Shown piece by piece: positions 1 through 64,000 of a stretch of 64,000 bases of DNA (positions within the stretch are counted from its first letter, which is position 1; every line of letters starts with the position of its first letter). Below the pieces are notes generated by a model. The model had not been told where the DNA came from. It was given only the letters and a program-made list of their open reading frames with translations, and ran no database searches. A program made the position numbers and the translations under genes. The stretch covers positions 1-64,000 of the forward strand of contig NZ_KB906609.1 of the NCBI RefSeq assembly GCF_000381525.1. Reading direction: 5' to 3'. This DNA is from Peptostreptococcus anaerobius VPI 4330 = DSM 2949. Its GTDB lineage: Bacteria; Bacillota; Clostridia; Peptostreptococcales; Peptostreptococcaceae.

Positions 1-218
1 TCAAAGGAAAAAGTGCATTGATGATGTTCGATAAGCACGCAAATTTAAAGTACAAATTTGGAAATAGACACTTTTGGTCTGAAGGATATTATGTAAGTAC
101 TGTGGGATTAAATGAGGCAACAATAAGGAAATATATTCAGGAACAGGAAAGACACGATATAGCTTTGGACAAATTAAGTGTCAAGGAGTATGAAGATCCC
201 TTTAGGGATGGCAAGTAA
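1..218 (+). CDS. tnpA: IS200/IS605-family transposase TnpA, C-terminal part (cut by window edge)
   Basis: The reading frame is open from base 3 and runs in from outside the window. The visible part includes KGKSALMMFDKH, then KYKFGNRHFWSEGYYVSTVG, and ends EYEDPF. This is the typical C-terminal half of the small Y1 (HUH) single-strand transposase: the GNRHFW-GYYV block precedes the helix that should carry the catalytic tyrosine. These enzymes cut and join single-stranded DNA at hairpin ends during replication. The stop is directly followed by a structured right end, so this is the 3' end of the gene rather than a random fragment. The N-terminal half with the HUH motif is not visible. Confidence 0.88.
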   Translation, partial: KGKSALMMFDKHANLKYKFGNRHFWSEGYYVSTVGLNEATIRKYIQEQERHDIALDKLSVKEYEDPFRDGK

Positions 219-224
219 TACAAA

Positions 225-351
225 TACCCTTTAAAGGGTAGCGACGAGTCAAAGGCCGAGCTTGAACAGAGTGAAAGCCAGCGCCTTTAGACGCTGGCCG
301 GTAACCCTTGGGCTTATAGCCCGTGTGCAAACCACCCGTTGGACGGGTGGT
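225..351 (+). ncRNA. Structured right end of the IS200/IS605 element, possibly an omega-RNA-like scaffold
   Basis: Four stem-loops lie in 127 bases: a 16-base palindrome at 225-240; GCCAGCG (277-283) pairing with CGCTGGC (292-298); GGGC (310-313) with GCCC (319-322); and ACCACCCGT (331-339) with ACGGGTGGT (343-351) around a 3-base loop. A hairpin just inside the right end is the TnpA recognition site in this family. The multi-stem layout also resembles the right-end guide RNA scaffold made by TnpB-bearing relatives, but no tnpB is visible next to it. That it is transcribed as RNA is inference. Confidence 0.5.
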
Positions 352-356
352 CATGA

Positions 357-416
357 TTATTTGGTTAAATATTCAGATACAATTTTTTTTTTGAGTTCGA
401 ATGTATATTTTGCCAT
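357..416 (-). pseudogene. Start of an IS3/IS150-type transposase orfA, cut off after about 19 codons
   Basis: On the minus strand an ATG at 416 opens MAKYTFELKKKIVSEYLTK, then TAA at 359-357. This matches the usual opening of IS150-group OrfA (helix-turn-helix subunit), which normally continues for about 170 residues. The frame is lost where the IS200/IS605 right end begins, so the simplest reading is disruption by that element. No other part of this transposase is in the window. Confidence 0.6.
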
Positions 417-451
417 GAAAAAAAAACGACCTCCCAATCGTTAGGTTTTTA

Positions 452-476
452 GGTCTAACTTTTGGGGGTCGGTACA
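452..476 (-). repeat. Terminal inverted repeat of an IS3/IS150-type element
   Basis: Read on the minus strand, 476 to 452 begins TGTACCGACCCCC and continues AAAAGTTAGACC, the form of IS150-group ends (TGT, then a C run, then AAAAGTTAGAC). It lies about 35 bases upstream of the truncated orfA start at 416, the spacing expected for a left end. Bases above 476 would then be host flank. Confidence 0.6.
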
Positions 477-550
477 ATGTTCGGCGTTTTGTAGTTCAGA
501 TTTTTAGACTTTTTTATTTTTAGACTCTTTCCTATTGTATAATACTTAAA

Positions 551-1108
551 TTATTTTCTATCGTATACCGTAAATTTATACCTAGGTGCAGTTTCAGGCT
601 CTATATAGGTAGATTCAAAGACCAACTGCCACTCATCATCACAAAATTTGGGGAAGAATGAGTCAGCTTCAACAGCTTGATCCTCATCAATAATAGTAAC
701 GTATAGCTTGCTAGCTACATCCATAAACTGCTTGTAAACATTGTCTCCACCGCATATGAAAATATCCTCCTTGGGATTATTTATTGCATAATCTACAAGT
801 TCTTCCTTGGAATGTAGGGTATAGGCACCCTCATAGGAACCATCCCCACGAGTAAGGATTATATTTTTTCTATTTGGAAGGGGCCTTCTTGGGAATGAGA
901 AATAAGTCTTTCTACCACATACAATAGTGTGGTTGAGAGTGGTTTCCTTGAAATACTTAAGGTCATCCTTTAGGTAAAATAGCATATCTCCGTTTATACC
1001 AATTGCATTTGTTTTTTCAGTCATTGCAACTATCATATATATATTTTTTACTGGAGCAAGTCTAGCATCGTTATTCTTTGGTTCATTTGATATATTCATA
1101 TTTAACAT
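551..1108 (-). CDS. folA: Dihydrofolate reductase
   Basis: Reduces dihydrofolate to tetrahydrofolate with NADPH in the cytoplasm, restoring the cofactor that ThyA next door oxidises. The family fold is clear: IYMIVAM first strand, catalytic acid D49 in KDDLKYF, GRKTYFSF for NADPH, and CGGDNVYKQF late in the chain. The protein has 185 residues against about 160, the surplus being roughly 20 residues before the first strand; AGGTGA just upstream and the thyA stop 8 bases away favour the first ATG. The position of E. coli Trp22 is Phe (MLFYLK), common among anaerobic Firmicutes as I recall. It is translationally coupled to thyA. Confidence 0.95.
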   Translation of the reverse strand: MLNMNISNEPKNNDARLAPVKNIYMIVAMTEKTNAIGINGDMLFYLKDDLKYFKETTLNHTIVCGRKTYFSFPRRPLPNRKNIILTRGDGSYEGAYTLHSKEELVDYAINNPKEDIFICGGDNVYKQFMDVASKLYVTIIDEDQAVEADSFFPKFCDDEWQLVFESTYIEPETAPRYKFTVYDRK

Positions 1109-1116
1109 GATATCAC

Positions 1117-1950
1117 CTATATAGCCATTTCAAATTTAAGGTTTGGTTTTACTGGATTGTAGTTTTCCATAGTAAAATCATCTATAGTGAAATCATAGAA
1201 ATTAGTCTTTTCAGGATTTAGAACAAGTCTTACTGATTCGTCATTTTCCTGAGGCTTCCTAGACATTATTTCTTTTGCCTGATCAATATGCCTGTCATAG
1301 ATGTGGGCATTGTTTACGTAGTGACAGAAGACACCTGGTTCTAGACCCACATGACGTGCTACCATCATCTGTAGGGCAACGTACTGGATCTTGTTGATGG
1401 CATTGGCAACTAAGAGGTCAGATGATCTCTGTATCAAGGTCATATCCAAGTAGCCATCACGAGCAGTCCACTGAGTTTCCATAGCACAAGGGTGTAGGCC
1501 CTTAGTCTCAGCAAGGTCCGCCTCCTGATAAAGATTGATTATATGCCTTCTACCGTATGGCTGGTTCTTTAGGCCATCAAGAAGTTTGTTGATTAGGTCA
1601 TATCTTTTAACAGTTGCACCGTATCTTTGGCCAATTGTCCTGTCCCCTATATCCCATTCGTCCCACCAAGTTATACCGTACTTGTCTTTTAATATGTCAA
1701 GGTCGTTTGTCTGGTCCTGATATATCCATAGTATCTCCTTGATACCAGACTTCCATGCTGTTTGTCGTAGGGTAACTATTGGAAGTTCCCCCTTAGATAG
1801 GTCATATTTTTCGAACACTTGGTTGACAAATATTGTATGAGATGGGCTACCATCAGCATATTTAGGTCTTACTTTTTCGCCTTCAGTTGAATTATTTGAA
1901 GTCATTATTTCATTGCAAAGATTTTGTAAATTTTTATCCGCTATTGTCAT
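1117..1950 (-). CDS. thyA: Thymidylate synthase
   Basis: Methylates dUMP to dTMP using methylene-tetrahydrofolate, producing dihydrofolate for the co-transcribed FolA. Catalytic Cys155 sits in GLHPCAMETQW. The Arg pair in YGRRHIINLYQ, QRSSDLLVANAIN and HIYDRH are all present, so the active site looks complete. At 277 residues it is a normal-length ThyA, not flavin-dependent ThyX. GGAGG precedes the ATG by a few bases. It is the first gene of the thyA-folA pair, with a probable promoter at 1997-2025. Confidence 0.97.
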   Translation of the reverse strand: MTIADKNLQNLCNEIMTSNNSTEGEKVRPKYADGSPSHTIFVNQVFEKYDLSKGELPIVTLRQTAWKSGIKEILWIYQDQTNDLDILKDKYGITWWDEWDIGDRTIGQRYGATVKRYDLINKLLDGLKNQPYGRRHIINLYQEADLAETKGLHPCAMETQWTARDGYLDMTLIQRSSDLLVANAINKIQYVALQMMVARHVGLEPGVFCHYVNNAHIYDRHIDQAKEIMSRKPQENDESVRLVLNPEKTNFYDFTIDDFTMENYNPVKPNLKFEMAI

Positions 1951-1996
1951 ATATACCTCCCAAAAGTTGATTTTAGAGTTTTGGCTCTATATTCTT

Positions 1997-2025
1997 GTTA
2001 TATTGGCAAAGCACAATAGTGTCAC
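1997..2025 (-). promoter_or_regulatory. Probable sigma-A promoter of thyA-folA
   Basis: On the minus strand GTGACA (2025-2020), a 17-base spacer, then TATAAC (2002-1997), about 45 bases upstream of the thyA ATG. It is a reasonable but not perfect consensus match. Confidence 0.45.
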
Positions 2026-2260
2026 CAATGTAATATTATACCATATTACATACCCAGTATAAATAAAAGATAAGATCAAAAAAGATATTATATATCAATA
2101 TAGCTATTAAAATAACAATCGACTATTGTAAATTTCTATTGATAGAACCGTTAAAATAGAAAAATACTCAAAAAATTCTCGGATATTATCCCAAAATAAA
2201 AATATGATAGCAAAAATTAAACAAAAACATAATGAAAACACATAAATTATAGTTAAAATA

Positions 2261-2289
2261 TTGACTTTATTAATCAGGAATAATATAAT
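2261..2289 (+). promoter_or_regulatory. Sigma-A promoter of the iron alcohol dehydrogenase gene
   Basis: TTGACT (2261-2266), 17-base spacer, TATAAT (2284-2289). This near-consensus promoter predicts a leader of about 70 bases. The rest of the 414-base gap between thyA and this gene is AT-rich with nothing else I can name. Confidence 0.75.
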
Positions 2290-2364
2290 GAATTTATGCT
2301 AGATATTATCCACCTCAAATAGGGTTGGGAGAGCATATAAAAAATATATAATGGAGGTTTTACC

Positions 2365-3558
2365 ATGTGGGAAAAAGACATTAATGTAAATGAAGTCAAG
2401 GAGATAAGATTAAAAACTACAGCATATCTAGGAGCTGGTGCAATTAACAAGTTCAATGACATAGCTCAGGAATTAAAGGCAAAAGGTCTAGATAATATTG
2501 TTATACTTACAGGCAAGGGTGCATATAAAAAGACAGGTGCTTGGGATGTAGTTGAGCCAGCATTAAAGGCAAATGATATAGAATATGTATTATTTGATAA
2601 GATCACTCCAAATCCAGAGCATAAGGACGTTGATGATGCAGTAGCTCTAGCTAAAACAATAGGAGCCAACTGTGTAATTGGTATAGGTGGTGGTAGCCCT
2701 ATAGATGCAGCAAAATCAACTGCTATATTGCTATCATATCCAGAAAAGACTTGTGCAGACCTTTATGAGTTCGAATTTACACCAGATAAGGCTGCTCCAG
2801 TAATAGCTATCAACCTTACTCACGGAACAGGAACAGAAGTAGATAGATTTGCTGTTGTATCTATACCAGAAAAAGAATACAAACCAGCAATAGCATATGA
2901 CTGTATATATCCTATGTATGCCATAGATGATCCAGCCTTAATGGTAAGCCTACCAGAATTCCAGACTATGTCTGTATCTGTAGACGCAGTTAACCATGTA
3001 TTTGAAGCCTGTACATCAGTAGTAGCCAACCCACTTAGTATATTACTTGCAAAAGAAGTAGTTAGACTAGTACATGACTACCTACCAAAGGCTCTAAAGG
3101 ACCCTAAGGATATAGAAGCTAGATACTACCTAGTATATGCATCTATGATAGCAGGTTCATCATTTGATAATGGATTACTACACTTTACACATGCTCTGGA
3201 ACATCCACTAAGTGCTATAAAGACTGATTTCACTCATGGATATGGACTAGGAATACTACTTCCAGCAGTAGTTAGACATACTTTTGAATCAAGAAGAGCA
3301 ACTATAGAAGAAGTATTTGCACCAATATTTGGTGATGAAAAAGATATAGATGCCAACAAGGCTGCTGAACTAATCAAGGAATGGTTAAGATCTGTAGGAC
3401 TTACAAACACTCTAAAAGATGAAGGATTTTCAGAAGACCATCTAGACAAGTTGACTGAACTAGCATTCACTACACCATCACTTGATGGACTATTGGGATG
3501 TGCTCCAGTAGAAGCAACTAGAGAAGTTGTAAGAGCTATCTATGCAGAATCTCTATAA
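2365..3558 (+). CDS. Iron-containing alcohol dehydrogenase
   Basis: NAD(P)H-linked reduction of aldehydes to alcohols, a fermentation end step. The group III fold is clear: Rossmann-type N-terminal half with GGGSPIDAAK (from about residue 108), then NLTHGTGTEVD, then the helical metal domain. D207, H211, H276 and H291 line up with the usual iron ligands (DAVNH, FTHALEH, THGYG). At 397 residues it is full length. Codon choice is narrow (AGA, CTA, AAG) and the promoter is strong, which suggests high expression. It stands alone between a good promoter and a good terminator. Substrate is not readable; butanol- or lactaldehyde-type enzymes are possible. Confidence 0.92.
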   Translation: MWEKDINVNEVKEIRLKTTAYLGAGAINKFNDIAQELKAKGLDNIVILTGKGAYKKTGAWDVVEPALKANDIEYVLFDKITPNPEHKDVDDAVALAKTIGANCVIGIGGGSPIDAAKSTAILLSYPEKTCADLYEFEFTPDKAAPVIAINLTHGTGTEVDRFAVVSIPEKEYKPAIAYDCIYPMYAIDDPALMVSLPEFQTMSVSVDAVNHVFEACTSVVANPLSILLAKEVVRLVHDYLPKALKDPKDIEARYYLVYASMIAGSSFDNGLLHFTHALEHPLSAIKTDFTHGYGLGILLPAVVRHTFESRRATIEEVFAPIFGDEKDIDANKAAELIKEWLRSVGLTNTLKDEGFSEDHLDKLTELAFTTPSLDGLLGCAPVEATREVVRAIYAESL

Positions 3559-3587
3559 TAAACGGTCAATTTAATTATCTTATTTGA

Positions 3588-3615
3588 CAGAGAGGGTATT
3601 GCCCTCTCTGTTTTT
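3588..3615 (+). terminator. Rho-independent terminator after the alcohol dehydrogenase
   Basis: CAGAGAGGG (3588-3596) pairs perfectly with CCCTCTCTG (3602-3610), followed by five T. The sequence from here to 3869 holds no gene I can support. Confidence 0.9.
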
Positions 3616-3869
3616 AGATTTATTGTGCATTTAGCTATAATTCTTAATGGACTATGATGGGCTAATGAAGCAACATATAGAAATATTTGCAAGTTTACTT
3701 TTATATAAGAGTGGAAAAAACCCAACAAATTTGCTATAATTATAGTCAATTATAGGATAAGCGTTTTTATATGTAACTTGAATAGGTATTGTATAAAGGT
3801 CTAGTAGTGAAAGCAATACTTGTAATACTTATAAAGTTGTTATTTATAATCATATTATGGAGGTGTACC

Positions 3870-4652
3870 ATGAAAGAAACGAATAGAATAAATTTAAAGA
3901 TGGATATTGAAAAAAATATCTTTGAAGTGAATGCGACAAAGGACTTAAGTACCCTAGAACTAATAAATATTTTAGGGCTTGTAATGTCTGAGTACAATAT
4001 GGTCCTAATGACTCAAGATGACATGGAGTCTGTAGATTTCTTGGTAGGAGACAAAGGGGCAATAATAGATAGGATTCTTGAAATTGGGCCAATAGATATT
4101 GATTTGGTAGAATATAAGGTGAATACATTTGGAACTGCCAACCACTATGTCTATGAAATTGATGAACAGGAAGGTATGAGTATACTAGATGTTGCCTGCA
4201 TACTGTCTATATTAGGGTCATACATGGGAGACACAATGCTAGATGCCTTTGCTATGGATGATAGATTAAAATCTTTAGACAAGCAGGAGGCAATCCAAGA
4301 GATAGGCAATCTTAGGAAGACAATGGAGATAAATATGCACCTGATGCAGATTTATGGGATGATAGGGTGTACCTACAAGGATGAGAGAATAGCGGATGAA
4401 TACTATATTGACAGAATAGTGGACAAGGTAGCTATAACTCTAGAAGTAGCCCAAGACATGCTAGATAATCTTGAAAGTGATATGGATGATGAAGATATGC
4501 TAGATATTGATAGGGAAAGGTATGACCTAGTCGAAGATATGGGTAAAAATAAAGGTAAACATAGCCATCACCACCATGACGGTTGTTGTGGACATGACCA
4601 CAGTGAAGGTCACCACCATGATGGTTATTGTGGACATAAGCATAGAAATTAG
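3870..4652 (+). CDS. Unknown protein with histidine-rich metal-binding tail
   Basis: I do not recognise the body (about 225 residues, acidic, predicted mixed alpha/beta, no signal peptide). The last 28 residues are HSHHHHDGCCGHDHSEGHHH followed by DGYCGHKH: two near-copies of a His cluster followed by (C)CGH, as in metal chaperones, storage proteins and nickel insertion factors. I chose the ATG at 3870 because TGGAGG lies 7 bases before it; an upstream in-frame extension would have no ribosome site. It is monocistronic, ending at a shared terminator. Binding of nickel, zinc or copper is inference from composition only. Confidence 0.85.
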   Translation: MKETNRINLKMDIEKNIFEVNATKDLSTLELINILGLVMSEYNMVLMTQDDMESVDFLVGDKGAIIDRILEIGPIDIDLVEYKVNTFGTANHYVYEIDEQEGMSILDVACILSILGSYMGDTMLDAFAMDDRLKSLDKQEAIQEIGNLRKTMEINMHLMQIYGMIGCTYKDERIADEYYIDRIVDKVAITLEVAQDMLDNLESDMDDEDMLDIDRERYDLVEDMGKNKGKHSHHHHDGCCGHDHSEGHHHDGYCGHKHRN

Positions 4653-4662
4653 TATTGCAAAA

Positions 4663-4700
4663 AAGGCAGTACCTAAGATATCGTATCTAGGTCCTGCCTT
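4663..4700. terminator. Bidirectional terminator between the His-tail gene and the secreted nuclease gene
   Basis: AAGGCAGTACCTAAGATA pairs imperfectly with TATCTAGGTCCTGCCTT around a 3-base loop. On the minus strand it is followed by TTTTTT, on the plus strand by TATTTATTT, so it can serve both converging genes. Confidence 0.85.
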
Positions 4701-4706
4701 ATTTAT

Positions 4707-5579
4707 TTAAACTTTAGAGTGCTTATATCCAGCAGATTCTGCTTCTTGAGGGCTCCTAAAGTATATTATATTTTTTGGGCTGATTTTATTGTAGTACCTA
4801 TCACCAGGCATATGGTATATGTTGGTTCTTTTATTAGCCCTAACAGGCCCCTTGCCCTGAGTTACAACCTGTGTGTTTTTAGGTTTTGAAGATAGGTTTG
4901 GTTTTGCAGTAGTCTTTGGTTTTACAGTAGTCTTTGGTTTTGCAGTAGGCTTTGGTTTTTCAATAGGTTTTGGATTTGTATTAGATTTCTTCCAAAGACC
5001 TATATTATTTTTTCTAGCTAGGGATTCAAGTTCTCTGAAAATAGGGATGTATTTTACATCAGGTGGATAAGTGTATACATGACCATATCCGTTTTTTACT
5101 AGCTGAGCATTGTACATCATAGATATTACTTCATTTTTGCTAGGATTATTAGATGACGGTCTTTGAATCCATACATATCTTAACAACCTACCGTATTTAT
5201 CTGTATCCCTTACATCTTTTTGTAGGTATACTGTTTTTCCTGTAAGTTGGGACTTTGTATAGTTACTTGCCTCTTTTCCATAGTATTGAACTGGTTTTTT
5301 AGGGTGAACTGTTTCAGGTGTATCAACACCGACCATCCTGATTTTATGGACCTTACCTGAAATACTAACAGAGATTGTGTCTCCATCTACAACCTTGACC
5401 ACCCTGGCTCTTACAAAATTATTTGCCTTGGATTTAGGGGCCTTGTAGTCTTTTTTGTTTTTATGAGCATTTAAGACCTTAGAATCTATTGAGTTTGTGC
5501 TACCAATGGATCTGACTGTGAAAAGACATAATCCCAGTATACTTGCAATACAAAGAGATGAAATTTTTTTGAAATTCAT
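4707..5579 (-). CDS. Secreted thermonuclease (SNase-like) with Pro-Lys linker and C-terminal extension
   Basis: Extracellular calcium-type nuclease of the staphylococcal nuclease family. Residues 1-26 form a signal peptide (KK then a hydrophobic stretch). The SNase domain spans about 55-195 with VVDGDTISV, VGVDTPETV and DTDKYGRLLRYV carrying the usual Asp and Arg positions. A low-complexity linker of KPK/KTT repeats (about 200-235) follows. The last 45 residues (GPVRANKRTNIYHMPGDRYY to SAGYKHSKV) resemble the small domain often found at the end of secreted nucleases, sometimes called sunset or Ada-like; I am unsure of its job. Start: AAGGGGG seven bases before the ATG. Confidence 0.9.
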   Translation of the reverse strand: MNFKKISSLCIASILGLCLFTVRSIGSTNSIDSKVLNAHKNKKDYKAPKSKANNFVRARVVKVVDGDTISVSISGKVHKIRMVGVDTPETVHPKKPVQYYGKEASNYTKSQLTGKTVYLQKDVRDTDKYGRLLRYVWIQRPSSNNPSKNEVISMMYNAQLVKNGYGHVYTYPPDVKYIPIFRELESLARKNNIGLWKKSNTNPKPIEKPKPTAKPKTTVKPKTTAKPNLSSKPKNTQVVTQGKGPVRANKRTNIYHMPGDRYYNKISPKNIIYFRSPQEAESAGYKHSKV

Positions 5580-5614
5580 AAACTTTACCCCCTTTTAAAT
5601 TATTGAATGTATAT

Positions 5615-5644
5615 ATTCTACCATTCTTATAGATGTATTTTCAA
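5615..5644 (-). promoter_or_regulatory. Probable promoter of the secreted nuclease gene
   Basis: On the minus strand TTGAAA (5644-5639), 18-base spacer, TAGAAT (5620-5615), 35 bases upstream of the start. Confidence 0.5.
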
Positions 5645-5701
5645 GAGTATATAATATATACATAGTCATAAATAATAAAAAATGAAGCTATAATTTATAA
5701 A

Positions 5702-6187
5702 TTAGAAGACATATTTTTCTATTAGCTTTACTGCTTCCTTCAAGTATTTTTCCTCTAGTTGAGTAAACCTAGATAGTTCAGCACTATCCATATCTAGTAG
5801 GCCTACACACTTTTCTCCTACAATAATAGGTATAACAAGTTCAGAATTTGATGCAGCATCACAGGCTATGTGACCAGGAAAGGCATTGACGTCATCAACC
5901 ATAATTGTTTCCTTAGTTGAATAGCATTTACCACAGACACCCTTGTCGTAAGGTATTTTTGTGCAGGCTGGCATACCTTGGAATGGGCCGAGTTCTAATT
6001 CCTTTCCGTTATCTAGATAGAATCCGCACCAATTTAGTCTACCTACAAGAGCATTTATCAGTGCTGATGAGTTGGCCAACTTTGCTGTCTGAGAGTCGCT
6101 GTTATCAACTAGTCCTATTAGGGCTGATAGCATACTTTGGTACTTTTCCTCAAGTGTTAAATTTTCAAAAATCTTAATGTCAAACAT
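5702..6187 (-). CDS. msrC: Free methionine-(R)-sulfoxide reductase (GAF fold)
   Basis: Repairs free methionine-R-sulfoxide with thioredoxin, an oxidative-stress function useful to an anaerobe. This is a one-domain GAF protein of normal length (161 residues). Family landmarks: LNWCGFYL, LGPFQGMPAC, GVCGKCY and FPGHIACDAASNSELVIPI. The three redox cysteines of the family correspond to C85, C88 (or a shifted equivalent) and C109. The spacing of the first two (CGKC) is shorter than the E. coli YebR arrangement as I remember it. AGGAGG lies upstream of the ATG. It is a single gene, divergent from the large SPOR gene. Confidence 0.9.
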   Translation of the reverse strand: MFDIKIFENLTLEEKYQSMLSALIGLVDNSDSQTAKLANSSALINALVGRLNWCGFYLDNGKELELGPFQGMPACTKIPYDKGVCGKCYSTKETIMVDDVNAFPGHIACDAASNSELVIPIIVGEKCVGLLDMDSAELSRFTQLEEKYLKEAVKLIEKYVF

Positions 6188-6265
6188 AATCTAGTCCTCC
6201 TCGTATATATATTGTTTAATTATACCTATTATTTTGGGAAATATGCAGAGCTTATCTATAATTTA

Positions 6266-6274
6266 TGGTATAAT
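6266..6274 (+). promoter_or_regulatory. Extended -10 promoter element before the SPOR gene
   Basis: TGGTATAAT is an extended -10 (TGnTATAAT) with no good -35. It lies 127 bases upstream of the chosen start. Confidence 0.4.
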
Positions 6275-6290
6275 AACTATAAGTATTTAA

Positions 6291-6336
6291 TTTGGTATAT
6301 TTACTGTAAAAACTTTTACTAAAGTATTATACCAAA
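6291..6336. repeat. Inverted repeat in the leader of the SPOR gene
   Basis: TTTGGTATA (6291-6299) is matched by TATACCAAA (6328-6336), with a secondary TTTACT/AGTA pairing inside. It lies between the -10 element and the ribosome site, so it may be an operator or a leader hairpin. Confidence 0.5.
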
Positions 6337-6400
6337 AATATATTATTATTAAAATATGAATTTGTGTGCACAGGACTAATATAAATAAGGAGTGAATACT

Positions 6401-9358
6401 TTGAATAACATTGGAAAAGGTCTTATAAAAGAAGCGGTAAGAGAAGTAGATGAACATTTTATAGTAGACAAGTCTAAAGTCAATTCAGATCTTGACAAGG
6501 CTTTGAAGAATAAGTATGAAAAAGTAAATAAAGATGAAAAAAAATATATAGAGTTGTTGAGATATAATATTATTTTCTATAAATCAATAATTAAAAAGTT
6601 GGAATCTATACTTGAAGTATGGATCCAGAACGATGTAATATTTAGTACAGAAACAGTTGATAAGAGTATTGAAAACATAACTGATAGTTCAAGAAAGTAT
6701 GTTAACAATGCTATGAAGAACGGCAATAAGGTACTCAATGAAAAGGACAAGAAGATATTTTTGTCTTATGATAAGAATACTGGATTTAAAAGAATAGAAA
6801 AAATAGAAAATGACTATAAAATACTTAACCTTTATAAGGACATTCTTGGTATGGTAATTAATGTTATCTCTCTGGATGTAGACAAGTATAGTCCTATTCT
6901 TGAAATGAGTACAGAGTCAGCTAAAATAGATATAATGAATGAAATTTTTAATGAAATAAATTCAATTCTTTTTACTGCGACAAAAGAAAAGAGAGAATTC
7001 AAGGATGAAGCCCTAGTTGATGAAGAGCAGGTTGGTAGCGAAGAACTAGCTGATGAACATAAGAGTATGAGCTTTATAAAGTATGTTTCAATGCTTAGCG
7101 CCCCTGAGGTACTTGTTAAAATTAATGATGTACATAGAAAGACATCTGAAATGGAAAAAATGAGCGAGATGTCTTATCTCTTCTCAGAAGAATATAAGGA
7201 ATATGTTTCATGCGTTGTATTATTGATGGATTATGTTTCTGCTGACAATAGAAAGTTATTTGCTAATACTTTCAGATTATTTGTAGCAGGTAAAATCGGC
7301 GAAAGACAGTTCAAAGAGATCGTTGAGAGATTGGTTAGAGATAATACTTTCATGGACAAAAGGACTTGGTTGGAGTGTCAGAGTATTGTAAAGTGTGACT
7401 TTAATATGGAAAACAGCAACTTCTTTGGAGAGAGTATGAGCCCAGATGAAGATGAATTGTCTACAACTCAGTACCTAAGGTTGGTAGAATCTTTCAGTGG
7501 TAATGGAACTATCGCAGAAGAAGTGGATTCTATATACCAGTATGAAGATGATGAATTTGATGAAGATGAAAGACCTAGAAAGAAGCTGTTTGGTTTTGCT
7601 AAGTTCTTCAACAAGATTGATACTGAAGATGAAGATTATGACGATGAATACTATGATGATGAGGAAGAAGAAGTATACGACGAAGAATATGACGAAGACT
7701 ATGATGAAGACTACGATGAAGACGATAAGCCATCATTCTTGTCTAAGATAGGATCATTTTTTGCTAAAAAGGATGATGAATATGAAGAATCTGATGAGGA
7801 ATATGATGAGGAACAAGATGAAGAAGATGTTCAAGAACCATATTCAACCGATGAAAAGTTCAGGTCAAACCAAAAAGAAATTCAGGACCAGAGTGCAGTT
7901 GCAATTCTAAAGTTGAGACAAAAGAGTGAGAACAAGGAAAATGTTCAGAGTAAAAAAGAACTTGATAAATTAAAGGATGAAAGAAATATAGCAGAAAACC
8001 TAAAAAATAATATCATGGCTCCTTACTTTGGAAATTCTGATGTATTTGTAAAGGAAGAAGATATCATATACAAAAATGGAGTTAAGACTTGCAAGGTAAG
8101 TAAGGCTGGTGACAATGAAGATATCAAAAAAGATTCTACTAAGGAAGATTTTACTGAAGAGAATCCTACTGAAGAAGAGTTTAAAGAACTTGAAGATATG
8201 ATATCTATGACAGGTGAAGACAAGGTAAGGTCAAAGAAACTTGAAAGTAAGGACATAGCAAAAATAGAGTCAAATAAGCTAAACAAGTCACTTGACCTTG
8301 AAGAAGATAGGACATCCAATGAACCCCAAAAGGACCTTGATACATATGAAGAGTCTGAAATAGAAGAAGATGAAGACTTTGAAGATGATTTTGAGGATAC
8401 TGGTATATTTGGCCTAAAGGACAAATATGATGCTTTCAAGGAAAAAATGGCAAGCAAAAAGGTTGAAAGAGAGCTTAAGAAGTACAGCAAGGATAGGGAA
8501 ATAGATGAATTTGAATACGATGAGCCTAAGAACCTATTCTCTAAAAAGGCTTCAAAAAATACTCATGTACTTGAAGACAGTGAAGAAGATACAAAATCAA
8601 AACTACAATCTGGTATAACTAGTATGTTTTCAAAGATAAAATCTGATGATGAACCTGGATATACAAAGGGTAAGATAGTGAGGGATTCGGTAATAGTTAT
8701 AGCCCTTATGTTGGTGGTATTCTTTGGATATACTCATGTAATAAAGAACTTTTCAACGCCTAGTGTTTCAGAGACAAACAAGACAAGCCAGATGAAGGCT
8801 GACAAGAGGTCACAAGACAAGACTAAGGGTTCAACTAAGGACCAGGGTGATGAAGTTGATACAAAGGAACTTGCAAAGAAGAACTCTAAGATAGAAGAAG
8901 AGGATTCTATAACAAAGCAGGCTTCAGAATTAGATAGGCAAGCAGATGAGTACAAGAATAAGGGTCGTTACTATACAGTATTTGTAGGGGCTACAAAGGA
9001 CAAAGATGGTGCAGAATCCGTTGCCAATAATTTTAAGGCAAGAGGAGTTAACCCTGTTGTCGTAAGAAATGCTGGCTACTATATGTTGAAGGTTGGTGAG
9101 TATTTCGATTACAACCAGGCTGCAGCTGAATCAAGTAGGATAGGTGCAAAGGGCATACAGAATTATATATCTGCCCAGAACAAGTACTATGACCTTAAAA
9201 TTAAAGCATTTGAAACAAGGATTCCTAAGTTGACATCCGAACAACTTAAAACTGACTATAATGATTTGAAAAATCAAATTGTATCGAGTGGCAAAAATGC
9301 TGGATATATTTCTAACTTAGACGAAATTTACGAAGCGGGATTAAAAAGTAAGCAATAA
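6401..9358 (+). CDS. Giant acidic membrane protein with C-terminal SPOR domain
   Basis: 985 residues. About 1-380 are helical and cytoplasmic-looking. Very acidic Asp/Glu/Tyr blocks follow (about 395-490 and 645-670), broken by short basic-aromatic stretches such as LFGFAKFFNKI, FLSKIGSFFAKK and ITSMFSKIK. One membrane segment lies near 763-781. A Lys-rich linker follows, and a SPOR domain from about 856 (YYTVFVGATKDKDGAESVAN, then YYMLKVGEYFD). SPOR domains bind denuded septal peptidoglycan, so a role at the division site or wall is likely. Start: TTG at 6401, because AAGGAG (6387-6392) would overlap the GTG at 6392 but sits 8 bases before the TTG. The next gene follows within 12 bases. Confidence 0.9.
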   Translation: MNNIGKGLIKEAVREVDEHFIVDKSKVNSDLDKALKNKYEKVNKDEKKYIELLRYNIIFYKSIIKKLESILEVWIQNDVIFSTETVDKSIENITDSSRKYVNNAMKNGNKVLNEKDKKIFLSYDKNTGFKRIEKIENDYKILNLYKDILGMVINVISLDVDKYSPILEMSTESAKIDIMNEIFNEINSILFTATKEKREFKDEALVDEEQVGSEELADEHKSMSFIKYVSMLSAPEVLVKINDVHRKTSEMEKMSEMSYLFSEEYKEYVSCVVLLMDYVSADNRKLFANTFRLFVAGKIGERQFKEIVERLVRDNTFMDKRTWLECQSIVKCDFNMENSNFFGESMSPDEDELSTTQYLRLVESFSGNGTIAEEVDSIYQYEDDEFDEDERPRKKLFGFAKFFNKIDTEDEDYDDEYYDDEEEEVYDEEYDEDYDEDYDEDDKPSFLSKIGSFFAKKDDEYEESDEEYDEEQDEEDVQEPYSTDEKFRSNQKEIQDQSAVAILKLRQKSENKENVQSKKELDKLKDERNIAENLKNNIMAPYFGNSDVFVKEEDIIYKNGVKTCKVSKAGDNEDIKKDSTKEDFTEENPTEEEFKELEDMISMTGEDKVRSKKLESKDIAKIESNKLNKSLDLEEDRTSNEPQKDLDTYEESEIEEDEDFEDDFEDTGIFGLKDKYDAFKEKMASKKVERELKKYSKDREIDEFEYDEPKNLFSKKASKNTHVLEDSEEDTKSKLQSGITSMFSKIKSDDEPGYTKGKIVRDSVIVIALMLVVFFGYTHVIKNFSTPSVSETNKTSQMKADKRSQDKTKGSTKDQGDEVDTKELAKKNSKIEEEDSITKQASELDRQADEYKNKGRYYTVFVGATKDKDGAESVANNFKARGVNPVVVRNAGYYMLKVGEYFDYNQAAAESSRIGAKGIQNYISAQNKYYDLKIKAFETRIPKLTSEQLKTDYNDLKNQIVSSGKNAGYISNLDEIYEAGLKSKQ

Positions 9359-9370
9359 GGGGGTAATCTT

Positions 9371-11353
9371 TTGTCAGATTCAGAAAAAGTGATTTTTGTT
9401 GCTGAATCAGGATTTGCCCTAAGTGGAATTGAAGAATATAAATTAGAGGATAAATGCCTACACTTAACAAACCTTGGAAATATTTATATTTCCAAGGTTG
9501 ATTGTTTAAAGGAAGCTGAACAAGACCACCTAGAGTATTCCTATACAGAAAGCAAGATTAAATTAAAAGCAGAGGTTGATGGGGATAATATAAACATCGT
9601 ATCTCCTAGTATCAATTTTTATGTATCAGAAGATGGACAGACTTCTAACATATTTACCAACCTGCTTATGGTTTTGGATATGGAAGAGTTTGCACAGATA
9701 AATGATGGACTTGATGAAATGATATTTGACTTTGAGGACAAGTCGGCTATTGTAACTATAGATTCAAGAGAGGCTTATGCAGGAACTTTTGAAAGGGCAG
9801 ACAAGAGGTTTGTATTCAATAGTTGGGACAAGAGGTTTGAGTTTTCTTACAAGGATATTGAGGCATATTGCCTAGATGAAGATAGGCTGACTATAAAGGG
9901 TTATTTCTATAGTGATAGAGAGTCTAAAGTTAGCAGGAAGATATCTTTTATTACCAAGAGAATCAACGATTTTATACCTTCAAATTTTGATGAACTGGTA
10001 AATGAAAACTTCAAGTTGGGATTTTTACCTAAGAATGACCCTATTGTATTTTGTAAGGTGAGTGGAATCATGAACTCCAATGACTACCTACAAAAGCATA
10101 TGTACCTTATAAGGCATGAAGATCTCTTTGTCATGTATGAGAAGAAGTCCAAAAAAGAAGTTATATGCAAAAGTATCCATGAATTTACAAAGTTGGATAT
10201 AGGAGATGGCTATTATATTGTTTATGATGGTCAGGATGTGTATAATATATATTTAAATGACAAAAATGCTCAAGAGATTGGGTTTGATAGGATAAAGCCT
10301 GTATCAAATGAGTACATAGGCTATACAAAAGAGTATAGGCCATTCTTTATCAAGGTAGATCAAGATAGGATTGGTATATACAAGTCTTACGATAAGTGCG
10401 TTCTTGATATTGAGAAAAACTTGGTATCTGATATTTCAGTTATAGATGATAAGGACAGTGATATAGACTTTTATGTTGAGACACAAATCAAATATAAGGA
10501 TAAATATATTGTAATTAACATTAGAAAAAGTTTATTGAAAGATTTATCTGAGGAAATTTTTTCTGAGTATCAAAGGACCCTTCTGGATTCTGTAGGTATG
10601 GACGAGGTATATGAAAATTGGATAAAATCTATATCCGATATGATCGTATTTAATTTTTACGGTCATATATACGCTATGAATAGCAAGTACCAATATATGG
10701 CTGACAGGGATATCACTAGCGTTGACAAGATAAATTTTATCAATGACCTGTATTTAGACCTTCATGATAGGTTGGAGAGTATAGACTTAACTTCAGTATA
10801 TATGGCTGAAATACTTGAAACTAATGAATTAAACTACTTTAGGTCACTTAGAAAATCATGTGATCTCTCACAGATAGAAAGGCTTGAAAGACTCTTTTTT
10901 GAGATAAGAAATGACATCAAAGAAGATATTTTTGAAATTATAAAGTGCATGGAAAATGTAAACCAATTATTTCTCCCTTTAGAAATGAGAAAGTCGGTTG
11001 CCAAGAGGATGAAAGAGTCTGAGTTATACCAGTTGGATTTTTATTGTGACTTATCCTACAAGAAGCTTAGTCACCTAATATACAATTTACTACCTCACTA
11101 TGTATCAAGAACTGTCAAAAAAGTATTTGAAATATATGAAAACATCTATTCAAATTATATGACATTGGATGAGGATGAGGTAAAGCTAGAGATGATGGAT
11201 AGGATAAAGTCAGCCCATGTATTTAGGCAGTTTAGTGTAGACAAAGATTCTAAAATTTTAAGAAAAGACCTTATAGATGATTTATATTCATTGATGAAGT
11301 TTGGAAAAATGAAGGTTGACAGCGACTTTTATTATACTGGAGGATATAGATAG
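9371..11353 (+). CDS. Unknown 660-residue cytoplasmic protein
   Basis: I recognise no family. There is no signal peptide or membrane segment. The first 400 residues are strand-rich with repeated aromatic/acidic strands (for example KRFEFSYKDIEAYCLDEDRL), perhaps several PH-like or beta-sandwich units. From about 410 on it is helical (LERLFFEIRNDIKEDIFEII, LIYNLLPHYVSRTVKKVFEI). TTG start preceded by AGGGGG at 8 bases. It is 12 bases behind the SPOR gene and overlaps the next small ORF by one base, so it is likely translated in the same operon and may be a partner of the SPOR protein. Confidence 0.85.
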   Translation: MSDSEKVIFVAESGFALSGIEEYKLEDKCLHLTNLGNIYISKVDCLKEAEQDHLEYSYTESKIKLKAEVDGDNINIVSPSINFYVSEDGQTSNIFTNLLMVLDMEEFAQINDGLDEMIFDFEDKSAIVTIDSREAYAGTFERADKRFVFNSWDKRFEFSYKDIEAYCLDEDRLTIKGYFYSDRESKVSRKISFITKRINDFIPSNFDELVNENFKLGFLPKNDPIVFCKVSGIMNSNDYLQKHMYLIRHEDLFVMYEKKSKKEVICKSIHEFTKLDIGDGYYIVYDGQDVYNIYLNDKNAQEIGFDRIKPVSNEYIGYTKEYRPFFIKVDQDRIGIYKSYDKCVLDIEKNLVSDISVIDDKDSDIDFYVETQIKYKDKYIVINIRKSLLKDLSEEIFSEYQRTLLDSVGMDEVYENWIKSISDMIVFNFYGHIYAMNSKYQYMADRDITSVDKINFINDLYLDLHDRLESIDLTSVYMAEILETNELNYFRSLRKSCDLSQIERLERLFFEIRNDIKEDIFEIIKCMENVNQLFLPLEMRKSVAKRMKESELYQLDFYCDLSYKKLSHLIYNLLPHYVSRTVKKVFEIYENIYSNYMTLDEDEVKLEMMDRIKSAHVFRQFSVDKDSKILRKDLIDDLYSLMKFGKMKVDSDFYYTGGYR

Positions 11354-11529
11354 TGATTATAAATGATATATTAAACAAAGAATATAGGTTATGTGATTTT
11401 GAAGAGAGACAAAAAAGCGTAATCTATAGGGAGGTTGACCTAGATAGGTTGATTTTGGGAGATTCAAAAATGGATGAAGATAATTTAATTGAAATAGTTG
11501 ATTCTGATATTGCAAGTAAAATGATTTAG
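11353..11529 (+). CDS. Small unknown protein, 58 residues
   Basis: GTG start overlaps the last base of the preceding stop, with GGAGG (11339-11343) 9 bases upstream. The product starts VIINDILNKEYRLCDFEERQ and is acidic (DLDRLILGDSKMDEDN), with no membrane segment. It ends 10 bases before galE. Tight coupling on both sides and the good ribosome site support a real gene. Function unknown. Confidence 0.65.
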   Translation: MIINDILNKEYRLCDFEERQKSVIYREVDLDRLILGDSKMDEDNLIEIVDSDIASKMI

Positions 11530-11539
11530 GAGGGGAAGA

Positions 11540-12559
11540 ATGAGCATATTATTAGCAGGTGGTGCTGGCTATATAGGAAGTCATACTGCTGTAGAATTGA
11601 TAAATAGAGGCTATGACGTAATAATAGCAGACAACCTTTCTAATAGCTATGAATTAGTTATTGATAGAATAGAAAAAATAAGTGGTAAGAGGCCTAAATT
11701 TTATAAGGTCGATACTAGGAGTGAAGATTTAGAGAGGGTTTTTAAAGAAAACAATATAGACTTATTGGTGGATTTTGCAGCCTACAAGGCTGTGGGAGAC
11801 TCTGTAAAGAATCCAATAAAGTACTATGATAACAACTTGTTTTCATTGATCAATACCTTGAAGCTGATGGACAAGTATGATGTAAAGAAGATTGTATTTT
11901 CATCTTCTGCAACTGTTTACGGTGTAGTAGAAGAAAAACACCTACCTGTCAAGGAAGACTACCCAAGAACTAGTGTGAATCCATATGGAAGCACTAAGGT
12001 GATGGGTGAACAGATATTAGAGGATCTTTATAATGCTGACGATAGCTATTCAATTGCTATATTGAGATACTTCAATCCTATAGGTGCCCATGAATCTGGT
12101 TTGATTGGTGAGGAGAGTACAGGAATTCCAGCCAATATAATGCCATATATGACCAAAGTTGCCCTGGGTGAATTACCATATCTAAATGTATTTGGAGATG
12201 ACTATGATACCAAGGATGGAACAGGTGTTAGGGACTATATCCATGTTTTAGACCTAGCGAGTGGCCATGTAAATGCAATAGAAAAGCTTCTAGAGGGTGG
12301 ATTCGGTCTACAACATATAAACCTTGGAACAGGTAAGGGATACAGTGTGTACGAGCTTATTGAGGCCTTTTCAAAGGCATCAGGTATTGATATAGCTTAT
12401 AAGGTTTGTCCTAGAAGACCAGGGGATGCTGCAGTCTCTTATGCGGATTCTACAAAGGCTTCAAAGGTATTAGGATGGACAGCCAAGTATGATATATATG
12501 ATATGTGTAGAGATTCTTGGAACTGGCAAAAACAAAACCCAAATGGATATGAGGGTTAG
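11540..12559 (+). CDS. galE: UDP-glucose 4-epimerase
   Basis: Interconverts UDP-glucose and UDP-galactose (or the N-acetyl forms) with bound NAD, for galactose use or surface polysaccharide. Extended SDR fold: GGAGYIGSHT at the N-terminus binds NAD, SSSATVYG precedes the catalytic Y149-x3-K153 in NPYGSTK, and RYFNPIGAHESG and VRDYIHVLDLA are GalE signatures. 339 residues, normal. AGGAGGGG precedes the ATG. It sits in a run with unknown wall-like genes rather than galK/galT, which suggests a surface role (inference). Confidence 0.96.
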   Translation: MSILLAGGAGYIGSHTAVELINRGYDVIIADNLSNSYELVIDRIEKISGKRPKFYKVDTRSEDLERVFKENNIDLLVDFAAYKAVGDSVKNPIKYYDNNLFSLINTLKLMDKYDVKKIVFSSSATVYGVVEEKHLPVKEDYPRTSVNPYGSTKVMGEQILEDLYNADDSYSIAILRYFNPIGAHESGLIGEESTGIPANIMPYMTKVALGELPYLNVFGDDYDTKDGTGVRDYIHVLDLASGHVNAIEKLLEGGFGLQHINLGTGKGYSVYELIEAFSKASGIDIAYKVCPRRPGDAAVSYADSTKASKVLGWTAKYDIYDMCRDSWNWQKQNPNGYEG

Positions 12560-12569
12560 GAGGAAGTAA

Positions 12570-13679
12570 ATGAAAAAATGTGTTTCTAGTTTGATTCTTT
12601 GCTCTATATTGGCACTTACAAGCGCTTGTTCTTCAGGAAATAAGCAAGATCAAACTAATGCAAAATATACAAATAAAAAGTCTAAGATAACTGTCTATAT
12701 GCCTAAGGGCCAGTACATAGATAACAAGTATTTTAATAATAACGATATTGCGATAAACTACTTGCCACCAGTCAAGGGTGATTTTGAACAAAAAGAAATA
12801 GACAAAATTGCAAATAGCATAGATAAAAATGTTAAGGTCTTGATTATATCTTCAAAAAACAAGGGCCTTATAAGCGTATTTGACAAGGTCAAGAAAAAGC
12901 TACCTGGTATAATAACTATTGCGGCTGATATGCAGGAATCCAGAGAAGATGACAGTAGGAATCTTAGAAAGGACACTAATATAGAGGTTGCTATGAATAT
13001 TGATGAAAATAGGAAAGCAAGGAATATAGCTACCCTATCAAGCCAGATGGGAGCTAATACTTTTGCCTATATATACAACAAAGATTCTAATGACCCAGAA
13101 CAGTATCTAGACCTAAGTGAAGCTAGAGAATACTGCAACCAGTCATCAATCAAGTTTGTAGAAGTGCCTATGTCTATAAATGATGTGAAATCAGGCAAGA
13201 TACATGAGGTTACTGACAAGCTTGTCAAAGAAAATGGCAAGGAAATAGCAGTATATACTAGTGAGGTGAAATTGACGGGGGATATATTAAAGGACTCCTT
13301 GAAATTGGGCTACATAGTACCTAATATAAATAGTGACCAAGATTCTCTTATACTAGCCAAGGAGCTAGGGCTTGAAAAAGAAATGCATAGCCTAAAACGA
13401 AAAGATTTTGACGAGAAGGTTTCATCAGTTCTTGAAAAGAAGAATATGAAAGGTAGAATAGCTGGACTAAGTGAGAGCAGACAGGGGATTACTACTGAGA
13501 TAGCAATAGAGACAGCTTTATATATGTACGATAAGAGCTTTGCCTTAGAGGAATGCTATGAGGATTCTTCTATCAGGGATAGGGCTAATCAAGAATTGGG
13601 ACTTTTAGTTGAACCCCAGTATTCAGGTTCTGCTTATGGATATGTTAGGTCTATATACCTAAGCCCAAGAATTTACTAG
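12570..13679 (+). CDS. Lipoprotein, DUF3798-like, copy 1
   Basis: N-terminal lipoprotein signal: MKKCVSSLILC then lipobox LTSAC, so Cys20 should be lipidated and the body held outside the membrane. The 350-residue body has the look of a two-lobed periplasmic-binding fold (ITVYMPKG, VKVLIISSKN, GIITIAADMQ, ANTFAYIYNKD, GRIAGLSES) and resembles DUF3798 proteins of Firmicutes. About equal in plan to the next gene, so they are tandem paralogues. No transporter genes adjoin, so the ligand is unknown. AGGAGG lies upstream; 10 bases after galE. Confidence 0.8.
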   Translation: MKKCVSSLILCSILALTSACSSGNKQDQTNAKYTNKKSKITVYMPKGQYIDNKYFNNNDIAINYLPPVKGDFEQKEIDKIANSIDKNVKVLIISSKNKGLISVFDKVKKKLPGIITIAADMQESREDDSRNLRKDTNIEVAMNIDENRKARNIATLSSQMGANTFAYIYNKDSNDPEQYLDLSEAREYCNQSSIKFVEVPMSINDVKSGKIHEVTDKLVKENGKEIAVYTSEVKLTGDILKDSLKLGYIVPNINSDQDSLILAKELGLEKEMHSLKRKDFDEKVSSVLEKKNMKGRIAGLSESRQGITTEIAIETALYMYDKSFALEECYEDSSIRDRANQELGLLVEPQYSGSAYGYVRSIYLSPRIY

Positions 13680-13695
13680 GAGGTATATTGTTGAT

Positions 13696-14862
13696 ATGAC
13701 TTTTAAGAAAATTAGATTTACCCTGGTAGGTTTAGTATTGATGGCTACATTGACAGCATGTGGTTCAGGGGAAAAGAAAAAAGAAATTGTCGATACAAAA
13801 TATGATAAATTTACTAAAGTGGTGATACTTACTGACAGTGAGAAGCTTCAACCCAATGAATATTCATCAGCTGAAGCCTTAGTGAAGAATAATGAATACC
13901 AGAAAAAACATGATAAGGATGAAAAATTAGACATAAGTCATAGCATTTTACCAGATGATATGGATAGTCAGGCTATGAATAAAATATTTGATAAGATAAA
14001 AAATGATAAAGATATAAATACTTTGGTTGTTTCTTCTGAAAATTCTGGTATAATACATTATATTAAAAGTTTAGACAGGGCTAGAAAGGATATAATAACT
14101 ATATCTGCTTTCTCAAGTAAAGATGTCAAAGACCTAGCAGAAAACTTTGATATATCCCTTGACTATGAAAAAAAGACAGATGCCAAGGAAATAGTCGATA
14201 TAGCAAAAACATTGGGTGCAGAGAGGTTTATCAGTATAGTTGATGAAGAGTCACTCGGTCATGACCATAAGCAAGAGCTTCTTGCTGAGCTTAGGGACAA
14301 GTCGTCAAAGATAGATACACCATATGAAGAAATTAAAATCCCAAGTGGTATGGACAGGATATCTAAGAAGGCATATGTGTCCAATGAGATCAGCAAGTAT
14401 ATTTCTAAGTACGGAAATGATATAAACTTCTATCCAACATCCAGAGACATAGACGAAGTGCTATTGAATAGGTTGGTTAGTGATAAGTTTATTATAGCTG
14501 AGCTATCTCAAAGAAATTCAACTAAATTTATGATGGATATATATGGACTAAAGCAGATTGGTAGGATGAGTGAAAATTATAATCTACTTAACGGACAGAT
14601 TTCTAGCTTTTTCAATACCAACTATGGCTTTGGTGGTAGGGTAGCAGGTCTTGGAGCAGATCCTAGGTCGCATATAATCAGGTATGCCACCCAGCTTGGT
14701 GTAACCCTTAATTCTAAGTCTGCAAAGCCAGACAAGGCATATAACACATATTTTTTAGAGCAGGTATCTACAATTAGAACTCAGATATCAGCCGGTTTTA
14801 AAACACCCTACAAACAATATAAAAATTACAAAGTTATGAGCGTAGACCAGATAGTATACTAA
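13696..14862 (+). CDS. Lipoprotein, DUF3798-like, copy 2
   Basis: Lipoprotein signal with lipobox LTAC (MTFKKIRFTLVGLVLMATL then TACGSG). Body parallels copy 1: KVVILTDSE, INTLVVSSENSGII, DIITISAFSS, GAERFISIVDEE, GRVAGLGADPRS near the C-terminus. Divergence from copy 1 is high, so this is an old duplication. The start is the first ATG after AGGAGG, 12 bases away, a little far; no better in-frame start exists. It is the last gene of the run beginning at 6401; no strong terminator follows, only the inverted repeat at 14875. Confidence 0.8.
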   Translation: MTFKKIRFTLVGLVLMATLTACGSGEKKKEIVDTKYDKFTKVVILTDSEKLQPNEYSSAEALVKNNEYQKKHDKDEKLDISHSILPDDMDSQAMNKIFDKIKNDKDINTLVVSSENSGIIHYIKSLDRARKDIITISAFSSKDVKDLAENFDISLDYEKKTDAKEIVDIAKTLGAERFISIVDEESLGHDHKQELLAELRDKSSKIDTPYEEIKIPSGMDRISKKAYVSNEISKYISKYGNDINFYPTSRDIDEVLLNRLVSDKFIIAELSQRNSTKFMMDIYGLKQIGRMSENYNLLNGQISSFFNTNYGFGGRVAGLGADPRSHIIRYATQLGVTLNSKSAKPDKAYNTYFLEQVSTIRTQISAGFKTPYKQYKNYKVMSVDQIVY

Positions 14863-14874
14863 TACACAAGGGTA

Positions 14875-14929
14875 TTTGAGTTTATATGTAGTTTGTTCAC
14901 CAAAACTATCGGTGACAGTTAAACTCAAA
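14875..14929. repeat. Long imperfect hairpin upstream of asnA
   Basis: TTTGAGTTTA (14875-14884) pairs with TAAACTCAAA (14920-14929), and inside it TCACC (14897-14901) pairs with GGTGA (14911-14915). No T-run follows, so it is not a standard terminator. It lies 50 bases before the asnA start and could be a leader structure or operator. Confidence 0.6.
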
Positions 14930-14979
14930 CTAGCAAGGTCGATCATATATAAATTAAAGTAAACAGGAGGATGTGTATT

Positions 14980-15984
14980 ATGGTAATGATAATACCAAAA
15001 GATTACAAATGCGAAATGGGTGTCTTAGAGACACAGAAAGCTATAAAGGAGTTAAAGGACTTTTTCCAGAATGAACTAGCGAGTGAGTTAAACCTACTTA
15101 GAGTATCATCTCCACTATTTGTTCTTCCAGAGACAGGCACTAATGATAATTTAAATGGTATTGAAACACCAGTTTCATTTACAGTTCCATTTTTAAATAA
15201 AAAGGCTGAGATAGTACATTCATTAGCAAAGTGGAAGAGAACAGCCATAAAGAAGTATGAAATACCTGTAAATGAAGGTATATACACAGATATGAATGCC
15301 ATCAGAAAGGATGAAGACCTAGACAACCTACATTCTCTTTATGTAGACCAATGGGACTGGGAATACCATATAGAAAAATCAGACAGGACTTATGAAAAGT
15401 TAGAGTGGATTGTAAGAAAAATATTCGATGTATTTAAGAGGACAGATGATTTTATATTATCTAAGTATCCAGACTTTGAACCACTTCTTCCAGATGAAAT
15501 AACTTTCGTATCATCACAGGAGCTAGAGGATGAATGGCCAAACCTAACAGCCAAGGAAAGAGAGAGAGAAATAGTAAAAAGACACAAGGCTGTATTCTTA
15601 ACAGGAATAGGAAAGGCCCTAGAATCAGGTGAAAAACACGATGGTAGATCTCCTGACTACGATGATTGGGACTTGAATGGAGACTTCCTATTCTACAACC
15701 CTGTTCTAGATGACGTAATAGAGTTGTCTTCAATGGGTATAAGAGTTGATGAAGAAGCCCTTGAAAGACAGCTTGAAATTGCAGGAGCAGAGGATAGAAA
15801 GAAATTTGAATACCATAGAGACCTATTAAATGGTGACCTACCATATACTATCGGTGGAGGTATAGGACAGTCAAGAATTTGTCTATTCTTCCTAAGGAAG
15901 GCTCATATAGGTGAGGTGCAGGTTGGTATATGGCCAAAGGGCATGGTAAAAGACTGTGCAGCAGCAGGAATTCACCTATTATAA
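14980..15984 (+). CDS. asnA: Aspartate--ammonia ligase (ammonia-dependent asparagine synthetase)
   Basis: Makes asparagine from aspartate, ammonia and ATP; fold related to class II tRNA synthetases. Diagnostic stretches: LFVLPETGTNDNLNGIETPV, SLAKWKR, VDQWDWE, and the C-terminal GGGIGQSRICLFFLRKAHIG. 334 residues against 330 in E. coli. Start: ATG at 14980, since AGGAGG ends at 14970 and the ATG at 14971 would touch it. Compact codon use suggests good expression. Closely followed by hpt. Confidence 0.97.
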   Translation: MVMIIPKDYKCEMGVLETQKAIKELKDFFQNELASELNLLRVSSPLFVLPETGTNDNLNGIETPVSFTVPFLNKKAEIVHSLAKWKRTAIKKYEIPVNEGIYTDMNAIRKDEDLDNLHSLYVDQWDWEYHIEKSDRTYEKLEWIVRKIFDVFKRTDDFILSKYPDFEPLLPDEITFVSSQELEDEWPNLTAKEREREIVKRHKAVFLTGIGKALESGEKHDGRSPDYDDWDLNGDFLFYNPVLDDVIELSSMGIRVDEEALERQLEIAGAEDRKKFEYHRDLLNGDLPYTIGGGIGQSRICLFFLRKAHIGEVQVGIWPKGMVKDCAAAGIHLL

Positions 15985-16003
15985 TTAAAGTAAGGAGAAA
16001 AAT

Positions 16004-16528
16004 ATGTATCAGATTACAGGGACTATGCTAAGTCAGGAAGAAATTGAAAAGAAGGTTGTAGAACTTGCTGGAAAAATCCAGAAAGATTATGAAGGACAGG
16101 ATATACTGCTTGTGGGTATATTAAAGGGGGCAAGTGTATTTGTTGCTGACCTTATGAGAAAGATAGACTTAAATGTAAATATAGACTTTATGAGCGTTTC
16201 TAGTTACGGTAGTGGTACAGAGTCTTCAGGAACAGTGAAGATACTAAAAGACCTAGACGTTGATATAGAGGGAAAAAATGTCCTTATAGTTGAGGATATA
16301 ATAGATTCAGGAGCTACTCTTAGAAACTTATACGATACACTAATGACAAGAAATCCTAAGTCATTAAAGCTATGTACTCTATTGGACAAGCCTGAAAGAA
16401 GAAAGGTACATATTGATGTAGACTATGTTGGATTTACTATTGAAGATAAGTTCATTGTAGGATATGGTATAGACTATGATGAAAAGTACAGAAATCTTCC
16501 TTATATAGCAATGGTAGAGGATATCTAG
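16004..16528 (+). CDS. hpt: Hypoxanthine phosphoribosyltransferase
   Basis: Purine salvage: hypoxanthine (and guanine) plus PRPP to IMP/GMP. PRPP loop LIVEDIIDSGATLRNL near residues 90-104, LLVGILKGASVFVADLMRKI, and YVGFTIEDKFIVGYGIDYDE at the C-terminus are characteristic. 174 residues, full length. AAGGAG upstream. One base separates its stop from the next gene, so hpt and the HAD gene are coupled. Confidence 0.96.
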   Translation: MYQITGTMLSQEEIEKKVVELAGKIQKDYEGQDILLVGILKGASVFVADLMRKIDLNVNIDFMSVSSYGSGTESSGTVKILKDLDVDIEGKNVLIVEDIIDSGATLRNLYDTLMTRNPKSLKLCTLLDKPERRKVHIDVDYVGFTIEDKFIVGYGIDYDEKYRNLPYIAMVEDI

Positions 16529-16529
16529 G

Positions 16530-17315
16530 ATGGGAAAAAGAAAATATTTTTTCTTTGATATAGACAATACTATAGCTATTGGATTTCCCAGGGTTGTACC
16601 TGAGTCTACAAGAAGAGCCATAAAAGCCCTACAAGACAAGGGGCACTATGTGTCTATTGCTACAGGCAGGATGCACGTTATGGCCAAGGACTTTTGCCAA
16701 GACTTGGGTATAAACAACATGGTGACAGACGGTGGAAATGGTCTAGTAGTAGATGGAAAGGTTGATATAGAACCGCTTGACAGGGATATGGTAATATCCA
16801 TTGTCGATGAGTTTGAAGAAAAAAATATACCTTGGAGTATATGCCTTGACGATACAAGGATGTGGTATACAAAAGATAGGACATTTCCAGATGCTATGGA
16901 AAAAATACTTAGACTAAAATCATATATGGACACAACCATTGTAGAAAATATGAATATCAGGGACTATGATACTATATACAAGGGGTTTGCATATCTCAAT
17001 TTAGAAGAAGAGGCAAGGCTTGAAGGTCTTAAGAATGTTACCTACACTAGGTATTCTGACCACTATATAATAATAGAACCAGATGATAAGTCCAAGGGCA
17101 TAAAGAAACTGATGAAAATAATGGATATCAAGGACGAGGATATAGTTGTTTTTGGAGATAATACAAATGATATAAAAATGTTTAGGCCTGAATGGACCAA
17201 AATTGCAATGGGAAACTCAGTAGATTCTCTAAAGGACCTTGCAGACTTTGTCACAAAAGATGCAGATGATGACGGCATAGAGTATGCATGTAAACATTTT
17301 GGATGGATTGACTAG
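16530..17315 (+). CDS. Cof-type HAD-family phosphatase
   Basis: Cytoplasmic magnesium phosphatase of the Cof/YidA group, probably acting on sugar or nucleotide phosphates. Motif I FFDIDNTIA (nucleophile D10, acid D12), motif II ATGRM, motif III Lys in the DKSKGIKKLM region, and motif IV VFGDNTNDIKMF, the last slightly altered from the usual GD-x-x-ND. A C2-type cap lies between motifs II and III. 261 residues. The substrate cannot be read from sequence; the link to hpt hints at nucleotide metabolism but HAD neighbours are often misleading. Confidence 0.9.
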   Translation: MGKRKYFFFDIDNTIAIGFPRVVPESTRRAIKALQDKGHYVSIATGRMHVMAKDFCQDLGINNMVTDGGNGLVVDGKVDIEPLDRDMVISIVDEFEEKNIPWSICLDDTRMWYTKDRTFPDAMEKILRLKSYMDTTIVENMNIRDYDTIYKGFAYLNLEEEARLEGLKNVTYTRYSDHYIIIEPDDKSKGIKKLMKIMDIKDEDIVVFGDNTNDIKMFRPEWTKIAMGNSVDSLKDLADFVTKDADDDGIEYACKHFGWID

Positions 17316-17324
17316 GAGGCAAGT

Positions 17325-18569
17325 ATGAAGAAAGTTTTGGTTGTTGGTGCAGGACCAGCCGGTATGATGGCTGCCTATCATGCAGCAAAATCGGGTGCAG
17401 ATGTGACTATATTTGAAAGAAATCCAATTATAGGCAAGAAACTAAGGATAACAGGAAAGGGTAGGTGTAATATAACCAATGCCCAAGATCCTGAAGATAT
17501 AATAAAAAACATCTACAAAAATGGTAATTTTATGTACAGTGGAATCTATTCATTTTCCAATGACATGGCTATGGACCTATTTAAGTCATATGGGCTTAAA
17601 ATCAAGATCGAAAGGGGACAGAGGGTATTCCCTGAGAGCGACAAGGCTATTGATGTAGTTAATACATTTGATAGGATGATTAAGGATGCAGGTGTCAAGT
17701 TGATTTTGAACAATAGGGTCAAATCTATAGAAGTTGATAAAGATAAGAACATACTAGGTCTTAGGACTGCTGAAAATGACCTTGTATCTTGCGACTCTAT
17801 TATCCTAGCTACTGGTGGCAAGTCCTATCCACTTACTGGTTCAACAGGAGACGGCTATAAAATGTCTAAGAAGTTAGGACATACTTGTACAGAGCTTAGT
17901 CCTTCCTTGGTAGGGCTTGAGACTATGCCTAGACCTAGTAGTGACTTGGTGGGCCTAAACTTGAGGAATGTAAGTATTAAACTCTTAAAAAACGCTAAGC
18001 CTATATATAGTGATTTTGGTGAGTTGGAATTTAGGGATTATGGAATAGATGGCCCAATCATTAAGTCAGCATCTTGCTATATATCTGATAAGGGTGATTA
18101 CGAGGTTGAATTGGACCTAAAACCTGCCCTTTCATTTGAAAAATTAGATAAGAGATTGCAGAGGGATTTTGAAGAATTTTCTAACAAGGATTTTGAAAAC
18201 TCGCTAGTTAAGTTGCTTCCAAAGTCTATAATCGGCTATATAATTGATGAATCTGGAATAGATAGAAAAAAATTGGTTCACCAGATTACTAGACAAGAAA
18301 GACATAACTTGGTGGGCCTTATCAAATCTATAAAATTCCATATAAAGTCAACAAGACCTATAGATGAAGCCATAGTTACATCAGGTGGTATAAATGTAAA
18401 AGAAATTAATCCATCTACCATGGAGTCAAAGATAGTAAAAAATCTTTATTTTTGCGGTGAGATTATAGATGTTGATGCCTTTACAGGAGGTTATAACCTT
18501 CAAATTGCATACTCAACAGCCTATCTAGCAGGCATAAATGCAGCCCAAGCAAATGGATCTGGTATATAA
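17325..18569 (+). CDS. HI0933/YhiN-type NAD(P)/FAD-dependent oxidoreductase
   Basis: Flavoprotein of the BaiN/HI0933 group, whose physiological substrate is mostly unknown. FAD-binding VVGAGPAGMMAAYHAAKSG at the N-terminus, GKKLRITGKGRCNITNA (a strong family mark), ILATGGKSYPLTGSTGDGY, and the C-terminal FCGEIIDVDAFTGGYNLQIA that closes the FAD site. 414 residues, normal. AGGAGG upstream, 9 bases after the HAD gene; last gene before a strong terminator. Confidence 0.93.
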   Translation: MKKVLVVGAGPAGMMAAYHAAKSGADVTIFERNPIIGKKLRITGKGRCNITNAQDPEDIIKNIYKNGNFMYSGIYSFSNDMAMDLFKSYGLKIKIERGQRVFPESDKAIDVVNTFDRMIKDAGVKLILNNRVKSIEVDKDKNILGLRTAENDLVSCDSIILATGGKSYPLTGSTGDGYKMSKKLGHTCTELSPSLVGLETMPRPSSDLVGLNLRNVSIKLLKNAKPIYSDFGELEFRDYGIDGPIIKSASCYISDKGDYEVELDLKPALSFEKLDKRLQRDFEEFSNKDFENSLVKLLPKSIIGYIIDESGIDRKKLVHQITRQERHNLVGLIKSIKFHIKSTRPIDEAIVTSGGINVKEINPSTMESKIVKNLYFCGEIIDVDAFTGGYNLQIAYSTAYLAGINAAQANGSGI

Positions 18570-18652
18570 ATATTATCCTATATTAAAGAAGAGCTTGTGA
18601 TATATAAATATGTGATACTAAATACTAGTTTGTTATATATAAAAAACAGATA

Positions 18653-18692
18653 AAATAAATAAAGAGGGGCAAAAGCCCCTCTTTATTTATTT
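18653..18692. terminator. Strong bidirectional terminator
   Basis: A perfect 18-base-pair stem (18653-18670 with 18675-18692), GC-rich at the top (GAGGGGC/GCCCCTC) with AAAA loop and A/T flanks that give a T-run on either strand. It overlaps the stop codon of the minus-strand gene. Confidence 0.95.
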
Positions 18693-19148
18693 ACAAACAT
18701 AGTGGTAAATCTTCTCTTCACCTAAATCAATTTTGCCGGTCATGATAAATTTTTCTATACTTTCTATGTCTTTTTGAGATAGGTACTGCGTTGGCATTGA
18801 TAAATAGAAACCGCTATCCTTAAGTAATTTGTTGAGTTTAAATATGCTAGAGTATTCAGCCTTACTTGATGAGTTCGTTTTTGACCTATACTTATTAGCT
18901 GCAAGAGTCTCGTTCTGTATATCTATTAGCTTGTCTACGTAATCCTTATAGGTAGATCTAAATTCTTTTGAAGAAATAGGGATTCTATTTAAAATTTCAA
19001 CAATAGATTTATCTCTTAGCATATTGTCTACAAATTGATCCGAAGTAAGTTTTCCAGAAATAATACCTTTTTGGTACTTTCTTAAAACTCTCTTTGTGTG
19101 AGTGTAAATATTATACCTAGTTTGTAAATCCAAATGAATAAACTGCAT
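18687..19148 (-). CDS. Unknown 153-residue protein
   Basis: No family recognised. Basic, helix-rich, no signal peptide or membrane segment: HTKRVLRKYQKGIISGKL, then FVDNMLRDKSIVEILN, ending with YHYVCK. The stop lies inside a bidirectional terminator. AGAGGTGATG on the minus strand supplies a ribosome site. Single gene, divergent from the GAF-phosphatase gene, so the two may share a regulatory region. Confidence 0.75.
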   Translation of the reverse strand: MQFIHLDLQTRYNIYTHTKRVLRKYQKGIISGKLTSDQFVDNMLRDKSIVEILNRIPISSKEFRSTYKDYVDKLIDIQNETLAANKYRSKTNSSSKAEYSSIFKLNKLLKDSGFYLSMPTQYLSQKDIESIEKFIMTGKIDLGEEKIYHYVCK

Positions 19149-19328
19149 CTACATCACCTCTAGTTTAATGATACATCAAAAATTCGAAAAAATCTAGATA
19201 TAAAAACAAAATATTCATATAATTATGTCGAATAAATATATATTTAATCTAATAAAACATAAAATAAGACCTATTATAAAATTTAATTATTAAGGCGCAT
19301 TTTTAAAAATACATTATAAGACAGGTGA

Positions 19329-19358
19329 TTGACAATGTCATACACACTATCGTATAAT
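19329..19358 (+). promoter_or_regulatory. Sigma-A promoter of the GAF-SpoIIE phosphatase gene
   Basis: TTGACA (19329-19334), 18-base spacer, TATAAT (19353-19358): both boxes perfect. About 75 bases from the start codon. Confidence 0.75.
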
Positions 19359-19432
19359 ATTAAATAAGTGATAACCGTTGTTATTTTAAGGGAAGTGGAG
19401 ATAGACTAGTTTATAGCTTGGGAGGTTTGGTT

Positions 19433-21199
19433 ATGAATGAATACAAGAGAATGAGGAGTCTAGTTGAGATTTCCAGAATAGTTACTCAGTCAGACAACTT
19501 TTATGAAGTAAAAGATCAGATTATAAACAATATGTTGGCTGTAGTACATCCTACTAAGGCTTGTGTGAATTTATTCTACAACAATGACTACAACTATGCC
19601 CACCTAGTATGCTCATCCACCCTAAACTATATACCTAAGATTTTTCCGCAGAACGAGGAGTATGGAGCTAAGATAGATTTTTCTGTGTATCCGGACTATA
19701 TCCATGAGGCTGTAGAAGAGAAGAAGGTAGTTATAGTTGATGATATATTTAAAAATGAGAAAGCCAAGGGGGAGGAGAACCTAGCTATTAACGAGGGCTA
19801 TATTGGTAGGGCTATTTTTCCGTTTATAATAAACGACAAGGTAATCGGATTTATGACATGCTATCTTTCTGACCAGGAAAAACTCAAGCCAGAAGACATA
19901 GACTTTATAACTCAGGTCGCGTCAATGATGTCGCTTTCAATTTCCATAACTGAAAAGAATGATGGTATAAATAAGTTGATAGGCAAGTTAAGGCAGTCTA
20001 TTACAAATATAAACAAGGCTTCAAAAAGGTTATTTTCAACTCAGGACATATTCTACTATTTGCAAAAGATGGCAAATGTCGTAGCTGATACTACTGATAG
20101 TAAGTTTTCTATGGTCAATATTTATAATATAGGTGAAAATGGTGGTCCTATGGGTCAGAAGTTTACATGTGCCAACGACCAGAATGCTATAAATAGTCTT
20201 GCAGCAAGGATGCCTATAATTTTAAAAGACCACAGAATATATGATTATGGCAAAACAGATGGTGAAGTTTTGGTTGATGGAAAGTCATATACGAATAGGA
20301 TTTTTTATAAGGTCATAATTGATTCAAAATCAATGTTAGTAATTTTGGCAGTGGGTGATAAGGTATACACTGAAGATGATTTCAATATAATTGGAGCTCT
20401 TGCTAAACAGATTGCAACTAGTGTTAAGAGCTATGATTACAGCGAAAAACTAGAGGAAAACAAGGCCATAAATGATGAATTAGTTGTACTAAAACACCAG
20501 CAAAAACTGATAATGGACAATAATAGTATGAAAAAATTTGCAGATCGTGACTTGTTCTATTTTATGAAACCAGCTAAGGTCGTAGGTGGAGATTTTTACC
20601 ATTCTATGCTTGTAGATGACAGGGTTATATTTATATTGGCAGATGTAATGGGGCATGGTATAGTCGCCAACTACATGGTTGCCTTGATTAAGGGTGCTTT
20701 TGAAGTTCTAGTCAGAAAGGTTCCAAACCCTAAAGAAATAATAACTAAATTAAATAAAAACTTGTACAATGAGTTTGATAATATGGGTGCATATGCCACC
20801 GTAGTGGTTGGCGCTATCAATAAAAATACAAACAAGTTGGAGCTTGCCAATGCAGGCCACTACCAACCTATAATATTTGATAATGACAACAAGTATGTTG
20901 AAATAGATACTGATGCCAAGGGTATCCCAATTGGTATAATTAACAATGAACAGTATTCGCAGATAGAGATAGACTTTTCAAAAGACAAGTGCAAGGCTAT
21001 GTGTATGTTTACTGATGGTATAATTGAGATGAAGAATCAGGAACATGAGGAATTTGGCCATGAAAGACTAGTCGAATTCTTATCTGATAATATAGATAGC
21101 GACGAGAAAACCATTAAAAAAAGGCTGGACAAACTCATTAAACATTTCTCAGTTGATGATGATAAGAAGGATGATATCCTCTTAGCCTTTATTAAATGA
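19433..21199 (+). CDS. GAF-domain PP2C-type (SpoIIE/RsbU-like) serine phosphatase
   Basis: Signal-controlled protein phosphatase. One or two GAF sensor domains fill the first 350 residues (VVEEK-type VVIVDDIF, GYIGRAIFPFII); a short coiled segment follows; then the SpoIIE catalytic domain: MKPAKVVGGDFYH, FILADVMGHGIVANYM, NAGHYQPIIF, MFTDGIIEMKN, with the metal-binding Asp residues. Such enzymes usually dephosphorylate an anti-anti-sigma STAS protein; no STAS or anti-sigma gene is near. Start: ATG at 19433 behind GGGAGG (19420-19425); the in-frame TTG at 19418 lies before that site. 588 residues. Confidence 0.9.
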   Translation: MNEYKRMRSLVEISRIVTQSDNFYEVKDQIINNMLAVVHPTKACVNLFYNNDYNYAHLVCSSTLNYIPKIFPQNEEYGAKIDFSVYPDYIHEAVEEKKVVIVDDIFKNEKAKGEENLAINEGYIGRAIFPFIINDKVIGFMTCYLSDQEKLKPEDIDFITQVASMMSLSISITEKNDGINKLIGKLRQSITNINKASKRLFSTQDIFYYLQKMANVVADTTDSKFSMVNIYNIGENGGPMGQKFTCANDQNAINSLAARMPIILKDHRIYDYGKTDGEVLVDGKSYTNRIFYKVIIDSKSMLVILAVGDKVYTEDDFNIIGALAKQIATSVKSYDYSEKLEENKAINDELVVLKHQQKLIMDNNSMKKFADRDLFYFMKPAKVVGGDFYHSMLVDDRVIFILADVMGHGIVANYMVALIKGAFEVLVRKVPNPKEIITKLNKNLYNEFDNMGAYATVVVGAINKNTNKLELANAGHYQPIIFDNDNKYVEIDTDAKGIPIGIINNEQYSQIEIDFSKDKCKAMCMFTDGIIEMKNQEHEEFGHERLVEFLSDNIDSDEKTIKKRLDKLIKHFSVDDDKKDDILLAFIK

Positions 21200-21223
21200 T
21201 AAAAATTACACAAAATATATTCT

Positions 21224-21265
21224 ACCCCGACATAATATTTTTCTTATGTTGGGGTTGTTTTTTTT
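21224..21265 (+). terminator. Terminator after the phosphatase gene
   Basis: ACCCCGACATAA (21224-21235) pairs with TTATGTTGGGGT (21244-21255), one G-T wobble, followed by G then eight T. Confidence 0.9.
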
Positions 21266-21453
21266 ACAAAAGTTTTAAAATAAAGATTAAACTCAAAAAG
21301 GTTTTTACTTAATTTACATATTTTTTTTAATTAGGGTGTGATGATAAGATATGAAATTAAATGATGGATTATGTGTAATAATGTAAAGTAAAAATGGTCA
21401 ATAAAGCACCTATAATATGATTATAATTAGACAAAGATAATTTTGTAATATGA

Positions 21454-21482
21454 TTGATTTTTTCTCATAAGTCTAGTATAAT
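21454..21482 (+). promoter_or_regulatory. Promoter of the pyruvate:ferredoxin oxidoreductase gene
   Basis: TTGATT (21454-21459), 17-base spacer, TATAAT (21477-21482). It implies a leader of about 220 bases before the start at 21713. The leader is very AT-rich and holds no terminator or known riboswitch that I can see. Confidence 0.65.
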
Positions 21483-21712
21483 TAAGCTTGATAATTGAAT
21501 TATATTTATTTTATTAGAAATAATGATATAAATTCTCAGTTATTTAATTGTAATTTAATATGGGATAAATTCATGATAAAGGTAATTCTATTTTTTTATT
21601 TTACGCTTACATTGTTAAGTAAGGTAAAGGTAGGTTATTTTATTTATTTGTTTCATATTGTATACAAGAAACATTATACTTAACTTTTAAATTTCTTAAG
21701 GAGGAATTAGTA

Positions 21713-24700
21713 ATGGCAAAATTTTTGAAAACTGTTGACGGAAATACAGCCGCTGCCCACGTATCATATTGCTTTACAGACGTAGCTGCTATATATCCGA
21801 TCACACCATCTTCAACAATGGCAGAAGTTGTTGACGAATGGGCTTCTCAGGGAAGAAAGAACATATTCGGTCAGGTTGTCAAGGTTGTTGAAATGCAGTC
21901 TGAAGGTGGAGCTGCAGGTGCTTTCCACGGTTCTTTAGCTGGTGGTGCACTTACATCTACTTATACTGCTTCTCAGGGACTTCTTTTGATGTTACCAAAT
22001 ATGTACAAGGTTGCTGGTGAATTATTACCAGGTGTATTCCATGTTTCAGCACGTGCGCTTGCATCTCAGGCACTTTCTATATTCGGTGACCATCAGGACG
22101 TTATGGCTGCGAGAATGACAGGATGTTGTTTACTAGCATCTGGATCAGTACAGGAAGTAGCTGATATAGCTCCAGTAGCTCACTTGGCTGCAATAGAAGG
22201 TAGATTACCTTTCATTCACTTCTTCGATGGATTCAGAACTTCTCACGAAATCCAGAAGGTTGAATTAATGGAAAATGAAGACTATGCTAAGCTTCTTAAC
22301 TTCGATGCAGTTAAGGACTTTAGAGATAACTCACTTTCTCCAAACCATCCAATGACTAGGGGTACTGCTCAGAACCCTGATATTTACTTCCAGACAAGAG
22401 AAGTATCTAACAAGTTCTACGATGATATGGTAGGAATAGTTGAAAAATATATGAACAAGATGTCAGAGTTAACTGGCAGACCACATGGCCTATTTGATTA
22501 CTATGGTGCAGAAGATGCTAAGTATGTAATGGTAGCTATGGGTTCTGTTACAGAAGCTGCTGAAGAATTAATAGATGTATTAAACGCTAGAGGCGGAAAA
22601 TACGGTATCTTAAAGATACACCTTTACAGACCTTTCTCAGTTAAGCATTTCTTAGACAAGATGCCTAAGACTGTTGAGAGAATCGTTGTTATGGATAGAA
22701 CTAAGGAACCAGGTTCAATAGGTGAACCTCTATACTTAGACGTAAGAGATGTTTACTATGGTAAGGAAAATGCTCCTATGGTAATCGGTGGTAGATACGG
22801 TCTTGGTTCAAAGGACGTTACTCCAACTGACCTAAACGCTGCATTCGAAAACCTTGTATCAGATGTTCCTAAGGATAGATTCGTTATATCAATAGTAGAT
22901 GATGTTACAAACCACTCAATCTCTTCTTCAGAAGAAGTTAAGATTGCTGCTCCTGGTACTGTAAGATGTAAGTTCTGGGGTCTTGGCTCAGACGGTACTG
23001 TTGGTGCTAACAAGCAGGCTATCAAGATTATCGGTGACAACACTAACAAGTACGCTCAGGCTTACTTTGACTATGACTCTAAGAAGTCTGGTGGTATAAC
23101 AATGTCTCACTTAAGATTCGGTGATACTCCAATCAGAGCTACTTACCTACTTGACGAAGCTGATTATATAGCATGTCATAAGCAGAGCTACGTATATCAG
23201 TATGATGTAATCAAGGGACTAAGAAAGGGTGGTACATTCGTACTTAACACTATCTGGTCACCAGAAGAAATAGAAGAACATTTACCAGCTAAGTTAAAGA
23301 GATACATAGCTAGAAATGACATCCAGTTCTACACTATAGATGCTGTTAACATAGCTAAGGAAATAGGACTAGGAAACAGAATAAACATGATCTGTCAGTC
23401 AGCATTCTTCAAACTAGCTGATATAATACCAGTAGAAGATGCTGTTGGATACCTAAAGGATTCTATAAAGAAGACTTACGGCAAGAAGGGTGACAAGGTT
23501 GTCAACATGAACTATGCTGCAGTTGATAAGGGTATAGATGCTCTTGTTAAGATAGATGTTCCAGCTTCTTGGGCTGACGTTGCAGATGAAGAAGCAGTAG
23601 TTGATAACAACGAACCAGAATTCATCAAGAATATCCTAAGACCAATGACAGCTGTTGAAGGTAACTCACTTCCAGTATCTGCATTCTTAGGTAGAGAAGA
23701 CGGTAGATTCCCTCAGGGTACTGCTGCATACGAAAAGAGATGTATAGCTGTTGATGTTCCTGAATGGCAGATAGACAACTGTATCCAGTGTAACCAGTGT
23801 TCATTAGTATGTCCACACGCTGCTATTAGACCATTCTTATTAACAGAAGAAGAAGCTAAGAATGCTCCAGAAAACTTCAATACTAAGAAGGCAATGGGTA
23901 AGGGCTTAGAAAACCTACAGTACAGAATACAGGTATCTGCTATGGACTGTACAGGTTGTGGTAACTGTGCTGACGTTTGTCCAGCTAAGACTAAGGCTCT
24001 TGTTATGAAGCCAATGGAAGAACAGAAGGAAGTACAGGAAGAAAACTGGTACTTTGCAACTGACTTCTCTAAGGTATCTGCTAAGCCAGATGTAATGCCT
24101 GCTACAACTATAAAGGGATCACAGTTCAGACAGCCACTTCTTGAGTTCTCAGGTGCTTGTGCTGGTTGTGGTGAAACAGCTTACATGAAGCTTGTTACTC
24201 AGTTATTTGGACCAAGAATGATGGTTGCAAATGCTACAGGTTGTTCTTCAATCTGGGGTGCTTCAGCTCCATCAACTCCATACACAGTTAACCACGAAGG
24301 TAAGGGTCCATCATGGGCAAACTCACTATTCGAAGACAATGCTGAATATGGATATGGTATGTACCTAGCTGTTACTCAGCTTAGAAGCAAGGTAGAAGGT
24401 CTAGCTAAGGAATTATCTGAACTAGTATCTGGAGATGACAAGAATGTTGTTGATTCATACCTTGAAAATATGTTCAACGGTGAAACTACAATAGCTACAA
24501 GTAATGTATTCACAACTTTAGTTGAAGATTTAGATAGAGAAGGTAAGTTCCCAGAAGTAGTTAAGCCACTTGTAGAATTAAAAGACTACTTTGTTAAGAG
24601 ATCTAACTGGATTCTTGGTGGAGACGGTTGGGCATATGACATCGGTTACGGTGGACTTGACCACGTTCTTGCATCAGGTGAAGATGTAAACGTACTTGTA

Positions 24701-25246
24701 TTCGATACAGAAGTTTACTCAAATACTGGTGGACAGTCTTCTAAGGCTACTCCAGCTGCTGCCATGGCTAAGTTCGCTGCTTCAGGTAAGAGATCTAAGA
24801 AGAAAGACCTTGGTATGATGGCTGCTACTTACGGTAACGTATACGTTGCTCAGGTTGCTATCGGTGCTGATAAGAACCAGGTTCTTAAGGCTATAATGGA
24901 AGCTGAAAAGCATGATGGACCATCTCTAATCATAGCTTACGCTCCATGTATCAACCACGGTATTAAGAAGGGTATGGGTAAATCAGTTGAAAACGAAGCT
25001 GATGCAGTTAAGGCTGGATACTGGCACCTATACAGATTTAACCCAGAACTTAAGGCTGAAGGTAAGAACCCATTCATCCTTGATTCTAAGGAACCAACTG
25101 AATCATTCAGAGAGTTCATATTGGGTCAGAACAGATATGCTTCAATAGCTAAGATGTTCCCAGAACAGTCAGAAGAACTATTCACTATGGCTGAAGAAAA
25201 TGCTCGTGATAGATATGAAGGCTACAAGAAATTAGCTGAAAAATAA
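21713..25246 (+). CDS. nifJ: Pyruvate:ferredoxin (flavodoxin) oxidoreductase, single-chain
   Basis: Oxidatively decarboxylates pyruvate to acetyl-CoA, reducing ferredoxin: the central step of clostridial fermentation. Domains in order: pyruvate-binding domain from YPITPSSTMAE; gamma region with FDGFRTSHEIQ and LYRPFS; two-cluster ferredoxin module with CIQCNQCSLVCP (from C690) and CTGCGNCADVCP (from C746); TPP domain with GACAGCGETAY, GDGWAYDIGYGGLDH and NTGGQSSKATP. All cluster cysteines are present. 1177 residues, full length. AAGGAGG before ATG. Codon use is markedly optimised, marking a highly expressed gene. Monocistronic. Confidence 0.98.
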   Translation: MAKFLKTVDGNTAAAHVSYCFTDVAAIYPITPSSTMAEVVDEWASQGRKNIFGQVVKVVEMQSEGGAAGAFHGSLAGGALTSTYTASQGLLLMLPNMYKVAGELLPGVFHVSARALASQALSIFGDHQDVMAARMTGCCLLASGSVQEVADIAPVAHLAAIEGRLPFIHFFDGFRTSHEIQKVELMENEDYAKLLNFDAVKDFRDNSLSPNHPMTRGTAQNPDIYFQTREVSNKFYDDMVGIVEKYMNKMSELTGRPHGLFDYYGAEDAKYVMVAMGSVTEAAEELIDVLNARGGKYGILKIHLYRPFSVKHFLDKMPKTVERIVVMDRTKEPGSIGEPLYLDVRDVYYGKENAPMVIGGRYGLGSKDVTPTDLNAAFENLVSDVPKDRFVISIVDDVTNHSISSSEEVKIAAPGTVRCKFWGLGSDGTVGANKQAIKIIGDNTNKYAQAYFDYDSKKSGGITMSHLRFGDTPIRATYLLDEADYIACHKQSYVYQYDVIKGLRKGGTFVLNTIWSPEEIEEHLPAKLKRYIARNDIQFYTIDAVNIAKEIGLGNRINMICQSAFFKLADIIPVEDAVGYLKDSIKKTYGKKGDKVVNMNYAAVDKGIDALVKIDVPASWADVADEEAVVDNNEPEFIKNILRPMTAVEGNSLPVSAFLGREDGRFPQGTAAYEKRCIAVDVPEWQIDNCIQCNQCSLVCPHAAIRPFLLTEEEAKNAPENFNTKKAMGKGLENLQYRIQVSAMDCTGCGNCADVCPAKTKALVMKPMEEQKEVQEENWYFATDFSKVSAKPDVMPATTIKGSQFRQPLLEFSGACAGCGETAYMKLVTQLFGPRMMVANATGCSSIWGASAPSTPYTVNHEGKGPSWANSLFEDNAEYGYGMYLAVTQLRSKVEGLAKELSELVSGDDKNVVDSYLENMFNGETTIATSNVFTTLVEDLDREGKFPEVVKPLVELKDYFVKRSNWILGGDGWAYDIGYGGLDHVLASGEDVNVLVFDTEVYSNTGGQSSKATPAAAMAKFAASGKRSKKKDLGMMAATYGNVYVAQVAIGADKNQVLKAIMEAEKHDGPSLIIAYAPCINHGIKKGMGKSVENEADAVKAGYWHLYRFNPELKAEGKNPFILDSKEPTESFREFILGQNRYASIAKMFPEQSEELFTMAEENARDRYEGYKKLAEK

Positions 25247-25293
25247 ATCTTGTTAAACAAGTCATTTGCAAATTAAAAATAAAAAAATAATAG

Positions 25294-25338
25294 CGTCGGT
25301 GGTCAAGTCCTTAATTGGATTTGGCCACCGATGTTTTA
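25294..25338 (+). terminator. Terminator after nifJ
   Basis: A 17-base-pair, nearly perfect stem: 25294-25310 with 25317-25333, loop TTAATT, then TTTTATT. Confidence 0.9.
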
Positions 25339-25498
25339 TTCTAGTATCAACGATTGCAAATAAGTATAAAACACAATGGAACTATATAGAAAATATATAG
25401 ATAAATACTACAAATATTAGCCTTATAATATAGCTAACAAATATGGCTAAATATATAAGTGGAAATTTAAAATATATAGGAGATTTTAGTAAATATAT

Positions 25499-25527
25499 TT
25501 GCTATATAGATATTTTTGGGGTATAAT
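25499..25527 (+). promoter_or_regulatory. Promoter of the antiterminator gene
   Basis: TTGCTA (25499-25504), 17-base spacer, TATAAT (25522-25527), 44 bases before the ATG. The 324-base gap otherwise holds the nifJ terminator and AT-rich sequence with a TTAGCC/GGCTAA repeat at 25417-25450. Confidence 0.6.
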
Positions 25528-25570
25528 TGACAATAGTGAGTATATCTTTAATCAGTAGGGGTGGAGTAGT

Positions 25571-26458
25571 ATGGTAATAAAGCAAATTTTTAATAATAAT
25601 GTCGTCCTTGTCAGAGATGATATAGAGGGCAAAGAATTTATACTTACTGGTGCAGGTATTGGTTTTCAGAAAAAGAAGGGTATGCAGGTTGACATTGAGA
25701 AGATAGAAAAGAAGTTTATATCTAGTGATGATAGTATCATGAATAGGATTGTCAGTCTTGCAAGTGAAATAGATCCTGAAATATTTGAAATGACCAACTC
25801 TATAGTGAATAGGATCGAAGATTTTCTAGGGGAAAACTTGTATGAATACATATATCCAGCCCTTGCAGACCATATCGCATTTGCTCTAAAAAGGAACAAA
25901 GAGGGGATTGTGGTTAGAAATACTATTCTATACCAAATTAAGCGTGTTTATTCCAAGGAGTTTGAGGCAGGTATGATAGCTGTAAACTATATAAAGGATA
26001 GACTCGGTATTGACTTGGGACAGGACGAAGCCGCCTTTATTGCAGTCCACATAGTAAATTCTTACTACCAGGGTAAGTCTGAAAAATATCAGCAAGATAT
26101 AAAAGTTTTGAAAATTTTAAAGGATGTCTTGAATATTATACGATATTATTATAAAATAGACTACAGAGAGAGCGATTTGGACTATGAAAGGCTTGTGACG
26201 CACGTTAGATTTTTTGCAAAGAGACTTCTGGCTAGCGATCACAGGGAAGACAATAGTCGAGAATTGTTTGAAGTTGTGAAAATTAAATATGATAAGGCCT
26301 ACGGTTGTGTAGAAAAAATAGAGGAGTATGTATCCAACAACTATGGACAGTATTTGTCGGATGATGAAAAGCTGTATTTGACTATGCATATCGAGAGGGT
26401 CTCAAACAAATTCAAGATACATGATTCTGGGGTTGTTACTGAAGAAGGCAAGACTTAG
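25571..26458 (+). CDS. BglG/LicT-family transcriptional antiterminator
   Basis: RNA-binding regulator that, when not phosphorylated on PRD1 by the PTS, stabilises an antiterminator hairpin in a PTS mRNA leader. N-terminal CAT domain (IKQIFNNNVVLVRD, FILTGAGIGFQKKKG) about 1-55, PRD1 about 70-170, PRD2 about 175-285. All four PRD histidines are visible: H101, H160, H211, H273. 295 residues. It lies directly before the PTS IICBA gene, its likely target, as with GlcT-ptsG in Bacillus. I could not find a clear RAT site in the gap. Confidence 0.93.
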   Translation: MVIKQIFNNNVVLVRDDIEGKEFILTGAGIGFQKKKGMQVDIEKIEKKFISSDDSIMNRIVSLASEIDPEIFEMTNSIVNRIEDFLGENLYEYIYPALADHIAFALKRNKEGIVVRNTILYQIKRVYSKEFEAGMIAVNYIKDRLGIDLGQDEAAFIAVHIVNSYYQGKSEKYQQDIKVLKILKDVLNIIRYYYKIDYRESDLDYERLVTHVRFFAKRLLASDHREDNSRELFEVVKIKYDKAYGCVEKIEEYVSNNYGQYLSDDEKLYLTMHIERVSNKFKIHDSGVVTEEGKT

Positions 26459-26742
26459 GTGTATGGAAGATTTGTGTAAATAGGGTGAGTGAGTATATAT
26501 CTTAATTTATTTATTGGTATTATTTATCTCTATATTTTGGTGCTAGCACTGTGGTATAGGGCGCTGTCTATTTTGCAAAATCCATTACTTAGGTCTTTTT
26601 ATTTTGTTATTTAAACAGTTTGAATTTTGCCTGCACTAGTAAGTTTTAGAGCTCGTAATCTTGCACTCTTGAAATTTGGAATTTTAGTAATCGGCATTTA
26701 ATTTTCAAAAATATATTTATAAAATTATAGGAGGTATTTCTC

Positions 26743-28875
26743 ATGGGAGAAAGCAAAATTTTTGGTATTTTACAAAGAATTGGTAGATCATTCATGCTTC
26801 CAATAGCAATTCTACCAGTAGCTGGTCTTTTCTTGGGTATAGGTGGTTCATTTACTAATCCAACAACAATAGAAGCCTACAATTTAACAGCAGTATTAGG
26901 TCCTGGGACATTTGCAAACTCATTGCTAACAGTTATGTCTCAGGCAGGTGAAGTAGTATTCGCCAATCTTCCAATCCTATTTGCGATGGGTGTTGCAATA
27001 GGTATGGCTAAGGCTGAAAAGGCTGTTGCAGCACTTGCTGGTGCGCTATCATTCTTCATTATGCATACTGCTATAGCAGCTATGATTACAGTTAATGGTG
27101 GAGCGGACAAGATGCTTGCAGGTTCTGTTGCTATGACAGTTGGTATCCAGTCACTTCAGATGGGTGTATTCGGTGGTATCATAGTTGGTCTTGGTGTCGC
27201 TTATCTACACAACAAGTTCTACAAGATCCAGTTACCACAGGCATTATCATTCTTCTCAGGAACTAGATTTGTGCCAATTATAACAGCTATAGTATACTTA
27301 GTTGTTGGTATATTAATGTTCTACGTATGGCCTACAGTTCAGTTAGGTATCAACCAGGTTGGTCAGTTGGTAAGAGTATCTGGATACTTTGGTACTTGGA
27401 TATATGGTTTCATGGAAAGAATCCTAATACCATTCGGTCTTCACCACGTGTTCTACCTACCTTTCTGGCAGACATCAGTTGGTGGTACTCTAGAAGTTGG
27501 TGGGAAGATGGTGGAAGGTGCTCAGAATATATTCTTTGCTCAGCTAGCTGATCCGACAGTACAGAAGTTCAGTGTTGATGCTACAAGATTTATGGCTGGT
27601 AAGTTCCCACTAATGATATTTGGTTTACCAGGTGCAGCTCTTGCTATGTACAAAACTGCAAAGCCTGAAAAGAGAAAGCTAGTAGGTGGTCTTTTATTCT
27701 CAGCAGCACTTACATCAATGCTTACAGGTATAACTGAGCCAATAGAATTCACATTCTTATTCGTTGCTCCTTTCCTATATCTAATTCACTGTATATTTGC
27801 AGGTCTAGCTTATATGTTAATGCACATCATGAAGGTTGCAGTTGGTATGACATTCTCAGGTGGTCTAATAGATATGACACTATTTGGTATACTACAGGGT
27901 CAGTCAAAGACAAACTGGATTGGAATAGTTATAGCAGGTATAGGTTACTTTGTAGTTTACTACTTCCTATTCAGCTTCCTAATAAAGAAGTTTAACCTTA
28001 AGACTCCGGGTAGAGAAGATGATGCAAATGCTGAAGTTAAGTTATATACTAAGGCTGATGTAAATGCTAAAAAGGGTAAGGCATCTTCAAAGGGTGCAAA
28101 TGCAAGTGATGATGAATTATCAATAGCTATAGTTCATGGTCTAGGTGGAAAGTCAAACATAGAAAGTGTTGACAACTGTATTACAAGACTTAGGTGTGTT
28201 GTTGTTGATTCTAAGAAGGTAAAGGATGACGTACTTAAGGCTACAGGAGCTGCTGGTGTCATCAAGTCTGGTTCAGGTGTTCAGGTTATATACGGACCAA
28301 AGGTATCTATAATCAAGTCAAACCTTGAAGAATATCTTGAAAGCTCAACAGTAGAAGATGCTTATGTTGATGGTATGGCAACTAAGGTTGAAGAAGAACC
28401 TAAGAAAATACTTGATTTAGACTCATCTCTAGAAGTTTTGGCACCAGTTAATGGAACTATCCATGACCTATCAAAGGTTAATGATGAAGTATTCTCACAG
28501 AAGCTAATGGGTGAAGGATTTGCAGCCCAGACAGAAGATGGAGATATATACTCACCAGTAAGCGGTGAAGTAGGAATGATATTCCCTACAAAGCATGCTA
28601 TAATAGTAGCTACAGACGATGGATTAGAGGTATTAATTCATATGGGTATAGATACAGTTAAGCTAGAAGGAGAAGGATTTGAATTATTCTGCTCAGTTGG
28701 CGATAAGGTAAAGGCTGGAGACAAGTTAGCTCATATGGACCTTGAATTTATAAAGTCAAAGGGTTATGAAACTATAACACCTGTTATATTTACAAACCTT
28801 GAAGCTGGTAAGACTATAGAAGTATCAGAAGGCAAGTCTGTTAAGGCAGAAGCTGGAAGAGTTGGTATTAGATAG
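26743..28875 (+). CDS. PTS transporter IICBA, glucose/N-acetylglucosamine family
   Basis: Imports and phosphorylates a hexose with phosphate passed from HPr. Domains: IIC membrane part (1 to about 425) with FGLHHVFYLPFW and GITEPIEFTFLF; IIB about 455-545 with phospho-Cys479 in DNCITRLRC; IIA about 565-700 with phospho-His633 in VLIHMGIDTVKLEGEGF. Order C-B-A and 710 residues fit PtsG/NagE-type fused transporters. AGGAGG precedes the ATG. Codon use is optimised. Glucose is the best guess given the antiterminator next door, but GlcNAc cannot be excluded from sequence alone. Confidence 0.95.
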   Translation: MGESKIFGILQRIGRSFMLPIAILPVAGLFLGIGGSFTNPTTIEAYNLTAVLGPGTFANSLLTVMSQAGEVVFANLPILFAMGVAIGMAKAEKAVAALAGALSFFIMHTAIAAMITVNGGADKMLAGSVAMTVGIQSLQMGVFGGIIVGLGVAYLHNKFYKIQLPQALSFFSGTRFVPIITAIVYLVVGILMFYVWPTVQLGINQVGQLVRVSGYFGTWIYGFMERILIPFGLHHVFYLPFWQTSVGGTLEVGGKMVEGAQNIFFAQLADPTVQKFSVDATRFMAGKFPLMIFGLPGAALAMYKTAKPEKRKLVGGLLFSAALTSMLTGITEPIEFTFLFVAPFLYLIHCIFAGLAYMLMHIMKVAVGMTFSGGLIDMTLFGILQGQSKTNWIGIVIAGIGYFVVYYFLFSFLIKKFNLKTPGREDDANAEVKLYTKADVNAKKGKASSKGANASDDELSIAIVHGLGGKSNIESVDNCITRLRCVVVDSKKVKDDVLKATGAAGVIKSGSGVQVIYGPKVSIIKSNLEEYLESSTVEDAYVDGMATKVEEEPKKILDLDSSLEVLAPVNGTIHDLSKVNDEVFSQKLMGEGFAAQTEDGDIYSPVSGEVGMIFPTKHAIIVATDDGLEVLIHMGIDTVKLEGEGFELFCSVGDKVKAGDKLAHMDLEFIKSKGYETITPVIFTNLEAGKTIEVSEGKSVKAEAGRVGIR

Positions 28876-28927
28876 TTTGATCTGTATAAATATATAGACA
28901 ATTTGAAAAAACACGGAATATTCGTCT

Positions 28928-28957
28928 CTTGGGTTTTAAACCCAAGGGGCGTTTTTT
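28928..28957 (+). terminator. Terminator after the PTS gene
   Basis: CTTGGGTTT (28928-28936) pairs perfectly with AAACCCAAG (28938-28946), extended by GTC/GGC-type pairing outside, and followed by GTTTTTT. Confidence 0.88.
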
Positions 28958-29033
28958 AAGAAAAACTTAAAAATTACAAAATATTATACAAGGTATATTA
29001 AAACAATTTAAAATCATGTTATTATATAGAGTA

Positions 29034-29061
29034 ACTGTCAATTATAAGTAGTGTAGACAGT
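29034..29061. repeat. Inverted repeat upstream of the symporter gene
   Basis: ACTGTC (29034-29039) and GACAGT (29056-29061), 16 bases apart, 35 bases before the start. Possible operator; weak evidence. Confidence 0.3.
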
Positions 29062-29096
29062 CATTATATTTTATTAACAGGAGGTAATTTATTTAG

Positions 29097-30470
29097 ATGG
29101 AAATCGGGTTATTATTTTGGGGATTCTTGATAGTATATGGACTTATAATGATGGTACTGTCTCCAAAAGTAGAAAGTGTCGGCGGATTTTTTATGGGGCA
29201 TGATAAGGATGGAAAATCAGCATCTCCATTTATGCTGACAGCAAGTATTTTTATAAGTTGGATATTTGCCAAATCAGTTACAAATGCTGCAAACTTAGGA
29301 GCTACTTATGGAATAGTGGGTGGAGTTGCCTATGCAGCCTACTGGTTGTGTATACCGCTAGCTGGTTTTGCTATTTATAGGTTGAGGACTAGATATGCTG
29401 CCAAGGGTCTTGTGAGTTTCTTGACTGAAAACTACGGCCATGGAGCAGCGGTTGCATTTTCAGCTGCTATACTTATTAGATTATTTAATGAAGTCTGGTC
29501 AAATACATCAGTTGTCGGTGGATATTACGGTAAGTCAGGTAGCAAGGAGTTTATAATTGCAGCAGTGGTATTTACCCTTATTACCTTGGTATATTCAATG
29601 AAGGGTGGTCTAAGAAGTTCTATAGTTACAGACACTATACAGGCAATAATTTTTGTAGTATTTGTAGTGTGGGTTGTAGCTATAATCATGCCACACCATA
29701 CTGTAGGAGAAATGCTAACAACAGGTAGTTGGAAGATTGATGCAGGTGTAGATATGTTACTAGTATCAATTCTACAGATATTTTCTTATCCATTTCATGA
29801 TCCAGTTCTTACTGATAGAGGTTTTGTATCTGAAGAAAAAACAATGTTAAAGGCCTTTATAGTTTCAGGGTTGCTAGGATTTATAGCTATTGTTGTATTT
29901 TCCTTTATAGGTATACATGCCAAAATCACAGGTATGGCTATATCAGACAATGTACCTGCAGACTTAGGAAGGACTCTTGGTACAGGGGCCTATTTCCTTA
30001 TGATAGCTGTAATGGTATCGGCAGCAGGATCTACTCTAGATTCGACATTTTCAAGTTTGGCCAAGCTTACTGCCTATGATCTTCCTAGAATGACAGGAAG
30101 AGATCTTGGAGATAAGTCTAGAAAATTAGGTATGTTGGTTATGGTGATTATAGCTTTAGTAGGTAATCTGCCTATGATCTTAGGAACAGACATCCTAAAA
30201 GCTACTACTATAAGTGGTACAATGGTCATTGGTCTTGCTCCAGTATTCTTATTGCATGGCCTTGTTAGACCTACTAAAATAGGCTTCCACCTTAGTTTTT
30301 GGATAGGAATCATATTGGGATTTGCAATGACCTTTAATGCTATACCAGCTTGGTTTGATATAGGCACAGGAAAGTATGCAATGTTACTAGGAGTCAACCT
30401 ATATGGCTTGATTGCTTGTACATTAGCTTATATTGTGGCTGGCCTAGTTTTTGGTGAAAAGACAAGTTAA
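29097..30470 (+). CDS. Sodium:solute symporter (SSS) family protein
   Basis: Multi-pass membrane importer driven by a sodium gradient. About 12-13 hydrophobic segments over 457 residues, LeuT-like. Family-like features: FISWIFAKSVTNAANLGATY near the N-terminus, YSMKGGLRSSIVTDTIQAII, and SAAGSTLDSTFSSLAKLTAYD (the SSS Na-site helix). Substrate unknown: no metabolic gene beside it. GGAGG 10 bases before the ATG. Single gene with its own upstream region. Confidence 0.88.
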   Translation: MEIGLLFWGFLIVYGLIMMVLSPKVESVGGFFMGHDKDGKSASPFMLTASIFISWIFAKSVTNAANLGATYGIVGGVAYAAYWLCIPLAGFAIYRLRTRYAAKGLVSFLTENYGHGAAVAFSAAILIRLFNEVWSNTSVVGGYYGKSGSKEFIIAAVVFTLITLVYSMKGGLRSSIVTDTIQAIIFVVFVVWVVAIIMPHHTVGEMLTTGSWKIDAGVDMLLVSILQIFSYPFHDPVLTDRGFVSEEKTMLKAFIVSGLLGFIAIVVFSFIGIHAKITGMAISDNVPADLGRTLGTGAYFLMIAVMVSAAGSTLDSTFSSLAKLTAYDLPRMTGRDLGDKSRKLGMLVMVIIALVGNLPMILGTDILKATTISGTMVIGLAPVFLLHGLVRPTKIGFHLSFWIGIILGFAMTFNAIPAWFDIGTGKYAMLLGVNLYGLIACTLAYIVAGLVFGEKTS

Positions 30471-30498
30471 AAACTATATAAAAAAGACATTATTAAGG

Positions 30499-30540
30499 CC
30501 CTGTATTTTGCTTTTATTAGCTATACAGGGTATAATAATA
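30499..30540 (+). terminator. Possible terminator after the symporter gene
   Basis: CCCTGTAT (30499-30506) pairs with ATACAGGG (30533-30540) around a long loop; no T-run follows, and TATAATAATAT right after may be the -10 of the next gene. Confidence 0.4.
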
Positions 30541-30569
30541 TATATATAGATGATTAAAGGAGATAAGTT

Positions 30570-31556
30570 ATGAATAGACCAGGTAGAACTTGCCCCATAG
30601 ATTATAGGGTAGACCAAAGAATATATACTGATAAAACAAATGATATAAATGCAGATACCATATATGTTGTAGGAGGCCTGTACGGTAATCATGAGGCTCT
30701 CAAGGAAATTGAGAAAATGAGACTTGATGAAGATTATGAACCAATTATAATGTTTAATGGAGATATACATTGGTTTGACATAGAGTTAAAAGACTTCAAA
30801 AAAATAGAAGAAGGTATAAATAATATAAGTTTTGATTCTGATGTGAATAAGCCTAGTCATTATGAGATATTGGGTAATGTTGAGGCCGAGCTAATCAGGG
30901 AATCTGATATAAATGTTGGTTGTGGTTGTTCATATCCAGACTGTGTAGATGATGGCGCAGTAGATAGGTCAAACCTCATTCATTCCATGATGAAGTCTAA
31001 TATCTACCAAGAAAAAGAAATGATAGACATCTTAAAGGAAAGGCAAAAGGCCATGGTAGTTTCTCTTGGAGGTAAAAGGATAGCTATCACACATGGGGAT
31101 GAGGAGTCTTTGGCAGGTTGGAAGTGTTCTAGAGAAAATCTATCGGATAAATCTAGGCAAGAAGACCTTAAGGCTTGGTTTGAAGAACACGATATAGATA
31201 TAATAGCTTGTACCCATACTTGTGCTCCAGCTGCGTATTCAGATGGTAAAAATGCAGTTATAAACAATGGTGCATCGGGGATGCCTAATTTTGAGGGTGA
31301 AAATTTTGGATTGCTTACGAGGATATCTAAGAGGGCTAGTGACAAGGCTATATATAGGGAATGTTTGGATGGTCTATATATAGAGGCACTTCCTATTAGG
31401 TATGATAGGGATAGGTTTTTGGAGTGGTTTGATTCTAGGTGGCCAAGTGGGTCTCCAGCAGATATATCATATAGGGACAGGATAGTAAATGGGACAGATG
31501 ACCTTGTGGGAGATGCTATTATTAGCGGATTTAAAATATGTAAGGCAGATAGGTAA
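30570..31556 (+). CDS. Metallophosphoesterase-like protein
   Basis: Probable calcineurin-like phosphoesterase. Metal-site motifs are partly altered: VVGGLYGNHEAL where DxH-GN is usual, FNGDIHWF in place of GD-xxD, LGNVEAEL for GNH(D/E), then ITHGDEESLAG, ACTHTCAPAAY and NNGASGMPNF, which fit the later GHx and GH-T-H sites. Because several ligands are non-canonical it may have changed metal use or substrate. 328 residues, longer than YfcE-like enzymes (about 180). AAAGGAG before the ATG; single gene. Confidence 0.65.
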   Translation: MNRPGRTCPIDYRVDQRIYTDKTNDINADTIYVVGGLYGNHEALKEIEKMRLDEDYEPIIMFNGDIHWFDIELKDFKKIEEGINNISFDSDVNKPSHYEILGNVEAELIRESDINVGCGCSYPDCVDDGAVDRSNLIHSMMKSNIYQEKEMIDILKERQKAMVVSLGGKRIAITHGDEESLAGWKCSRENLSDKSRQEDLKAWFEEHDIDIIACTHTCAPAAYSDGKNAVINNGASGMPNFEGENFGLLTRISKRASDKAIYRECLDGLYIEALPIRYDRDRFLEWFDSRWPSGSPADISYRDRIVNGTDDLVGDAIISGFKICKADR

Positions 31557-31587
31557 AAATATAGGTGTTAACTTTATAAAAAATGTA

Positions 31588-31623
31588 AAGAGGGGTTAGT
31601 ATTGATACTATACCCCTTTTATT
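31588..31623 (+). terminator. Terminator after the phosphoesterase gene
   Basis: AAGAGGGGTTAGTAT pairs with ATACTATACCCCTTTT around TG, with one mismatch, followed by ATTT. Confidence 0.85.
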
Positions 31624-31760
31624 TGCCCCAAACCTTGCAAATATATCCATTATGAGATATTATATTTAATGGGTAGTAGTGTCGTTAGGGCAATCTACCT
31701 ATAGGATATACAAGGACAAACTAGTAATTAATATACAATAAATATAAGAGGTGAATACAA

Positions 31761-32978
31761 ATGGAAAATATTAAGATTCAGCCAATACTATGCGGTGGAG
31801 ATTTAAATTGCTATTCTGTTGCAAGGGCCTACCATGAAGCTTACGGTGTTACGTCTATAGCTTTTGGAAGGTACTATCTCGGTGCTACAAAGGATAGTAG
31901 GTTTATAGATTTTAGGGTGACTCCTGACATCAATGACCCTGATAAGTTTGTAGGCATATTAATTGACGAAGCCAAGAAACATTCTGATGACGAAAAGTTG
32001 ATACTGATGGGTTGCACTGACGAGTATGCTGAACTAATAATCGACCATAGAGATGAATTAAGTAAGTATTTTATTGTTCCTTACATTTGCTCAGACCTTA
32101 AAAACAGACTTGTTGAAAAGGAATCATTCTATAATGTATGTGAGGAATATGGTCTTGATTACCCAAAGACTTACATATACAACAAGGGAGATGCTACTAG
32201 GGACTTTGGTTTTAACTATCCAGTAATAGTAAAGGCATCTGATTCTATATCGTTCTTCCAGAACCCATTTGAGGGTATGAATAAGGCCTATGTTGCCAAC
32301 AACCAGGAAGAGTTTGACAAGATCATCAAGGACTGTTATTCACATGGCTATGAAAAGTCAATGATAATCCAGGACCTAATACCTGGTGAAGATGACCATA
32401 TGAGGGTATTGACTTGCTACTCAGACCAAAATGGCAAGGTAAAGATGATGTGTCTAGGCCACGTCCTACTAGAGGAGCATACTCCAAAGGGAATAGGTAA
32501 CCATGCAGCCATCATAACGGAGTACGAAAAAGAGTTGATGGAAAAGTACAAGGAATTCTTGGAGAAGATAGGTTATGTAGGTTTCTCCAATTTTGATATC
32601 AAGTATGATGATAGGGATGGTAAGTTCAAGGTATTTGAAATCAACCTTAGACAGGGTAGGTCTAACAACTATGTCACTGCATCAGGCAACAATATAGCCA
32701 AGTATGTTGTAGAGGACAGGGTATACAATAAGGAAATGGATCTGAAGATACAGAAGGACCCATTTTTCTGGCATGTAATACCAGCGAGTGTTGTCTATGA
32801 TTTTGTAAAGGACAAGACCTTGGTTAAGAGATGTAAGGTCCTAGTTAAGGAAGGTAAGAGCGGTTCTGCCTACCACTACAAATATGATCTATCTGGTAAC
32901 TTCAAGAGGAGTCTATATATATTCTTATTTGGACTGAACCAGAGAAGGAAATTTAATAAATACTGTACAAAATACTAG
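31761..32978 (+). CDS. D-aspartate ligase (ATP-grasp), peptidoglycan branch enzyme
   Basis: Attaches D-Asp to the side-chain amine of the third stem residue of the peptidoglycan precursor, as Asl-fm does in Enterococcus faecium. The match to that enzyme extends along the chain: VARAYHEAYG, GCTDEYAELI, VPYICSDLKNRL, FYNVCEEYGLDYPKT, MIIQDLIPGEDDHMRVL, MMCLGHVLLEEHTP and the ATP-grasp metal site FEINLRQGRSNNYVTASG. 405 residues versus about 440. The next genes are an aspartate racemase and murE, which fits. The start has GAGGTG upstream. Confidence 0.88.
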   Translation: MENIKIQPILCGGDLNCYSVARAYHEAYGVTSIAFGRYYLGATKDSRFIDFRVTPDINDPDKFVGILIDEAKKHSDDEKLILMGCTDEYAELIIDHRDELSKYFIVPYICSDLKNRLVEKESFYNVCEEYGLDYPKTYIYNKGDATRDFGFNYPVIVKASDSISFFQNPFEGMNKAYVANNQEEFDKIIKDCYSHGYEKSMIIQDLIPGEDDHMRVLTCYSDQNGKVKMMCLGHVLLEEHTPKGIGNHAAIITEYEKELMEKYKEFLEKIGYVGFSNFDIKYDDRDGKFKVFEINLRQGRSNNYVTASGNNIAKYVVEDRVYNKEMDLKIQKDPFFWHVIPASVVYDFVKDKTLVKRCKVLVKEGKSGSAYHYKYDLSGNFKRSLYIFLFGLNQRRKFNKYCTKY

Positions 32979-33053
32979 GAGTTTGTTTATATATAGGTTC
33001 TATCTTAGAACTTGTATTTAAGACTTGAACTAGTTAAGATGATGGAGAATTAT

Positions 33054-33776
33054 ATGAAAGCAAATAAGACAATTGGTGTGCTAGGTGGACTTGGACCAAT
33101 GGCGACAGTTTATTTTTACGATTTGATGGTAGAGATGACAGATGCCAAGTGTGACCAGGACCATGTAGACATGATAATAGTAAATAGGGCATCCACACCT
33201 GATAGGACAGCCTACATAGTTGGCCAATCAGATGATAGTCCCTTAGACTATATAATAGAGGATGCAAAGAGATTAGAGGCTTGTGGGGTTGATTTTATGG
33301 TATTGACTTGTAATACAGCCCACTACTTCTATGATAAGATCAAGGACTCAATCAATGTTCCAATTCTCAATATGTTGGAGGAGACAGTTGGTCATGCCAT
33401 TAAGAAGGGTCACAAAAAGATCGGAATCATGGCAACTACTGGCAATATTAAAACAGGTCTATACCAGTCTATGTGTCAGTCAAAGGGAGTTGACTACTAT
33501 ATCCTTGATGATGATATGCAGAAAAAGGTCATGAAAATAATATATGATGATGTCAAGGCTGGTAAAAAGGCAGATATGGATGTGTTCAACGAAATAGTGG
33601 ATGTATTAAAGGCTAATGGATGCGACTGTGCGATTTTGGGCTGTACTGAGCTATCTATTATCAAAAAGGATGAGAAGCTTCCTGATGACTTCTTTGTCGA
33701 CTCAACAGAGATTTTGGTAATCAAGTCAATAGAAAAGGCAGGAGCATACTTAAAGGAAGAGTTTTCTAGTAAATAA
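33054..33776 (+). CDS. Aspartate racemase (Asp/Glu racemase family)
   Basis: PLP-independent two-cysteine racemase; here most likely makes D-Asp for the ligase upstream. [16 protein letters not shown] opens the fold, first Cys in [13 protein letters not shown], second in [23 protein letters not shown] between. 240 residues. I chose ATG at 33054 with GGAG six bases ahead; the in-frame TTG at 33012 lacks a ribosome site. 75 bases after the ligase, 14 before murE. Glutamate racemase (MurI) is less likely because the YgeA-like GGLGPMAT opening favours aspartate. Confidence 0.88.
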
Positions 33777-33790
33777 AACGAGGTGTAATA

Positions 33791-35284
33791 ATGAAACTAA
33801 AAGACCTATTGAAAGATATAGAGTATATAAGCAACATTAAGGAAAGTCAGTTAGAAGATATAGAAATCAGCGATATAGTATACGATTCTAGAAAGGCTGT
33901 AAAAGATAGCATATTTGTGGCTATCAAGGGCGAAACAGTAGATGGACATGACTACATAAAGGGAGCCTATGACAAGGGCTCTAGGGTCTTTATAATCAAT
34001 CATGACCTTGAAATAGAAGATGATGCAATAAAGATAATAGTACCTGATAGCAGAAGGGTCCTATCAAGAATGTCAGCAATATTCTTCTCTGAGCCTACAA
34101 AAAAGCTTAAGGTTGTTGGTATAACTGGAACAAAGGGAAAGACAACTATTAGTAACTACATAAAGACTGTCCTTACTAAATCGGGTATGAACACAGGTGT
34201 TATAGGTACAAATGGAGTATTCTACAATGATGTTGCTGAAAAGACTCTTAACACTACTCCAGAATCATACGAACTACAAAAGACTATAAAGGAAATGCTG
34301 GATGCAGGAGTTGAATGTGTAGCCATGGAGGTATCTTCAAGTGGACTTATGATGGGTAGGGTAGACGATATAGATTTTGATATAGGTGTATATACCAACC
34401 TATCTCCTGACCATATAGGACCTAAGGAACACCCTACATTTGAACACTACAGGGAGTGTAAGTCAAGATTGTTTGGACTATGCAAGTATGGAATCATAAA
34501 TGTGGACGACGAAAACGCCCAGTATATGGTAGACCATGCTAAGTGTCCTACTTGTGGTTTTTCTATAGACAAGGAATCTGATATCAAGGCTGGTAATATT
34601 GAGCTTACTAGGTCTAGTGCTAGCTTGGGTGTTGATTTTGACTACAAGCTAAAGGACCAGGATACTGTAAGGACTCATATCTGTTCTCCTGGAGAGTTCT
34701 CAATCTACAATGCCCTTGCTGTAATAGGCGTGTGTGACCATTTTGGTATAGACAAGGACAAGATGCTAGAGGCCCTATCAGATGCAAAGGTTGATGGCAG
34801 GGTAGAGGTTATACCTGTGCTTGACAATGCAACTGTAATACTTGATTATGCCCACAATGGTCTAAGTCTTGAAAATGTACTTGATACTCTTTTAAAGTAT
34901 GACCACAATAGGATGATATGTGTATATGGATCAATAGGTGGTAGGGCAGCCATCAGAAGAAAAGAGTTAGGTGATGTTGCAGCTAGATTATGTGATGTTT
35001 CAATAATAACAACTGACAATCCAGATGACGAAGACCCAATGAAGATAATAGATGAGATAGCTGAGTCATATGTTGGGTCAGATTCTGAAGTGCATAAGGT
35101 TGTAGATAGGGCAGAGGCTATTTACAAGGCCCTAGAGATGGCTGAGGATGGAGATATGGTGCTTGTGACTGGTAAGGGTCATGAAAAATACCAGTACATC
35201 CATGGTCAAAGGGTATTCTATGACGAAAAGGCTGAGGTTATCAAGGCTGGTAAAAAGGTTATGGAAAACAGATCAAACAGATAA
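33791..35284 (+). CDS. murE: UDP-MurNAc-tripeptide synthetase MurE, non-DAP type
   Basis: Adds the third stem residue to UDP-MurNAc-L-Ala-D-Glu. P-loop GITGTKGKTTISNY, carbamoyl-Lys region TNLSPDHIGPKEHPTFEHY, C-terminal GKGHEKYQ. The specificity motif reads D409-N-P-D412 (DNPDDEDP); DAP-adding enzymes have DNPR, so L-Lys or L-Orn is expected. 497 residues. Grouped with D-Asp ligase and racemase instead of in the dcw cluster, where murF and mraY are found 6 kb on. AGGTG precedes the ATG. Confidence 0.94.
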   Translation: MKLKDLLKDIEYISNIKESQLEDIEISDIVYDSRKAVKDSIFVAIKGETVDGHDYIKGAYDKGSRVFIINHDLEIEDDAIKIIVPDSRRVLSRMSAIFFSEPTKKLKVVGITGTKGKTTISNYIKTVLTKSGMNTGVIGTNGVFYNDVAEKTLNTTPESYELQKTIKEMLDAGVECVAMEVSSSGLMMGRVDDIDFDIGVYTNLSPDHIGPKEHPTFEHYRECKSRLFGLCKYGIINVDDENAQYMVDHAKCPTCGFSIDKESDIKAGNIELTRSSASLGVDFDYKLKDQDTVRTHICSPGEFSIYNALAVIGVCDHFGIDKDKMLEALSDAKVDGRVEVIPVLDNATVILDYAHNGLSLENVLDTLLKYDHNRMICVYGSIGGRAAIRRKELGDVAARLCDVSIITTDNPDDEDPMKIIDEIAESYVGSDSEVHKVVDRAEAIYKALEMAEDGDMVLVTGKGHEKYQYIHGQRVFYDEKAEVIKAGKKVMENRSNR

Positions 35285-35311
35285 TATCATATTTATATAT
35301 GAATTGTATAG

Positions 35312-35345
35312 AATATAGAATAAAATAGAATATAGAATGAAATAG
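35312..35345. repeat. Two tandem 17-base AT-rich repeats
   Basis: AATATAGAATAAAATAG followed at once by AATATAGAATGAAATAG (one difference), with further partial copies either side. It lies in the 143-base gap between murE and ychF. Confidence 0.75.
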
Positions 35346-35427
35346 TATATATAATAAGTTAAATTGAGATATGGATTATATAAATAAAAGTATTAATTAT
35401 ATAAATTGAAATTGGAGGAAGTAATAT

Positions 35428-36525
35428 ATGAAATTAGGTATAGTGGGTTTACCCAATGTTGGTAAGAGTACCCTTTTTAATGCAATAACACAGGCGGGTG
35501 CTGAATCAGCAAACTACCCATTCTGTACAATAGACCCAAATGTAGGTGTGGTATCAGTGCCAGACCAGAGACTAAATGTCCTAAAGGACCTATACAACTC
35601 TAAGAAGATAGTGCAGACTGCTATAGAGTTTGTAGACATAGCAGGTCTAGTAAAGGGTGCGTCAAAGGGTGAAGGTCTTGGTAACAAGTTCCTATCAAAC
35701 ATAAGAGAAGTAGATGCCATAGTTCACGTTGTAAGATGTTTTGAAGACTCAAATGTAGTTCACGTTGATGGATCAATCAACTCTCTTAGGGATATTGAAA
35801 CAATAAACCTTGAACTTATATTCTCAGATATGGAAATACTAGATAGAAGGATTACAAAGACAACAAAGGCCCTAAAGGCAGACAAGACTCTACAGGGTGA
35901 ATTAGACATACTAAAGAACTTGAAGGAAACCCTTGAAGAAGGTAAGTCAATAAGAACTATGGACCTTAGTGAAGACGAGTGGAAGTTTGTAAATGGACTA
36001 GACCTATTATCTTCAAAGCCTGTAATATACGTAGCTAACGTATCTGAAGATGACTTAGCAAATGATGGTGCTGACAACCAGATGGTGGCAGCTGTTAGAG
36101 AATTTGCAGCAACTGAAAATTCAGAGGTTGTTGTAATCTGTGCCCAGATTGAGGCTGAAATATCTGAACTTGAAACTGATGAAGAAAAATTAGAGTTCTT
36201 AGAGACTCTAGGACTTGAACAGTCAGGTCTAGACAAGTTGATCAAGTCATCATACCACCTACTAGGACTTATATCATTCCTAACAGCAGGTGTTCAGGAA
36301 GTAAGGGCTTGGACTATAAGAAATGGAGCTAAGGCACCAGAAGCTGGAGGAAAGATCCACTCAGATATAGAAAGAGGATTTATCAAGGCTGAAACAATAG
36401 CTTATGAGGATCTTATTGAGCATGGAACTATGGCAGCAGCCAAGGAAAAGGGACTAGTAAGACTTGAAGGTAAGGAATATATAGTTAAAGACGGAGACGT
36501 TATACTATTCAAGTTTAATGTATAA
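35428..36525 (+). CDS. ychF: Ribosome-binding ATPase YchF (Obg family)
   Basis: Obg-family P-loop protein that prefers ATP; binds ribosomes and responds to stress. GLPNVGKSTLFNAIT at the N-terminus, VDIAGLVKGASKGEGLGN (switch/G3), VIYVANVSE in place of the NKxD guanine motif, which is the YchF mark. Coiled insertion near 120-165 and C-terminal TGS domain (VRAWTIRNGAKAPEAGGKIH, DVILFKFNV). 365 residues, normal. GGAGG upstream. Codon use suggests good expression. Confidence 0.97.
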   Translation: MKLGIVGLPNVGKSTLFNAITQAGAESANYPFCTIDPNVGVVSVPDQRLNVLKDLYNSKKIVQTAIEFVDIAGLVKGASKGEGLGNKFLSNIREVDAIVHVVRCFEDSNVVHVDGSINSLRDIETINLELIFSDMEILDRRITKTTKALKADKTLQGELDILKNLKETLEEGKSIRTMDLSEDEWKFVNGLDLLSSKPVIYVANVSEDDLANDGADNQMVAAVREFAATENSEVVVICAQIEAEISELETDEEKLEFLETLGLEQSGLDKLIKSSYHLLGLISFLTAGVQEVRAWTIRNGAKAPEAGGKIHSDIERGFIKAETIAYEDLIEHGTMAAAKEKGLVRLEGKEYIVKDGDVILFKFNV

Positions 36526-36561
36526 GGGCAATTAGGATAGACTGTTAAAAGTAAATAGAAA

Positions 36562-36608
36562 ACTGGCTTATTGTCTTAGGTTTACTAGTAGAATCAGCCA
36601 GTGGTTTT
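36562..36608 (+). terminator. Possible terminator after ychF
   Basis: ACTGGCT (36562-36568) pairs with AGCCAGT (36596-36602), long loop, then GGTTTT. Weak but the only candidate in the gap. Confidence 0.45.
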
Positions 36609-36631
36609 GTGATTTTAGGAGGTATATTATT

Positions 36632-37087
36632 ATGTTTGTGGAATTTAAGTGTGACAATTTGAAAAATGCAATAATAGAAAACTATAGAGACAAAATTGAC
36701 AAGTCTTTTGATGGTAGTGAAGTCACTCAGGAGATGATGGATAAGTTTGATTTATTAGACCTAGATAATAAGGGTATAACAAACTTAGGTGGAATAGAAA
36801 AAGCTACAAACCTTAGGTTGCTTTATATGGGCAATAATGAAGTTGAGGATATCAGTCCTCTTAAAGAGTGTTCTAAACTTGAAATATTGGATTTTCATAA
36901 GAATAAAGTCGAGGATATATGGCCACTAGAAGGCCTTAGGAGGCTTGAATCACTTAATATTTCCTATAATAATATAAAAGACGTTATGGCCCTAAATGAT
37001 ATAGCCAATATAGACTCAATAAATATCAAGGGTACAGACATAGAGAACAAGCTACCCCTACGTCATATAAGGTTTGTAAAAAAATAA
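36632..37087 (+). CDS. Small leucine-rich-repeat protein
   Basis: 151 residues. After a 35-residue N-terminal part come four or five LRRs of about 22 residues of the internalin type: NLRLLYMGNNEVEDISPL, KLEILDFHKNKVEDIWPL, RLESLNISYNNIKDVMAL, NIDSINIKGTDI. No signal peptide or cell-wall anchor, so it is probably cytoplasmic and mediates a protein contact; partner unknown. AGGAGG lies upstream. 50 bases before yfmF, so possibly part of that operon. Confidence 0.85.
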   Translation: MFVEFKCDNLKNAIIENYRDKIDKSFDGSEVTQEMMDKFDLLDLDNKGITNLGGIEKATNLRLLYMGNNEVEDISPLKECSKLEILDFHKNKVEDIWPLEGLRRLESLNISYNNIKDVMALNDIANIDSINIKGTDIENKLPLRHIRFVKK

Positions 37088-37137
37088 ATTGAAAATTTAG
37101 ACTGCCAAATAAGTGATAAAGTAAAGAAGGTGACGAA

Positions 37138-38397
37138 ATGTCAAATATTAGAAAAATAAAGTTGGATGATGGCCTGACACTGGGACTCATTAAAAATGAA
37201 AAATTTAAATCTAATTTGGTATCCGTTTATTTTGAAAGAAATATAGACAGGTCAGAAGTGACAGCCCTATCCCTGTTATCGAATATGATGGTGGTTGGAA
37301 CTAAGAAGTACCAGAATATGAAGCAGGTATCCATGAGATTGGATGACCTGTACGGAATGTCTATGACAAATGGTGTGTCAAAGCATGGAGAAAAGTTGCT
37401 AATTTCTTTTAAGTTTTTGACTATATCCGATGCTTATTTAGACCAGCCTATATTTGAGGACGTCATAGACTTTGTAAATGAAATTGTGCTCAATCCCTTG
37501 GTTGTAGATTCTAAGTTGAATCCAAAGGCTATAGATATAGAAAAGGAAAACTTAAGAGAAGAGATAGAATCAAAGATAAACGATAAAAAAGCCTACGCAT
37601 CATCTAAGTGTATCAGCCTCATGTGCGAGGGCGAGCCGTATGCAATCAACTCTAGCGGTTATGTAGAAGACATTGACTCCATAAGTCCAGAACAAATGTA
37701 TGATATATATAAGAGACTGGTTGAGACATCTCCTATTTTTGTTGTTGTCGAAGGGGACTTTGATGAGGAATATGTAGAGAGAATTTGCAGGGAAAAGTTT
37801 AGGTTTAAGAGGGGCAATATAGAGGAAATCAGGCGTTCTAACTACCTGAACAAGCCAAAGGAAACTAGGTATTTCCAGGAAGACTTTGGCAACAAGCAGG
37901 GCAAGTTGGTCATAGGTCACAGAACTAATGTAGACCACCAAGAATTTGATAAATACTATAGTCTTTTAGTAGCAAATTCTATTTTTGGAGGAGGTCCCCA
38001 CTCTAAGCTATTTAACAATGTAAGAGAAAAAGAATCTATATGCTATTATGCAAATTCTGGTCTTGAAAAGTGTAAGGGACTTATGATGGTCAACTCAGGT
38101 ATAGACCCTGACCAGTACGATCGTGCTCTTAAACTTATAAGAAAAGAATTAGAAGATGTCAAGTTGGGTAACTTTACTGACCTTGAAATAGAAAATGCAA
38201 AAAGAAGCATAATAAACTCTATGAAGGCTGGATATGATTCTATATCTGGAGAGACAGATTTTATATACAACCAGCACATATCGAGAAATGACCTGACATT
38301 GGACCAGGTTATAGCTTATGTTTCCAAGGTTACCAGACAAGATATAATAGACGTATCACAAGAAGTAATTGAAGATACAGTGTATTTCTTGAGATAG
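37138..38397 (+). CDS. yfmF: M16-family peptidase-like protein YfmF (no zinc motif)
   Basis: Inactive-looking partner of the pair of insulinase-like proteins conserved in Firmicutes and annotated as linked to EF-P modification. M16 fold is evident (GGGPHSKLFNNVREKESICYYANSG near the C-terminal half), but the HxxEH zinc site that should lie near residue 60 is absent (LDDLYGMSMTNGVSKHGEK region). 419 residues, full length. It precedes the zinc-bearing YfmH by 10 bases. Confidence 0.9.
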   Translation: MSNIRKIKLDDGLTLGLIKNEKFKSNLVSVYFERNIDRSEVTALSLLSNMMVVGTKKYQNMKQVSMRLDDLYGMSMTNGVSKHGEKLLISFKFLTISDAYLDQPIFEDVIDFVNEIVLNPLVVDSKLNPKAIDIEKENLREEIESKINDKKAYASSKCISLMCEGEPYAINSSGYVEDIDSISPEQMYDIYKRLVETSPIFVVVEGDFDEEYVERICREKFRFKRGNIEEIRRSNYLNKPKETRYFQEDFGNKQGKLVIGHRTNVDHQEFDKYYSLLVANSIFGGGPHSKLFNNVREKESICYYANSGLEKCKGLMMVNSGIDPDQYDRALKLIRKELEDVKLGNFTDLEIENAKRSIINSMKAGYDSISGETDFIYNQHISRNDLTLDQVIAYVSKVTRQDIIDVSQEVIEDTVYFLR

Positions 38398-38407
38398 GAG
38401 GTCTAGG

Positions 38408-39700
38408 ATGAAGAGAGTATACAACGAAATTATTAATGAAGAGCTATATTCAGAGACTATGGACAATGGTCTTGAGGTATATTATTTGAGAAAAAAGGGC
38501 TTTGTAAATAAGTATGCGATACTAGGTGTTGATTTTGGGTCTGTAGACCTGGAATTTCTTCCGATTGGAGAAAATGAGAGGATAAGGGTGAGTGATGGTA
38601 TAGCCCATTTCTTAGAACATAAGATGTTTGAACAACCAGATGAGACCAATGCATTTGATAAGTTCTCTGCATTTGGTGCGAGTGCCAATGCCTTTACTGG
38701 TTTCAATATGACTGCTTATCTATTCTCTGCAACAGATAACTTCTATGAGTCTTTGGAGCATTTGATAGACTATGTACAGACACCTTATTATACAGACAAG
38801 AATGTCAATAAGGAGAAGGGTATAATAGCCCAAGAAATAAAGATGTACAATGATGATCCAGAGTGGAATGTCTACATGAACTGCCTAAAGGCCATGTACT
38901 CAGACCACCATGTCAATATAGATATAGCTGGTAGTGTCGAGTCGATTCAGGAAATTAATCCAGAAGAGCTATATAAGTGCTATAGGACTTTTTACAACCC
39001 TTCAAATATGAAGCTATTTATAGTGGGTGATTTGGATCCAGATCAAATAATAAAATCTGTCAAAGCATCTAATAAGAATGACTTGATGGTTGAAAAAAAT
39101 ATTAAGAGATTTATGCCAAAAGAGCCCGACAAGATAAATAAAAAAGAAATTGAGGAAGAGTTCAAGGTTTCCATGCCTATGTTCTATATAGGATACAAGG
39201 ATATAGTGGACAAGACTAAGCCGGAAGATGTACTTAGAAAAGAGATAGTGAGTGATATCTTGTACGACATCATATTTTCCGAAAGTGGAGACTTATATAA
39301 CCAACTATATGAGCAGGGCCTTGTCATGGGCAACCTAAATGGTGGCTACCTTGCACAGAAGGACTACTCTTATGCCTTGGTTTCAGGTTCATCAAAGGAT
39401 CCTAGAAGGTTAAAGTCAGTAGTTGATGACTATATATTGGATTTGAGACAAAAGGGCATAGACAAGAGTGAATTTGAAATCAACAAGAAGAAAAAAATAG
39501 GTGGTTTCTTAAAGTCCTTTGACTCAATTAGCTATGTAGCTCACAACCTATTATCATATTCCTTTAGGGGGATAAACTTCTTAGACTATTTGGAAGTACT
39601 TAAGAGTATAGAACTTGAAGAGATAGATGCTAGGTTGAGAGAATATTTTAAAGAGGATATGAGTGTCATATCTATAGTTAGTCCTAAAAAGGATAACTAG
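38408..39700 (+). CDS. yfmH: M16-family zinc peptidase YfmH
   Basis: Active partner of YfmF. Zinc/catalytic motif HFLEH in GIAHFLEHKMFEQPDETNAF (about residues 64-68), with the distal Glu in the KGIIAQEIKMYND helix. The C-terminal half carries YSALVSG-like and RGINFLDYLE stretches. Such pairs form clam-shell peptidases; the Bacillus pair is annotated with EF-P 5-aminopentanol modification. 430 residues. AGGAGG before the ATG. Confidence 0.93.
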   Translation: MKRVYNEIINEELYSETMDNGLEVYYLRKKGFVNKYAILGVDFGSVDLEFLPIGENERIRVSDGIAHFLEHKMFEQPDETNAFDKFSAFGASANAFTGFNMTAYLFSATDNFYESLEHLIDYVQTPYYTDKNVNKEKGIIAQEIKMYNDDPEWNVYMNCLKAMYSDHHVNIDIAGSVESIQEINPEELYKCYRTFYNPSNMKLFIVGDLDPDQIIKSVKASNKNDLMVEKNIKRFMPKEPDKINKKEIEEEFKVSMPMFYIGYKDIVDKTKPEDVLRKEIVSDILYDIIFSESGDLYNQLYEQGLVMGNLNGGYLAQKDYSYALVSGSSKDPRRLKSVVDDYILDLRQKGIDKSEFEINKKKKIGGFLKSFDSISYVAHNLLSYSFRGINFLDYLEVLKSIELEEIDARLREYFKEDMSVISIVSPKKDN

Positions 39701-39727
39701 TAAAATTTATAAATTTGTTATATAATA

Positions 39728-39763
39728 GGTTATTGGCTAGTTCTATAGCCAATAATCTATTGT
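39728..39763 (+). terminator. Terminator after yfmH
   Basis: GGTTATTGGCTA (39728-39739) pairs with TAGCCAATAATC (39746-39757) with one G-T, followed by TATTGTTT. Confidence 0.7.
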
Positions 39764-39863
39764 TTGACTGGCAATAAGGGATATATTTATAAGCTTTATA
39801 GTCAAAAGCCTGTTTGTATAAGCCATATGTATTAAAGAAGTGTTAAGAAATTTTGGAGGTAAG

Positions 39864-40601
39864 ATGGATAGAGTAGCATTTAGCCTATGGGGCATAGACG
39901 TTATGTGGTATGGAATATTGATTGCGATAGGTATGATGCTAGCTGTATTTATAGCCACAAAAGAAGCTAAAAGAGTAGGTTATAACGAAGACTATATAAT
40001 GGATCTTTGCCTATTTATGATACCTATTGGAATAATTGGTGCAAGGGCCTATTATGTTATATTTTCATGGCAGGACTATGCTGGCAACTTGTCTGAGATA
40101 TTCAATATCAGGGGCGGTGGTCTAGCTATTCACGGTGGAATTATAGCAGGTCTACTTACTGCTTTTATATATTCAAAAATAAAAAAACTGGATTTCTTCA
40201 AGCTGATGGATATAGTTGTACTAGGACTACCCCTTGCCCAGGCAATAGGTAGGTGGGGCAACTTTATCAATAAGGAGGCCCACGGTGGACCAACAGACCT
40301 ACCATGGGGTATAATTGTAGATGGACAAAAAGTACACCCTACTTTTCTATATGAATCTATATGGAACCTTGTCCTATTTGCAGTCTTAATGAAGCTTAGA
40401 AAGAACAAGAAATACCAGGGACAACTGATGGCAGTATATATGACTGTGTATTCTTTTGGAAGGTTCTTTATAGAGGGGCTTAGGACAGATTCACTTATGT
40501 TTGGTCCTATAAGAATGGCTCAGTTTGTAAGTCTATTAGGCATTGCTTTTGGACTTTGCCTGCATTTTATATTAAAAAAGAGGTGTAAAGATGGAATTTA
40601 A
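39864..40601 (+). CDS. lgt: Prolipoprotein diacylglyceryl transferase
   Basis: Integral membrane enzyme that adds diacylglycerol to the lipobox Cys of prolipoproteins such as the two DUF3798-like proteins here. About seven membrane segments; [15 protein letters not shown] and the Lgt signature [16 protein letters not shown] are present. 245 residues. ATG at 39864 has GGAGG (39855-39859) just ahead; the TTG at 39840 is upstream of that site. The last 11 bases overlap rsmH, so the two are coupled. Confidence 0.95.
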
Positions 40602-41526
40602 GCACGTGTCAGTATTATTGGATGAGTGTATTGACAATTTAAATATTAATCCAGACGGTACCTATGTGGATTGCACTATGGGTGGAGCAGGCCATAGCAA
40701 GGAAATTGCCAAGCGTTTGGGTGAAAATGGACGTCTGATATGTTTTGACCAGGATATAAACGCCATCAATGTAGCCAAAGAAAGACTAGCAGAGTTTAAA
40801 GACAGGGTAATCCTAGTCCATAGCAATTTCGAGAATATTAAAGAAGAACTCCTTGAAAGAAACATCGACAGTATCGATGGTGTTCTTGCAGATCTAGGTG
40901 TGTCTTCCCACCAATTGGATGAAGCGTTCAGGGGCTTTTCCTATATGAATGATGCATCCTTGGATATGAGAATGGATGATAGAAATTCTATGTCTGCCTG
41001 GGATGTTGTAAATACTTATTCACAGGAAGACCTACATAGGATTATCAAAGACTACGGGGAAGAAAATTGGGCCAGTAGAATTGCCCAGTTTATTGTAGAA
41101 GAGAGAAAAGAAAAAGATATAAATACTACTTTTGAGTTGGTGGACATCATCAAAAAGGCCATACCTAAAAAGGCTAGAATAGATGGTCCACATCCAGCCA
41201 AAAGGACTTTCCAGGCCATTAGAATCGAGGTAAATAATGAGCTTGGTGTCATCAAAAAGATGATAGATGATTCAGTATCCATGATGAATCCTGGGGGAAG
41301 GATATGTATTATTACCTTCCATTCTTTGGAGGACAGGATAGTGAAAAATGAGTATAAGTACTTGAGTTTAGACTGTATCTGTCCACCAGAACTACCATTT
41401 TGTTCATGTGACAAGGTCAGCGAGGTTAAGATAATTACTAGAAAGCCTATTCTACCAAGTAAACAAGAGATAGAGGTCAACCCACGCTCTAGGAGTGCCA
41501 AGCTAAGGGTTGCAGAGAAAAAATAG
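40591..41526 (+). CDS. rsmH: 16S rRNA m4C1402 methyltransferase
   Basis: SAM-dependent N4 methylation of C1402 in the ribosomal P site. SAM site [19 protein letters not shown], catalytic-region [21 protein letters not shown]-terminal [13 protein letters not shown] and [11 protein letters not shown]. 311 residues. Normally it opens the dcw cluster after mraZ and before ftsL-ftsI; here lgt precedes it and murF follows directly. Confidence 0.97.
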
Positions 41527-41562
41527 TGATTAGGAAGTAATATATTTAGATGGAGGCAAGAA

Positions 41563-42966
41563 ATGATTAGCTTAAAAATCAAAGAAGTGCTAGAAGCTAC
41601 AAGGGGTCAAAAGTCAAATGGAAGATTAGTCATAGGAGACCTTGAGGCTAGTCTTAGTTCTATTGTTATAGACAGTAGACAGGCTGGACCGGATACTATG
41701 TTTATAGCCATTATAGGTGAGAATACTGATGGACACAAGTATATCAAGTCTGCCTATGATCTTGGTTGCAGGACTTTTATGGTTAGTCAAGAATTGGATA
41801 TTTTAGACCAGCTAGATGGATCTAGTATAGTTTGTGTAGACAATACTGAACTAGCTATGGGACAACTTGCAAAATACTATAAGAATAAGTTTGACATACC
41901 AGTTGTCGGTATAACAGGTAGTGTAGGTAAGACTACAACTAGGGACATGGTATATGCTGTTGTGTCAAACAAGTTTAGGACTTTAAAAAATGAGAAGAAC
42001 TTAAACAATCAGTTTGGAGTTCCACTTACAATTTTCAACCTAGATAGTTCATATGAGTGTGCGGTTATTGAAATGGGTATGTCAGGTTTTGGTGAAATAG
42101 ACTACCTAGCTGATATAGTGAGACCAGACATAGCTGTTATATCTAATATAGGTACATCACACATAGAACATCTAGGATCTCAAGAGGGCATATTCAAGGC
42201 CAAGATGGAGATAAGTGACTATTTCTCTGAGGATAGTTGCCTGATTGTAAATGGAGACGATGAATACCTATCCAAGCTAAGGGCTGAAAAAGACGCTATT
42301 AGCTACTCACTTTGTAGCTTTGGTAAGGATTGGAAAAATACAATAGTCCTTAAGTCTATTGAAAATCTTGACAACAAGACTAACTTTGTAGTCAAGATTG
42401 AAGATAAGGAAGAGGAGTTCTCTATACCTACCGTTGGAGAACACAATGTATACAATGCCATGTCAGCTATCTTGGTTGGCCTAAGACTAGGTATGAACAT
42501 TGATGAGATCAGACAGGGTCTTATGAATTTTGTTGCCACTGGTGACAGACAAAATATTATAGATACTGGTAAGTACCTTGTCATAAATGATGTATACAAT
42601 GCAAGCCCAGATTCTATGATAGCTTCTCTAAAGGTACTTGCCTTAAATAAGGACAGGAGAAAGGTTGCTATCTTGGGAGACTGTCTTGAGATGGGAGACT
42701 ATGAAGAAGAAGGCCACAGAAGGGTCGGCCTACAGTCAGTCAGAAGGTCTGACGTTATAATAACTCAGGGAAAGGCTGCTAGGTTTATAGGTATTGAGGC
42801 TCAGGAACATGGATTTGACCTAAGCAATATATACCATTTTGATACAAAAGAAGAGTTGATAGAAGATTTGAAAAACATACTTGAAGATCAGGATGCTATA
42901 CTTGTCAAAGCATCTAGAGGGATGGCTTTTGAAGATATAGTCAACTATTTGAAGGAGGCAAAATAG
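41563..42966 (+). CDS. murF: UDP-MurNAc-tripeptide--D-Ala-D-Ala ligase
   Basis: Adds D-Ala-D-Ala to the precursor tripeptide, completing the stem peptide. P-loop GITGSVGKTTTRDMV, LNNQFGVPLTIFNL, NIGTSHIEHLGSQEGIF (carbamoyl-Lys loop), VINDVYNASPDSMIASL and ILGDCLEMG, all MurF marks. 467 residues. GGAGGCAAGAA before the ATG. Three bases separate it from mraY, so the pair is coupled. Confidence 0.96.
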   Translation: MISLKIKEVLEATRGQKSNGRLVIGDLEASLSSIVIDSRQAGPDTMFIAIIGENTDGHKYIKSAYDLGCRTFMVSQELDILDQLDGSSIVCVDNTELAMGQLAKYYKNKFDIPVVGITGSVGKTTTRDMVYAVVSNKFRTLKNEKNLNNQFGVPLTIFNLDSSYECAVIEMGMSGFGEIDYLADIVRPDIAVISNIGTSHIEHLGSQEGIFKAKMEISDYFSEDSCLIVNGDDEYLSKLRAEKDAISYSLCSFGKDWKNTIVLKSIENLDNKTNFVVKIEDKEEEFSIPTVGEHNVYNAMSAILVGLRLGMNIDEIRQGLMNFVATGDRQNIIDTGKYLVINDVYNASPDSMIASLKVLALNKDRRKVAILGDCLEMGDYEEEGHRRVGLQSVRRSDVIITQGKAARFIGIEAQEHGFDLSNIYHFDTKEELIEDLKNILEDQDAILVKASRGMAFEDIVNYLKEAK

Positions 42967-42969
42967 TAA

Positions 42970-43935
42970 ATGATTGGATTTAGAAGTATAGCAATTACTG
43001 TATTGATGTCATATATCCTAGTTATGGTTATGGGACCTTTCTTGATACCAGTATTGCACAAGATGAAATTTGGACAGACTGTAAGAGACGATGGTCCCCA
43101 GTCCCACCTAAAGAAGAATGGAACACCAACAATGGGTGGAGTCATGTTTATGGTTGCTATTACAGCGGTTACATTGTTGAGAGCGGGCATTAATGCCAAT
43201 GTTTTGATGGCGCTCTTGTGTATGCTAGGATTTGGTCTAATAGGTCTGATGGATGACCTTGTGAAGATCAAGATGACTAGGTCTCTAGGACTGACAGCCA
43301 AGCAGAAAATTCTATTACAGGTGATTCTTGCCTTTGCTGTTTCATACTACCAGTATAAGGTCGTAGGAGATGGTAGTCAGTTTATTGTTCCATTTGTCCA
43401 GGCTGAGATAAATATAGGTATTGCCTATATTCCATTTATGATGATAGTAGTCCTAGGTACTGTAAATGCAGTTAACCTAACAGACGGACTAGATGGACTA
43501 GCATCTGGTATAACAGCAATAGTTGCATTGTTCTTTACAATATTTGCCTTTATAGTTGTGCAGAATGTAGAGATAAGCCAATTTGCAGCTGCAACTCTTG
43601 GAGCCTGTATAGGTTTTATGTGGTTCAATGTCAACCCAGCCAAGGTATTTATGGGAGATACTGGTTCTATGGCACTTGGTGGTGCAGTTACAGCCTTTGC
43701 CCTATTTACCAATTCAGCCCTACTGATACCGATAGTTGGAGGCATATACTTTGCTGAGGCCCTATCAGTTATAATACAGGTACTTTATTTCAAGAAGACA
43801 AGAAAGAGAGTATTTAAGATGGCGCCCCTTCACCACCACTACGAACAGTGTGGGTGGCCAGAGACTAAGGTAGTATTTATCTTCTGGTTGGTGGCAGCCC
43901 TACTTGCTATAATCGGAGTAGTAGCCATGTTTTAA
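42970..43935 (+). CDS. mraY: Phospho-MurNAc-pentapeptide transferase
   Basis: Transfers phospho-MurNAc-pentapeptide to undecaprenyl phosphate, making lipid I at the inner face of the membrane. About ten membrane segments. Key stretches: KKNGTPTMGGVMF, MDDLVKIKM (catalytic Asp pair region), NLTDGLDGLASG, VFMGDTGSMALGG and APLHHHYEQCGW (His motif). 321 residues. In most relatives murD follows at once; here a terminator and a 4-kb accessory block intervene. Confidence 0.97.
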   Translation: MIGFRSIAITVLMSYILVMVMGPFLIPVLHKMKFGQTVRDDGPQSHLKKNGTPTMGGVMFMVAITAVTLLRAGINANVLMALLCMLGFGLIGLMDDLVKIKMTRSLGLTAKQKILLQVILAFAVSYYQYKVVGDGSQFIVPFVQAEINIGIAYIPFMMIVVLGTVNAVNLTDGLDGLASGITAIVALFFTIFAFIVVQNVEISQFAAATLGACIGFMWFNVNPAKVFMGDTGSMALGGAVTAFALFTNSALLIPIVGGIYFAEALSVIIQVLYFKKTRKRVFKMAPLHHHYEQCGWPETKVVFIFWLVAALLAIIGVVAMF

Positions 43936-44011
43936 TGGATCTATAAGATATAGTGTAGAAGGTTTAGTAAAAATCATAGATTATGTTAATAATAAAATAC
44001 CTATAAATATT

Positions 44012-44045
44012 CGGATTAGAGGATTTTCCCCTAGTCCGTTTTTTT
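44012..44045 (+). terminator. Terminator after mraY
   Basis: CGGATTAGAGG (44012-44022) pairs with CCCCTAGTCCG (44028-44038), one wobble and one mismatch, followed by seven T. It cuts the murF-mraY transcript off from murD. Confidence 0.88.
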
Positions 44046-44063
44046 GCATTTTAATAAATATTA

Positions 44064-44092
44064 TTGACTAGTTATAGTTAGAATGTTATCAT
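44064..44092 (+). promoter_or_regulatory. Promoter at the left edge of the accessory block
   Basis: TTGACT (44064-44069), 17-base spacer, TATCAT (44087-44092), ahead of the unknown gene at 44167. Confidence 0.5.
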
Positions 44093-44166
44093 GAAGACAA
44101 TAAAAGGAAATAATATGAATATTTAACATAATGATTTGAAAAATTTTTGAAGTTAGGAGAAGTTAG

Positions 44167-44697
44167 TTGAAAAAGTTTGAAAAGTTCGGGGATTGGGAAA
44201 TAAGCATAGATATTGATGCTACACAAGATTATTACAAAAAATTTTGCTCAGAAGGTAATGAATGTGATGATAATATAAATATAAGTGATATATTAACTTT
44301 AGAGCAAAAATATTTCTTTGAGAAGTTTGGTATCGACTTATCTAAAGTTATGATAAAACATTGCTCAATTCCAGAAAATGAGGAAGAAAGTCTATTTTCT
44401 GAGATTTATATGATTCGTGCAATAATTTGTGGAGACTTATGTGGTATTCCAAAGTATCATGAAGAATTTTATTTTGGTGCTTATGATAATGATGATGAAC
44501 CCTTATTTCCAATATGTGATGAGTTGAATATTAATGTTTCAGATGAGGGAGATTTGTTTGAAGAGATATGTGGAATGCTAATTTCTTTTTCACACCCTTT
44601 ACCATTTTTTGCGTTAAAGGATGAGGAAAAGGTTGATGAAAAATACAAACAGTGGTTTTGTGGAGAATGTTTCATAAAAGCTATTATAAAAAAATAA
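44167..44697 (+). CDS. Unknown acidic protein, 176 residues
   Basis: No family recognised. Acidic, no signal or membrane segment, several Cys (FCSEGNECDD, IICGDLCG, CGECF). TTG start with AGGAG six bases upstream. Lysine codons are nearly all AAA and Glu all GAA/GAG without the AGG/CTA-rich style of the flanking wall genes, consistent with transferred DNA. First gene of the block inserted between mraY and murD. Immunity- or toxin-partner-like size, but nothing supports a call. Confidence 0.65.
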   Translation: MKKFEKFGDWEISIDIDATQDYYKKFCSEGNECDDNINISDILTLEQKYFFEKFGIDLSKVMIKHCSIPENEEESLFSEIYMIRAIICGDLCGIPKYHEEFYFGAYDNDDEPLFPICDELNINVSDEGDLFEEICGMLISFSHPLPFFALKDEEKVDEKYKQWFCGECFIKAIIKK

Positions 44698-44703
44698 ATA
44701 GTT

Positions 44704-44756
44704 GGTGTGCTGTTTAGAGCAGTTATTATGAAAATAAATATTCTAAACAGTACATC
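44704..44756. repeat. Inverted repeat between the unknown gene and the KilA-N gene
   Basis: GGTGTGCTGTTTAGA (44704-44718) and TCTAAACAGTACATC (44742-44756): nine perfect pairs plus wobble-tolerant extension. It lies 20 bases before the KilA-N start; a terminator is unlikely without a T-run. Confidence 0.65.
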
Positions 44757-44776
44757 AGCATAAAGGAGGAACTTAT

Positions 44777-45403
44777 ATGTCTAAGGTAAAAAAAGAGACG
44801 ATTGAAGCAAAAGGATTTGCTATTCAGATTTATACTGAAGACTTTAAAAATGACTATATAAGTCTTACGGATATTGCTAGATATAAAAGCGATGAACCAA
44901 GTGATGTAATTAAAAATTGGATGAGAAGAAAAGATACAATTGAATTTCTTGGTTTATGGGAAAGCTTAAACAACATGAATTTCAATTCGGTCGAATTCGA
45001 CCGAATTAAATCGGAAGCTGGATATAATTCCTTTACACTGTCACCTAAGAAATGGGTAGAAAAAACAGACGCAATCAAAGAATATCTCTTAAAAGATCTT
45101 ACCAACGAACAGTTATCTTATAAATATGCAAGTGAAGCAGATATGCTTAATGTTGCTTTATTTAACAAAAGAGCGAAACAGTGGCGTGAAGAAAATCCAG
45201 ATCTAAAAGGTAATATGAGAGATTATGCAAGTCTGAATGAGTTACTTGTACTTGCCAATATGGAAAGTTATAATGCGATTCTTATTGGAAAAGGTATGGA
45301 GCAAAAAGAAAGAATGATGGAACTTAGAAAACTTGCTAGAACACAATTAATATCACTGCAAAAACTTGGTGATAGTGGCATTAAAAGATTAGAAGGAAAG
45401 TAA
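44777..45403 (+). CDS. KilA-N domain protein with apparent internal deletion
   Basis: DNA-binding KilA-N proteins occur in phages and scattered on bacterial chromosomes. N-terminal part: ISLTDIARYKSDEPSDVIKN, WMRRKDTIEFLGLWESLNN, FNSVEFDRIKSEAGYNSFTL. C-terminal part: EYLLKDLTNEQLSYKYASEA, ADMLNVALFNKRAKQWREEN, DYASLNELLVLANMESYNA. As I recall the family (about 265-280 residues), a segment rich in GRYGGTYAH and IAFEFASWIS should lie between WVEKT (residue 97) and DAIKEYLL (98). It is missing in frame, leaving 208 residues, so the DNA-binding domain is probably incomplete. AAAGGAGG precedes the ATG. Confidence 0.8.
   Translation: MSKVKKETIEAKGFAIQIYTEDFKNDYISLTDIARYKSDEPSDVIKNWMRRKDTIEFLGLWESLNNMNFNSVEFDRIKSEAGYNSFTLSPKKWVEKTDAIKEYLLKDLTNEQLSYKYASEADMLNVALFNKRAKQWREENPDLKGNMRDYASLNELLVLANMESYNAILIGKGMEQKERMMELRKLARTQLISLQKLGDSGIKRLEGK
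44984..45007. repeat. Perfect 24-base palindrome inside the KilA-N gene
   Basis: AATTCGGTCGAA (44984-44995) is followed at once by its reverse complement TTCGACCGAATT (44996-45007), within the codons for NSVEFDRI. A spacer-free palindrome this long is unusual in coding sequence. Confidence 0.9.
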
Positions 45404-45460
45404 TAATAACTGTTAGTTTGTAATTGAATAAATAAATTTGAATTTGTGGAGGAATAGTGA

Positions 45461-46102
45461 ATGAAAGCATTCCTTGAAAAAATAAGAATGCCCCAAAAGG
45501 GTGATATGTCAAAACAAATATTGGCAACTGCGGGATTTGTATTATTTGGCTTTGCACTTGGTGTGTTTCAGAAGTGGATTGACGGTACAGCTAGTAACTA
45601 CTTACCAATGATTTTTCAACAACTTGATATTAGTAATTACTTTGGTAGATTGGCAATATGGATTTTGTTAGGTACGATAATTTCTGTTTATTCGAAATCA
45701 CCTTTAAGAGCTTCAATTAATACATTTTCGTTCTATATAAGTATGTTGTCAGGCTATTATTTGTTTAGTAATTTTGTTTTGGGATTCCTGCCAAGAACTT
45801 ATATGATGATATGGACAGTAATGTCATTTGGATCATTTTTTATGGCATACATATGTTGGTATGCAAAAGGAAAAGGACCTATTGCAATTTTCATTTCGAG
45901 CATCATTATTGGGATATTATTATCTCAGGCTTTTAGCCTTAGCCCATCACAAGGTTTTTATATGTATAGCCTTATGGAAGTGATCACATGGATACTAGGT
46001 ATAATTATCTTATATAGGAAGCCAAAAGAATTTGCTCTTGTTTTAGGATTATCAATTGTAATTGCTTTTATGTTTCAATCAGTTATGCCATATTTTGGGT
46101 AA
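45461..46102 (+). CDS. Six-helix membrane protein, unknown function
   Basis: 213 residues with about six hydrophobic segments after a short basic N-terminus (KIRMPQKGDMSKQI). Landmarks: GFALGVFQKWID, IWILLGTIISVYSKSPLRAS, FVLGFLPRTYMMIW, YICWYAKGKGPIAIF. I recall similar hypothetical proteins in many gut Firmicutes, usually near resistance or regulatory genes, with no known role. TGGAGG before the ATG. It lies just ahead of the ABC-F gene in the accessory block. Confidence 0.8.
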   Translation: MKAFLEKIRMPQKGDMSKQILATAGFVLFGFALGVFQKWIDGTASNYLPMIFQQLDISNYFGRLAIWILLGTIISVYSKSPLRASINTFSFYISMLSGYYLFSNFVLGFLPRTYMMIWTVMSFGSFFMAYICWYAKGKGPIAIFISSIIIGILLSQAFSLSPSQGFYMYSLMEVITWILGIIILYRKPKEFALVLGLSIVIAFMFQSVMPYFG

Positions 46103-46297
46103 AAATAAATCATTGACTCCCAGTTTGTAGTATTAGTAATTCACCTGAATAGATAGAGTATTTATGGAACAAAATCATATTAAAACACAAAAATTATGAA
46201 TGATTTTATTCACTAAATAATGAATAATATTTTAAAATTATGAAAGTGTTTGATAAAATAAGGATATAAGTTTCAAAGAATTTGGAGGTATATACAG

Positions 46298-46327
46298 ATG
46301 AAAATTAATAAATTTTATTTTGAATAA
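46298..46327 (+). CDS. Nine-codon leader peptide upstream of the ABC-F gene
   Basis: ATG at 46298 with GGAGG (46284-46288) 9 bases ahead encodes MKINKFYFE and stops at 46327. It is followed by a hairpin and the ABC-F ribosome site. Short leaders of this sort control inducible ribosome-protection and methylase genes by drug-dependent stalling; that it does so here is inference. Confidence 0.6.
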   Translation: MKINKFYFE

Positions 46328-46330
46328 TAC

Positions 46331-46363
46331 GAGAGGTTAAGTCCTCTCAAAAAATAAGGAGGA
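46331..46363 (+). promoter_or_regulatory. Alternative hairpins over the ABC-F ribosome-binding site
   Basis: GAGAGG (46331-46336) can pair with CCTCTC (46343-46348). The same right-hand bases TCCTC (46342-46346) can instead pair with GAGGA (46359-46363) inside the AAGGAGG ribosome site. The two pairings exclude each other, the hallmark of translation attenuation. Confidence 0.55.
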
Positions 46364-46366
46364 TTT

Positions 46367-47965
46367 ATGATATATATAGATAATCTAAAAAAAGAAATTA
46401 ACACAAGAACGTTATTTGAAATAAAAAATTTAACCATTGGAGAAGACAATAAAATTGGTTTAATCGGTGATAATGGAGCTGGTAAAACAAGTTTCTTTAA
46501 AATTCTAATAGGCCAAGATGGAGACTACAGTGAGAAAATTGATGTACAAATTAAAATAGCCCATCTTTTAAATGACTATGAAGAAGAAAAATTTTCACAT
46601 GATAACTATGTTAAAGCTAAACTTAATAAAGAGGAAAAATTTAGTCCTGGTGAATACCAAAGACTGAAGCTAGCGAAACTCTTATCGAATGAACATAGTT
46701 TTTTATTGATTGATGAACCAACATCTCATTTGGATATTAAACAGAAGAAAAAGTTAGCAGAAAGTCTAAGAAATAGAGATAAAGGTTATATTCTTATTTC
46801 TCACGACCGTGATTTTATAAACCAAACATGTGATAAGATTTTTGAATTATCACATGGAGAACTAGAAGTATTTAATGGTGACTATTCTTTCTACCTGGAT
46901 GAAAGAGTTAAGAGGAAGAAATTCGCTCAGAAAGAATACGAAGGCTATGTTAATGAAAAGAAAAGATTGACAGGAATAGCAAATGACATAAAAGTTCAAT
47001 CGTCAAAAGTGAGAACAACTCCCAAAAGAATGGGGAATTCAGAAGCTAGACTCCATAAAATGGGTGGACAAGGCAATAAGAAAAAACTAGATAAGCAAGT
47101 TAGATCTGTTAAATCAAGAATAGATCAGCTTGAAGTTAAAGAAAAGCCAAAAGAAGAAGCTGAAATTAAATTAACTATTGATGAAAAGGATAAAATATTT
47201 TCCAAAGTACTAGTAAGATCTGAAAAATTAAGTAAAAGCTTTGATGATAAAGTTCTTTTCGATAATGCTAATCTTGAAATCTCAAATAACAAAAAGATAG
47301 CTTTATTAGGAGATAACGGTTCAGGAAAAACAACTCTTTTAAATATGATTGTAGACAAAGAAGTATGGTGTCATCCTAATCTTAAAATTGGCTATTATAG
47401 TCAGTTGGGTGAAATTATTGATGAAAAGAAAACAGTATTAGAAAATGTTTTTGAAAGCTCAATCTATGATCAAACGATGACTAGAATTATTTTAGCTAGG
47501 TTAGGATTCAAAGAAGATGAGGTATTTAAGAAAGTAGATGTTCTAAGCGATGGGGAAAGAGCAAAGGTAAAACTAGCAAATCTTGTCACATCTGATTTTA
47601 ATTTTTTAATTATGGATGAACCAACGAACTTCCTGGATATTAGAGCAATTGAAGCGTTAGAAGATTTGTTGATAGGATATGATAGACCGCTACTGTTTGT
47701 GACCCACGATGTCTCGTTTATAAATAACATAGCGGATGGACTTATTATCATTAAGAACAAAAAGATAGAGAGTTTTTCGGGCAATCTAGCTCAGTATCAA
47801 AATTGTAGAGAAAAGTTGAAAGAAAATAAAAATTCTAATGATTTTCTTATAGAATTTAGATTAACTGCCATTAATAATCGTTTGGCAAGTGAGATTCCAA
47901 AAGAAGAAAGAGAAGAATTAGAAGCAGAGTACGAGAGACTTTTGAAACAGAGAGATAATAATTAA
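46367..47965 (+). CDS. ABC-F ribosomal-protection-type ATPase (probable antibiotic resistance)
   Basis: Two ABC domains on one chain with no membrane part, the ABC-F plan. First domain: Walker A GDNGAGKTS (about 34-42), signature-like FSPGEYQR, Walker B LLIDEPTSHLD. Linker about 185-275 is Lys-rich and helical (the P-site tRNA-facing arm; RTTPKRMGNSEARLHKMGG). Second domain: GDNGSGKTT, LSDGERAKVKLA, LIMDEPTNFLD, THDVSF. A 532-residue chain with a long linker fits the Vga/Lsa/Msr-type group that displaces ribosome-targeting drugs. The first signature (SPGE for SGGE) is atypical. Which drug class is not readable. Confidence 0.9.
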   Translation: MIYIDNLKKEINTRTLFEIKNLTIGEDNKIGLIGDNGAGKTSFFKILIGQDGDYSEKIDVQIKIAHLLNDYEEEKFSHDNYVKAKLNKEEKFSPGEYQRLKLAKLLSNEHSFLLIDEPTSHLDIKQKKKLAESLRNRDKGYILISHDRDFINQTCDKIFELSHGELEVFNGDYSFYLDERVKRKKFAQKEYEGYVNEKKRLTGIANDIKVQSSKVRTTPKRMGNSEARLHKMGGQGNKKKLDKQVRSVKSRIDQLEVKEKPKEEAEIKLTIDEKDKIFSKVLVRSEKLSKSFDDKVLFDNANLEISNNKKIALLGDNGSGKTTLLNMIVDKEVWCHPNLKIGYYSQLGEIIDEKKTVLENVFESSIYDQTMTRIILARLGFKEDEVFKKVDVLSDGERAKVKLANLVTSDFNFLIMDEPTNFLDIRAIEALEDLLIGYDRPLLFVTHDVSFINNIADGLIIIKNKKIESFSGNLAQYQNCREKLKENKNSNDFLIEFRLTAINNRLASEIPKEEREELEAEYERLLKQRDNN

Positions 47966-48164
47966 AGCTTATGGACCAGCAAGCCTCTAGACTTCTATCG
48001 TAATCAGATGCTACAGACATTGATTTTGCTTAGGATTTTTCACCCGGATCAGGAAGCATACTTTGATTAGGTAGATATACTAATGGGCATGCTTGTTACA
48101 GATTAGTTAGTAGATAATTTTAGTGCTTACATTAATGTTAATTTCCCTTATTTATATTTTTTTG

Positions 48165-48173
48165 TGATATAAT
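48165..48173 (+). promoter_or_regulatory. Extended -10 promoter of murD
   Basis: TGATATAAT (extended -10 TGnTATAAT), 56 bases before the murD ATG; the -35 region is poor. It would replace transcription lost by the insertion upstream. Confidence 0.55.
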
Positions 48174-48228
48174 ATACTTTGAATGATTGTTTTTATACCA
48201 AAAATGTATATAGATAGAGGTGTTTTAT

Positions 48229-49602
48229 ATGTACGAAAATAAAAAAATACTTGTGGTTGGTATGGCCAGGTCTGGTCTAGCTGCAGCAAGGTACCTTCTA
48301 AGGCAGGGTGCTGTCCTAGTTGTCAATGACTCAAAGTCTGAAGAGGACTTAAAGGGTATATGTCAAGAATTAGAGTCTATGGGTGATGTTAGATTTATAC
48401 TTGGACGAAATCCTAATACTGATGAAGTACAAGATATTGATATGGCAGTGGTATCTCCGGGAGTACCCCTAGACCTTGATTATATCATGGCCATTAAAAA
48501 TAATAGAAAAAAGGTTATAAGTGAGATAGAGCTTGCCTACCAAGCAGGACTTAAAAAGAATATTAGGTTTGTAGGCATAACCGGAACAAATGGTAAGACT
48601 ACTACAACTTCGTTAGTAGGTGAGATATTTAAGGCCCAGGGTGTTGAGACTTATGTAGTAGGTAATATAGGCAATCCAGCTATAGAGGCAGTTGAAATGG
48701 CTGGAGATGGTGCTGTCCTTGTAACAGAACTATCTTCCTTCCAGCTTGAGAGCATAGATATGTTTTCTCCTACAGCATCTACAGTTCTTAATCTTACAGA
48801 GGACCATTTGAATAGACACCACACAATGGAAAACTATGCTATGGCCAAGGCGAGAATATTTGAGAACCAGATTGACGATACTGTCTGTATACTGAACTAT
48901 GACGATCTTACTACAAGGTCAATGGCAGAAGGATGTCATGCTGATGTTGTATTTTTCTCAAGAAAAGACAAGTTTGAAAGAGGAATCTACCTAGATGACG
49001 ATAATAATATAATTGTCAACAATGAAATAGAAGAAATTGCCCTTTTAAAGGCAGACGAACTAAGCCTACCAGGTGGCCACAACCTAGAAAACTGTATGGC
49101 TGCCATTGGTTTGACCCTAGCCCTAGGAGTAGAAATAGAAGTGCTAGTCAAAGTCCTAAAGACCTTCAAGGCTGTAGAGCATAGGTTGGAGTATGTGGAC
49201 ACTGTTAAGGGTGTAAAATATGTCAATGATTCAAAGGGAACTAATCCAGACTCAACTATCAAGGCAGTCCAATCTTACAAGGATCCAATAATCCTAATAG
49301 CTGGTGGTTATGACAAGGGTAGTGACTTTAACGAACTCTTTGAGATAGCAAAAGACTATGTAAGGTCAGTTGTTATACTAGGTCAGACTGGAGATTTGAT
49401 AGAAGAGACAGCAAGAAAGCATGGTTTTACCGACCTTTATAGGGTTAATGACCTAAAAGAAGCAGTTGAAAAATCAGCCCAAATTGCCAATGAAAAAGAT
49501 ATAGTACTCCTATCTCCTGCTTGTGCTAGCTGGGGTATGTACAACAACTATGAAGAAAGAGGTAGGGAGTTCAAAAACCTAGTAGCTGACCTAGAAAAGT
49601 AA
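48229..49602 (+). CDS. murD: UDP-MurNAc-L-Ala--D-glutamate ligase
   Basis: Adds D-Glu to UDP-MurNAc-L-Ala. VVGMARSGLAAARYLL at the N-terminus, P-loop GITGTNGKTTTTSLVGEI, ELSSFQLESI, LNLTEDHLNRHHTMENYA, VNDSKGTNPDSTIKAVQSY and C-terminal LLSPACASWGMYNNYEERG, all MurD marks. 457 residues from ATG at 48229, which AGAGGTG precedes; the GTG at 48220 overlaps that site. 43 bases before murG; no ftsW between them. Confidence 0.97.
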   Translation: MYENKKILVVGMARSGLAAARYLLRQGAVLVVNDSKSEEDLKGICQELESMGDVRFILGRNPNTDEVQDIDMAVVSPGVPLDLDYIMAIKNNRKKVISEIELAYQAGLKKNIRFVGITGTNGKTTTTSLVGEIFKAQGVETYVVGNIGNPAIEAVEMAGDGAVLVTELSSFQLESIDMFSPTASTVLNLTEDHLNRHHTMENYAMAKARIFENQIDDTVCILNYDDLTTRSMAEGCHADVVFFSRKDKFERGIYLDDDNNIIVNNEIEEIALLKADELSLPGGHNLENCMAAIGLTLALGVEIEVLVKVLKTFKAVEHRLEYVDTVKGVKYVNDSKGTNPDSTIKAVQSYKDPIILIAGGYDKGSDFNELFEIAKDYVRSVVILGQTGDLIEETARKHGFTDLYRVNDLKEAVEKSAQIANEKDIVLLSPACASWGMYNNYEERGREFKNLVADLEK

Positions 49603-49645
49603 TTTTGTTTAAAGGGTCTATAGGATAAGATGAAAAGAGGAGTTT

Positions 49646-50749
49646 ATGAGAGTGATATTATCAGGTGGTGGAACTGGTGGTCATGTATATCCAGCCATAG
49701 CCATTGCAAATAAAATAAAAGAGAATAATCCGGACGCAGAGATTCTCTTTGTGGGTACTAAAGAAGGCATAGAGTCTGAAATAGTACCAAAGTACGGATA
49801 TGATATTGAATATATAAGAGTAAAAGGATTTAAGAGAAAGATAGATTTTGAAAACGTAAAAAGAGTCCTAATGTTTATAAAATCCCTGTCTGACTCAAAA
49901 AGAATAATTAAAAAGTTTAAGCCTGACATGGTAATCGGCACAGGAGGCTATGTAAGTGGCTCTGTTGTACTTAGGGCAAGCAAGATGGGAATCAAGACTT
50001 GTATCCATGAGCAGAATTCTTTTCCAGGCATGACAAATAAGATGTTGTCTAAAAATGTGGATTTTGTCATGACTAGTTTCGAGGATTCTCATAAGAGGTT
50101 TGCTGAGGGAGTCAGGGGCAAGCTTAGGCTTACAGGCAACCCAGTCAGAGATGATATATTGACTACCAAAAAAGAAGATGCCAGAAAAAAACTTGGAATA
50201 GATACAGACAAGAGGATGGTCCTAGTGTCTGGGGGTAGTGGGGGTTCAGAGGAAATCAATGACGCCCTAAAGTTAGCCCTACCAAAGATGGTAGAGGATA
50301 AAATAGCCTTTATGGTAGCCACAGGTAGGACCTACTATGACAAATTTATGGCTGACTATGGACACCTAAGCCTAGATCAAGACCAGAAGATAGTACCATA
50401 CCTAGATGATATGGCCAATAACCTGGTTGCAGCTGACCTTACTATAGGTAGTGCAGGCGCCATATCCCTTGCTGAGATAACAGCAGTGGGTATACCAGCT
50501 ATAATAGTACCAAAGGCTTATACAGCAGAGAACCACCAAGAGTACAATGCCAAGAGTTTGGAGGCTGCTGGAGCGGGAATATGCATAACTGAAAAAGAAC
50601 TAAATCCAGAGTCACTTGACAGGGCTATATTCTCCTTAATAAATGATGGTGATAGGTTGGCAGCCATGTCAAAGGCTTCGAAGGAATTTGGAAAGCCTGA
50701 TGCACTAAAAATAATATATAAGCATATAGAAAATGCCTTAAATAAGTAA
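49646..50749 (+). CDS. murG: UDP-GlcNAc:lipid I transferase
   Basis: Peripheral membrane GT-B glycosyltransferase that turns lipid I into lipid II. GGGTGGHVYPAIAIA at the N-terminus, GTGGYVSGSVVLRA, CIHEQNSFPGMTNKML, VSGGSGGSEEIND, GSAGAISLAEITAVGIPAI, and AENHQEYNAKSLEAAGAG as the donor site. 367 residues. AGAGGAG before the ATG. Ends 207 bases before ftsZ. Confidence 0.97.
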   Translation: MRVILSGGGTGGHVYPAIAIANKIKENNPDAEILFVGTKEGIESEIVPKYGYDIEYIRVKGFKRKIDFENVKRVLMFIKSLSDSKRIIKKFKPDMVIGTGGYVSGSVVLRASKMGIKTCIHEQNSFPGMTNKMLSKNVDFVMTSFEDSHKRFAEGVRGKLRLTGNPVRDDILTTKKEDARKKLGIDTDKRMVLVSGGSGGSEEINDALKLALPKMVEDKIAFMVATGRTYYDKFMADYGHLSLDQDQKIVPYLDDMANNLVAADLTIGSAGAISLAEITAVGIPAIIVPKAYTAENHQEYNAKSLEAAGAGICITEKELNPESLDRAIFSLINDGDRLAAMSKASKEFGKPDALKIIYKHIENALNK

Positions 50750-50766
50750 AAAACTTAAAAAAAATA

Positions 50767-50796
50767 TTGCATTTATATACTAAAATGGGTTATCAT
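50767..50796 (+). promoter_or_regulatory. Probable promoter of ftsZ
   Basis: TTGCAT (50767-50772), 18-base spacer, TATCAT (50791-50796), giving a leader of about 155 bases. Confidence 0.5.
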
Positions 50797-50956
50797 AGAA
50801 TAGACGGAATGTCTTTATATTTCAACTGAAAAGTTTAAATTCCCCAAATTCATAAGGATTAGGGTCAAAAACTTTTTACTTAGGAGAAATACTATTTATT
50901 AAATTGATAAGTTAAAATGAATTAGACATAATACATAAGCGAATGGGGGTTTACAA

Positions 50957-52111
50957 ATGTTGAACTTTGTTGAAGAGCAGACTGGTGCTGCTAAAATTAA
51001 AGTTATCGGAGTAGGTGGCGGCGGTAATAATGCTGTCAACGTAATGATTAACTCTGGTGTTAGAGGAGTAGAATATGTAGCTGTAAATACAGATAAGCAG
51101 GCCCTAGAGTCATCTAAGGCTGATCATATATTACAGATAGGTGAAAAATTAACTAAGGGTTTGGGAGCTGGTGCTAATCCTGACAAGGGTAAGAAGGCAG
51201 CTGAAGAATCTGCAGATGAAATCAAGAAAGAATTAGAAGGAACAGACATGGTATTTATCACTGCTGGTATGGGTGGTGGTACAGGTACAGGTGCTGCTCC
51301 AGTAGTTGCCCAGATAGCCAAGAGTGTAGGAGCCTTAACAGTAGCGGTAGTTACTAAGCCATTCTCATTTGAAGGTAGGGTAAGGATGAACAAGGCTGAA
51401 GAAGGTATAGCAGAGCTAAGAAAGAATGTTGATACATTAATCACTATACCAAATGACAAGATTCTTCAGATAATAGAAAAGAGAACAAGTATTACAGATG
51501 CCCTTTCAAAGGCAGATGATATATTAAAGCAGGGTATCCAGTCTATATCAGGACTAATCTCAGAAGCAGCCCTAATCAACCTAGACTTCGCAGACGTTGA
51601 AGCCATCATGAAGGACCAGGGACTTGCTCATATGGGTATGGGTACAGCTTCAGGAGAAGACAGGGCTATTGCTGCAGCTAAGCAGGCTATTGAGTCTCCA
51701 CTTCTTGAGACTACAATAGATGGAGCTAAGGGAGTTCTTATCAACGTTACAGGTGGTAAAGACCTTGGTCTACTTGAAGTCAGTGAAGCGACTGATATCA
51801 TAAGACAGAAGTGCGATCCGGATGCAATGATTATATTCGGTGCTGCTACAAGAGAAGACTTTGGTGATGAAATAGTGATTACAGTTGTTGCTACCGGCCT
51901 ACAGGACAATGCTGATGATTTATTTACATCTCCACAGCTTAGAAGACAGGCACAGCCAGTTACACCAAAGTATAACGAAATACCAAGGGCAACTGAACAG
52001 CCTAAGCCAGCACCAGCACCAGAAAAGACATTTACAAATAGTTTCGATGAGCCTGTAACTGCTGGTGATGATGATATGGTGATACCTACATTTTTAAGAA
52101 GAAAAAAATAA
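50957..52111 (+). CDS. ftsZ: Cell division GTPase FtsZ
   Basis: Tubulin-like GTPase that forms the division ring. [13 protein letters not shown] at the N-terminus, tubulin signature [14 protein letters not shown] from G106, [31 protein letters not shown] (T7 loop). A Pro-rich linker (about 325-370) ends in the conserved tail [13 protein letters not shown], the site bound by SepF or FtsA. 384 residues. GGGGG ahead of the ATG. There is no ftsA or ftsQ beside it. A terminator follows, so it is probably monocistronic. Confidence 0.98.
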
Positions 52112-52131
52112 TAAATAATATCTAAGAATAA

Positions 52132-52160
52132 AGGCTCAGCTTATAGTTGAGCCTATTTTT
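52132..52160 (+). terminator. Terminator after ftsZ
   Basis: AGGCTCA (52132-52138) pairs with TGAGCCT (52148-52154), followed by ATTTTT. Confidence 0.85.
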
Positions 52161-52263
52161 ATAAAAACGACCCCTTATAAATATAACTTATAATTGAGGG
52201 TGCAGATACTTTGTATTTTTGAGGGACTAGTTAAAAATCACTAGTATCCAGAAGGGAGAAAAT

Positions 52264-52743
52264 ATGCTTTGTCCTTATTGTGAACATAAAGAGTCTAAAG
52301 TGCTAGACTCAAGGCACATAGACAGCGGTTCTATAAGACGTCGTCGTGAATGTGAAAAATGCAAGAAAAGATTTACAACATATGAAAAAATTGAAATGAT
52401 ACCTGTTATGGTGATCAAAAAGGATGGCAGAAGAGAGTCATTCGATAGAGATAAGATAAAATTTGGATTAATTAGGTCATGTGAAAAAAGACCTGTATCC
52501 GTTGCCACAATAGAGAACCTAGTGGATTCAATTGAGACTGAAATAAATAAGATGTTTCTTGATGAGATAGAGTCACAGAAGATAGGAGAAATGGTGATGG
52601 AGAGGCTAAAAGAAGTCGATGAGGTAGCCTATGTTAGGTTTGCATCTGTATATAGGCAGTTTAAGGACTTAAATACCTTTGTCAATGAGCTAGAAAATAT
52701 CCTTAAGGAAAGAGGAGATAGGTTTGGTGGAGAAGACGAATAA
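52264..52743 (+). CDS. nrdR: Ribonucleotide reductase regulator NrdR
   Basis: Zinc and nucleotide-dependent repressor of ribonucleotide reductase genes. Zinc ribbon with C3, C6, C30, C33 (CPYC and CEKCKKRF), basic [16 protein letters not shown] stretch, then an ATP-cone ([28 protein letters not shown]). 159 residues, normal. AGAAGGGAG before the ATG. Its last 20 bases overlap pgeF. Confidence 0.97.
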
Positions 52744-53539
52744 AAAAGTGATTGATGTCGATAAAGTTAAGAGGCTCTTCTCAAACAATAAATTAGAAGA
52801 AGCCTTATTAAGTGATATAGACATTTGTGATAACTGCATAGTCCTAAAGAATAATAATTTTAGGTTGACCTATACACTTTCATCAATAGATGCCAAGTCT
52901 TCAGATGACATAGGTCAACTGGCTGACCAGGTCGGTATAAACAATTCTAGGATAGTATCTAACCATCAGATACATTCAAACCTTGTCAGAAAAATTGACG
53001 AAAGCACTAGAACTTATATCAAAGATGCAGATGCTATGACTAGCAATATTGAAGATACTGGTCTTATAATATATACGGCCGATTGTGTTCCTGTAGTATT
53101 GATAGACCCTATTAACAAGGCTGTAGCGGCTATTCATGCTGGATGGAGGGGTACTTATGGCTCCATAGTTGAAGAGTCAATTTCGATGATGGAAAAAGAA
53201 TACAATACTGAACCGGGCGACCTACATGCCTATATAGGTCCCTTTATAGGACTAGGCAATTTTGAGGTAGGGGATGACCTATACTACAAGTTTGAAGAGT
53301 TTATGAAAGAAAAGTCTATATCTATGTCTGATTGGCAGACTGCATATGACAAGATAGGTTTTAGTTACCATCTAGATCTTGGTAGGATTAACGAACTTTT
53401 AATGCTTGCTTTGGGAGTCAAATCAGAAAATATAAACAAGCTGAATATATGTACTGTAGAAAATTCAGACCTATTTTATTCATATAGAGCTCATAACAAA
53501 ACAGACAAGAGAATAGGTACAATTATAGAGATACTTTAA
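52724..53539 (+). CDS. pgeF: Peptidoglycan editing factor PgeF (multicopper-fold YlmD)
   Basis: YfiH/YlmD family; in E. coli it cleans L-Ser-containing wall precursors, and purine nucleoside activities are also reported. Metal/active-site residues: [10 protein letters not shown] (His), [12 protein letters not shown] (Cys), [13 protein letters not shown] (His), [29 protein letters not shown]. 271 residues. TTG at 52724 (GAGGAG six bases before) or the adjacent GTG at 52727 may start it. Coupled with nrdR by overlap. Confidence 0.92.
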
Positions 53540-53555
53540 TGCTAGGAGGGGAAAT

Positions 53556-54251
53556 TTGGATAGAATATTAATAATAGATGATGAAGAACATATATTAGAA
53601 CTTCTAGACTTTAACCTTAGCCTGGAGGGATATGAAGTTATAACCACTATGTCAAGTCTTGACGGTCTAGATATAATCAAGCAAGACAAGCCCGACCTAG
53701 TTTTACTAGACTGGATGTTGCCCAAGATGAGTGGTATAGAGCTTTTGAATATTATTAGAAGCGATGAAGACTATGACGACATAGCAGTTATAATGTTGAC
53801 TGCCAAGAACATGGAAGAAGACAAATTAGAGGGGCTTACCATAGGGGCGGATGACTATGTGACCAAGCCCTTTAGTATCAAGGAGTTGTCTGCTAGGGTC
53901 AAGAATATCCTAAAGAGGTACAATAAGCAAGATTCTAACAACAAAACCAACAAGCTAGGTTCAAACAAGTTAAAAGCTGGAGATTTGATCTTGGAACTTG
54001 ATAGGCATGAGGTATATTTGAGAGACAGGTTGATAGACCTAACTGTCAAGGAATATGGTATACTCAAGCTACTACTTGAGAACAAGGGTAGGGTAATATC
54101 CAGAGAACATATTCTTGAAAAGATATGGGGCTATGACTATTTTGGAGAGACTAGAACTGTGGATGTCCATATTCGTTATCTTAGAAAAAAACTAGGAGAA
54201 GATGAAAATTTTATCGACACTATCCGTGGGCTTGGCTACAAAATAAAATAA
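53556..54251 (+). CDS. Response regulator, OmpR/PhoB type
   Basis: Receiver domain with acidic pocket IIDDEEH, phospho-acceptor D52 (LVLLDWMLPKMSG), Thr in MLTAK, Lys in YVTKPFSIKEL; then an OmpR winged helix (LTVKEYGILKLLLENKGRVI, RTVDVHIRYLRKKLG). 231 residues. TTG start at 53556 behind AGGAGG. With the kinase 61 bases on it forms a PhoP/PhoR- or WalRK-like pair. Set between pgeF and der, it may tune wall or phosphate genes. Confidence 0.94.
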   Translation: MDRILIIDDEEHILELLDFNLSLEGYEVITTMSSLDGLDIIKQDKPDLVLLDWMLPKMSGIELLNIIRSDEDYDDIAVIMLTAKNMEEDKLEGLTIGADDYVTKPFSIKELSARVKNILKRYNKQDSNNKTNKLGSNKLKAGDLILELDRHEVYLRDRLIDLTVKEYGILKLLLENKGRVISREHILEKIWGYDYFGETRTVDVHIRYLRKKLGEDENFIDTIRGLGYKIK

Positions 54252-54312
54252 GTTTTTATGGGGTAGTAAACTAGATTTATTATCCTATTTTTATTGAAGT
54301 GAAAGGGAAAAA

Positions 54313-55620
54313 ATGAAAACAACACTATACTTGATAGCTATCCTTTTAGTGGCTTCTTGGACTGCAATATTATTTATGTACAAGAATTTCATGGAGGTTA
54401 GGATGTTTACAAAGACCATGATGAAGTTTACAAATAGGGTTAGGAACAAGGATTTTAAGGCTAGGATGGATATACCAAAATCTAGGTACACCAATAGGCT
54501 GGCAAAGAACCTAAATAGGATGGCAAAGATGATAGATAGGTATTTCAATGAGGTTCAGAGTAAGAATGACCAGTTGGATGCTATCATCAAGTCTGTTACA
54601 AACGGAATACTTGTCGTGGACATAAACAAGAAGATATATCTTGCAAACAAAGAAGCAAAATTACTCTTAGGTTGTGATTCACAAGCTATTGTAGAGGGTG
54701 AATATGTAATCGACGTTATACGAGATGGGGGACTAAAGGACTTTTTGGTGTATAATATAGGTATAAACTACTCTATAACCAAGGAGTTAAAGGTTGAAGG
54801 AAACAGGATATATAGGGTCAAGATAGATCCAGTCAGAATGCAGGATATAGACAACCTGAGCATATCTACTGTTGTAAATATTGAAGATGTGACTGAGATG
54901 AGGAAGCTTGAAAATGTAAGACGAGACTTTGCAGCCAATGTGAGTCATGAATTAAAGACCCCTCTTACTTCCATACAGGGATTTGTTGAGACATTAAAGA
55001 GTAAGGATGAGGATATCAGCCCAGAGGTTAGAAAAAGATTTTTAGATATTATAGAGAATGAGTCTAGGAGGCTTACAATATTGATAAATGATATACTCTT
55101 GATATCGTCAATAGAGGGTCAAGTAGAGCTTACTAAAGAAGAGTTTTCTATTAGGGAAGTCAGTGAGTATGTCGGCGACCTATTAAATGAAAAGGCTGAG
55201 CGTTACTCAGTATCAGTTAATTTTGACTACTCAAATATAGACGACCTAATCTATACTCAAAAGGAGTACTTCAAGGACCTCTTGATAAACCTAGTGACCA
55301 ATGGAATCAAGTACAATCAAAAGGGCGGCAAGGTAGAAATAAAGTATAGGCAAGATGCTACAAGGCTTGTGCTTGAAATAGAGGACAATGGGATAGGTAT
55401 AGACAAGGATGACATAGATAGGATCTTTGAAAGGTTTTATAGGGTGTCTAGGTCTAGGTCTCAAAATATTGAGGGTACTGGGCTAGGACTGGCTATAGTC
55501 AAGCATATAGTCAGGTCATTGGATGCAAAGATTTTTGTAGAGTCTGAGCTGGGATTAGGCACCAAATTTACGATAGAGTTTGACCTTGTAAAAATAAGAA
55601 AAAGACAAGAGGAAGAATAA
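54313..55620 (+). CDS. Sensor histidine kinase, PhoR-like
   Basis: One N-terminal membrane helix (about 4-22) and no outside loop, HAMP-like helix (about 35-80), PAS domain (about 85-190: AIIKSVTNGILVVDINKKIY), HisKA with H212 in VSHELKTPLTSI, HATPase with N-box LVTNGIKYNQ, GIGIDKDDIDRIFERF, and GTGLGLAIVKHIV. 435 residues. With no extracellular sensor, input likely comes from the PAS domain, the membrane or a partner. Cognate to the regulator just upstream. Confidence 0.94.
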   Translation: MKTTLYLIAILLVASWTAILFMYKNFMEVRMFTKTMMKFTNRVRNKDFKARMDIPKSRYTNRLAKNLNRMAKMIDRYFNEVQSKNDQLDAIIKSVTNGILVVDINKKIYLANKEAKLLLGCDSQAIVEGEYVIDVIRDGGLKDFLVYNIGINYSITKELKVEGNRIYRVKIDPVRMQDIDNLSISTVVNIEDVTEMRKLENVRRDFAANVSHELKTPLTSIQGFVETLKSKDEDISPEVRKRFLDIIENESRRLTILINDILLISSIEGQVELTKEEFSIREVSEYVGDLLNEKAERYSVSVNFDYSNIDDLIYTQKEYFKDLLINLVTNGIKYNQKGGKVEIKYRQDATRLVLEIEDNGIGIDKDDIDRIFERFYRVSRSRSQNIEGTGLGLAIVKHIVRSLDAKIFVESELGLGTKFTIEFDLVKIRKRQEEE

Positions 55621-55736
55621 GTCAAGACAAAATTTTTGTTAAATATGGCTAATTTTAACATATTTGATTGAATATAATGTATAATAGTATATTGTGGTAA
55701 AGAGCGTATATTTATATAAGAAAAGGAAGTGAAAAT

Positions 55737-57056
55737 ATGGATAATAGACCGATAGTAGCAATAGTTGGTAGACCTAATGTTGGTAAGTCTACCTTATTCA
55801 ATAAATTGACAGGAACGAAGATATCGATAGTAGAGGACACTCCAGGTGTCACAAGAGATAGAATATTTGGTGAAGTAGAGTGGTTAAACAAGTACTTTAC
55901 AATAATAGACACTGGTGGTATAGAACCTGAATCCGATGATATAATCATATCTCAGATGAGAAACCAGGCTATGCTAGCAGTCGATATGGCCCATGTAATC
56001 CTATTTGTAGTAGATGGTAAGGGCGGTCTTACTGCTGCTGACAGGGAGGTTGCAGACATACTTAGAAAGACTAACAAGCCAGTATTACTAGTTGTCAACA
56101 AGATTGACTCTAAGAGCCAGTGGGACAATGTATATGACTTTTACGAGCTTGGACTTGATATGCCATTTGCTGTATCAGGAGCCAATGCAATAGGTCTTGG
56201 TGACTTACTAGATGAAATCGTAAAGAATTTTCCAGATGGTTTAAATACTGAATACGATGAAGATGTGATAAAGGTAGCCATAACTGGTAAGCCAAATGCA
56301 GGTAAATCTTCAATTTTAAATAATATCCTAGGTGAGGAGAGGGTAATAGTATCTCCAATAGCAGGAACTACAAGAGATGCCATAGACACATACTTTGAGC
56401 AGGGAGACAACAAGTTCCTCCTAATAGATACTGCAGGTATCAGGAGACGTTCAAAGGTATATGAAAATGTAGAGAGGTTCTCTGTAATCAGGTCTATGTC
56501 AGCTGTAGATAGGGCTGATGTAGTACTTATAGTAATAGATGCAACTGAGGGTGTTACTGAACAGGATACCAAGATAGCCGGTATTGCCCATGATGAAGGG
56601 AAGGCATGTATATTCGTAGTCAACAAGTGGGACCTAGTAGAAAAGGACAACAAGACTATGGGTAATTACAAGATGAGTATTAGGGAGAAGTTCCCATTCA
56701 TGTCCTATGCACCTATAGTATTTGTTTCAGCTGTAACTAACCAGAGAATAGCAAAAATACTAGAGACTGTTGTATATGTATCATCCGAGCAGAATAAGAG
56801 GGTATCTACATCAGTTCTTAACCAGGTAATAGCAGAGGCTGTTATGCTTAACCAGCCACCGTCTGACAAGGGTAGAAGGCTAAAGATATACTACGGTACT
56901 CAGACAGGAGTAAAACCGCCTACATTTACCCTATTTATAAATGACAAGGAGCTTACTCACTTCTCATACACAAGATATATTGAGAATAGGATGAGAGAAA
57001 ACTTTGGATATGAGGGTACTTCAATTAGAATTGATTATAAACAAAAAAGAAGATAG
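55737..57056 (+). CDS. der: Ribosome assembly GTPase Der (EngA)
   Basis: Double GTPase needed for 50S maturation. First G domain from VGRPNVGKSTLFNKLTG (about residue 9), VVNKIDS; second from TGKPNAGKSSILNNILGEE (about 185), DTAGIRRRSKV, VVNKWDL; C-terminal KH-like domain with TGVKPPTFTLFINDKEL. 439 residues, normal. AAGGAAG before ATG. plsY follows directly. Confidence 0.98.
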   Translation: MDNRPIVAIVGRPNVGKSTLFNKLTGTKISIVEDTPGVTRDRIFGEVEWLNKYFTIIDTGGIEPESDDIIISQMRNQAMLAVDMAHVILFVVDGKGGLTAADREVADILRKTNKPVLLVVNKIDSKSQWDNVYDFYELGLDMPFAVSGANAIGLGDLLDEIVKNFPDGLNTEYDEDVIKVAITGKPNAGKSSILNNILGEERVIVSPIAGTTRDAIDTYFEQGDNKFLLIDTAGIRRRSKVYENVERFSVIRSMSAVDRADVVLIVIDATEGVTEQDTKIAGIAHDEGKACIFVVNKWDLVEKDNKTMGNYKMSIREKFPFMSYAPIVFVSAVTNQRIAKILETVVYVSSEQNKRVSTSVLNQVIAEAVMLNQPPSDKGRRLKIYYGTQTGVKPPTFTLFINDKELTHFSYTRYIENRMRENFGYEGTSIRIDYKQKRR

Positions 57057-57071
57057 TTGGGGGAATTTACA

Positions 57072-57680
57072 ATGCTAGTATATATTTTAATTGTTATTTT
57101 GTCTTATTTGCTAGGTAATATATCAAGTTCATATATTATTAGCAAGTATGTATTTGACAGTGATATAAGAACCAAGGGATCAAAAAATCCAGGCACTACA
57201 AATGCTCTTAGGGTATTTGGTTTTAAGGCAGGGCTCCTGACTTTTTTGGGTGACTATTTCAAGGGGACTATAGCTGTATTAATTGCCTACTTTATTGCTG
57301 GCTACTTTAGGGTAGACATTGATTTATGTAGGTATTTGGCAGCTCTTAGTGTGGTGATAGGTCATTGTTGGCCAGTATTTCTAAAATTTAGAGGTGGTAA
57401 GGGTGTTGCTACTACTTATGGAGCTATGCTTGCTATCTCACCCCTATCAACACTGTTTGCGATGCTGTTTTTTATAATACTAGTTTCGATTACTAGGTAT
57501 GTATCAGTGGGCTCTATATTTGGAGTCCTATTATTTCCAATACTGATGTATATTAGGGCAGACCTATTGGGTGTATGGTTCTGTATACTATTCTTTATTT
57601 TGGTAATATATAGGCATAGGGAGAATATAAAAAGGCTGATTAGGGGAGAAGAAAATAAATTAAAACTCTCAAGAAAATAA
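57072..57680 (+). CDS. plsY: Acyl-phosphate glycerol-3-phosphate acyltransferase
   Basis: Membrane enzyme making lysophosphatidic acid from acyl-phosphate. Five hydrophobic segments; motif 1 SKNPGTTNALRVFG, glycerol-phosphate loop GHCWPVFLKFRGGKGVAT, RHRENIKRLIRGEENKL at the end. 202 residues. ATG at 57072, with GGGGG 9 bases ahead; the TTG at 57057 lies before that site. Same strand and spacing as der-plsY-gpsA in many Firmicutes. Confidence 0.96.
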   Translation: MLVYILIVILSYLLGNISSSYIISKYVFDSDIRTKGSKNPGTTNALRVFGFKAGLLTFLGDYFKGTIAVLIAYFIAGYFRVDIDLCRYLAALSVVIGHCWPVFLKFRGGKGVATTYGAMLAISPLSTLFAMLFFIILVSITRYVSVGSIFGVLLFPILMYIRADLLGVWFCILFFILVIYRHRENIKRLIRGEENKLKLSRK

Positions 57681-57705
57681 ATGATAGATTAGGAAAATAA
57701 TTTAG

Positions 57706-57749
57706 GGTTGTAGATATTTTTATATATTAAGAGATATTTACAACCTTTT
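57706..57749 (+). terminator. Possible terminator or attenuator between plsY and gpsA
   Basis: GGTTGTA (57706-57712) pairs with TACAACC (57739-57745), extended inside by ATAT pairs, followed by TTTT. Confidence 0.5.
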
Positions 57750-57789
57750 ACATTAGAGATAGGAAAAAGTCCTAGAAAAGGAGGTAATT

Positions 57790-58800
57790 ATGAGTAAAGT
57801 ATGTATATTAGGTGCAGGAAGTTGGGGTTGTGCCCTAGCCATGGTTCTGGATAGCAATGGTTACGAAACCCTTCTATGGGCTAGGAGAAAGGACCAGGCT
57901 GACGAAATAAATGATAGGCACACTAATTCTAAATATTTGCCTGAGGTCGTTTTATCTGAAACTATTAAAGCAAGTTCTGATATAGAAATAGCTATAAAGG
58001 ATTCAGAGATGATTGTTCTTGCCGTTCCATCACAAGAGGTGAGAAGGCTATGTATGTCTATAAAAGATATTGTAAATCCTGAACAGATTATTGTTAATGT
58101 AGCCAAGGGTATTGAGCATACAAGCGGTATGAGGATATCTCAAATAGTTGAAGAGACAATACCGGGGGCTAAGTACTGTATGCTTTCTGGTCCATCTCAT
58201 GCTGAAGAGGTTGCTAGAAATATACCTACAGCACTTGTAGCTGCATCTAAAGATATAAACATATCTCAAAAGGTTCAAGACTATTTTATGAATAAGTTTA
58301 TAAGAATATATACCAACTCAGACCTAATAGGGGTTGAGCTTGCAGGAGCATCAAAGAATATCATAGCTTTTGGGGCTGGTATCCTTGATGGTCTTGATTT
58401 TGGTGACAATTCAAAGGCTGCCATGATGACTAGGGGCCTTACTGAAATATCTAGGTTCGGAGTTAGTCTTGGAGCGGACTTATCAACTTTTTCTGGTCTA
58501 TCTGGTATAGGAGACCTTATAGTTACCTGTACATCTATGCACTCTAGAAATAGGAGGGCTGGTATCTTGATAGGTCAAGGCTATAGTCTTGAAGAGACTC
58601 AGGAAAAAATCCAGATGGTGGTAGAAGGTATAGTTGCTACTGAAGCCATCTACAAAAAAGCCAAGGAATTGGACATAGAGATGCCGATCACAGAATGCAT
58701 ATATAAGGTCATAAAGGGTGAAATCGACCCTAAAAGTGGTGTTACTGACCTGATGACTAGGTCAAAGAAGCACGAAAACGAAACAATTTTTAAATTATAA
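57790..58800 (+). CDS. gpsA: Glycerol-3-phosphate dehydrogenase (NAD(P)+)
   Basis: Reduces dihydroxyacetone phosphate to sn-glycerol 3-phosphate, the substrate of PlsY next door. Rossmann ILGAGSWGCALAMVL, VNVAKGIEHTSG, LSGPSHAEEVAR, ELAGASKNIIAFGAGILDGL with the catalytic Lys, SRNRRAG near the C-terminus. 336 residues. AAAGGAGG before the ATG. Makes a functional pair with plsY in phospholipid synthesis. Confidence 0.97.
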   Translation: MSKVCILGAGSWGCALAMVLDSNGYETLLWARRKDQADEINDRHTNSKYLPEVVLSETIKASSDIEIAIKDSEMIVLAVPSQEVRRLCMSIKDIVNPEQIIVNVAKGIEHTSGMRISQIVEETIPGAKYCMLSGPSHAEEVARNIPTALVAASKDINISQKVQDYFMNKFIRIYTNSDLIGVELAGASKNIIAFGAGILDGLDFGDNSKAAMMTRGLTEISRFGVSLGADLSTFSGLSGIGDLIVTCTSMHSRNRRAGILIGQGYSLEETQEKIQMVVEGIVATEAIYKKAKELDIEMPITECIYKVIKGEIDPKSGVTDLMTRSKKHENETIFKL

Positions 58801-58840
58801 TAACAAATTTCAATTTAAACGGTACAAGACCTAGACTTTT

Positions 58841-58849
58841 TGATATAAT
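58841..58849 (+). promoter_or_regulatory. Extended -10 promoter of the yggS-divIVA run
   Basis: TGATATAAT at 58841-58849 (extended -10), 56 bases before the start; -35 region weak. Confidence 0.5.
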
Positions 58850-58904
58850 ATACTATATGTAATATTTTGCTCATTTTCATATGAGACTAAAGGAGGGTGG
58901 ACTG

Positions 58905-59606
58905 ATGGATAGTTTAAAAGACAATTTAGAAAGAGTAAGAGCCTCTATTAATCAAGTTGCGCTCTCATCTAATAGGGATCCAAAATCCATATTACTGCTA
59001 GGTGTAACTAAGACAGTTGATGTTGATGTAGTTGAATCTGCTATAGAATTGGGTGTCGAAGAAGTTGGGGAGAACAAACCCCAGGAACTAGCGAGAAAAT
59101 ACGATATTATCAAGGATAGGGTGAAGTGGCATCAAATAGGGTCACTCCAGACCAACAAGGTTAAATATATCATTGACAAGGTTGAACTTATACATTCTCT
59201 TGATAGGGTAAGGTTGGCTGATGAGATAAATCTCAGGGCTGACAAGATAGATAGGGATATAAAATGTCTTGTACAGGTCAATATGTCAGGCGAGGAATCA
59301 AAGCATGGCCTAAGACCTAGTGATGTTGAAGACTTTGTAAGGTACTGCTCCAGCAATTGTCCAAGGATTAGGATAGTTGGTATGATGACAATGGCAGCAG
59401 CTGATGCGGATGAAAAAGGTGTCAGAGCTTGTTTTAGGGGGCTAAGAGACCTATCTCAAAGCATAGATCGTTTAGGATTGGATAATGTGAAGATGAAAGA
59501 GTTATCAATGGGAATGAGTGGTGACTACAAGATTGCGATTGAAGAAGGTTCTACAATAGTAAGAGTGGGAACTAGCATATTTGGTAAAAGAGATTACAGC
59601 AAGTAA
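58905..59606 (+). CDS. PLP homeostasis protein YggS/YlmE
   Basis: Single-domain alanine-racemase-like barrel that binds pyridoxal phosphate and buffers B6. PLP Lys36 in LLGVTKTVDVD, GENKPQELARKY, WHQIGSLQTNKVKYI, MGMSGDYKIAIEEGSTIVRV. 233 residues from ATG at 58905, which AAGGAGGG precedes; the ATG at 58881 lies before that site. First gene of the ylm block: yggS, sepF, yggT, ylmH, divIVA. Confidence 0.96.
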   Translation: MDSLKDNLERVRASINQVALSSNRDPKSILLLGVTKTVDVDVVESAIELGVEEVGENKPQELARKYDIIKDRVKWHQIGSLQTNKVKYIIDKVELIHSLDRVRLADEINLRADKIDRDIKCLVQVNMSGEESKHGLRPSDVEDFVRYCSSNCPRIRIVGMMTMAAADADEKGVRACFRGLRDLSQSIDRLGLDNVKMKELSMGMSGDYKIAIEEGSTIVRVGTSIFGKRDYSK

Positions 59607-59685
59607 ATATAAACTTTAAATTTAAGAAGAAAATAAAAATAAGAATCTAAATAAAATGTTGAATAGATGTTACAGGAGGTATATT

Positions 59686-60186
59686 ATGGCAGGCTTAAAG
59701 GATAGAATGGGGAAGTTGAGAAACTGGATGGTAATAGACGAGGATAATTCAGAAGAAGAATACGATGCATATGAAGAGTATGAAGATGGATATGATGAAT
59801 ATGATGAATCTGAAGAAGAATTCGAAGATGGCAGTGAACAGGACTTTCCTTATAGTACAGGTATAGGAGCAAACAGGGTACCTGAATACAGCCATAACCA
59901 GATGAAGGTAGTTATTGTTGAACCTAAGGTATACGATGATGCTGCACTTATAGCAGACCACCTAAAGCTTAGAAAGACAGTAATAGTTAATTTAGAAAGT
60001 ATGACTCAGCAGTCAATTAAAAAGTCTATTTTTGACTTTATGAATGGGGCTGTGTATGTGCTTGACGGAAGTATACAGAGAGTATCAAAGTCTATATTTA
60101 TACTAGCGCCAAAGAATGTAGATGTTGATGCTAGCATAAAGAAAGAATTAGAGAGCAAGGCAATTTTCCCTTGGCAGAATAAGTAG
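59686..60186 (+). CDS. sepF: Cell division protein SepF
   Basis: Links FtsZ to the membrane and shapes the septum. N-terminal amphipathic membrane helix (AGLKDRMGKLRNWM), then a very acidic Asp/Glu/Tyr linker (about 18-50), then the SepF core (about 75-160: VVIVEPKVYDDAALIADHLK, FDFMNGAVYVLDGSIQRVS). 166 residues from ATG at 59686, with AGGAGG five bases ahead. With no ftsA near ftsZ, SepF may be the main FtsZ tether (inference). Confidence 0.95.
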   Translation: MAGLKDRMGKLRNWMVIDEDNSEEEYDAYEEYEDGYDEYDESEEEFEDGSEQDFPYSTGIGANRVPEYSHNQMKVVIVEPKVYDDAALIADHLKLRKTVIVNLESMTQQSIKKSIFDFMNGAVYVLDGSIQRVSKSIFILAPKNVDVDASIKKELESKAIFPWQNK

Positions 60187-60195
60187 GAGTAAGAT

Positions 60196-60453
60196 ATGGA
60201 AACAATTAAGATAGCTTTAGTTTACCTTATGGAGTTCATTTCTTGGGCTATTATCATCAAGGCTTTACTCTCTTGGTTTCCGGGTTCGATAGGATACAAG
60301 TTGTATGGATTTTTAGAAGATATAACATCTCCAGTTGAAGAACCTATTAGGAGGGTTATTTCTAGGTTTAATACAGGAACTATTGATTTTACACCATTAG
60401 TTGCTATATTGTTACTTGGATTTATAAAAAGAATGATATATATGTTCTTGTAG
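60196..60453 (+). CDS. YggT-family membrane protein (YlmG)
   Basis: 85 residues with two hydrophobic segments: about 8-25 and 65-84. The conserved SWFPGS motif of the family sits between them (ALLSWFPGSIGYKLYGFLED, EEPIRRVISRF). Function poorly known; linked to division or nucleoid organisation. GGAGTAAG before the ATG. Tight between sepF and ylmH. Confidence 0.92.
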   Translation: METIKIALVYLMEFISWAIIIKALLSWFPGSIGYKLYGFLEDITSPVEEPIRRVISRFNTGTIDFTPLVAILLLGFIKRMIYMFL

Positions 60454-60461
60454 GTGCTAAT

Positions 60462-61244
60462 ATGGACAAGCTAAAGCTTACAAATCATATAAAGGATGAA
60501 GAACTAAAGGTAAAAATGTATAGAGTAATCGACTCATGTAATAGCGTTTTGAAGTCGCATTCAATAAGGACAACAGAGTTTTTAAATCCATATGAAGTTA
60601 AAAACGCTGTTGCTATATTGAATACTGAGCCGGACTTGAAGTACAAGTTAGAAGGTGGTTATGATGGGGCTATAAGGTCTGTGATGCTGATATCCCAATA
60701 CTATTGTGACTTGAGTGAAGAATCAAGTATCAGGTGTTTTCAGGTTAGCGGCAACTTCAAATTCAAGTCTGTGTCTCATAGGGATTACCTAGGGTCAATT
60801 TTGGGGCTAGGAATCAAAAGAGAAAAGTTGGGAGACATCCTAGTACATGAAGATTATTGCCAGATAATAGTTAGTTCCGATATGGGGGACTATGTTCTAT
60901 ATAATCTTGAGAGGGTTGCTAGGAATAGGGTCACTGTAAAAGAGATAGGGATTAGTGATATTATTCCTGTAGAAGATGAATTCGATATAAAGAATATCAG
61001 TGTGGCATCATTAAGGCTTGATGGTATTATTGCAGGAGTATTTAACTTATCTAGGCAGGATGCATCTAAGTTTATAGGTGCTGAGTATGTAAGTGTCGAT
61101 TATGAAAAAATAGACAATCCATCTAAACAAGTCGAAGAAAAATCGGTTATTTCCGTCAGAAAATGTGGAAAGTTTATCTTGGACGAGATTGGTGGTGTCA
61201 GCAAAAAAGGTAAAACCAGGCTAAAGATAAAGATATTTAAATAA
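60462..61244 (+). CDS. ylmH: S4-domain RNA-binding protein YlmH
   Basis: 260 residues; in Firmicutes YlmH helps rescue stalled ribosomes via peptidyl-tRNA on 50S subunits. N-terminal helical part, central VSHRDYLGSILGLGIKREKL GD-type core (about 108-125), and a C-terminal S4 domain (about 180-255: LDGIIAGVFNLSRQDASKFI, ISVRKCGKFILDEIGG, KGKTRLKIKI). Nine bases after yggT. AGGTGC before the ATG is weak. Confidence 0.94.
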   Translation: MDKLKLTNHIKDEELKVKMYRVIDSCNSVLKSHSIRTTEFLNPYEVKNAVAILNTEPDLKYKLEGGYDGAIRSVMLISQYYCDLSEESSIRCFQVSGNFKFKSVSHRDYLGSILGLGIKREKLGDILVHEDYCQIIVSSDMGDYVLYNLERVARNRVTVKEIGISDIIPVEDEFDIKNISVASLRLDGIIAGVFNLSRQDASKFIGAEYVSVDYEKIDNPSKQVEEKSVISVRKCGKFILDEIGGVSKKGKTRLKIKIFK

Positions 61245-61257
61245 TTCTATACAGTGT

Positions 61258-61298
61258 ATAGATAAGAAGACATAAATGGATCTATGTGTCTATCTTAT
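61258..61298 (+). terminator. Imperfect hairpin between ylmH and divIVA
   Basis: GATAAGAAGACATA pairs with TATGTGTCTATCTTA with small bulges. No T-run. It could be a weak terminator or RNA-processing site. Confidence 0.35.
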
Positions 61299-61331
61299 GT
61301 GTATATTTTATAAAGATAGGGAGTGGGACTA

Positions 61332-61979
61332 ATGATTACACCAGAAATAATAGAATCAAAAGAATTTAAAAAGGGATTTAGGGGCTATAATGAAGCTGAA
61401 GTTGATATATTTTTAGATGAGCTCAGAGATGATTTTGAAGCGACTCTAAAAGAAAATGAAGCTTTAAAGGAAAAGCTATCTATGTATAAGGACCAGGTTG
61501 GTAAGTATTCAAGCATTGAGGAAACTCTAAAAGAGACTCTTATAACAGCCCAGTCAGCTGCAGAAGATACTACAAATGCCGCTAACAAAAAAGCTAGAGT
61601 GATAGTTCAGGAAGCTGAATTACAGTCTAAGCAGATGATAGACAAGGCCAACAACAAGGTTGTAGAGATAAGAAATGAATACGAATCACTAGTAAAGGAA
61701 TTTAAGGTATTCAGAAACAAGTTCAAATCACTTTTAGAAGATGAAATGAAGAATGTTGATGATATATTTAATGATGTTGAAACAGATAGAGAAAACTTTA
61801 ATCAGGTAAATTCTCCAGTTGCATATGAAAATTCAGGCACAATGAGAATGTCTGTTTTAGAGGATGTACAGGAAGAAGAAGACAAGACTATATCTATGGC
61901 AGCAATAGATGAAGAGATAGTCACAGCAGAAGACCTAAAAGAAACAGGATCACCTGAAGATATATTTAATATAAAGTAA
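61332..61979 (+). CDS. divIVA: Cell pole/septum protein DivIVA
   Basis: Curvature-sensing coiled-coil scaffold. N-terminal membrane-binding unit ITPEIIESKEFKKGFRGYNE with EVDIFLDELRDDFEA, a coiled coil about 30-140, then an acidic variable tail with EEEDKTISMAAIDEEI. 215 residues from ATG at 61332; AGGGAG lies 9 bases upstream, so the GTG at 61323 is less likely. Last of the ylm block. The 404-base gap after it holds the promoter and T-box of ileS. Confidence 0.95.
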   Translation: MITPEIIESKEFKKGFRGYNEAEVDIFLDELRDDFEATLKENEALKEKLSMYKDQVGKYSSIEETLKETLITAQSAAEDTTNAANKKARVIVQEAELQSKQMIDKANNKVVEIRNEYESLVKEFKVFRNKFKSLLEDEMKNVDDIFNDVETDRENFNQVNSPVAYENSGTMRMSVLEDVQEEEDKTISMAAIDEEIVTAEDLKETGSPEDIFNIK

Positions 61980-62017
61980 TTTTCTGAAAATTTATTTTAT
62001 TTTCTGCAAAAAAAGTA

Positions 62018-62046
62018 TTGACCTTTTTTATGAAGTGCAATATAAT
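62018..62046 (+). promoter_or_regulatory. Promoter of ileS
   Basis: TTGACC (62018-62023), 17-base spacer, TATAAT (62041-62046), directly before the T-box leader. Confidence 0.75.
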
Positions 62047-62059
62047 GATTAACATAGTA

Positions 62060-62312
62060 ATTGAAGAACATAATGCATTGATGAAGACAGTAGGACTAGA
62101 ATAGTTTTTAGCGAGTCGGGTATGGTGGGAGCCGATAAATGATGTCTAGTTTGAAAATCACTTCTGAGCAGAAGGCTGAAAATGGAGTATATCCATTACT
62201 AGGTCGACCGTCTAGTCACGATATAGACTAATTGAGAGTCCAGGATTTTCCTGGGAACTTGGGTGGTAACGCGATTTTCTCGTCCCTTGCATATGCATAG
62301 GACGAGTTTTTT
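62060..62312 (+). ncRNA. T-box riboswitch, isoleucine-specific
   Basis: Stem I features GCGAG (62111-62115) and GGTGGGAGCC (62125-62134), and a specifier loop GAAAATCAC with ATC (Ile) at 62157-62159. Stems II/III follow, then the T-box TTGGGTGGTAACGCG ending at 62273 that pairs with the uncharged tRNA acceptor end. The terminator is CTCGTCC (62279-62285) with GGACGAG (62300-62306) and TTTTTT. Uncharged tRNA-Ile would open ileS transcription. Confidence 0.93.
62279..62312 (+). terminator. T-box-controlled terminator before ileS
   Basis: CTCGTCC/GGACGAG stem with a TGCATATGCA-type upper part, followed by six T. It competes with the antiterminator that includes the T-box sequence. Confidence 0.9.
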
Positions 62313-62383
62313 ATTTGCAATTATACTATTACTCGTTACACCAAAAAAGAAATTAAGAGTATTAAAATATAAGGAGGAAGACT

Positions 62384-64000
62384 ATGGAAAAGAAGAGTGT
62401 TTTTGAACCATTACTTGACTGCACTGTTGCAGAGGCAGAAGAAGTAACTCTTAAAAGATGGACAGAAGACAGGATACTTGACAAGGTACTAGAAAAGGGT
62501 AAAAATGATCCAACATATGTATTTTTTGAAGGACCACCAACAGCCAATGGTAACCCTGGTATCCACCACGTTATATCTAGAACATTAAAGGACTGGGTAT
62601 GTCGTTACAAAACAATGAGTGGCTACAAGGTTCCTAGAAAGGCTGGTTGGGATACTCACGGTCTACCAGTTGAGCTACAGGTAGAAAAGCAGTTAGGCCT
62701 ATCAGATAAGAAGGCTATAGAAGATTACGGTGTAGAAGATTTCTGTCAGAAGTGTAGAGACTCTGTATTCTCTTACGAAAGAGAATGGAGAAAGATGACA
62801 GAGAGAATGGCATATTCAGTTGACCTAGATGACCCATACATCACTCTAGACAACAATTATATAGAAACACTTTGGTGGATACTAGACAAGTTCAACAAGG
62901 AAGGACTACTATACGAGGGTCACAAGATCCTACCATACTGTCCTAGATGTGGAACAGGTCTTGCATCACACGAAGTTGCCCAGGGATACAAGGAAATCAA
63001 GTCAAACACACTTGTTGCCAAGTTTAAGAAGAAGGGTACAGAAAACGAGTACTTCCTAGCTTGGACAACAACTCCTTGGACTCTACCATCAAACGTAGCC
63101 CTTACTGTTAATGCAGAAGTAGACTATGTAAAAGTTCAGGTTGAAGATGAAGTATACTATCTTGCAAAAGACCTACTTGACAAGCATCTAGGAGATAAGG
63201 AATACACTGTTCTTGAAACTCTAAAGGGTAAAGACCTAGAATACCAGGAATACGAACAGTTGATGCCGTTCGTAAATGTAGAAGAAAAGGCGTTTTTCGT
63301 TACTTGTGGCGAATATGTAACTACAACTGATGGTACTGGTATAGTACACTCAGCACCAGCCTTTGGTGAAGACGACTACAATATGGGTAGAAAATACTCA
63401 CTTCCATTTGTACAGCCTGTTGACTCAGAAGGTAAGTTCACTACAACTCCTTGGGAAGGTAAGTTTGTAATGGAAGAAGGCCTAGATGTTGAAATCATAA
63501 AGTGGCTTGCAGCAGAGAACAAACTATTCTCTAAGATAAAGGTAGAACACAACTATCCACACTGCTGGAGATGTGGTACACCTCTTGTATACTATGCCAA
63601 CCCAGGCTGGTATATAGAAATGACTAAGTTAAAAGACAAGCTAATAGAAAATAACAACGGTGTAAACTGGTATCCAGAATTCGTCGGTCAGGGAAGATTT
63701 GGTAACTGGCTAGAAGAACTAAAGGACTGGGCTATATCAAGAACTAGATATTGGGGAACTCCACTGCCAGTATGGAAGTGTGAAGACTGTGGTTGCAAGA
63801 CTACAGTAGGATCTAGACAGGAACTAGCTGAATTAGCTATTGAAGATGTTGATCCAGAAACAATAGAACTACACAGACCTTACATAGATGAAGTACACCT
63901 TAAGTGCCCAGATTGTGGCAAGCCAATGACTAGGGTTCCAGAAGTTATAGACTGTTGGTTTGACTCAGGAGCAATGCCTTTCGCTCAGTGGCATTATCCG
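62384..64000 (+). CDS. ileS: Isoleucyl-tRNA synthetase, N-terminal 539 residues (cut by window edge)
   Basis: Charges tRNA-Ile. The frame is open to the window end, about half of a usual 1030-residue IleS. Class I HIGH-equivalent: FEGPPTANGNPGIHH, followed by RKAGWDTHGLPVELQVEKQL. Editing (CP1) domain begins with AWTTTPWTLPSNVALTVNAE and DGTGIVHSAPAFGEDDYNMG. Zinc-like Cys pairs: CPRCG, CWRCG, CEDCGC, CPDCG. The GNPGIHH form marks the eukaryote-like IleS2 type, known to include mupirocin-tolerant enzymes. The catalytic KMSKS and C-terminal domains are outside the window. Confidence 0.97.
   Translation, partial: MEKKSVFEPLLDCTVAEAEEVTLKRWTEDRILDKVLEKGKNDPTYVFFEGPPTANGNPGIHHVISRTLKDWVCRYKTMSGYKVPRKAGWDTHGLPVELQVEKQLGLSDKKAIEDYGVEDFCQKCRDSVFSYEREWRKMTERMAYSVDLDDPYITLDNNYIETLWWILDKFNKEGLLYEGHKILPYCPRCGTGLASHEVAQGYKEIKSNTLVAKFKKKGTENEYFLAWTTTPWTLPSNVALTVNAEVDYVKVQVEDEVYYLAKDLLDKHLGDKEYTVLETLKGKDLEYQEYEQLMPFVNVEEKAFFVTCGEYVTTTDGTGIVHSAPAFGEDDYNMGRKYSLPFVQPVDSEGKFTTTPWEGKFVMEEGLDVEIIKWLAAENKLFSKIKVEHNYPHCWRCGTPLVYYANPGWYIEMTKLKDKLIENNNGVNWYPEFVGQGRFGNWLEELKDWAISRTRYWGTPLPVWKCEDCGCKTTVGSRQELAELAIEDVDPETIELHRPYIDEVHLKCPDCGKPMTRVPEVIDCWFDSGAMPFAQWHYP

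Follow-up and report, generated by a model that had tools for sequence, protein, structure and literature searches.

A probable mldABC division cluster in Peptostreptococcus with a conserved hairpin within mldB

Results

Gene organization

The stretch of DNA analyzed here (the window, 64,000 nucleotides) contains three closely packed open reading frames (ORFs) on the + strand that encode proteins of 985, 660 and 58 amino acids (aa). The first (6401..9358), the mldA orthologue, was identified from the ORF call, profile matches and a conserved start arrangement, the second (9371..11353), the mldB orthologue, from the ORF call and family searches, and the third (11353..11529), the mldC orthologue, from the ORF call and a profile comparison. 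The mldA and mldB genes have TTG start codons. The first two genes are separated by 12 bases and the second and third overlap by one base, as an earlier note on this DNA had described. The TTG at 6401 is supported by an arrangement (GGAG, 8 bases, then TTG) common to all 12 mldA genes examined, the window included. The ORF that begins 10 bases downstream of mldC (11540..12559, + strand) is, judged by its sequence, presumably galE, and in 24 of 26 relatives the DNA surrounding mld that was examined contained a galE homologue. A pattern scan of positions 5500-16200 gave 49 promoter-like sites, with 45.9 expected by chance, so no promoter is claimed; the terminator-like sites in the region numbered 4, with 4.1 expected by chance.

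The MldA, MldB and MldC proteins

The product of mldA consists of a cytoplasmic N-terminal domain (residues 1-372, 6401..7516), a variable acidic linker (residues 373-745, 7517..8635), a single membrane segment (residues 763-781, 8687..8743) and a SPOR domain (residues 849-927, 8945..9181) followed by a conserved 58-residue tail, all encoded on the + strand and delimited by alignment and a model, sequence comparison, hydropathy and Pfam, respectively. The membrane segment had a mean hydropathy of 2.37, while the next-best segment had 1.22. The part of the protein that precedes it contains 196 Asp and Glu vs 119 Lys and Arg, and one 60-mer is 57% acidic. The SPOR match (PF05036, E 3e-5, 24.7 bits, above the gathering cut-off of 21) spans half of the Pfam model in the window protein and nearly the whole model in many relatives. 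The sequence shows a protein that crosses the membrane once, the SPOR domain lying on one side and a conserved domain on the other. The N-domain is predicted to be all-helical (mean pLDDT 81.4); a Foldseek search of the PDB with this model gave no match (best E 2.2), a result that does not prove a new fold. A motif of the LFGF-K type, picked after seeing the sequence, recurs five times in the linker (0.14 expected) and was absent from the G040 protein and from those of Metaclostridioides, Terrisporobacter and Asaccharospora.

The 660-aa and 58-aa proteins matched no Pfam or NCBIfam model, and the maximum 19-residue hydropathy of the former was 0.85, in keeping with its description as a large soluble protein of no known family. 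MldB is predicted (model pLDDT 86.8) to comprise PH-like domains (residues 124-398, 9740..10564, + strand; model and structure comparison) and a helical rod (residues 386-656, 10526..11338, + strand; model). When compared with PH-fold chains, residues 124-212, 222-311 and 314-398 gave Z-scores of 6.9, 6.3 and 8.1, where a Z under 8 can reflect a common arrangement. Residues 1-115 may form a further PH-like domain.

The 58-aa ORF is real: it was kept, at 42-70 aa and 47-74% identity to that of the window, in all nine Peptostreptococcus genomes. Of the Clostridioides MldC, which has 106 aa, it retains the N-terminal motif alone and lacks the acidic half, and the profiles of the short and long forms aligned over a short similarity (hhalign E 6.7e-6, probability 84.7%). 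In Metaclostridioides, MldC was fused to MldB in 5/5 genomes, the fifth being very divergent there.

Distribution and divisome context

Searches with the MldA N-domain and with MldB each gave strong matches in 27 of the 71 family genomes, an identical set for both, and the two genes were adjacent in all of them; separation of the genes in relatives, which the earlier note had asked to be checked, was seen in none of the 27 genomes with mldB. MldABC was present in six genera of the family and not in C. difficile alone. A contig scan with the single MldB protein found no relative, while an alignment-based scan found 19 loci. In 26 of the 27 genomes with mld, no protein other than MldA matched SPOR, and Terrisporobacter MldA has YARHG in place of SPOR. 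Several candidates were rejected: an 835-aa SPOR protein in G035 has an MldA-like length, but its SPOR domain lies near the N-terminus and its neighbors look unrelated, and weak matches to the MldA N-domain in G014 and G015 (E 6e-4) were ascribed to chance, the locus having been inspected in G014 only, where a 597-aa ORF gave E 0.68 with the profile and no MldB was near.

FtsA, defined by TIGR01174 over its curated cut-off, was found in 0/71 family genomes vs 7/14 controls. This model was used because PF14450 did not discriminate, matching all 71 genomes, mostly through frames of 340-375 aa that are probably MreB. One set of 12 of the 71 genomes combined the absence of an FtsQ match with a single SEDS protein and with transpeptidase matches that were all weaker (no strong SpoVD-like PBP), and mld was present in 12/12 of the genomes without FtsQ and a second SEDS protein. 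Because the FtsQ and SEDS loss was confined to two genera, its association with mld does not count as independent evidence. The genome of the window likewise had no FtsQ POTRA match, one SEDS protein and no strong SpoVD-like match. Within the window, the gene that we take from its sequence to be rsmH is directly followed by a presumed murF, and the presumed murD by a presumed murG; the claim that several dcw genes are missing was borne out.

A hairpin within mldB

The earlier note made no mention of a hairpin inside the second gene. The hairpin, with 13 pairs and a 4-base loop, occupies codons 34-43 of mldB (9470..9499, + strand) and is followed by a T-rich tail, GATTNTTTA (9500..9508, + strand), so that the two together span codons 34-46. 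It was complete in 9/9 Peptostreptococcus species, all 117 of the 117 pair cells being paired, and was absent from the 17/17 readable mldB genes of other genera. The third-position conservation score was 0.94 over the 10 hairpin codons vs a mean of 0.59 (sd 0.07) for mldB, and the maximum elsewhere was 0.81 in each of mldA-N, galE and asnA. In 10 of the 13 codons from 34 to 46 the third base was common to all nine species, compared with 5/9 at codon 33 and 4/9 at codon 47. The silent sites of codons 34-46 are nearly frozen in Peptostreptococcus.

One compensated U-A/C-G pair in the stem exchanges Ile and Val at MldB residue 40; four changes are needed on the MldB tree, at least two of them on starred branches, and 4/9 forks are open. 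This is the one pair that varied on both sides. Eleven of the 13 pairs never varied and so say nothing about pairing, and the counts of pairs changed on both sides and of further pair types showed no excess, 321/500 and 500/500 shuffles being as high. Rfam gave no match at the hairpin; two sub-threshold snoRNA matches in the acidic stretch of mldA were judged to be chance.

Discussion

The trio is very probably the mldABC cluster of a Peptostreptococcus species, that is, a version of a known C. difficile division cluster. The sequences show that MldA and MldB are orthologous to their Clostridioides counterparts and that their genes are adjacent. Residues 4-659 of the 660 residues of the window MldB were matched in 8/8 Clostridioides genomes with 32-33% identity (E 3e-124 to 8e-129). 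In Clostridioides genome G004, the ORF upstream of mldB contains SVVIPIK, the Ser of which is residue 573, as well as LEELKESAPSLSAEELK at 797; a CD2717/MldA phosphopeptide with S573 (PMC9674922) and a CD2717 peptide that matches LEELKESAPSLSAEELK (PMC6174930) have been published. SVVIPIK occurred in 1/8 Clostridioides proteins and the second peptide in 2/8. Two other reports place MldA, MldB and MldC of C. difficile at the division site (PMC12548448) and assign a SPOR domain to one C. difficile Mld protein (PMC10693644). In the window, a SPOR membrane protein with a cytoplasmic part orthologous to CD2717 is followed directly by a cytoplasmic protein with near full-length orthology to MldB and by a small third gene that resembles mldC in its N-terminal motif only. 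The earlier note had read the trio as a new, unrelated envelope complex, a reading favored by the lack of any Pfam or NCBIfam match to MldB and MldC. That reading is very improbable and, unless the C. difficile assignment is wrong, already refuted by the near full-length orthology; the gene order, which agrees with that of Clostridioides mldABC, and the matching position of the published CD2717 phosphopeptide in G004 (PMC9674922) also speak against it. A conserved unit fit to bridge the cytoplasm and septal wall in a dcw-poor organism stood, while the label "undescribed" did not.

Mld probably acts at the septum in Peptostreptococcus. MldA would span the membrane there, its SPOR domain gripping septal peptidoglycan on the outside, while its N-domain and acidic linker would assemble inside with MldC and with MldB, a scaffold that carries a rod. 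MldC may be a short peptide docking on the C-terminus of MldB, as the fusion of the two proteins in nature suggests. In this divisome, which lacks FtsA, FtsQ and the dcw-type SEDS/PBP pair, the complex would relay between the Z-ring and either the synthesis of wall or the separation of cells, most likely through a class A PBP. The C. difficile mldA and mldB mutants of Ransom et al. (2014) are reported to be viable, chaining and misshapen; in that organism Mld would therefore not be an essential equivalent of FtsQ or FtsN.

A reading only somewhat short of an even chance is that the main role of Mld lies in the separation of daughter cells, where it would position or restrain wall hydrolases via SPOR-bound glycan, and not in the activation of septal synthesis. 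SPOR domains, which as a family bind denuded septal glycan, mark material on which amidases have already acted, and YARHG in place of SPOR in Terrisporobacter indicates that the outer contact of MldA is replaceable. The mutants of Ransom et al. (2014) reportedly chain. In contrast, chaining of C. difficile has been described as promoted by MldA or MldB through unknown mechanisms (PMC12140426). In either case there is a link to separation. Against separation as the main role, another paper suggests that Mld has a part in regulating septal synthesis by PBP1 (PMC10693644), and retention of mld in every genome lacking FtsQ and the second SEDS protein fits, loosely, a core role.

The hairpin may be an attenuator or a processing element. 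We tentatively favor the former: a leaky, translation-sensitive terminator would tune mldB and the genes behind it and set the MldA:MldB ratio. A mRNA processing or stability element of the RNase III or RNase Y type, giving separate lifetimes to the mldA portion of the transcript and to its mldB-mldC portion, is rather unlikely; the stem energy (-15.2 to -17.6 kcal/mol) suits it, as does the position of the stem, for which the distance to the first base of the start codon of mldB was 100 or 103 bases in 9/9 species, but processing alone does not explain the T-rich tail, which is a poor, interrupted U-tract and yet conserved. A DNA operator, the site of a dimeric regulator, would also preserve a palindrome, and the dyad is perfect in 8/9 species with the half-site AACCTTGG invariant in 9/9. 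It is nevertheless unlikely, since 8 of the 9 bases after the stem never vary vs 3/6 before it, an asymmetry unexpected of a dimer site, since the single change in the odd species, to G-U, keeps the pairing in the sense RNA, and since no second copy was found at E below 0.4 in 800,611 bases. An antisense RNA would presumably carry a mismatch at the G-U site. Chance combined with codon bias is compatible with the invariance of most pairs, but it is exceedingly improbable: these peptides, with the codon use of ten window genes, would give 13 pairs in 0.1-0.3% of cases for one gene, the hairpin recurs in all eight further Peptostreptococcus species, with MldB identities of 32-52% to the window protein, and in none of the 17 readable mldB genes of other genera, and the silent-site conservation stands out.

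The broader proposal, somewhat less likely than not, is that the mldB coding sequence of Peptostreptococcus houses a regulatory hairpin that acts as RNA and ends in a terminator-like tail, that Ile or Val at residue 40 follows the needs of the RNA pair, and that the hairpin would tune MldA:MldB:MldC in a minimal divisome without FtsA, FtsQ and FtsW/FtsI-type synthases, where Mld would be the only SPOR-based wall link. Such a coding-region element, apparently under double selection for protein and nucleic acid, is unusual. With FtsQ and the dcw synthases missing and mld kept, Peptostreptococcus is a naturally occurring setting for a direct test of the role of Mld; for MldB a fold is now predicted, and the natural fusion points to a likely partner of MldC. 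The Peptostreptococcus variant and the hairpin are called unreported on the basis of literature searches on Mld proteins, on Peptostreptococcus with SPOR and cell division (no paper), on intragenic terminators (8 of 1,002 matches listed) and on a hairpin in Peptostreptococcus (no paper on it among the 8 of 758 matches listed), in a collection that lacks most subscription papers.

Comparison with known systems

Like intrinsic terminators and attenuators, the mldB element is a sense-strand stem-loop followed by a T-rich tail, and it was flagged by the pattern scan; unlike them, it lies within a coding region, its T-tract is weak and interrupted and Rfam does not match it. Residues 124-398 of the MldB model align with PH-fold chains, as in the tandem PH-domain proteins Rtt106, FACT Pob3/SSRP1 and Spt16, and centaurin (Rtt106: Z 10.2, 124 residues, rmsd 10.6; myosin X PH: Z 8.1, 79 residues, rmsd 2.3). 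However, MldB is bacterial and has a long helical rod after these domains, no sequence relation was found and the Foldseek TM-scores were low; a common fold shows no function. MldA shares a membrane pass and an outer SPOR domain with the septal SPOR proteins FtsN, DamX and DedD, but has a large conserved cytoplasmic part, and it scored 14.1 bits with the NCBIfam FtsN model, below the cut-off of 525.

The closest likeness is to C. difficile MldABC (mldA being CD2717), with which the locus shares the order mldA-mldB-mldC, a one-pass SPOR MldA, the level of MldB identity given above and the TTG start arrangement of mldA. In contrast to Clostridioides, the window MldA has a longer linker (from residue 375 to the membrane segment, 387 vs 246-269 residues) with a higher acidic content (0.57 vs 0.30-0.45 in the best 60-mer), MldC has 58 vs 106 aa and lacks the acidic half, the genome lacks an FtsQ match and a strong SpoVD-like match and has one SEDS protein, and the intragenic hairpin is present in 9/9 Peptostreptococcus vs 0/8 Clostridioides.

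Identity and distribution of the gene trio

The three genes, mldA (6401-9358, + strand, 985 aa), mldB (9371-11353, + strand, 660 aa) and mldC (11353-11529, + strand, 58 aa), had been described in the earlier note as a tightly packed trio, and this layout was confirmed, with a 12-base gap between mldA and mldB and a one-base overlap between mldB and mldC. The domain layout proposed for the first product also held: MldA has one membrane segment, an acidic part ahead of it and a SPOR domain, the last only slightly above the Pfam cut-off. The 660-residue protein was indeed without a known family in Pfam or NCBIfam, and the same databases gave no match for MldC. The TTG start of mldA at 6401 lies 8 bases past a GGAG, an arrangement seen in all 12 mldA genes inspected, including those of the window and of C. 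difficile (locus L055). TTG, at 9371 in the window, was also the first start in the nine Peptostreptococcus mldB genes. The TTG starts of mldA and mldB are perhaps deliberate weak starts.

The claim that the system is undescribed did not survive. PMC10693644 describes MldABC as a three-gene cluster for mid-cell proteins, restricted to C. difficile and close relatives, in which MldA carries a SPOR domain, and PMC12548448 places MldA, MldB and MldC at the division site. The MldA of one Clostridioides genome, G004, has the CD2717 peptide SVVIPIK at residue 573, the position reported in PMC9674922, and a second CD2717 peptide, published in PMC6174930, at 797. Since G004 carries both peptides, the Clostridioides gene matching that of the window is the published mldA. 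Within Clostridioides, SVVIPIK was found in 1 of 8 MldA proteins and the second peptide in 2 of 8, the other lineages having diverged at both. The trio of the window almost certainly belongs to MldABC.

MldB was found in 27 of 71 genomes of the family, spanning 6 of 23 genera: Peptostreptococcus, Clostridioides difficile, Metaclostridioides/Clostridioides mangenotii, Peptacetobacter, Terrisporobacter petrolearius and Asaccharospora irregularis. A profile search of 297 sampled genomes of the order returned the identical 27, and 2 of 398 sampled genomes of the phylum matched, one being the genome under study. As expected if the genes belong together, an MldA homologue lay directly upstream of mldB on the same strand in 26 of 26 relatives, and the MldA N-domain profile matched strongly in the same 27 genomes as MldB. 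The only further credible match was a 209-aa protein consisting of the N-domain only (genome G051, L078 7222-7851; E 1.8e-9), whose 16-kb locus had neither SPOR nor MldB. A galE homologue was present within the fetched stretch of 24 of 26 relatives. Behind galE in the window (12570-14862) are two tandem DUF3798 lipoproteins; homologues were at the same place in all nine Peptostreptococcus loci and none was found in the fetched stretches of eight Clostridioides loci. The protein at 3867-4652 has a His/Cys-rich C-terminal tail of metal-binding appearance and no Pfam match above the cut-off.

Domain variation and predicted structures

Of the 27 mld genomes, 26 had a single SPOR match each, which was MldA. 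Terrisporobacter had none, and its MldA ends instead in a YARHG domain (PF13308, E 2.5e-22; locus L045 5297-6958, equal to L062 5243-6901 plus the stop). The acidic linker of MldA (7517-8635) contains short hydrophobic motifs of the K-LFGF-K type, five in the window, one per protein in eight Clostridioides and none in some other genera.

All eight Clostridioides genomes have an ORF of 106 aa behind mldB, and in the nine Peptostreptococcus genomes it is 42-70 aa long. An hhalign comparison of the short form with the long one (9 and 10 rows) gave E 6.7e-6 and a probability of 84.7%; the motif common to both lies at the N-terminus around Y-E-DLD, and Peptostreptococcus has lost the acidic second half. 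In Metaclostridioides, all five genomes (L041, L042, L043, L044, L046) encode MldC as a C-terminal extension of MldB, the fifth, G025, being very divergent there. This natural fusion suggests that MldC acts while bound to MldB.

The AlphaFold model of MldB (mean pLDDT 86.8, pTM 0.68) was beta-rich over residues 1-385 and helical from 386. Structure comparison of residues 124-398 gave PH-fold proteins; Rtt106 matched the model with Z 10.2 over 124 residues at an rmsd of 10.6, and the single domains matched the PH fold with Z 8.1 and rmsd 2.3 (314-398), Z 6.9 (124-212) and Z 6.3 (222-311). Foldseek TM-scores were low, at most 0.13 by query among the matches listed. Three PH-like domains are therefore predicted for residues 124-398, and in the model residues 1-115 likely form a further one. 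The MldA N-domain model was wholly helical (pLDDT 81.4), and Foldseek found no match for it. Outside the order, a distant MldB-like protein of 791 aa was present in 2 of 9 genomes of one family, G620 (L082 6366-8741) and G695 (75% identical); in G620 the protein beside it matches C39 peptidase below the threshold.

A conserved hairpin within mldB

A pattern scan flagged a hairpin with a 13-pair stem at 9470-9499, within mldB codons 34-46. Terminator-like sites overall were not above chance in the scanned region, and only two sites in the 64-kb window had at least 11 perfect pairs and a loop of 3-8: the mldB stem and one between convergent ORFs at 18653-18692, which resembles an ordinary terminator.

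The stem was complete in all nine Peptostreptococcus mldB genes (117 of 117 pair cells). Eleven pairs were invariant, one was A-U in eight species and G-U in one, and one was U-A in five and C-G in four, the C-G form changing Asn AAT to AAC and Ile ATT to Val GTT. By parsimony, these forms require four changes, at least two on starred branches, on an MldB tree from which the hairpin-pair residues were excluded and in which 4 of 9 inner branches were open. Of 500 shuffles, 4 reached the observed covariation score, and 4 each the number of cells paired and of cells changed on both sides. Two other measures did not exceed the shuffles: 321 of 500 were as high in pairs changed on both sides, and all 500 in further pair types. 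When the stem was slid, 31-56% of cells paired. The third base was common to all nine species in 10 of the 13 codons; the remaining three differ at the A-U/G-U pair, at the compensated pair and in the loop. It was shared by 5 and 4 of nine in codons 33 and 47, yet some more distant codons (27, 29, 51) also had the same third base in all nine. A 10-codon third-position score peaked at 0.94 at the hairpin, compared with an mldB average of 0.59 and maxima of 0.81 in the MldA N-domain region, galE and asnA. Folding energies of 91-base stretches were 2.8-5.1 sd below shuffles in the six of nine species folded.

Outside Peptostreptococcus, none of the 17 mldB genes that could be read had the hairpin; the Asaccharospora gene lacks that end. 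A covariance model run over 800,611 bases, including 400 kb of genome G039, found nothing at E < 0.4 beyond the nine mldB sites, which matched on both strands because they are palindromic. Rfam had no match at the site, and no exact match occurred in viral contigs.

That the hairpin is under selection is nearly certain. Its role could be that of an attenuator, an RNA processing element or an operator. The flank 3' of the stem is more invariant (8 of 9 bases; GATTNTTTA) than the 5' flank (3 of 6), so the hairpin appears to be directional, in the sense of the mRNA. The attenuator is our tentative first choice, and the RNA processing element and the operator rank below it.

Divisome context

As the earlier note had remarked, several division genes are absent nearby: the dcw region at 40591-52111, with genes named as judged from the sequence, lacks ftsL, spoVD/ftsI, spoVE/ftsW, ftsQ and ftsA. 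FtsA did not exceed the curated cut-off in any of 71 family genomes, compared with 7 of 14 control genomes. Twelve genomes (nine Peptostreptococcus, three Peptacetobacter) had one SEDS protein and the other 59 at least two. FtsQ POTRA matches were absent from the twelve and present in all 59, and the best transpeptidase matches were 1e-34 to 4e-46 in the twelve and 1.3e-79 or better in the others. From position and score, we infer that the remaining SEDS protein is RodA and that SpoVE and SpoVD are missing. The mld genes were present in all twelve and in 15 others (Fisher p 1.4e-6), an association with FtsQ and SEDS loss that is not independent evidence because the twelve represent only two genera. 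Mld may replace the missing divisome links and, beyond a probable link between septal wall and cytoplasm, could have a role either in synthesis or in separation.

According to PMC10693644, the dcw SEDS/PBP genes of sporulating Firmicutes are likely for sporulation and are mostly lost when sporulation is lost, although some Clostridia show a mixed pattern; the same paper reports that the core divisome synthase of C. difficile is a class A PBP. The window fits this picture of dcw SEDS/PBP loss and a class A PBP synthase.
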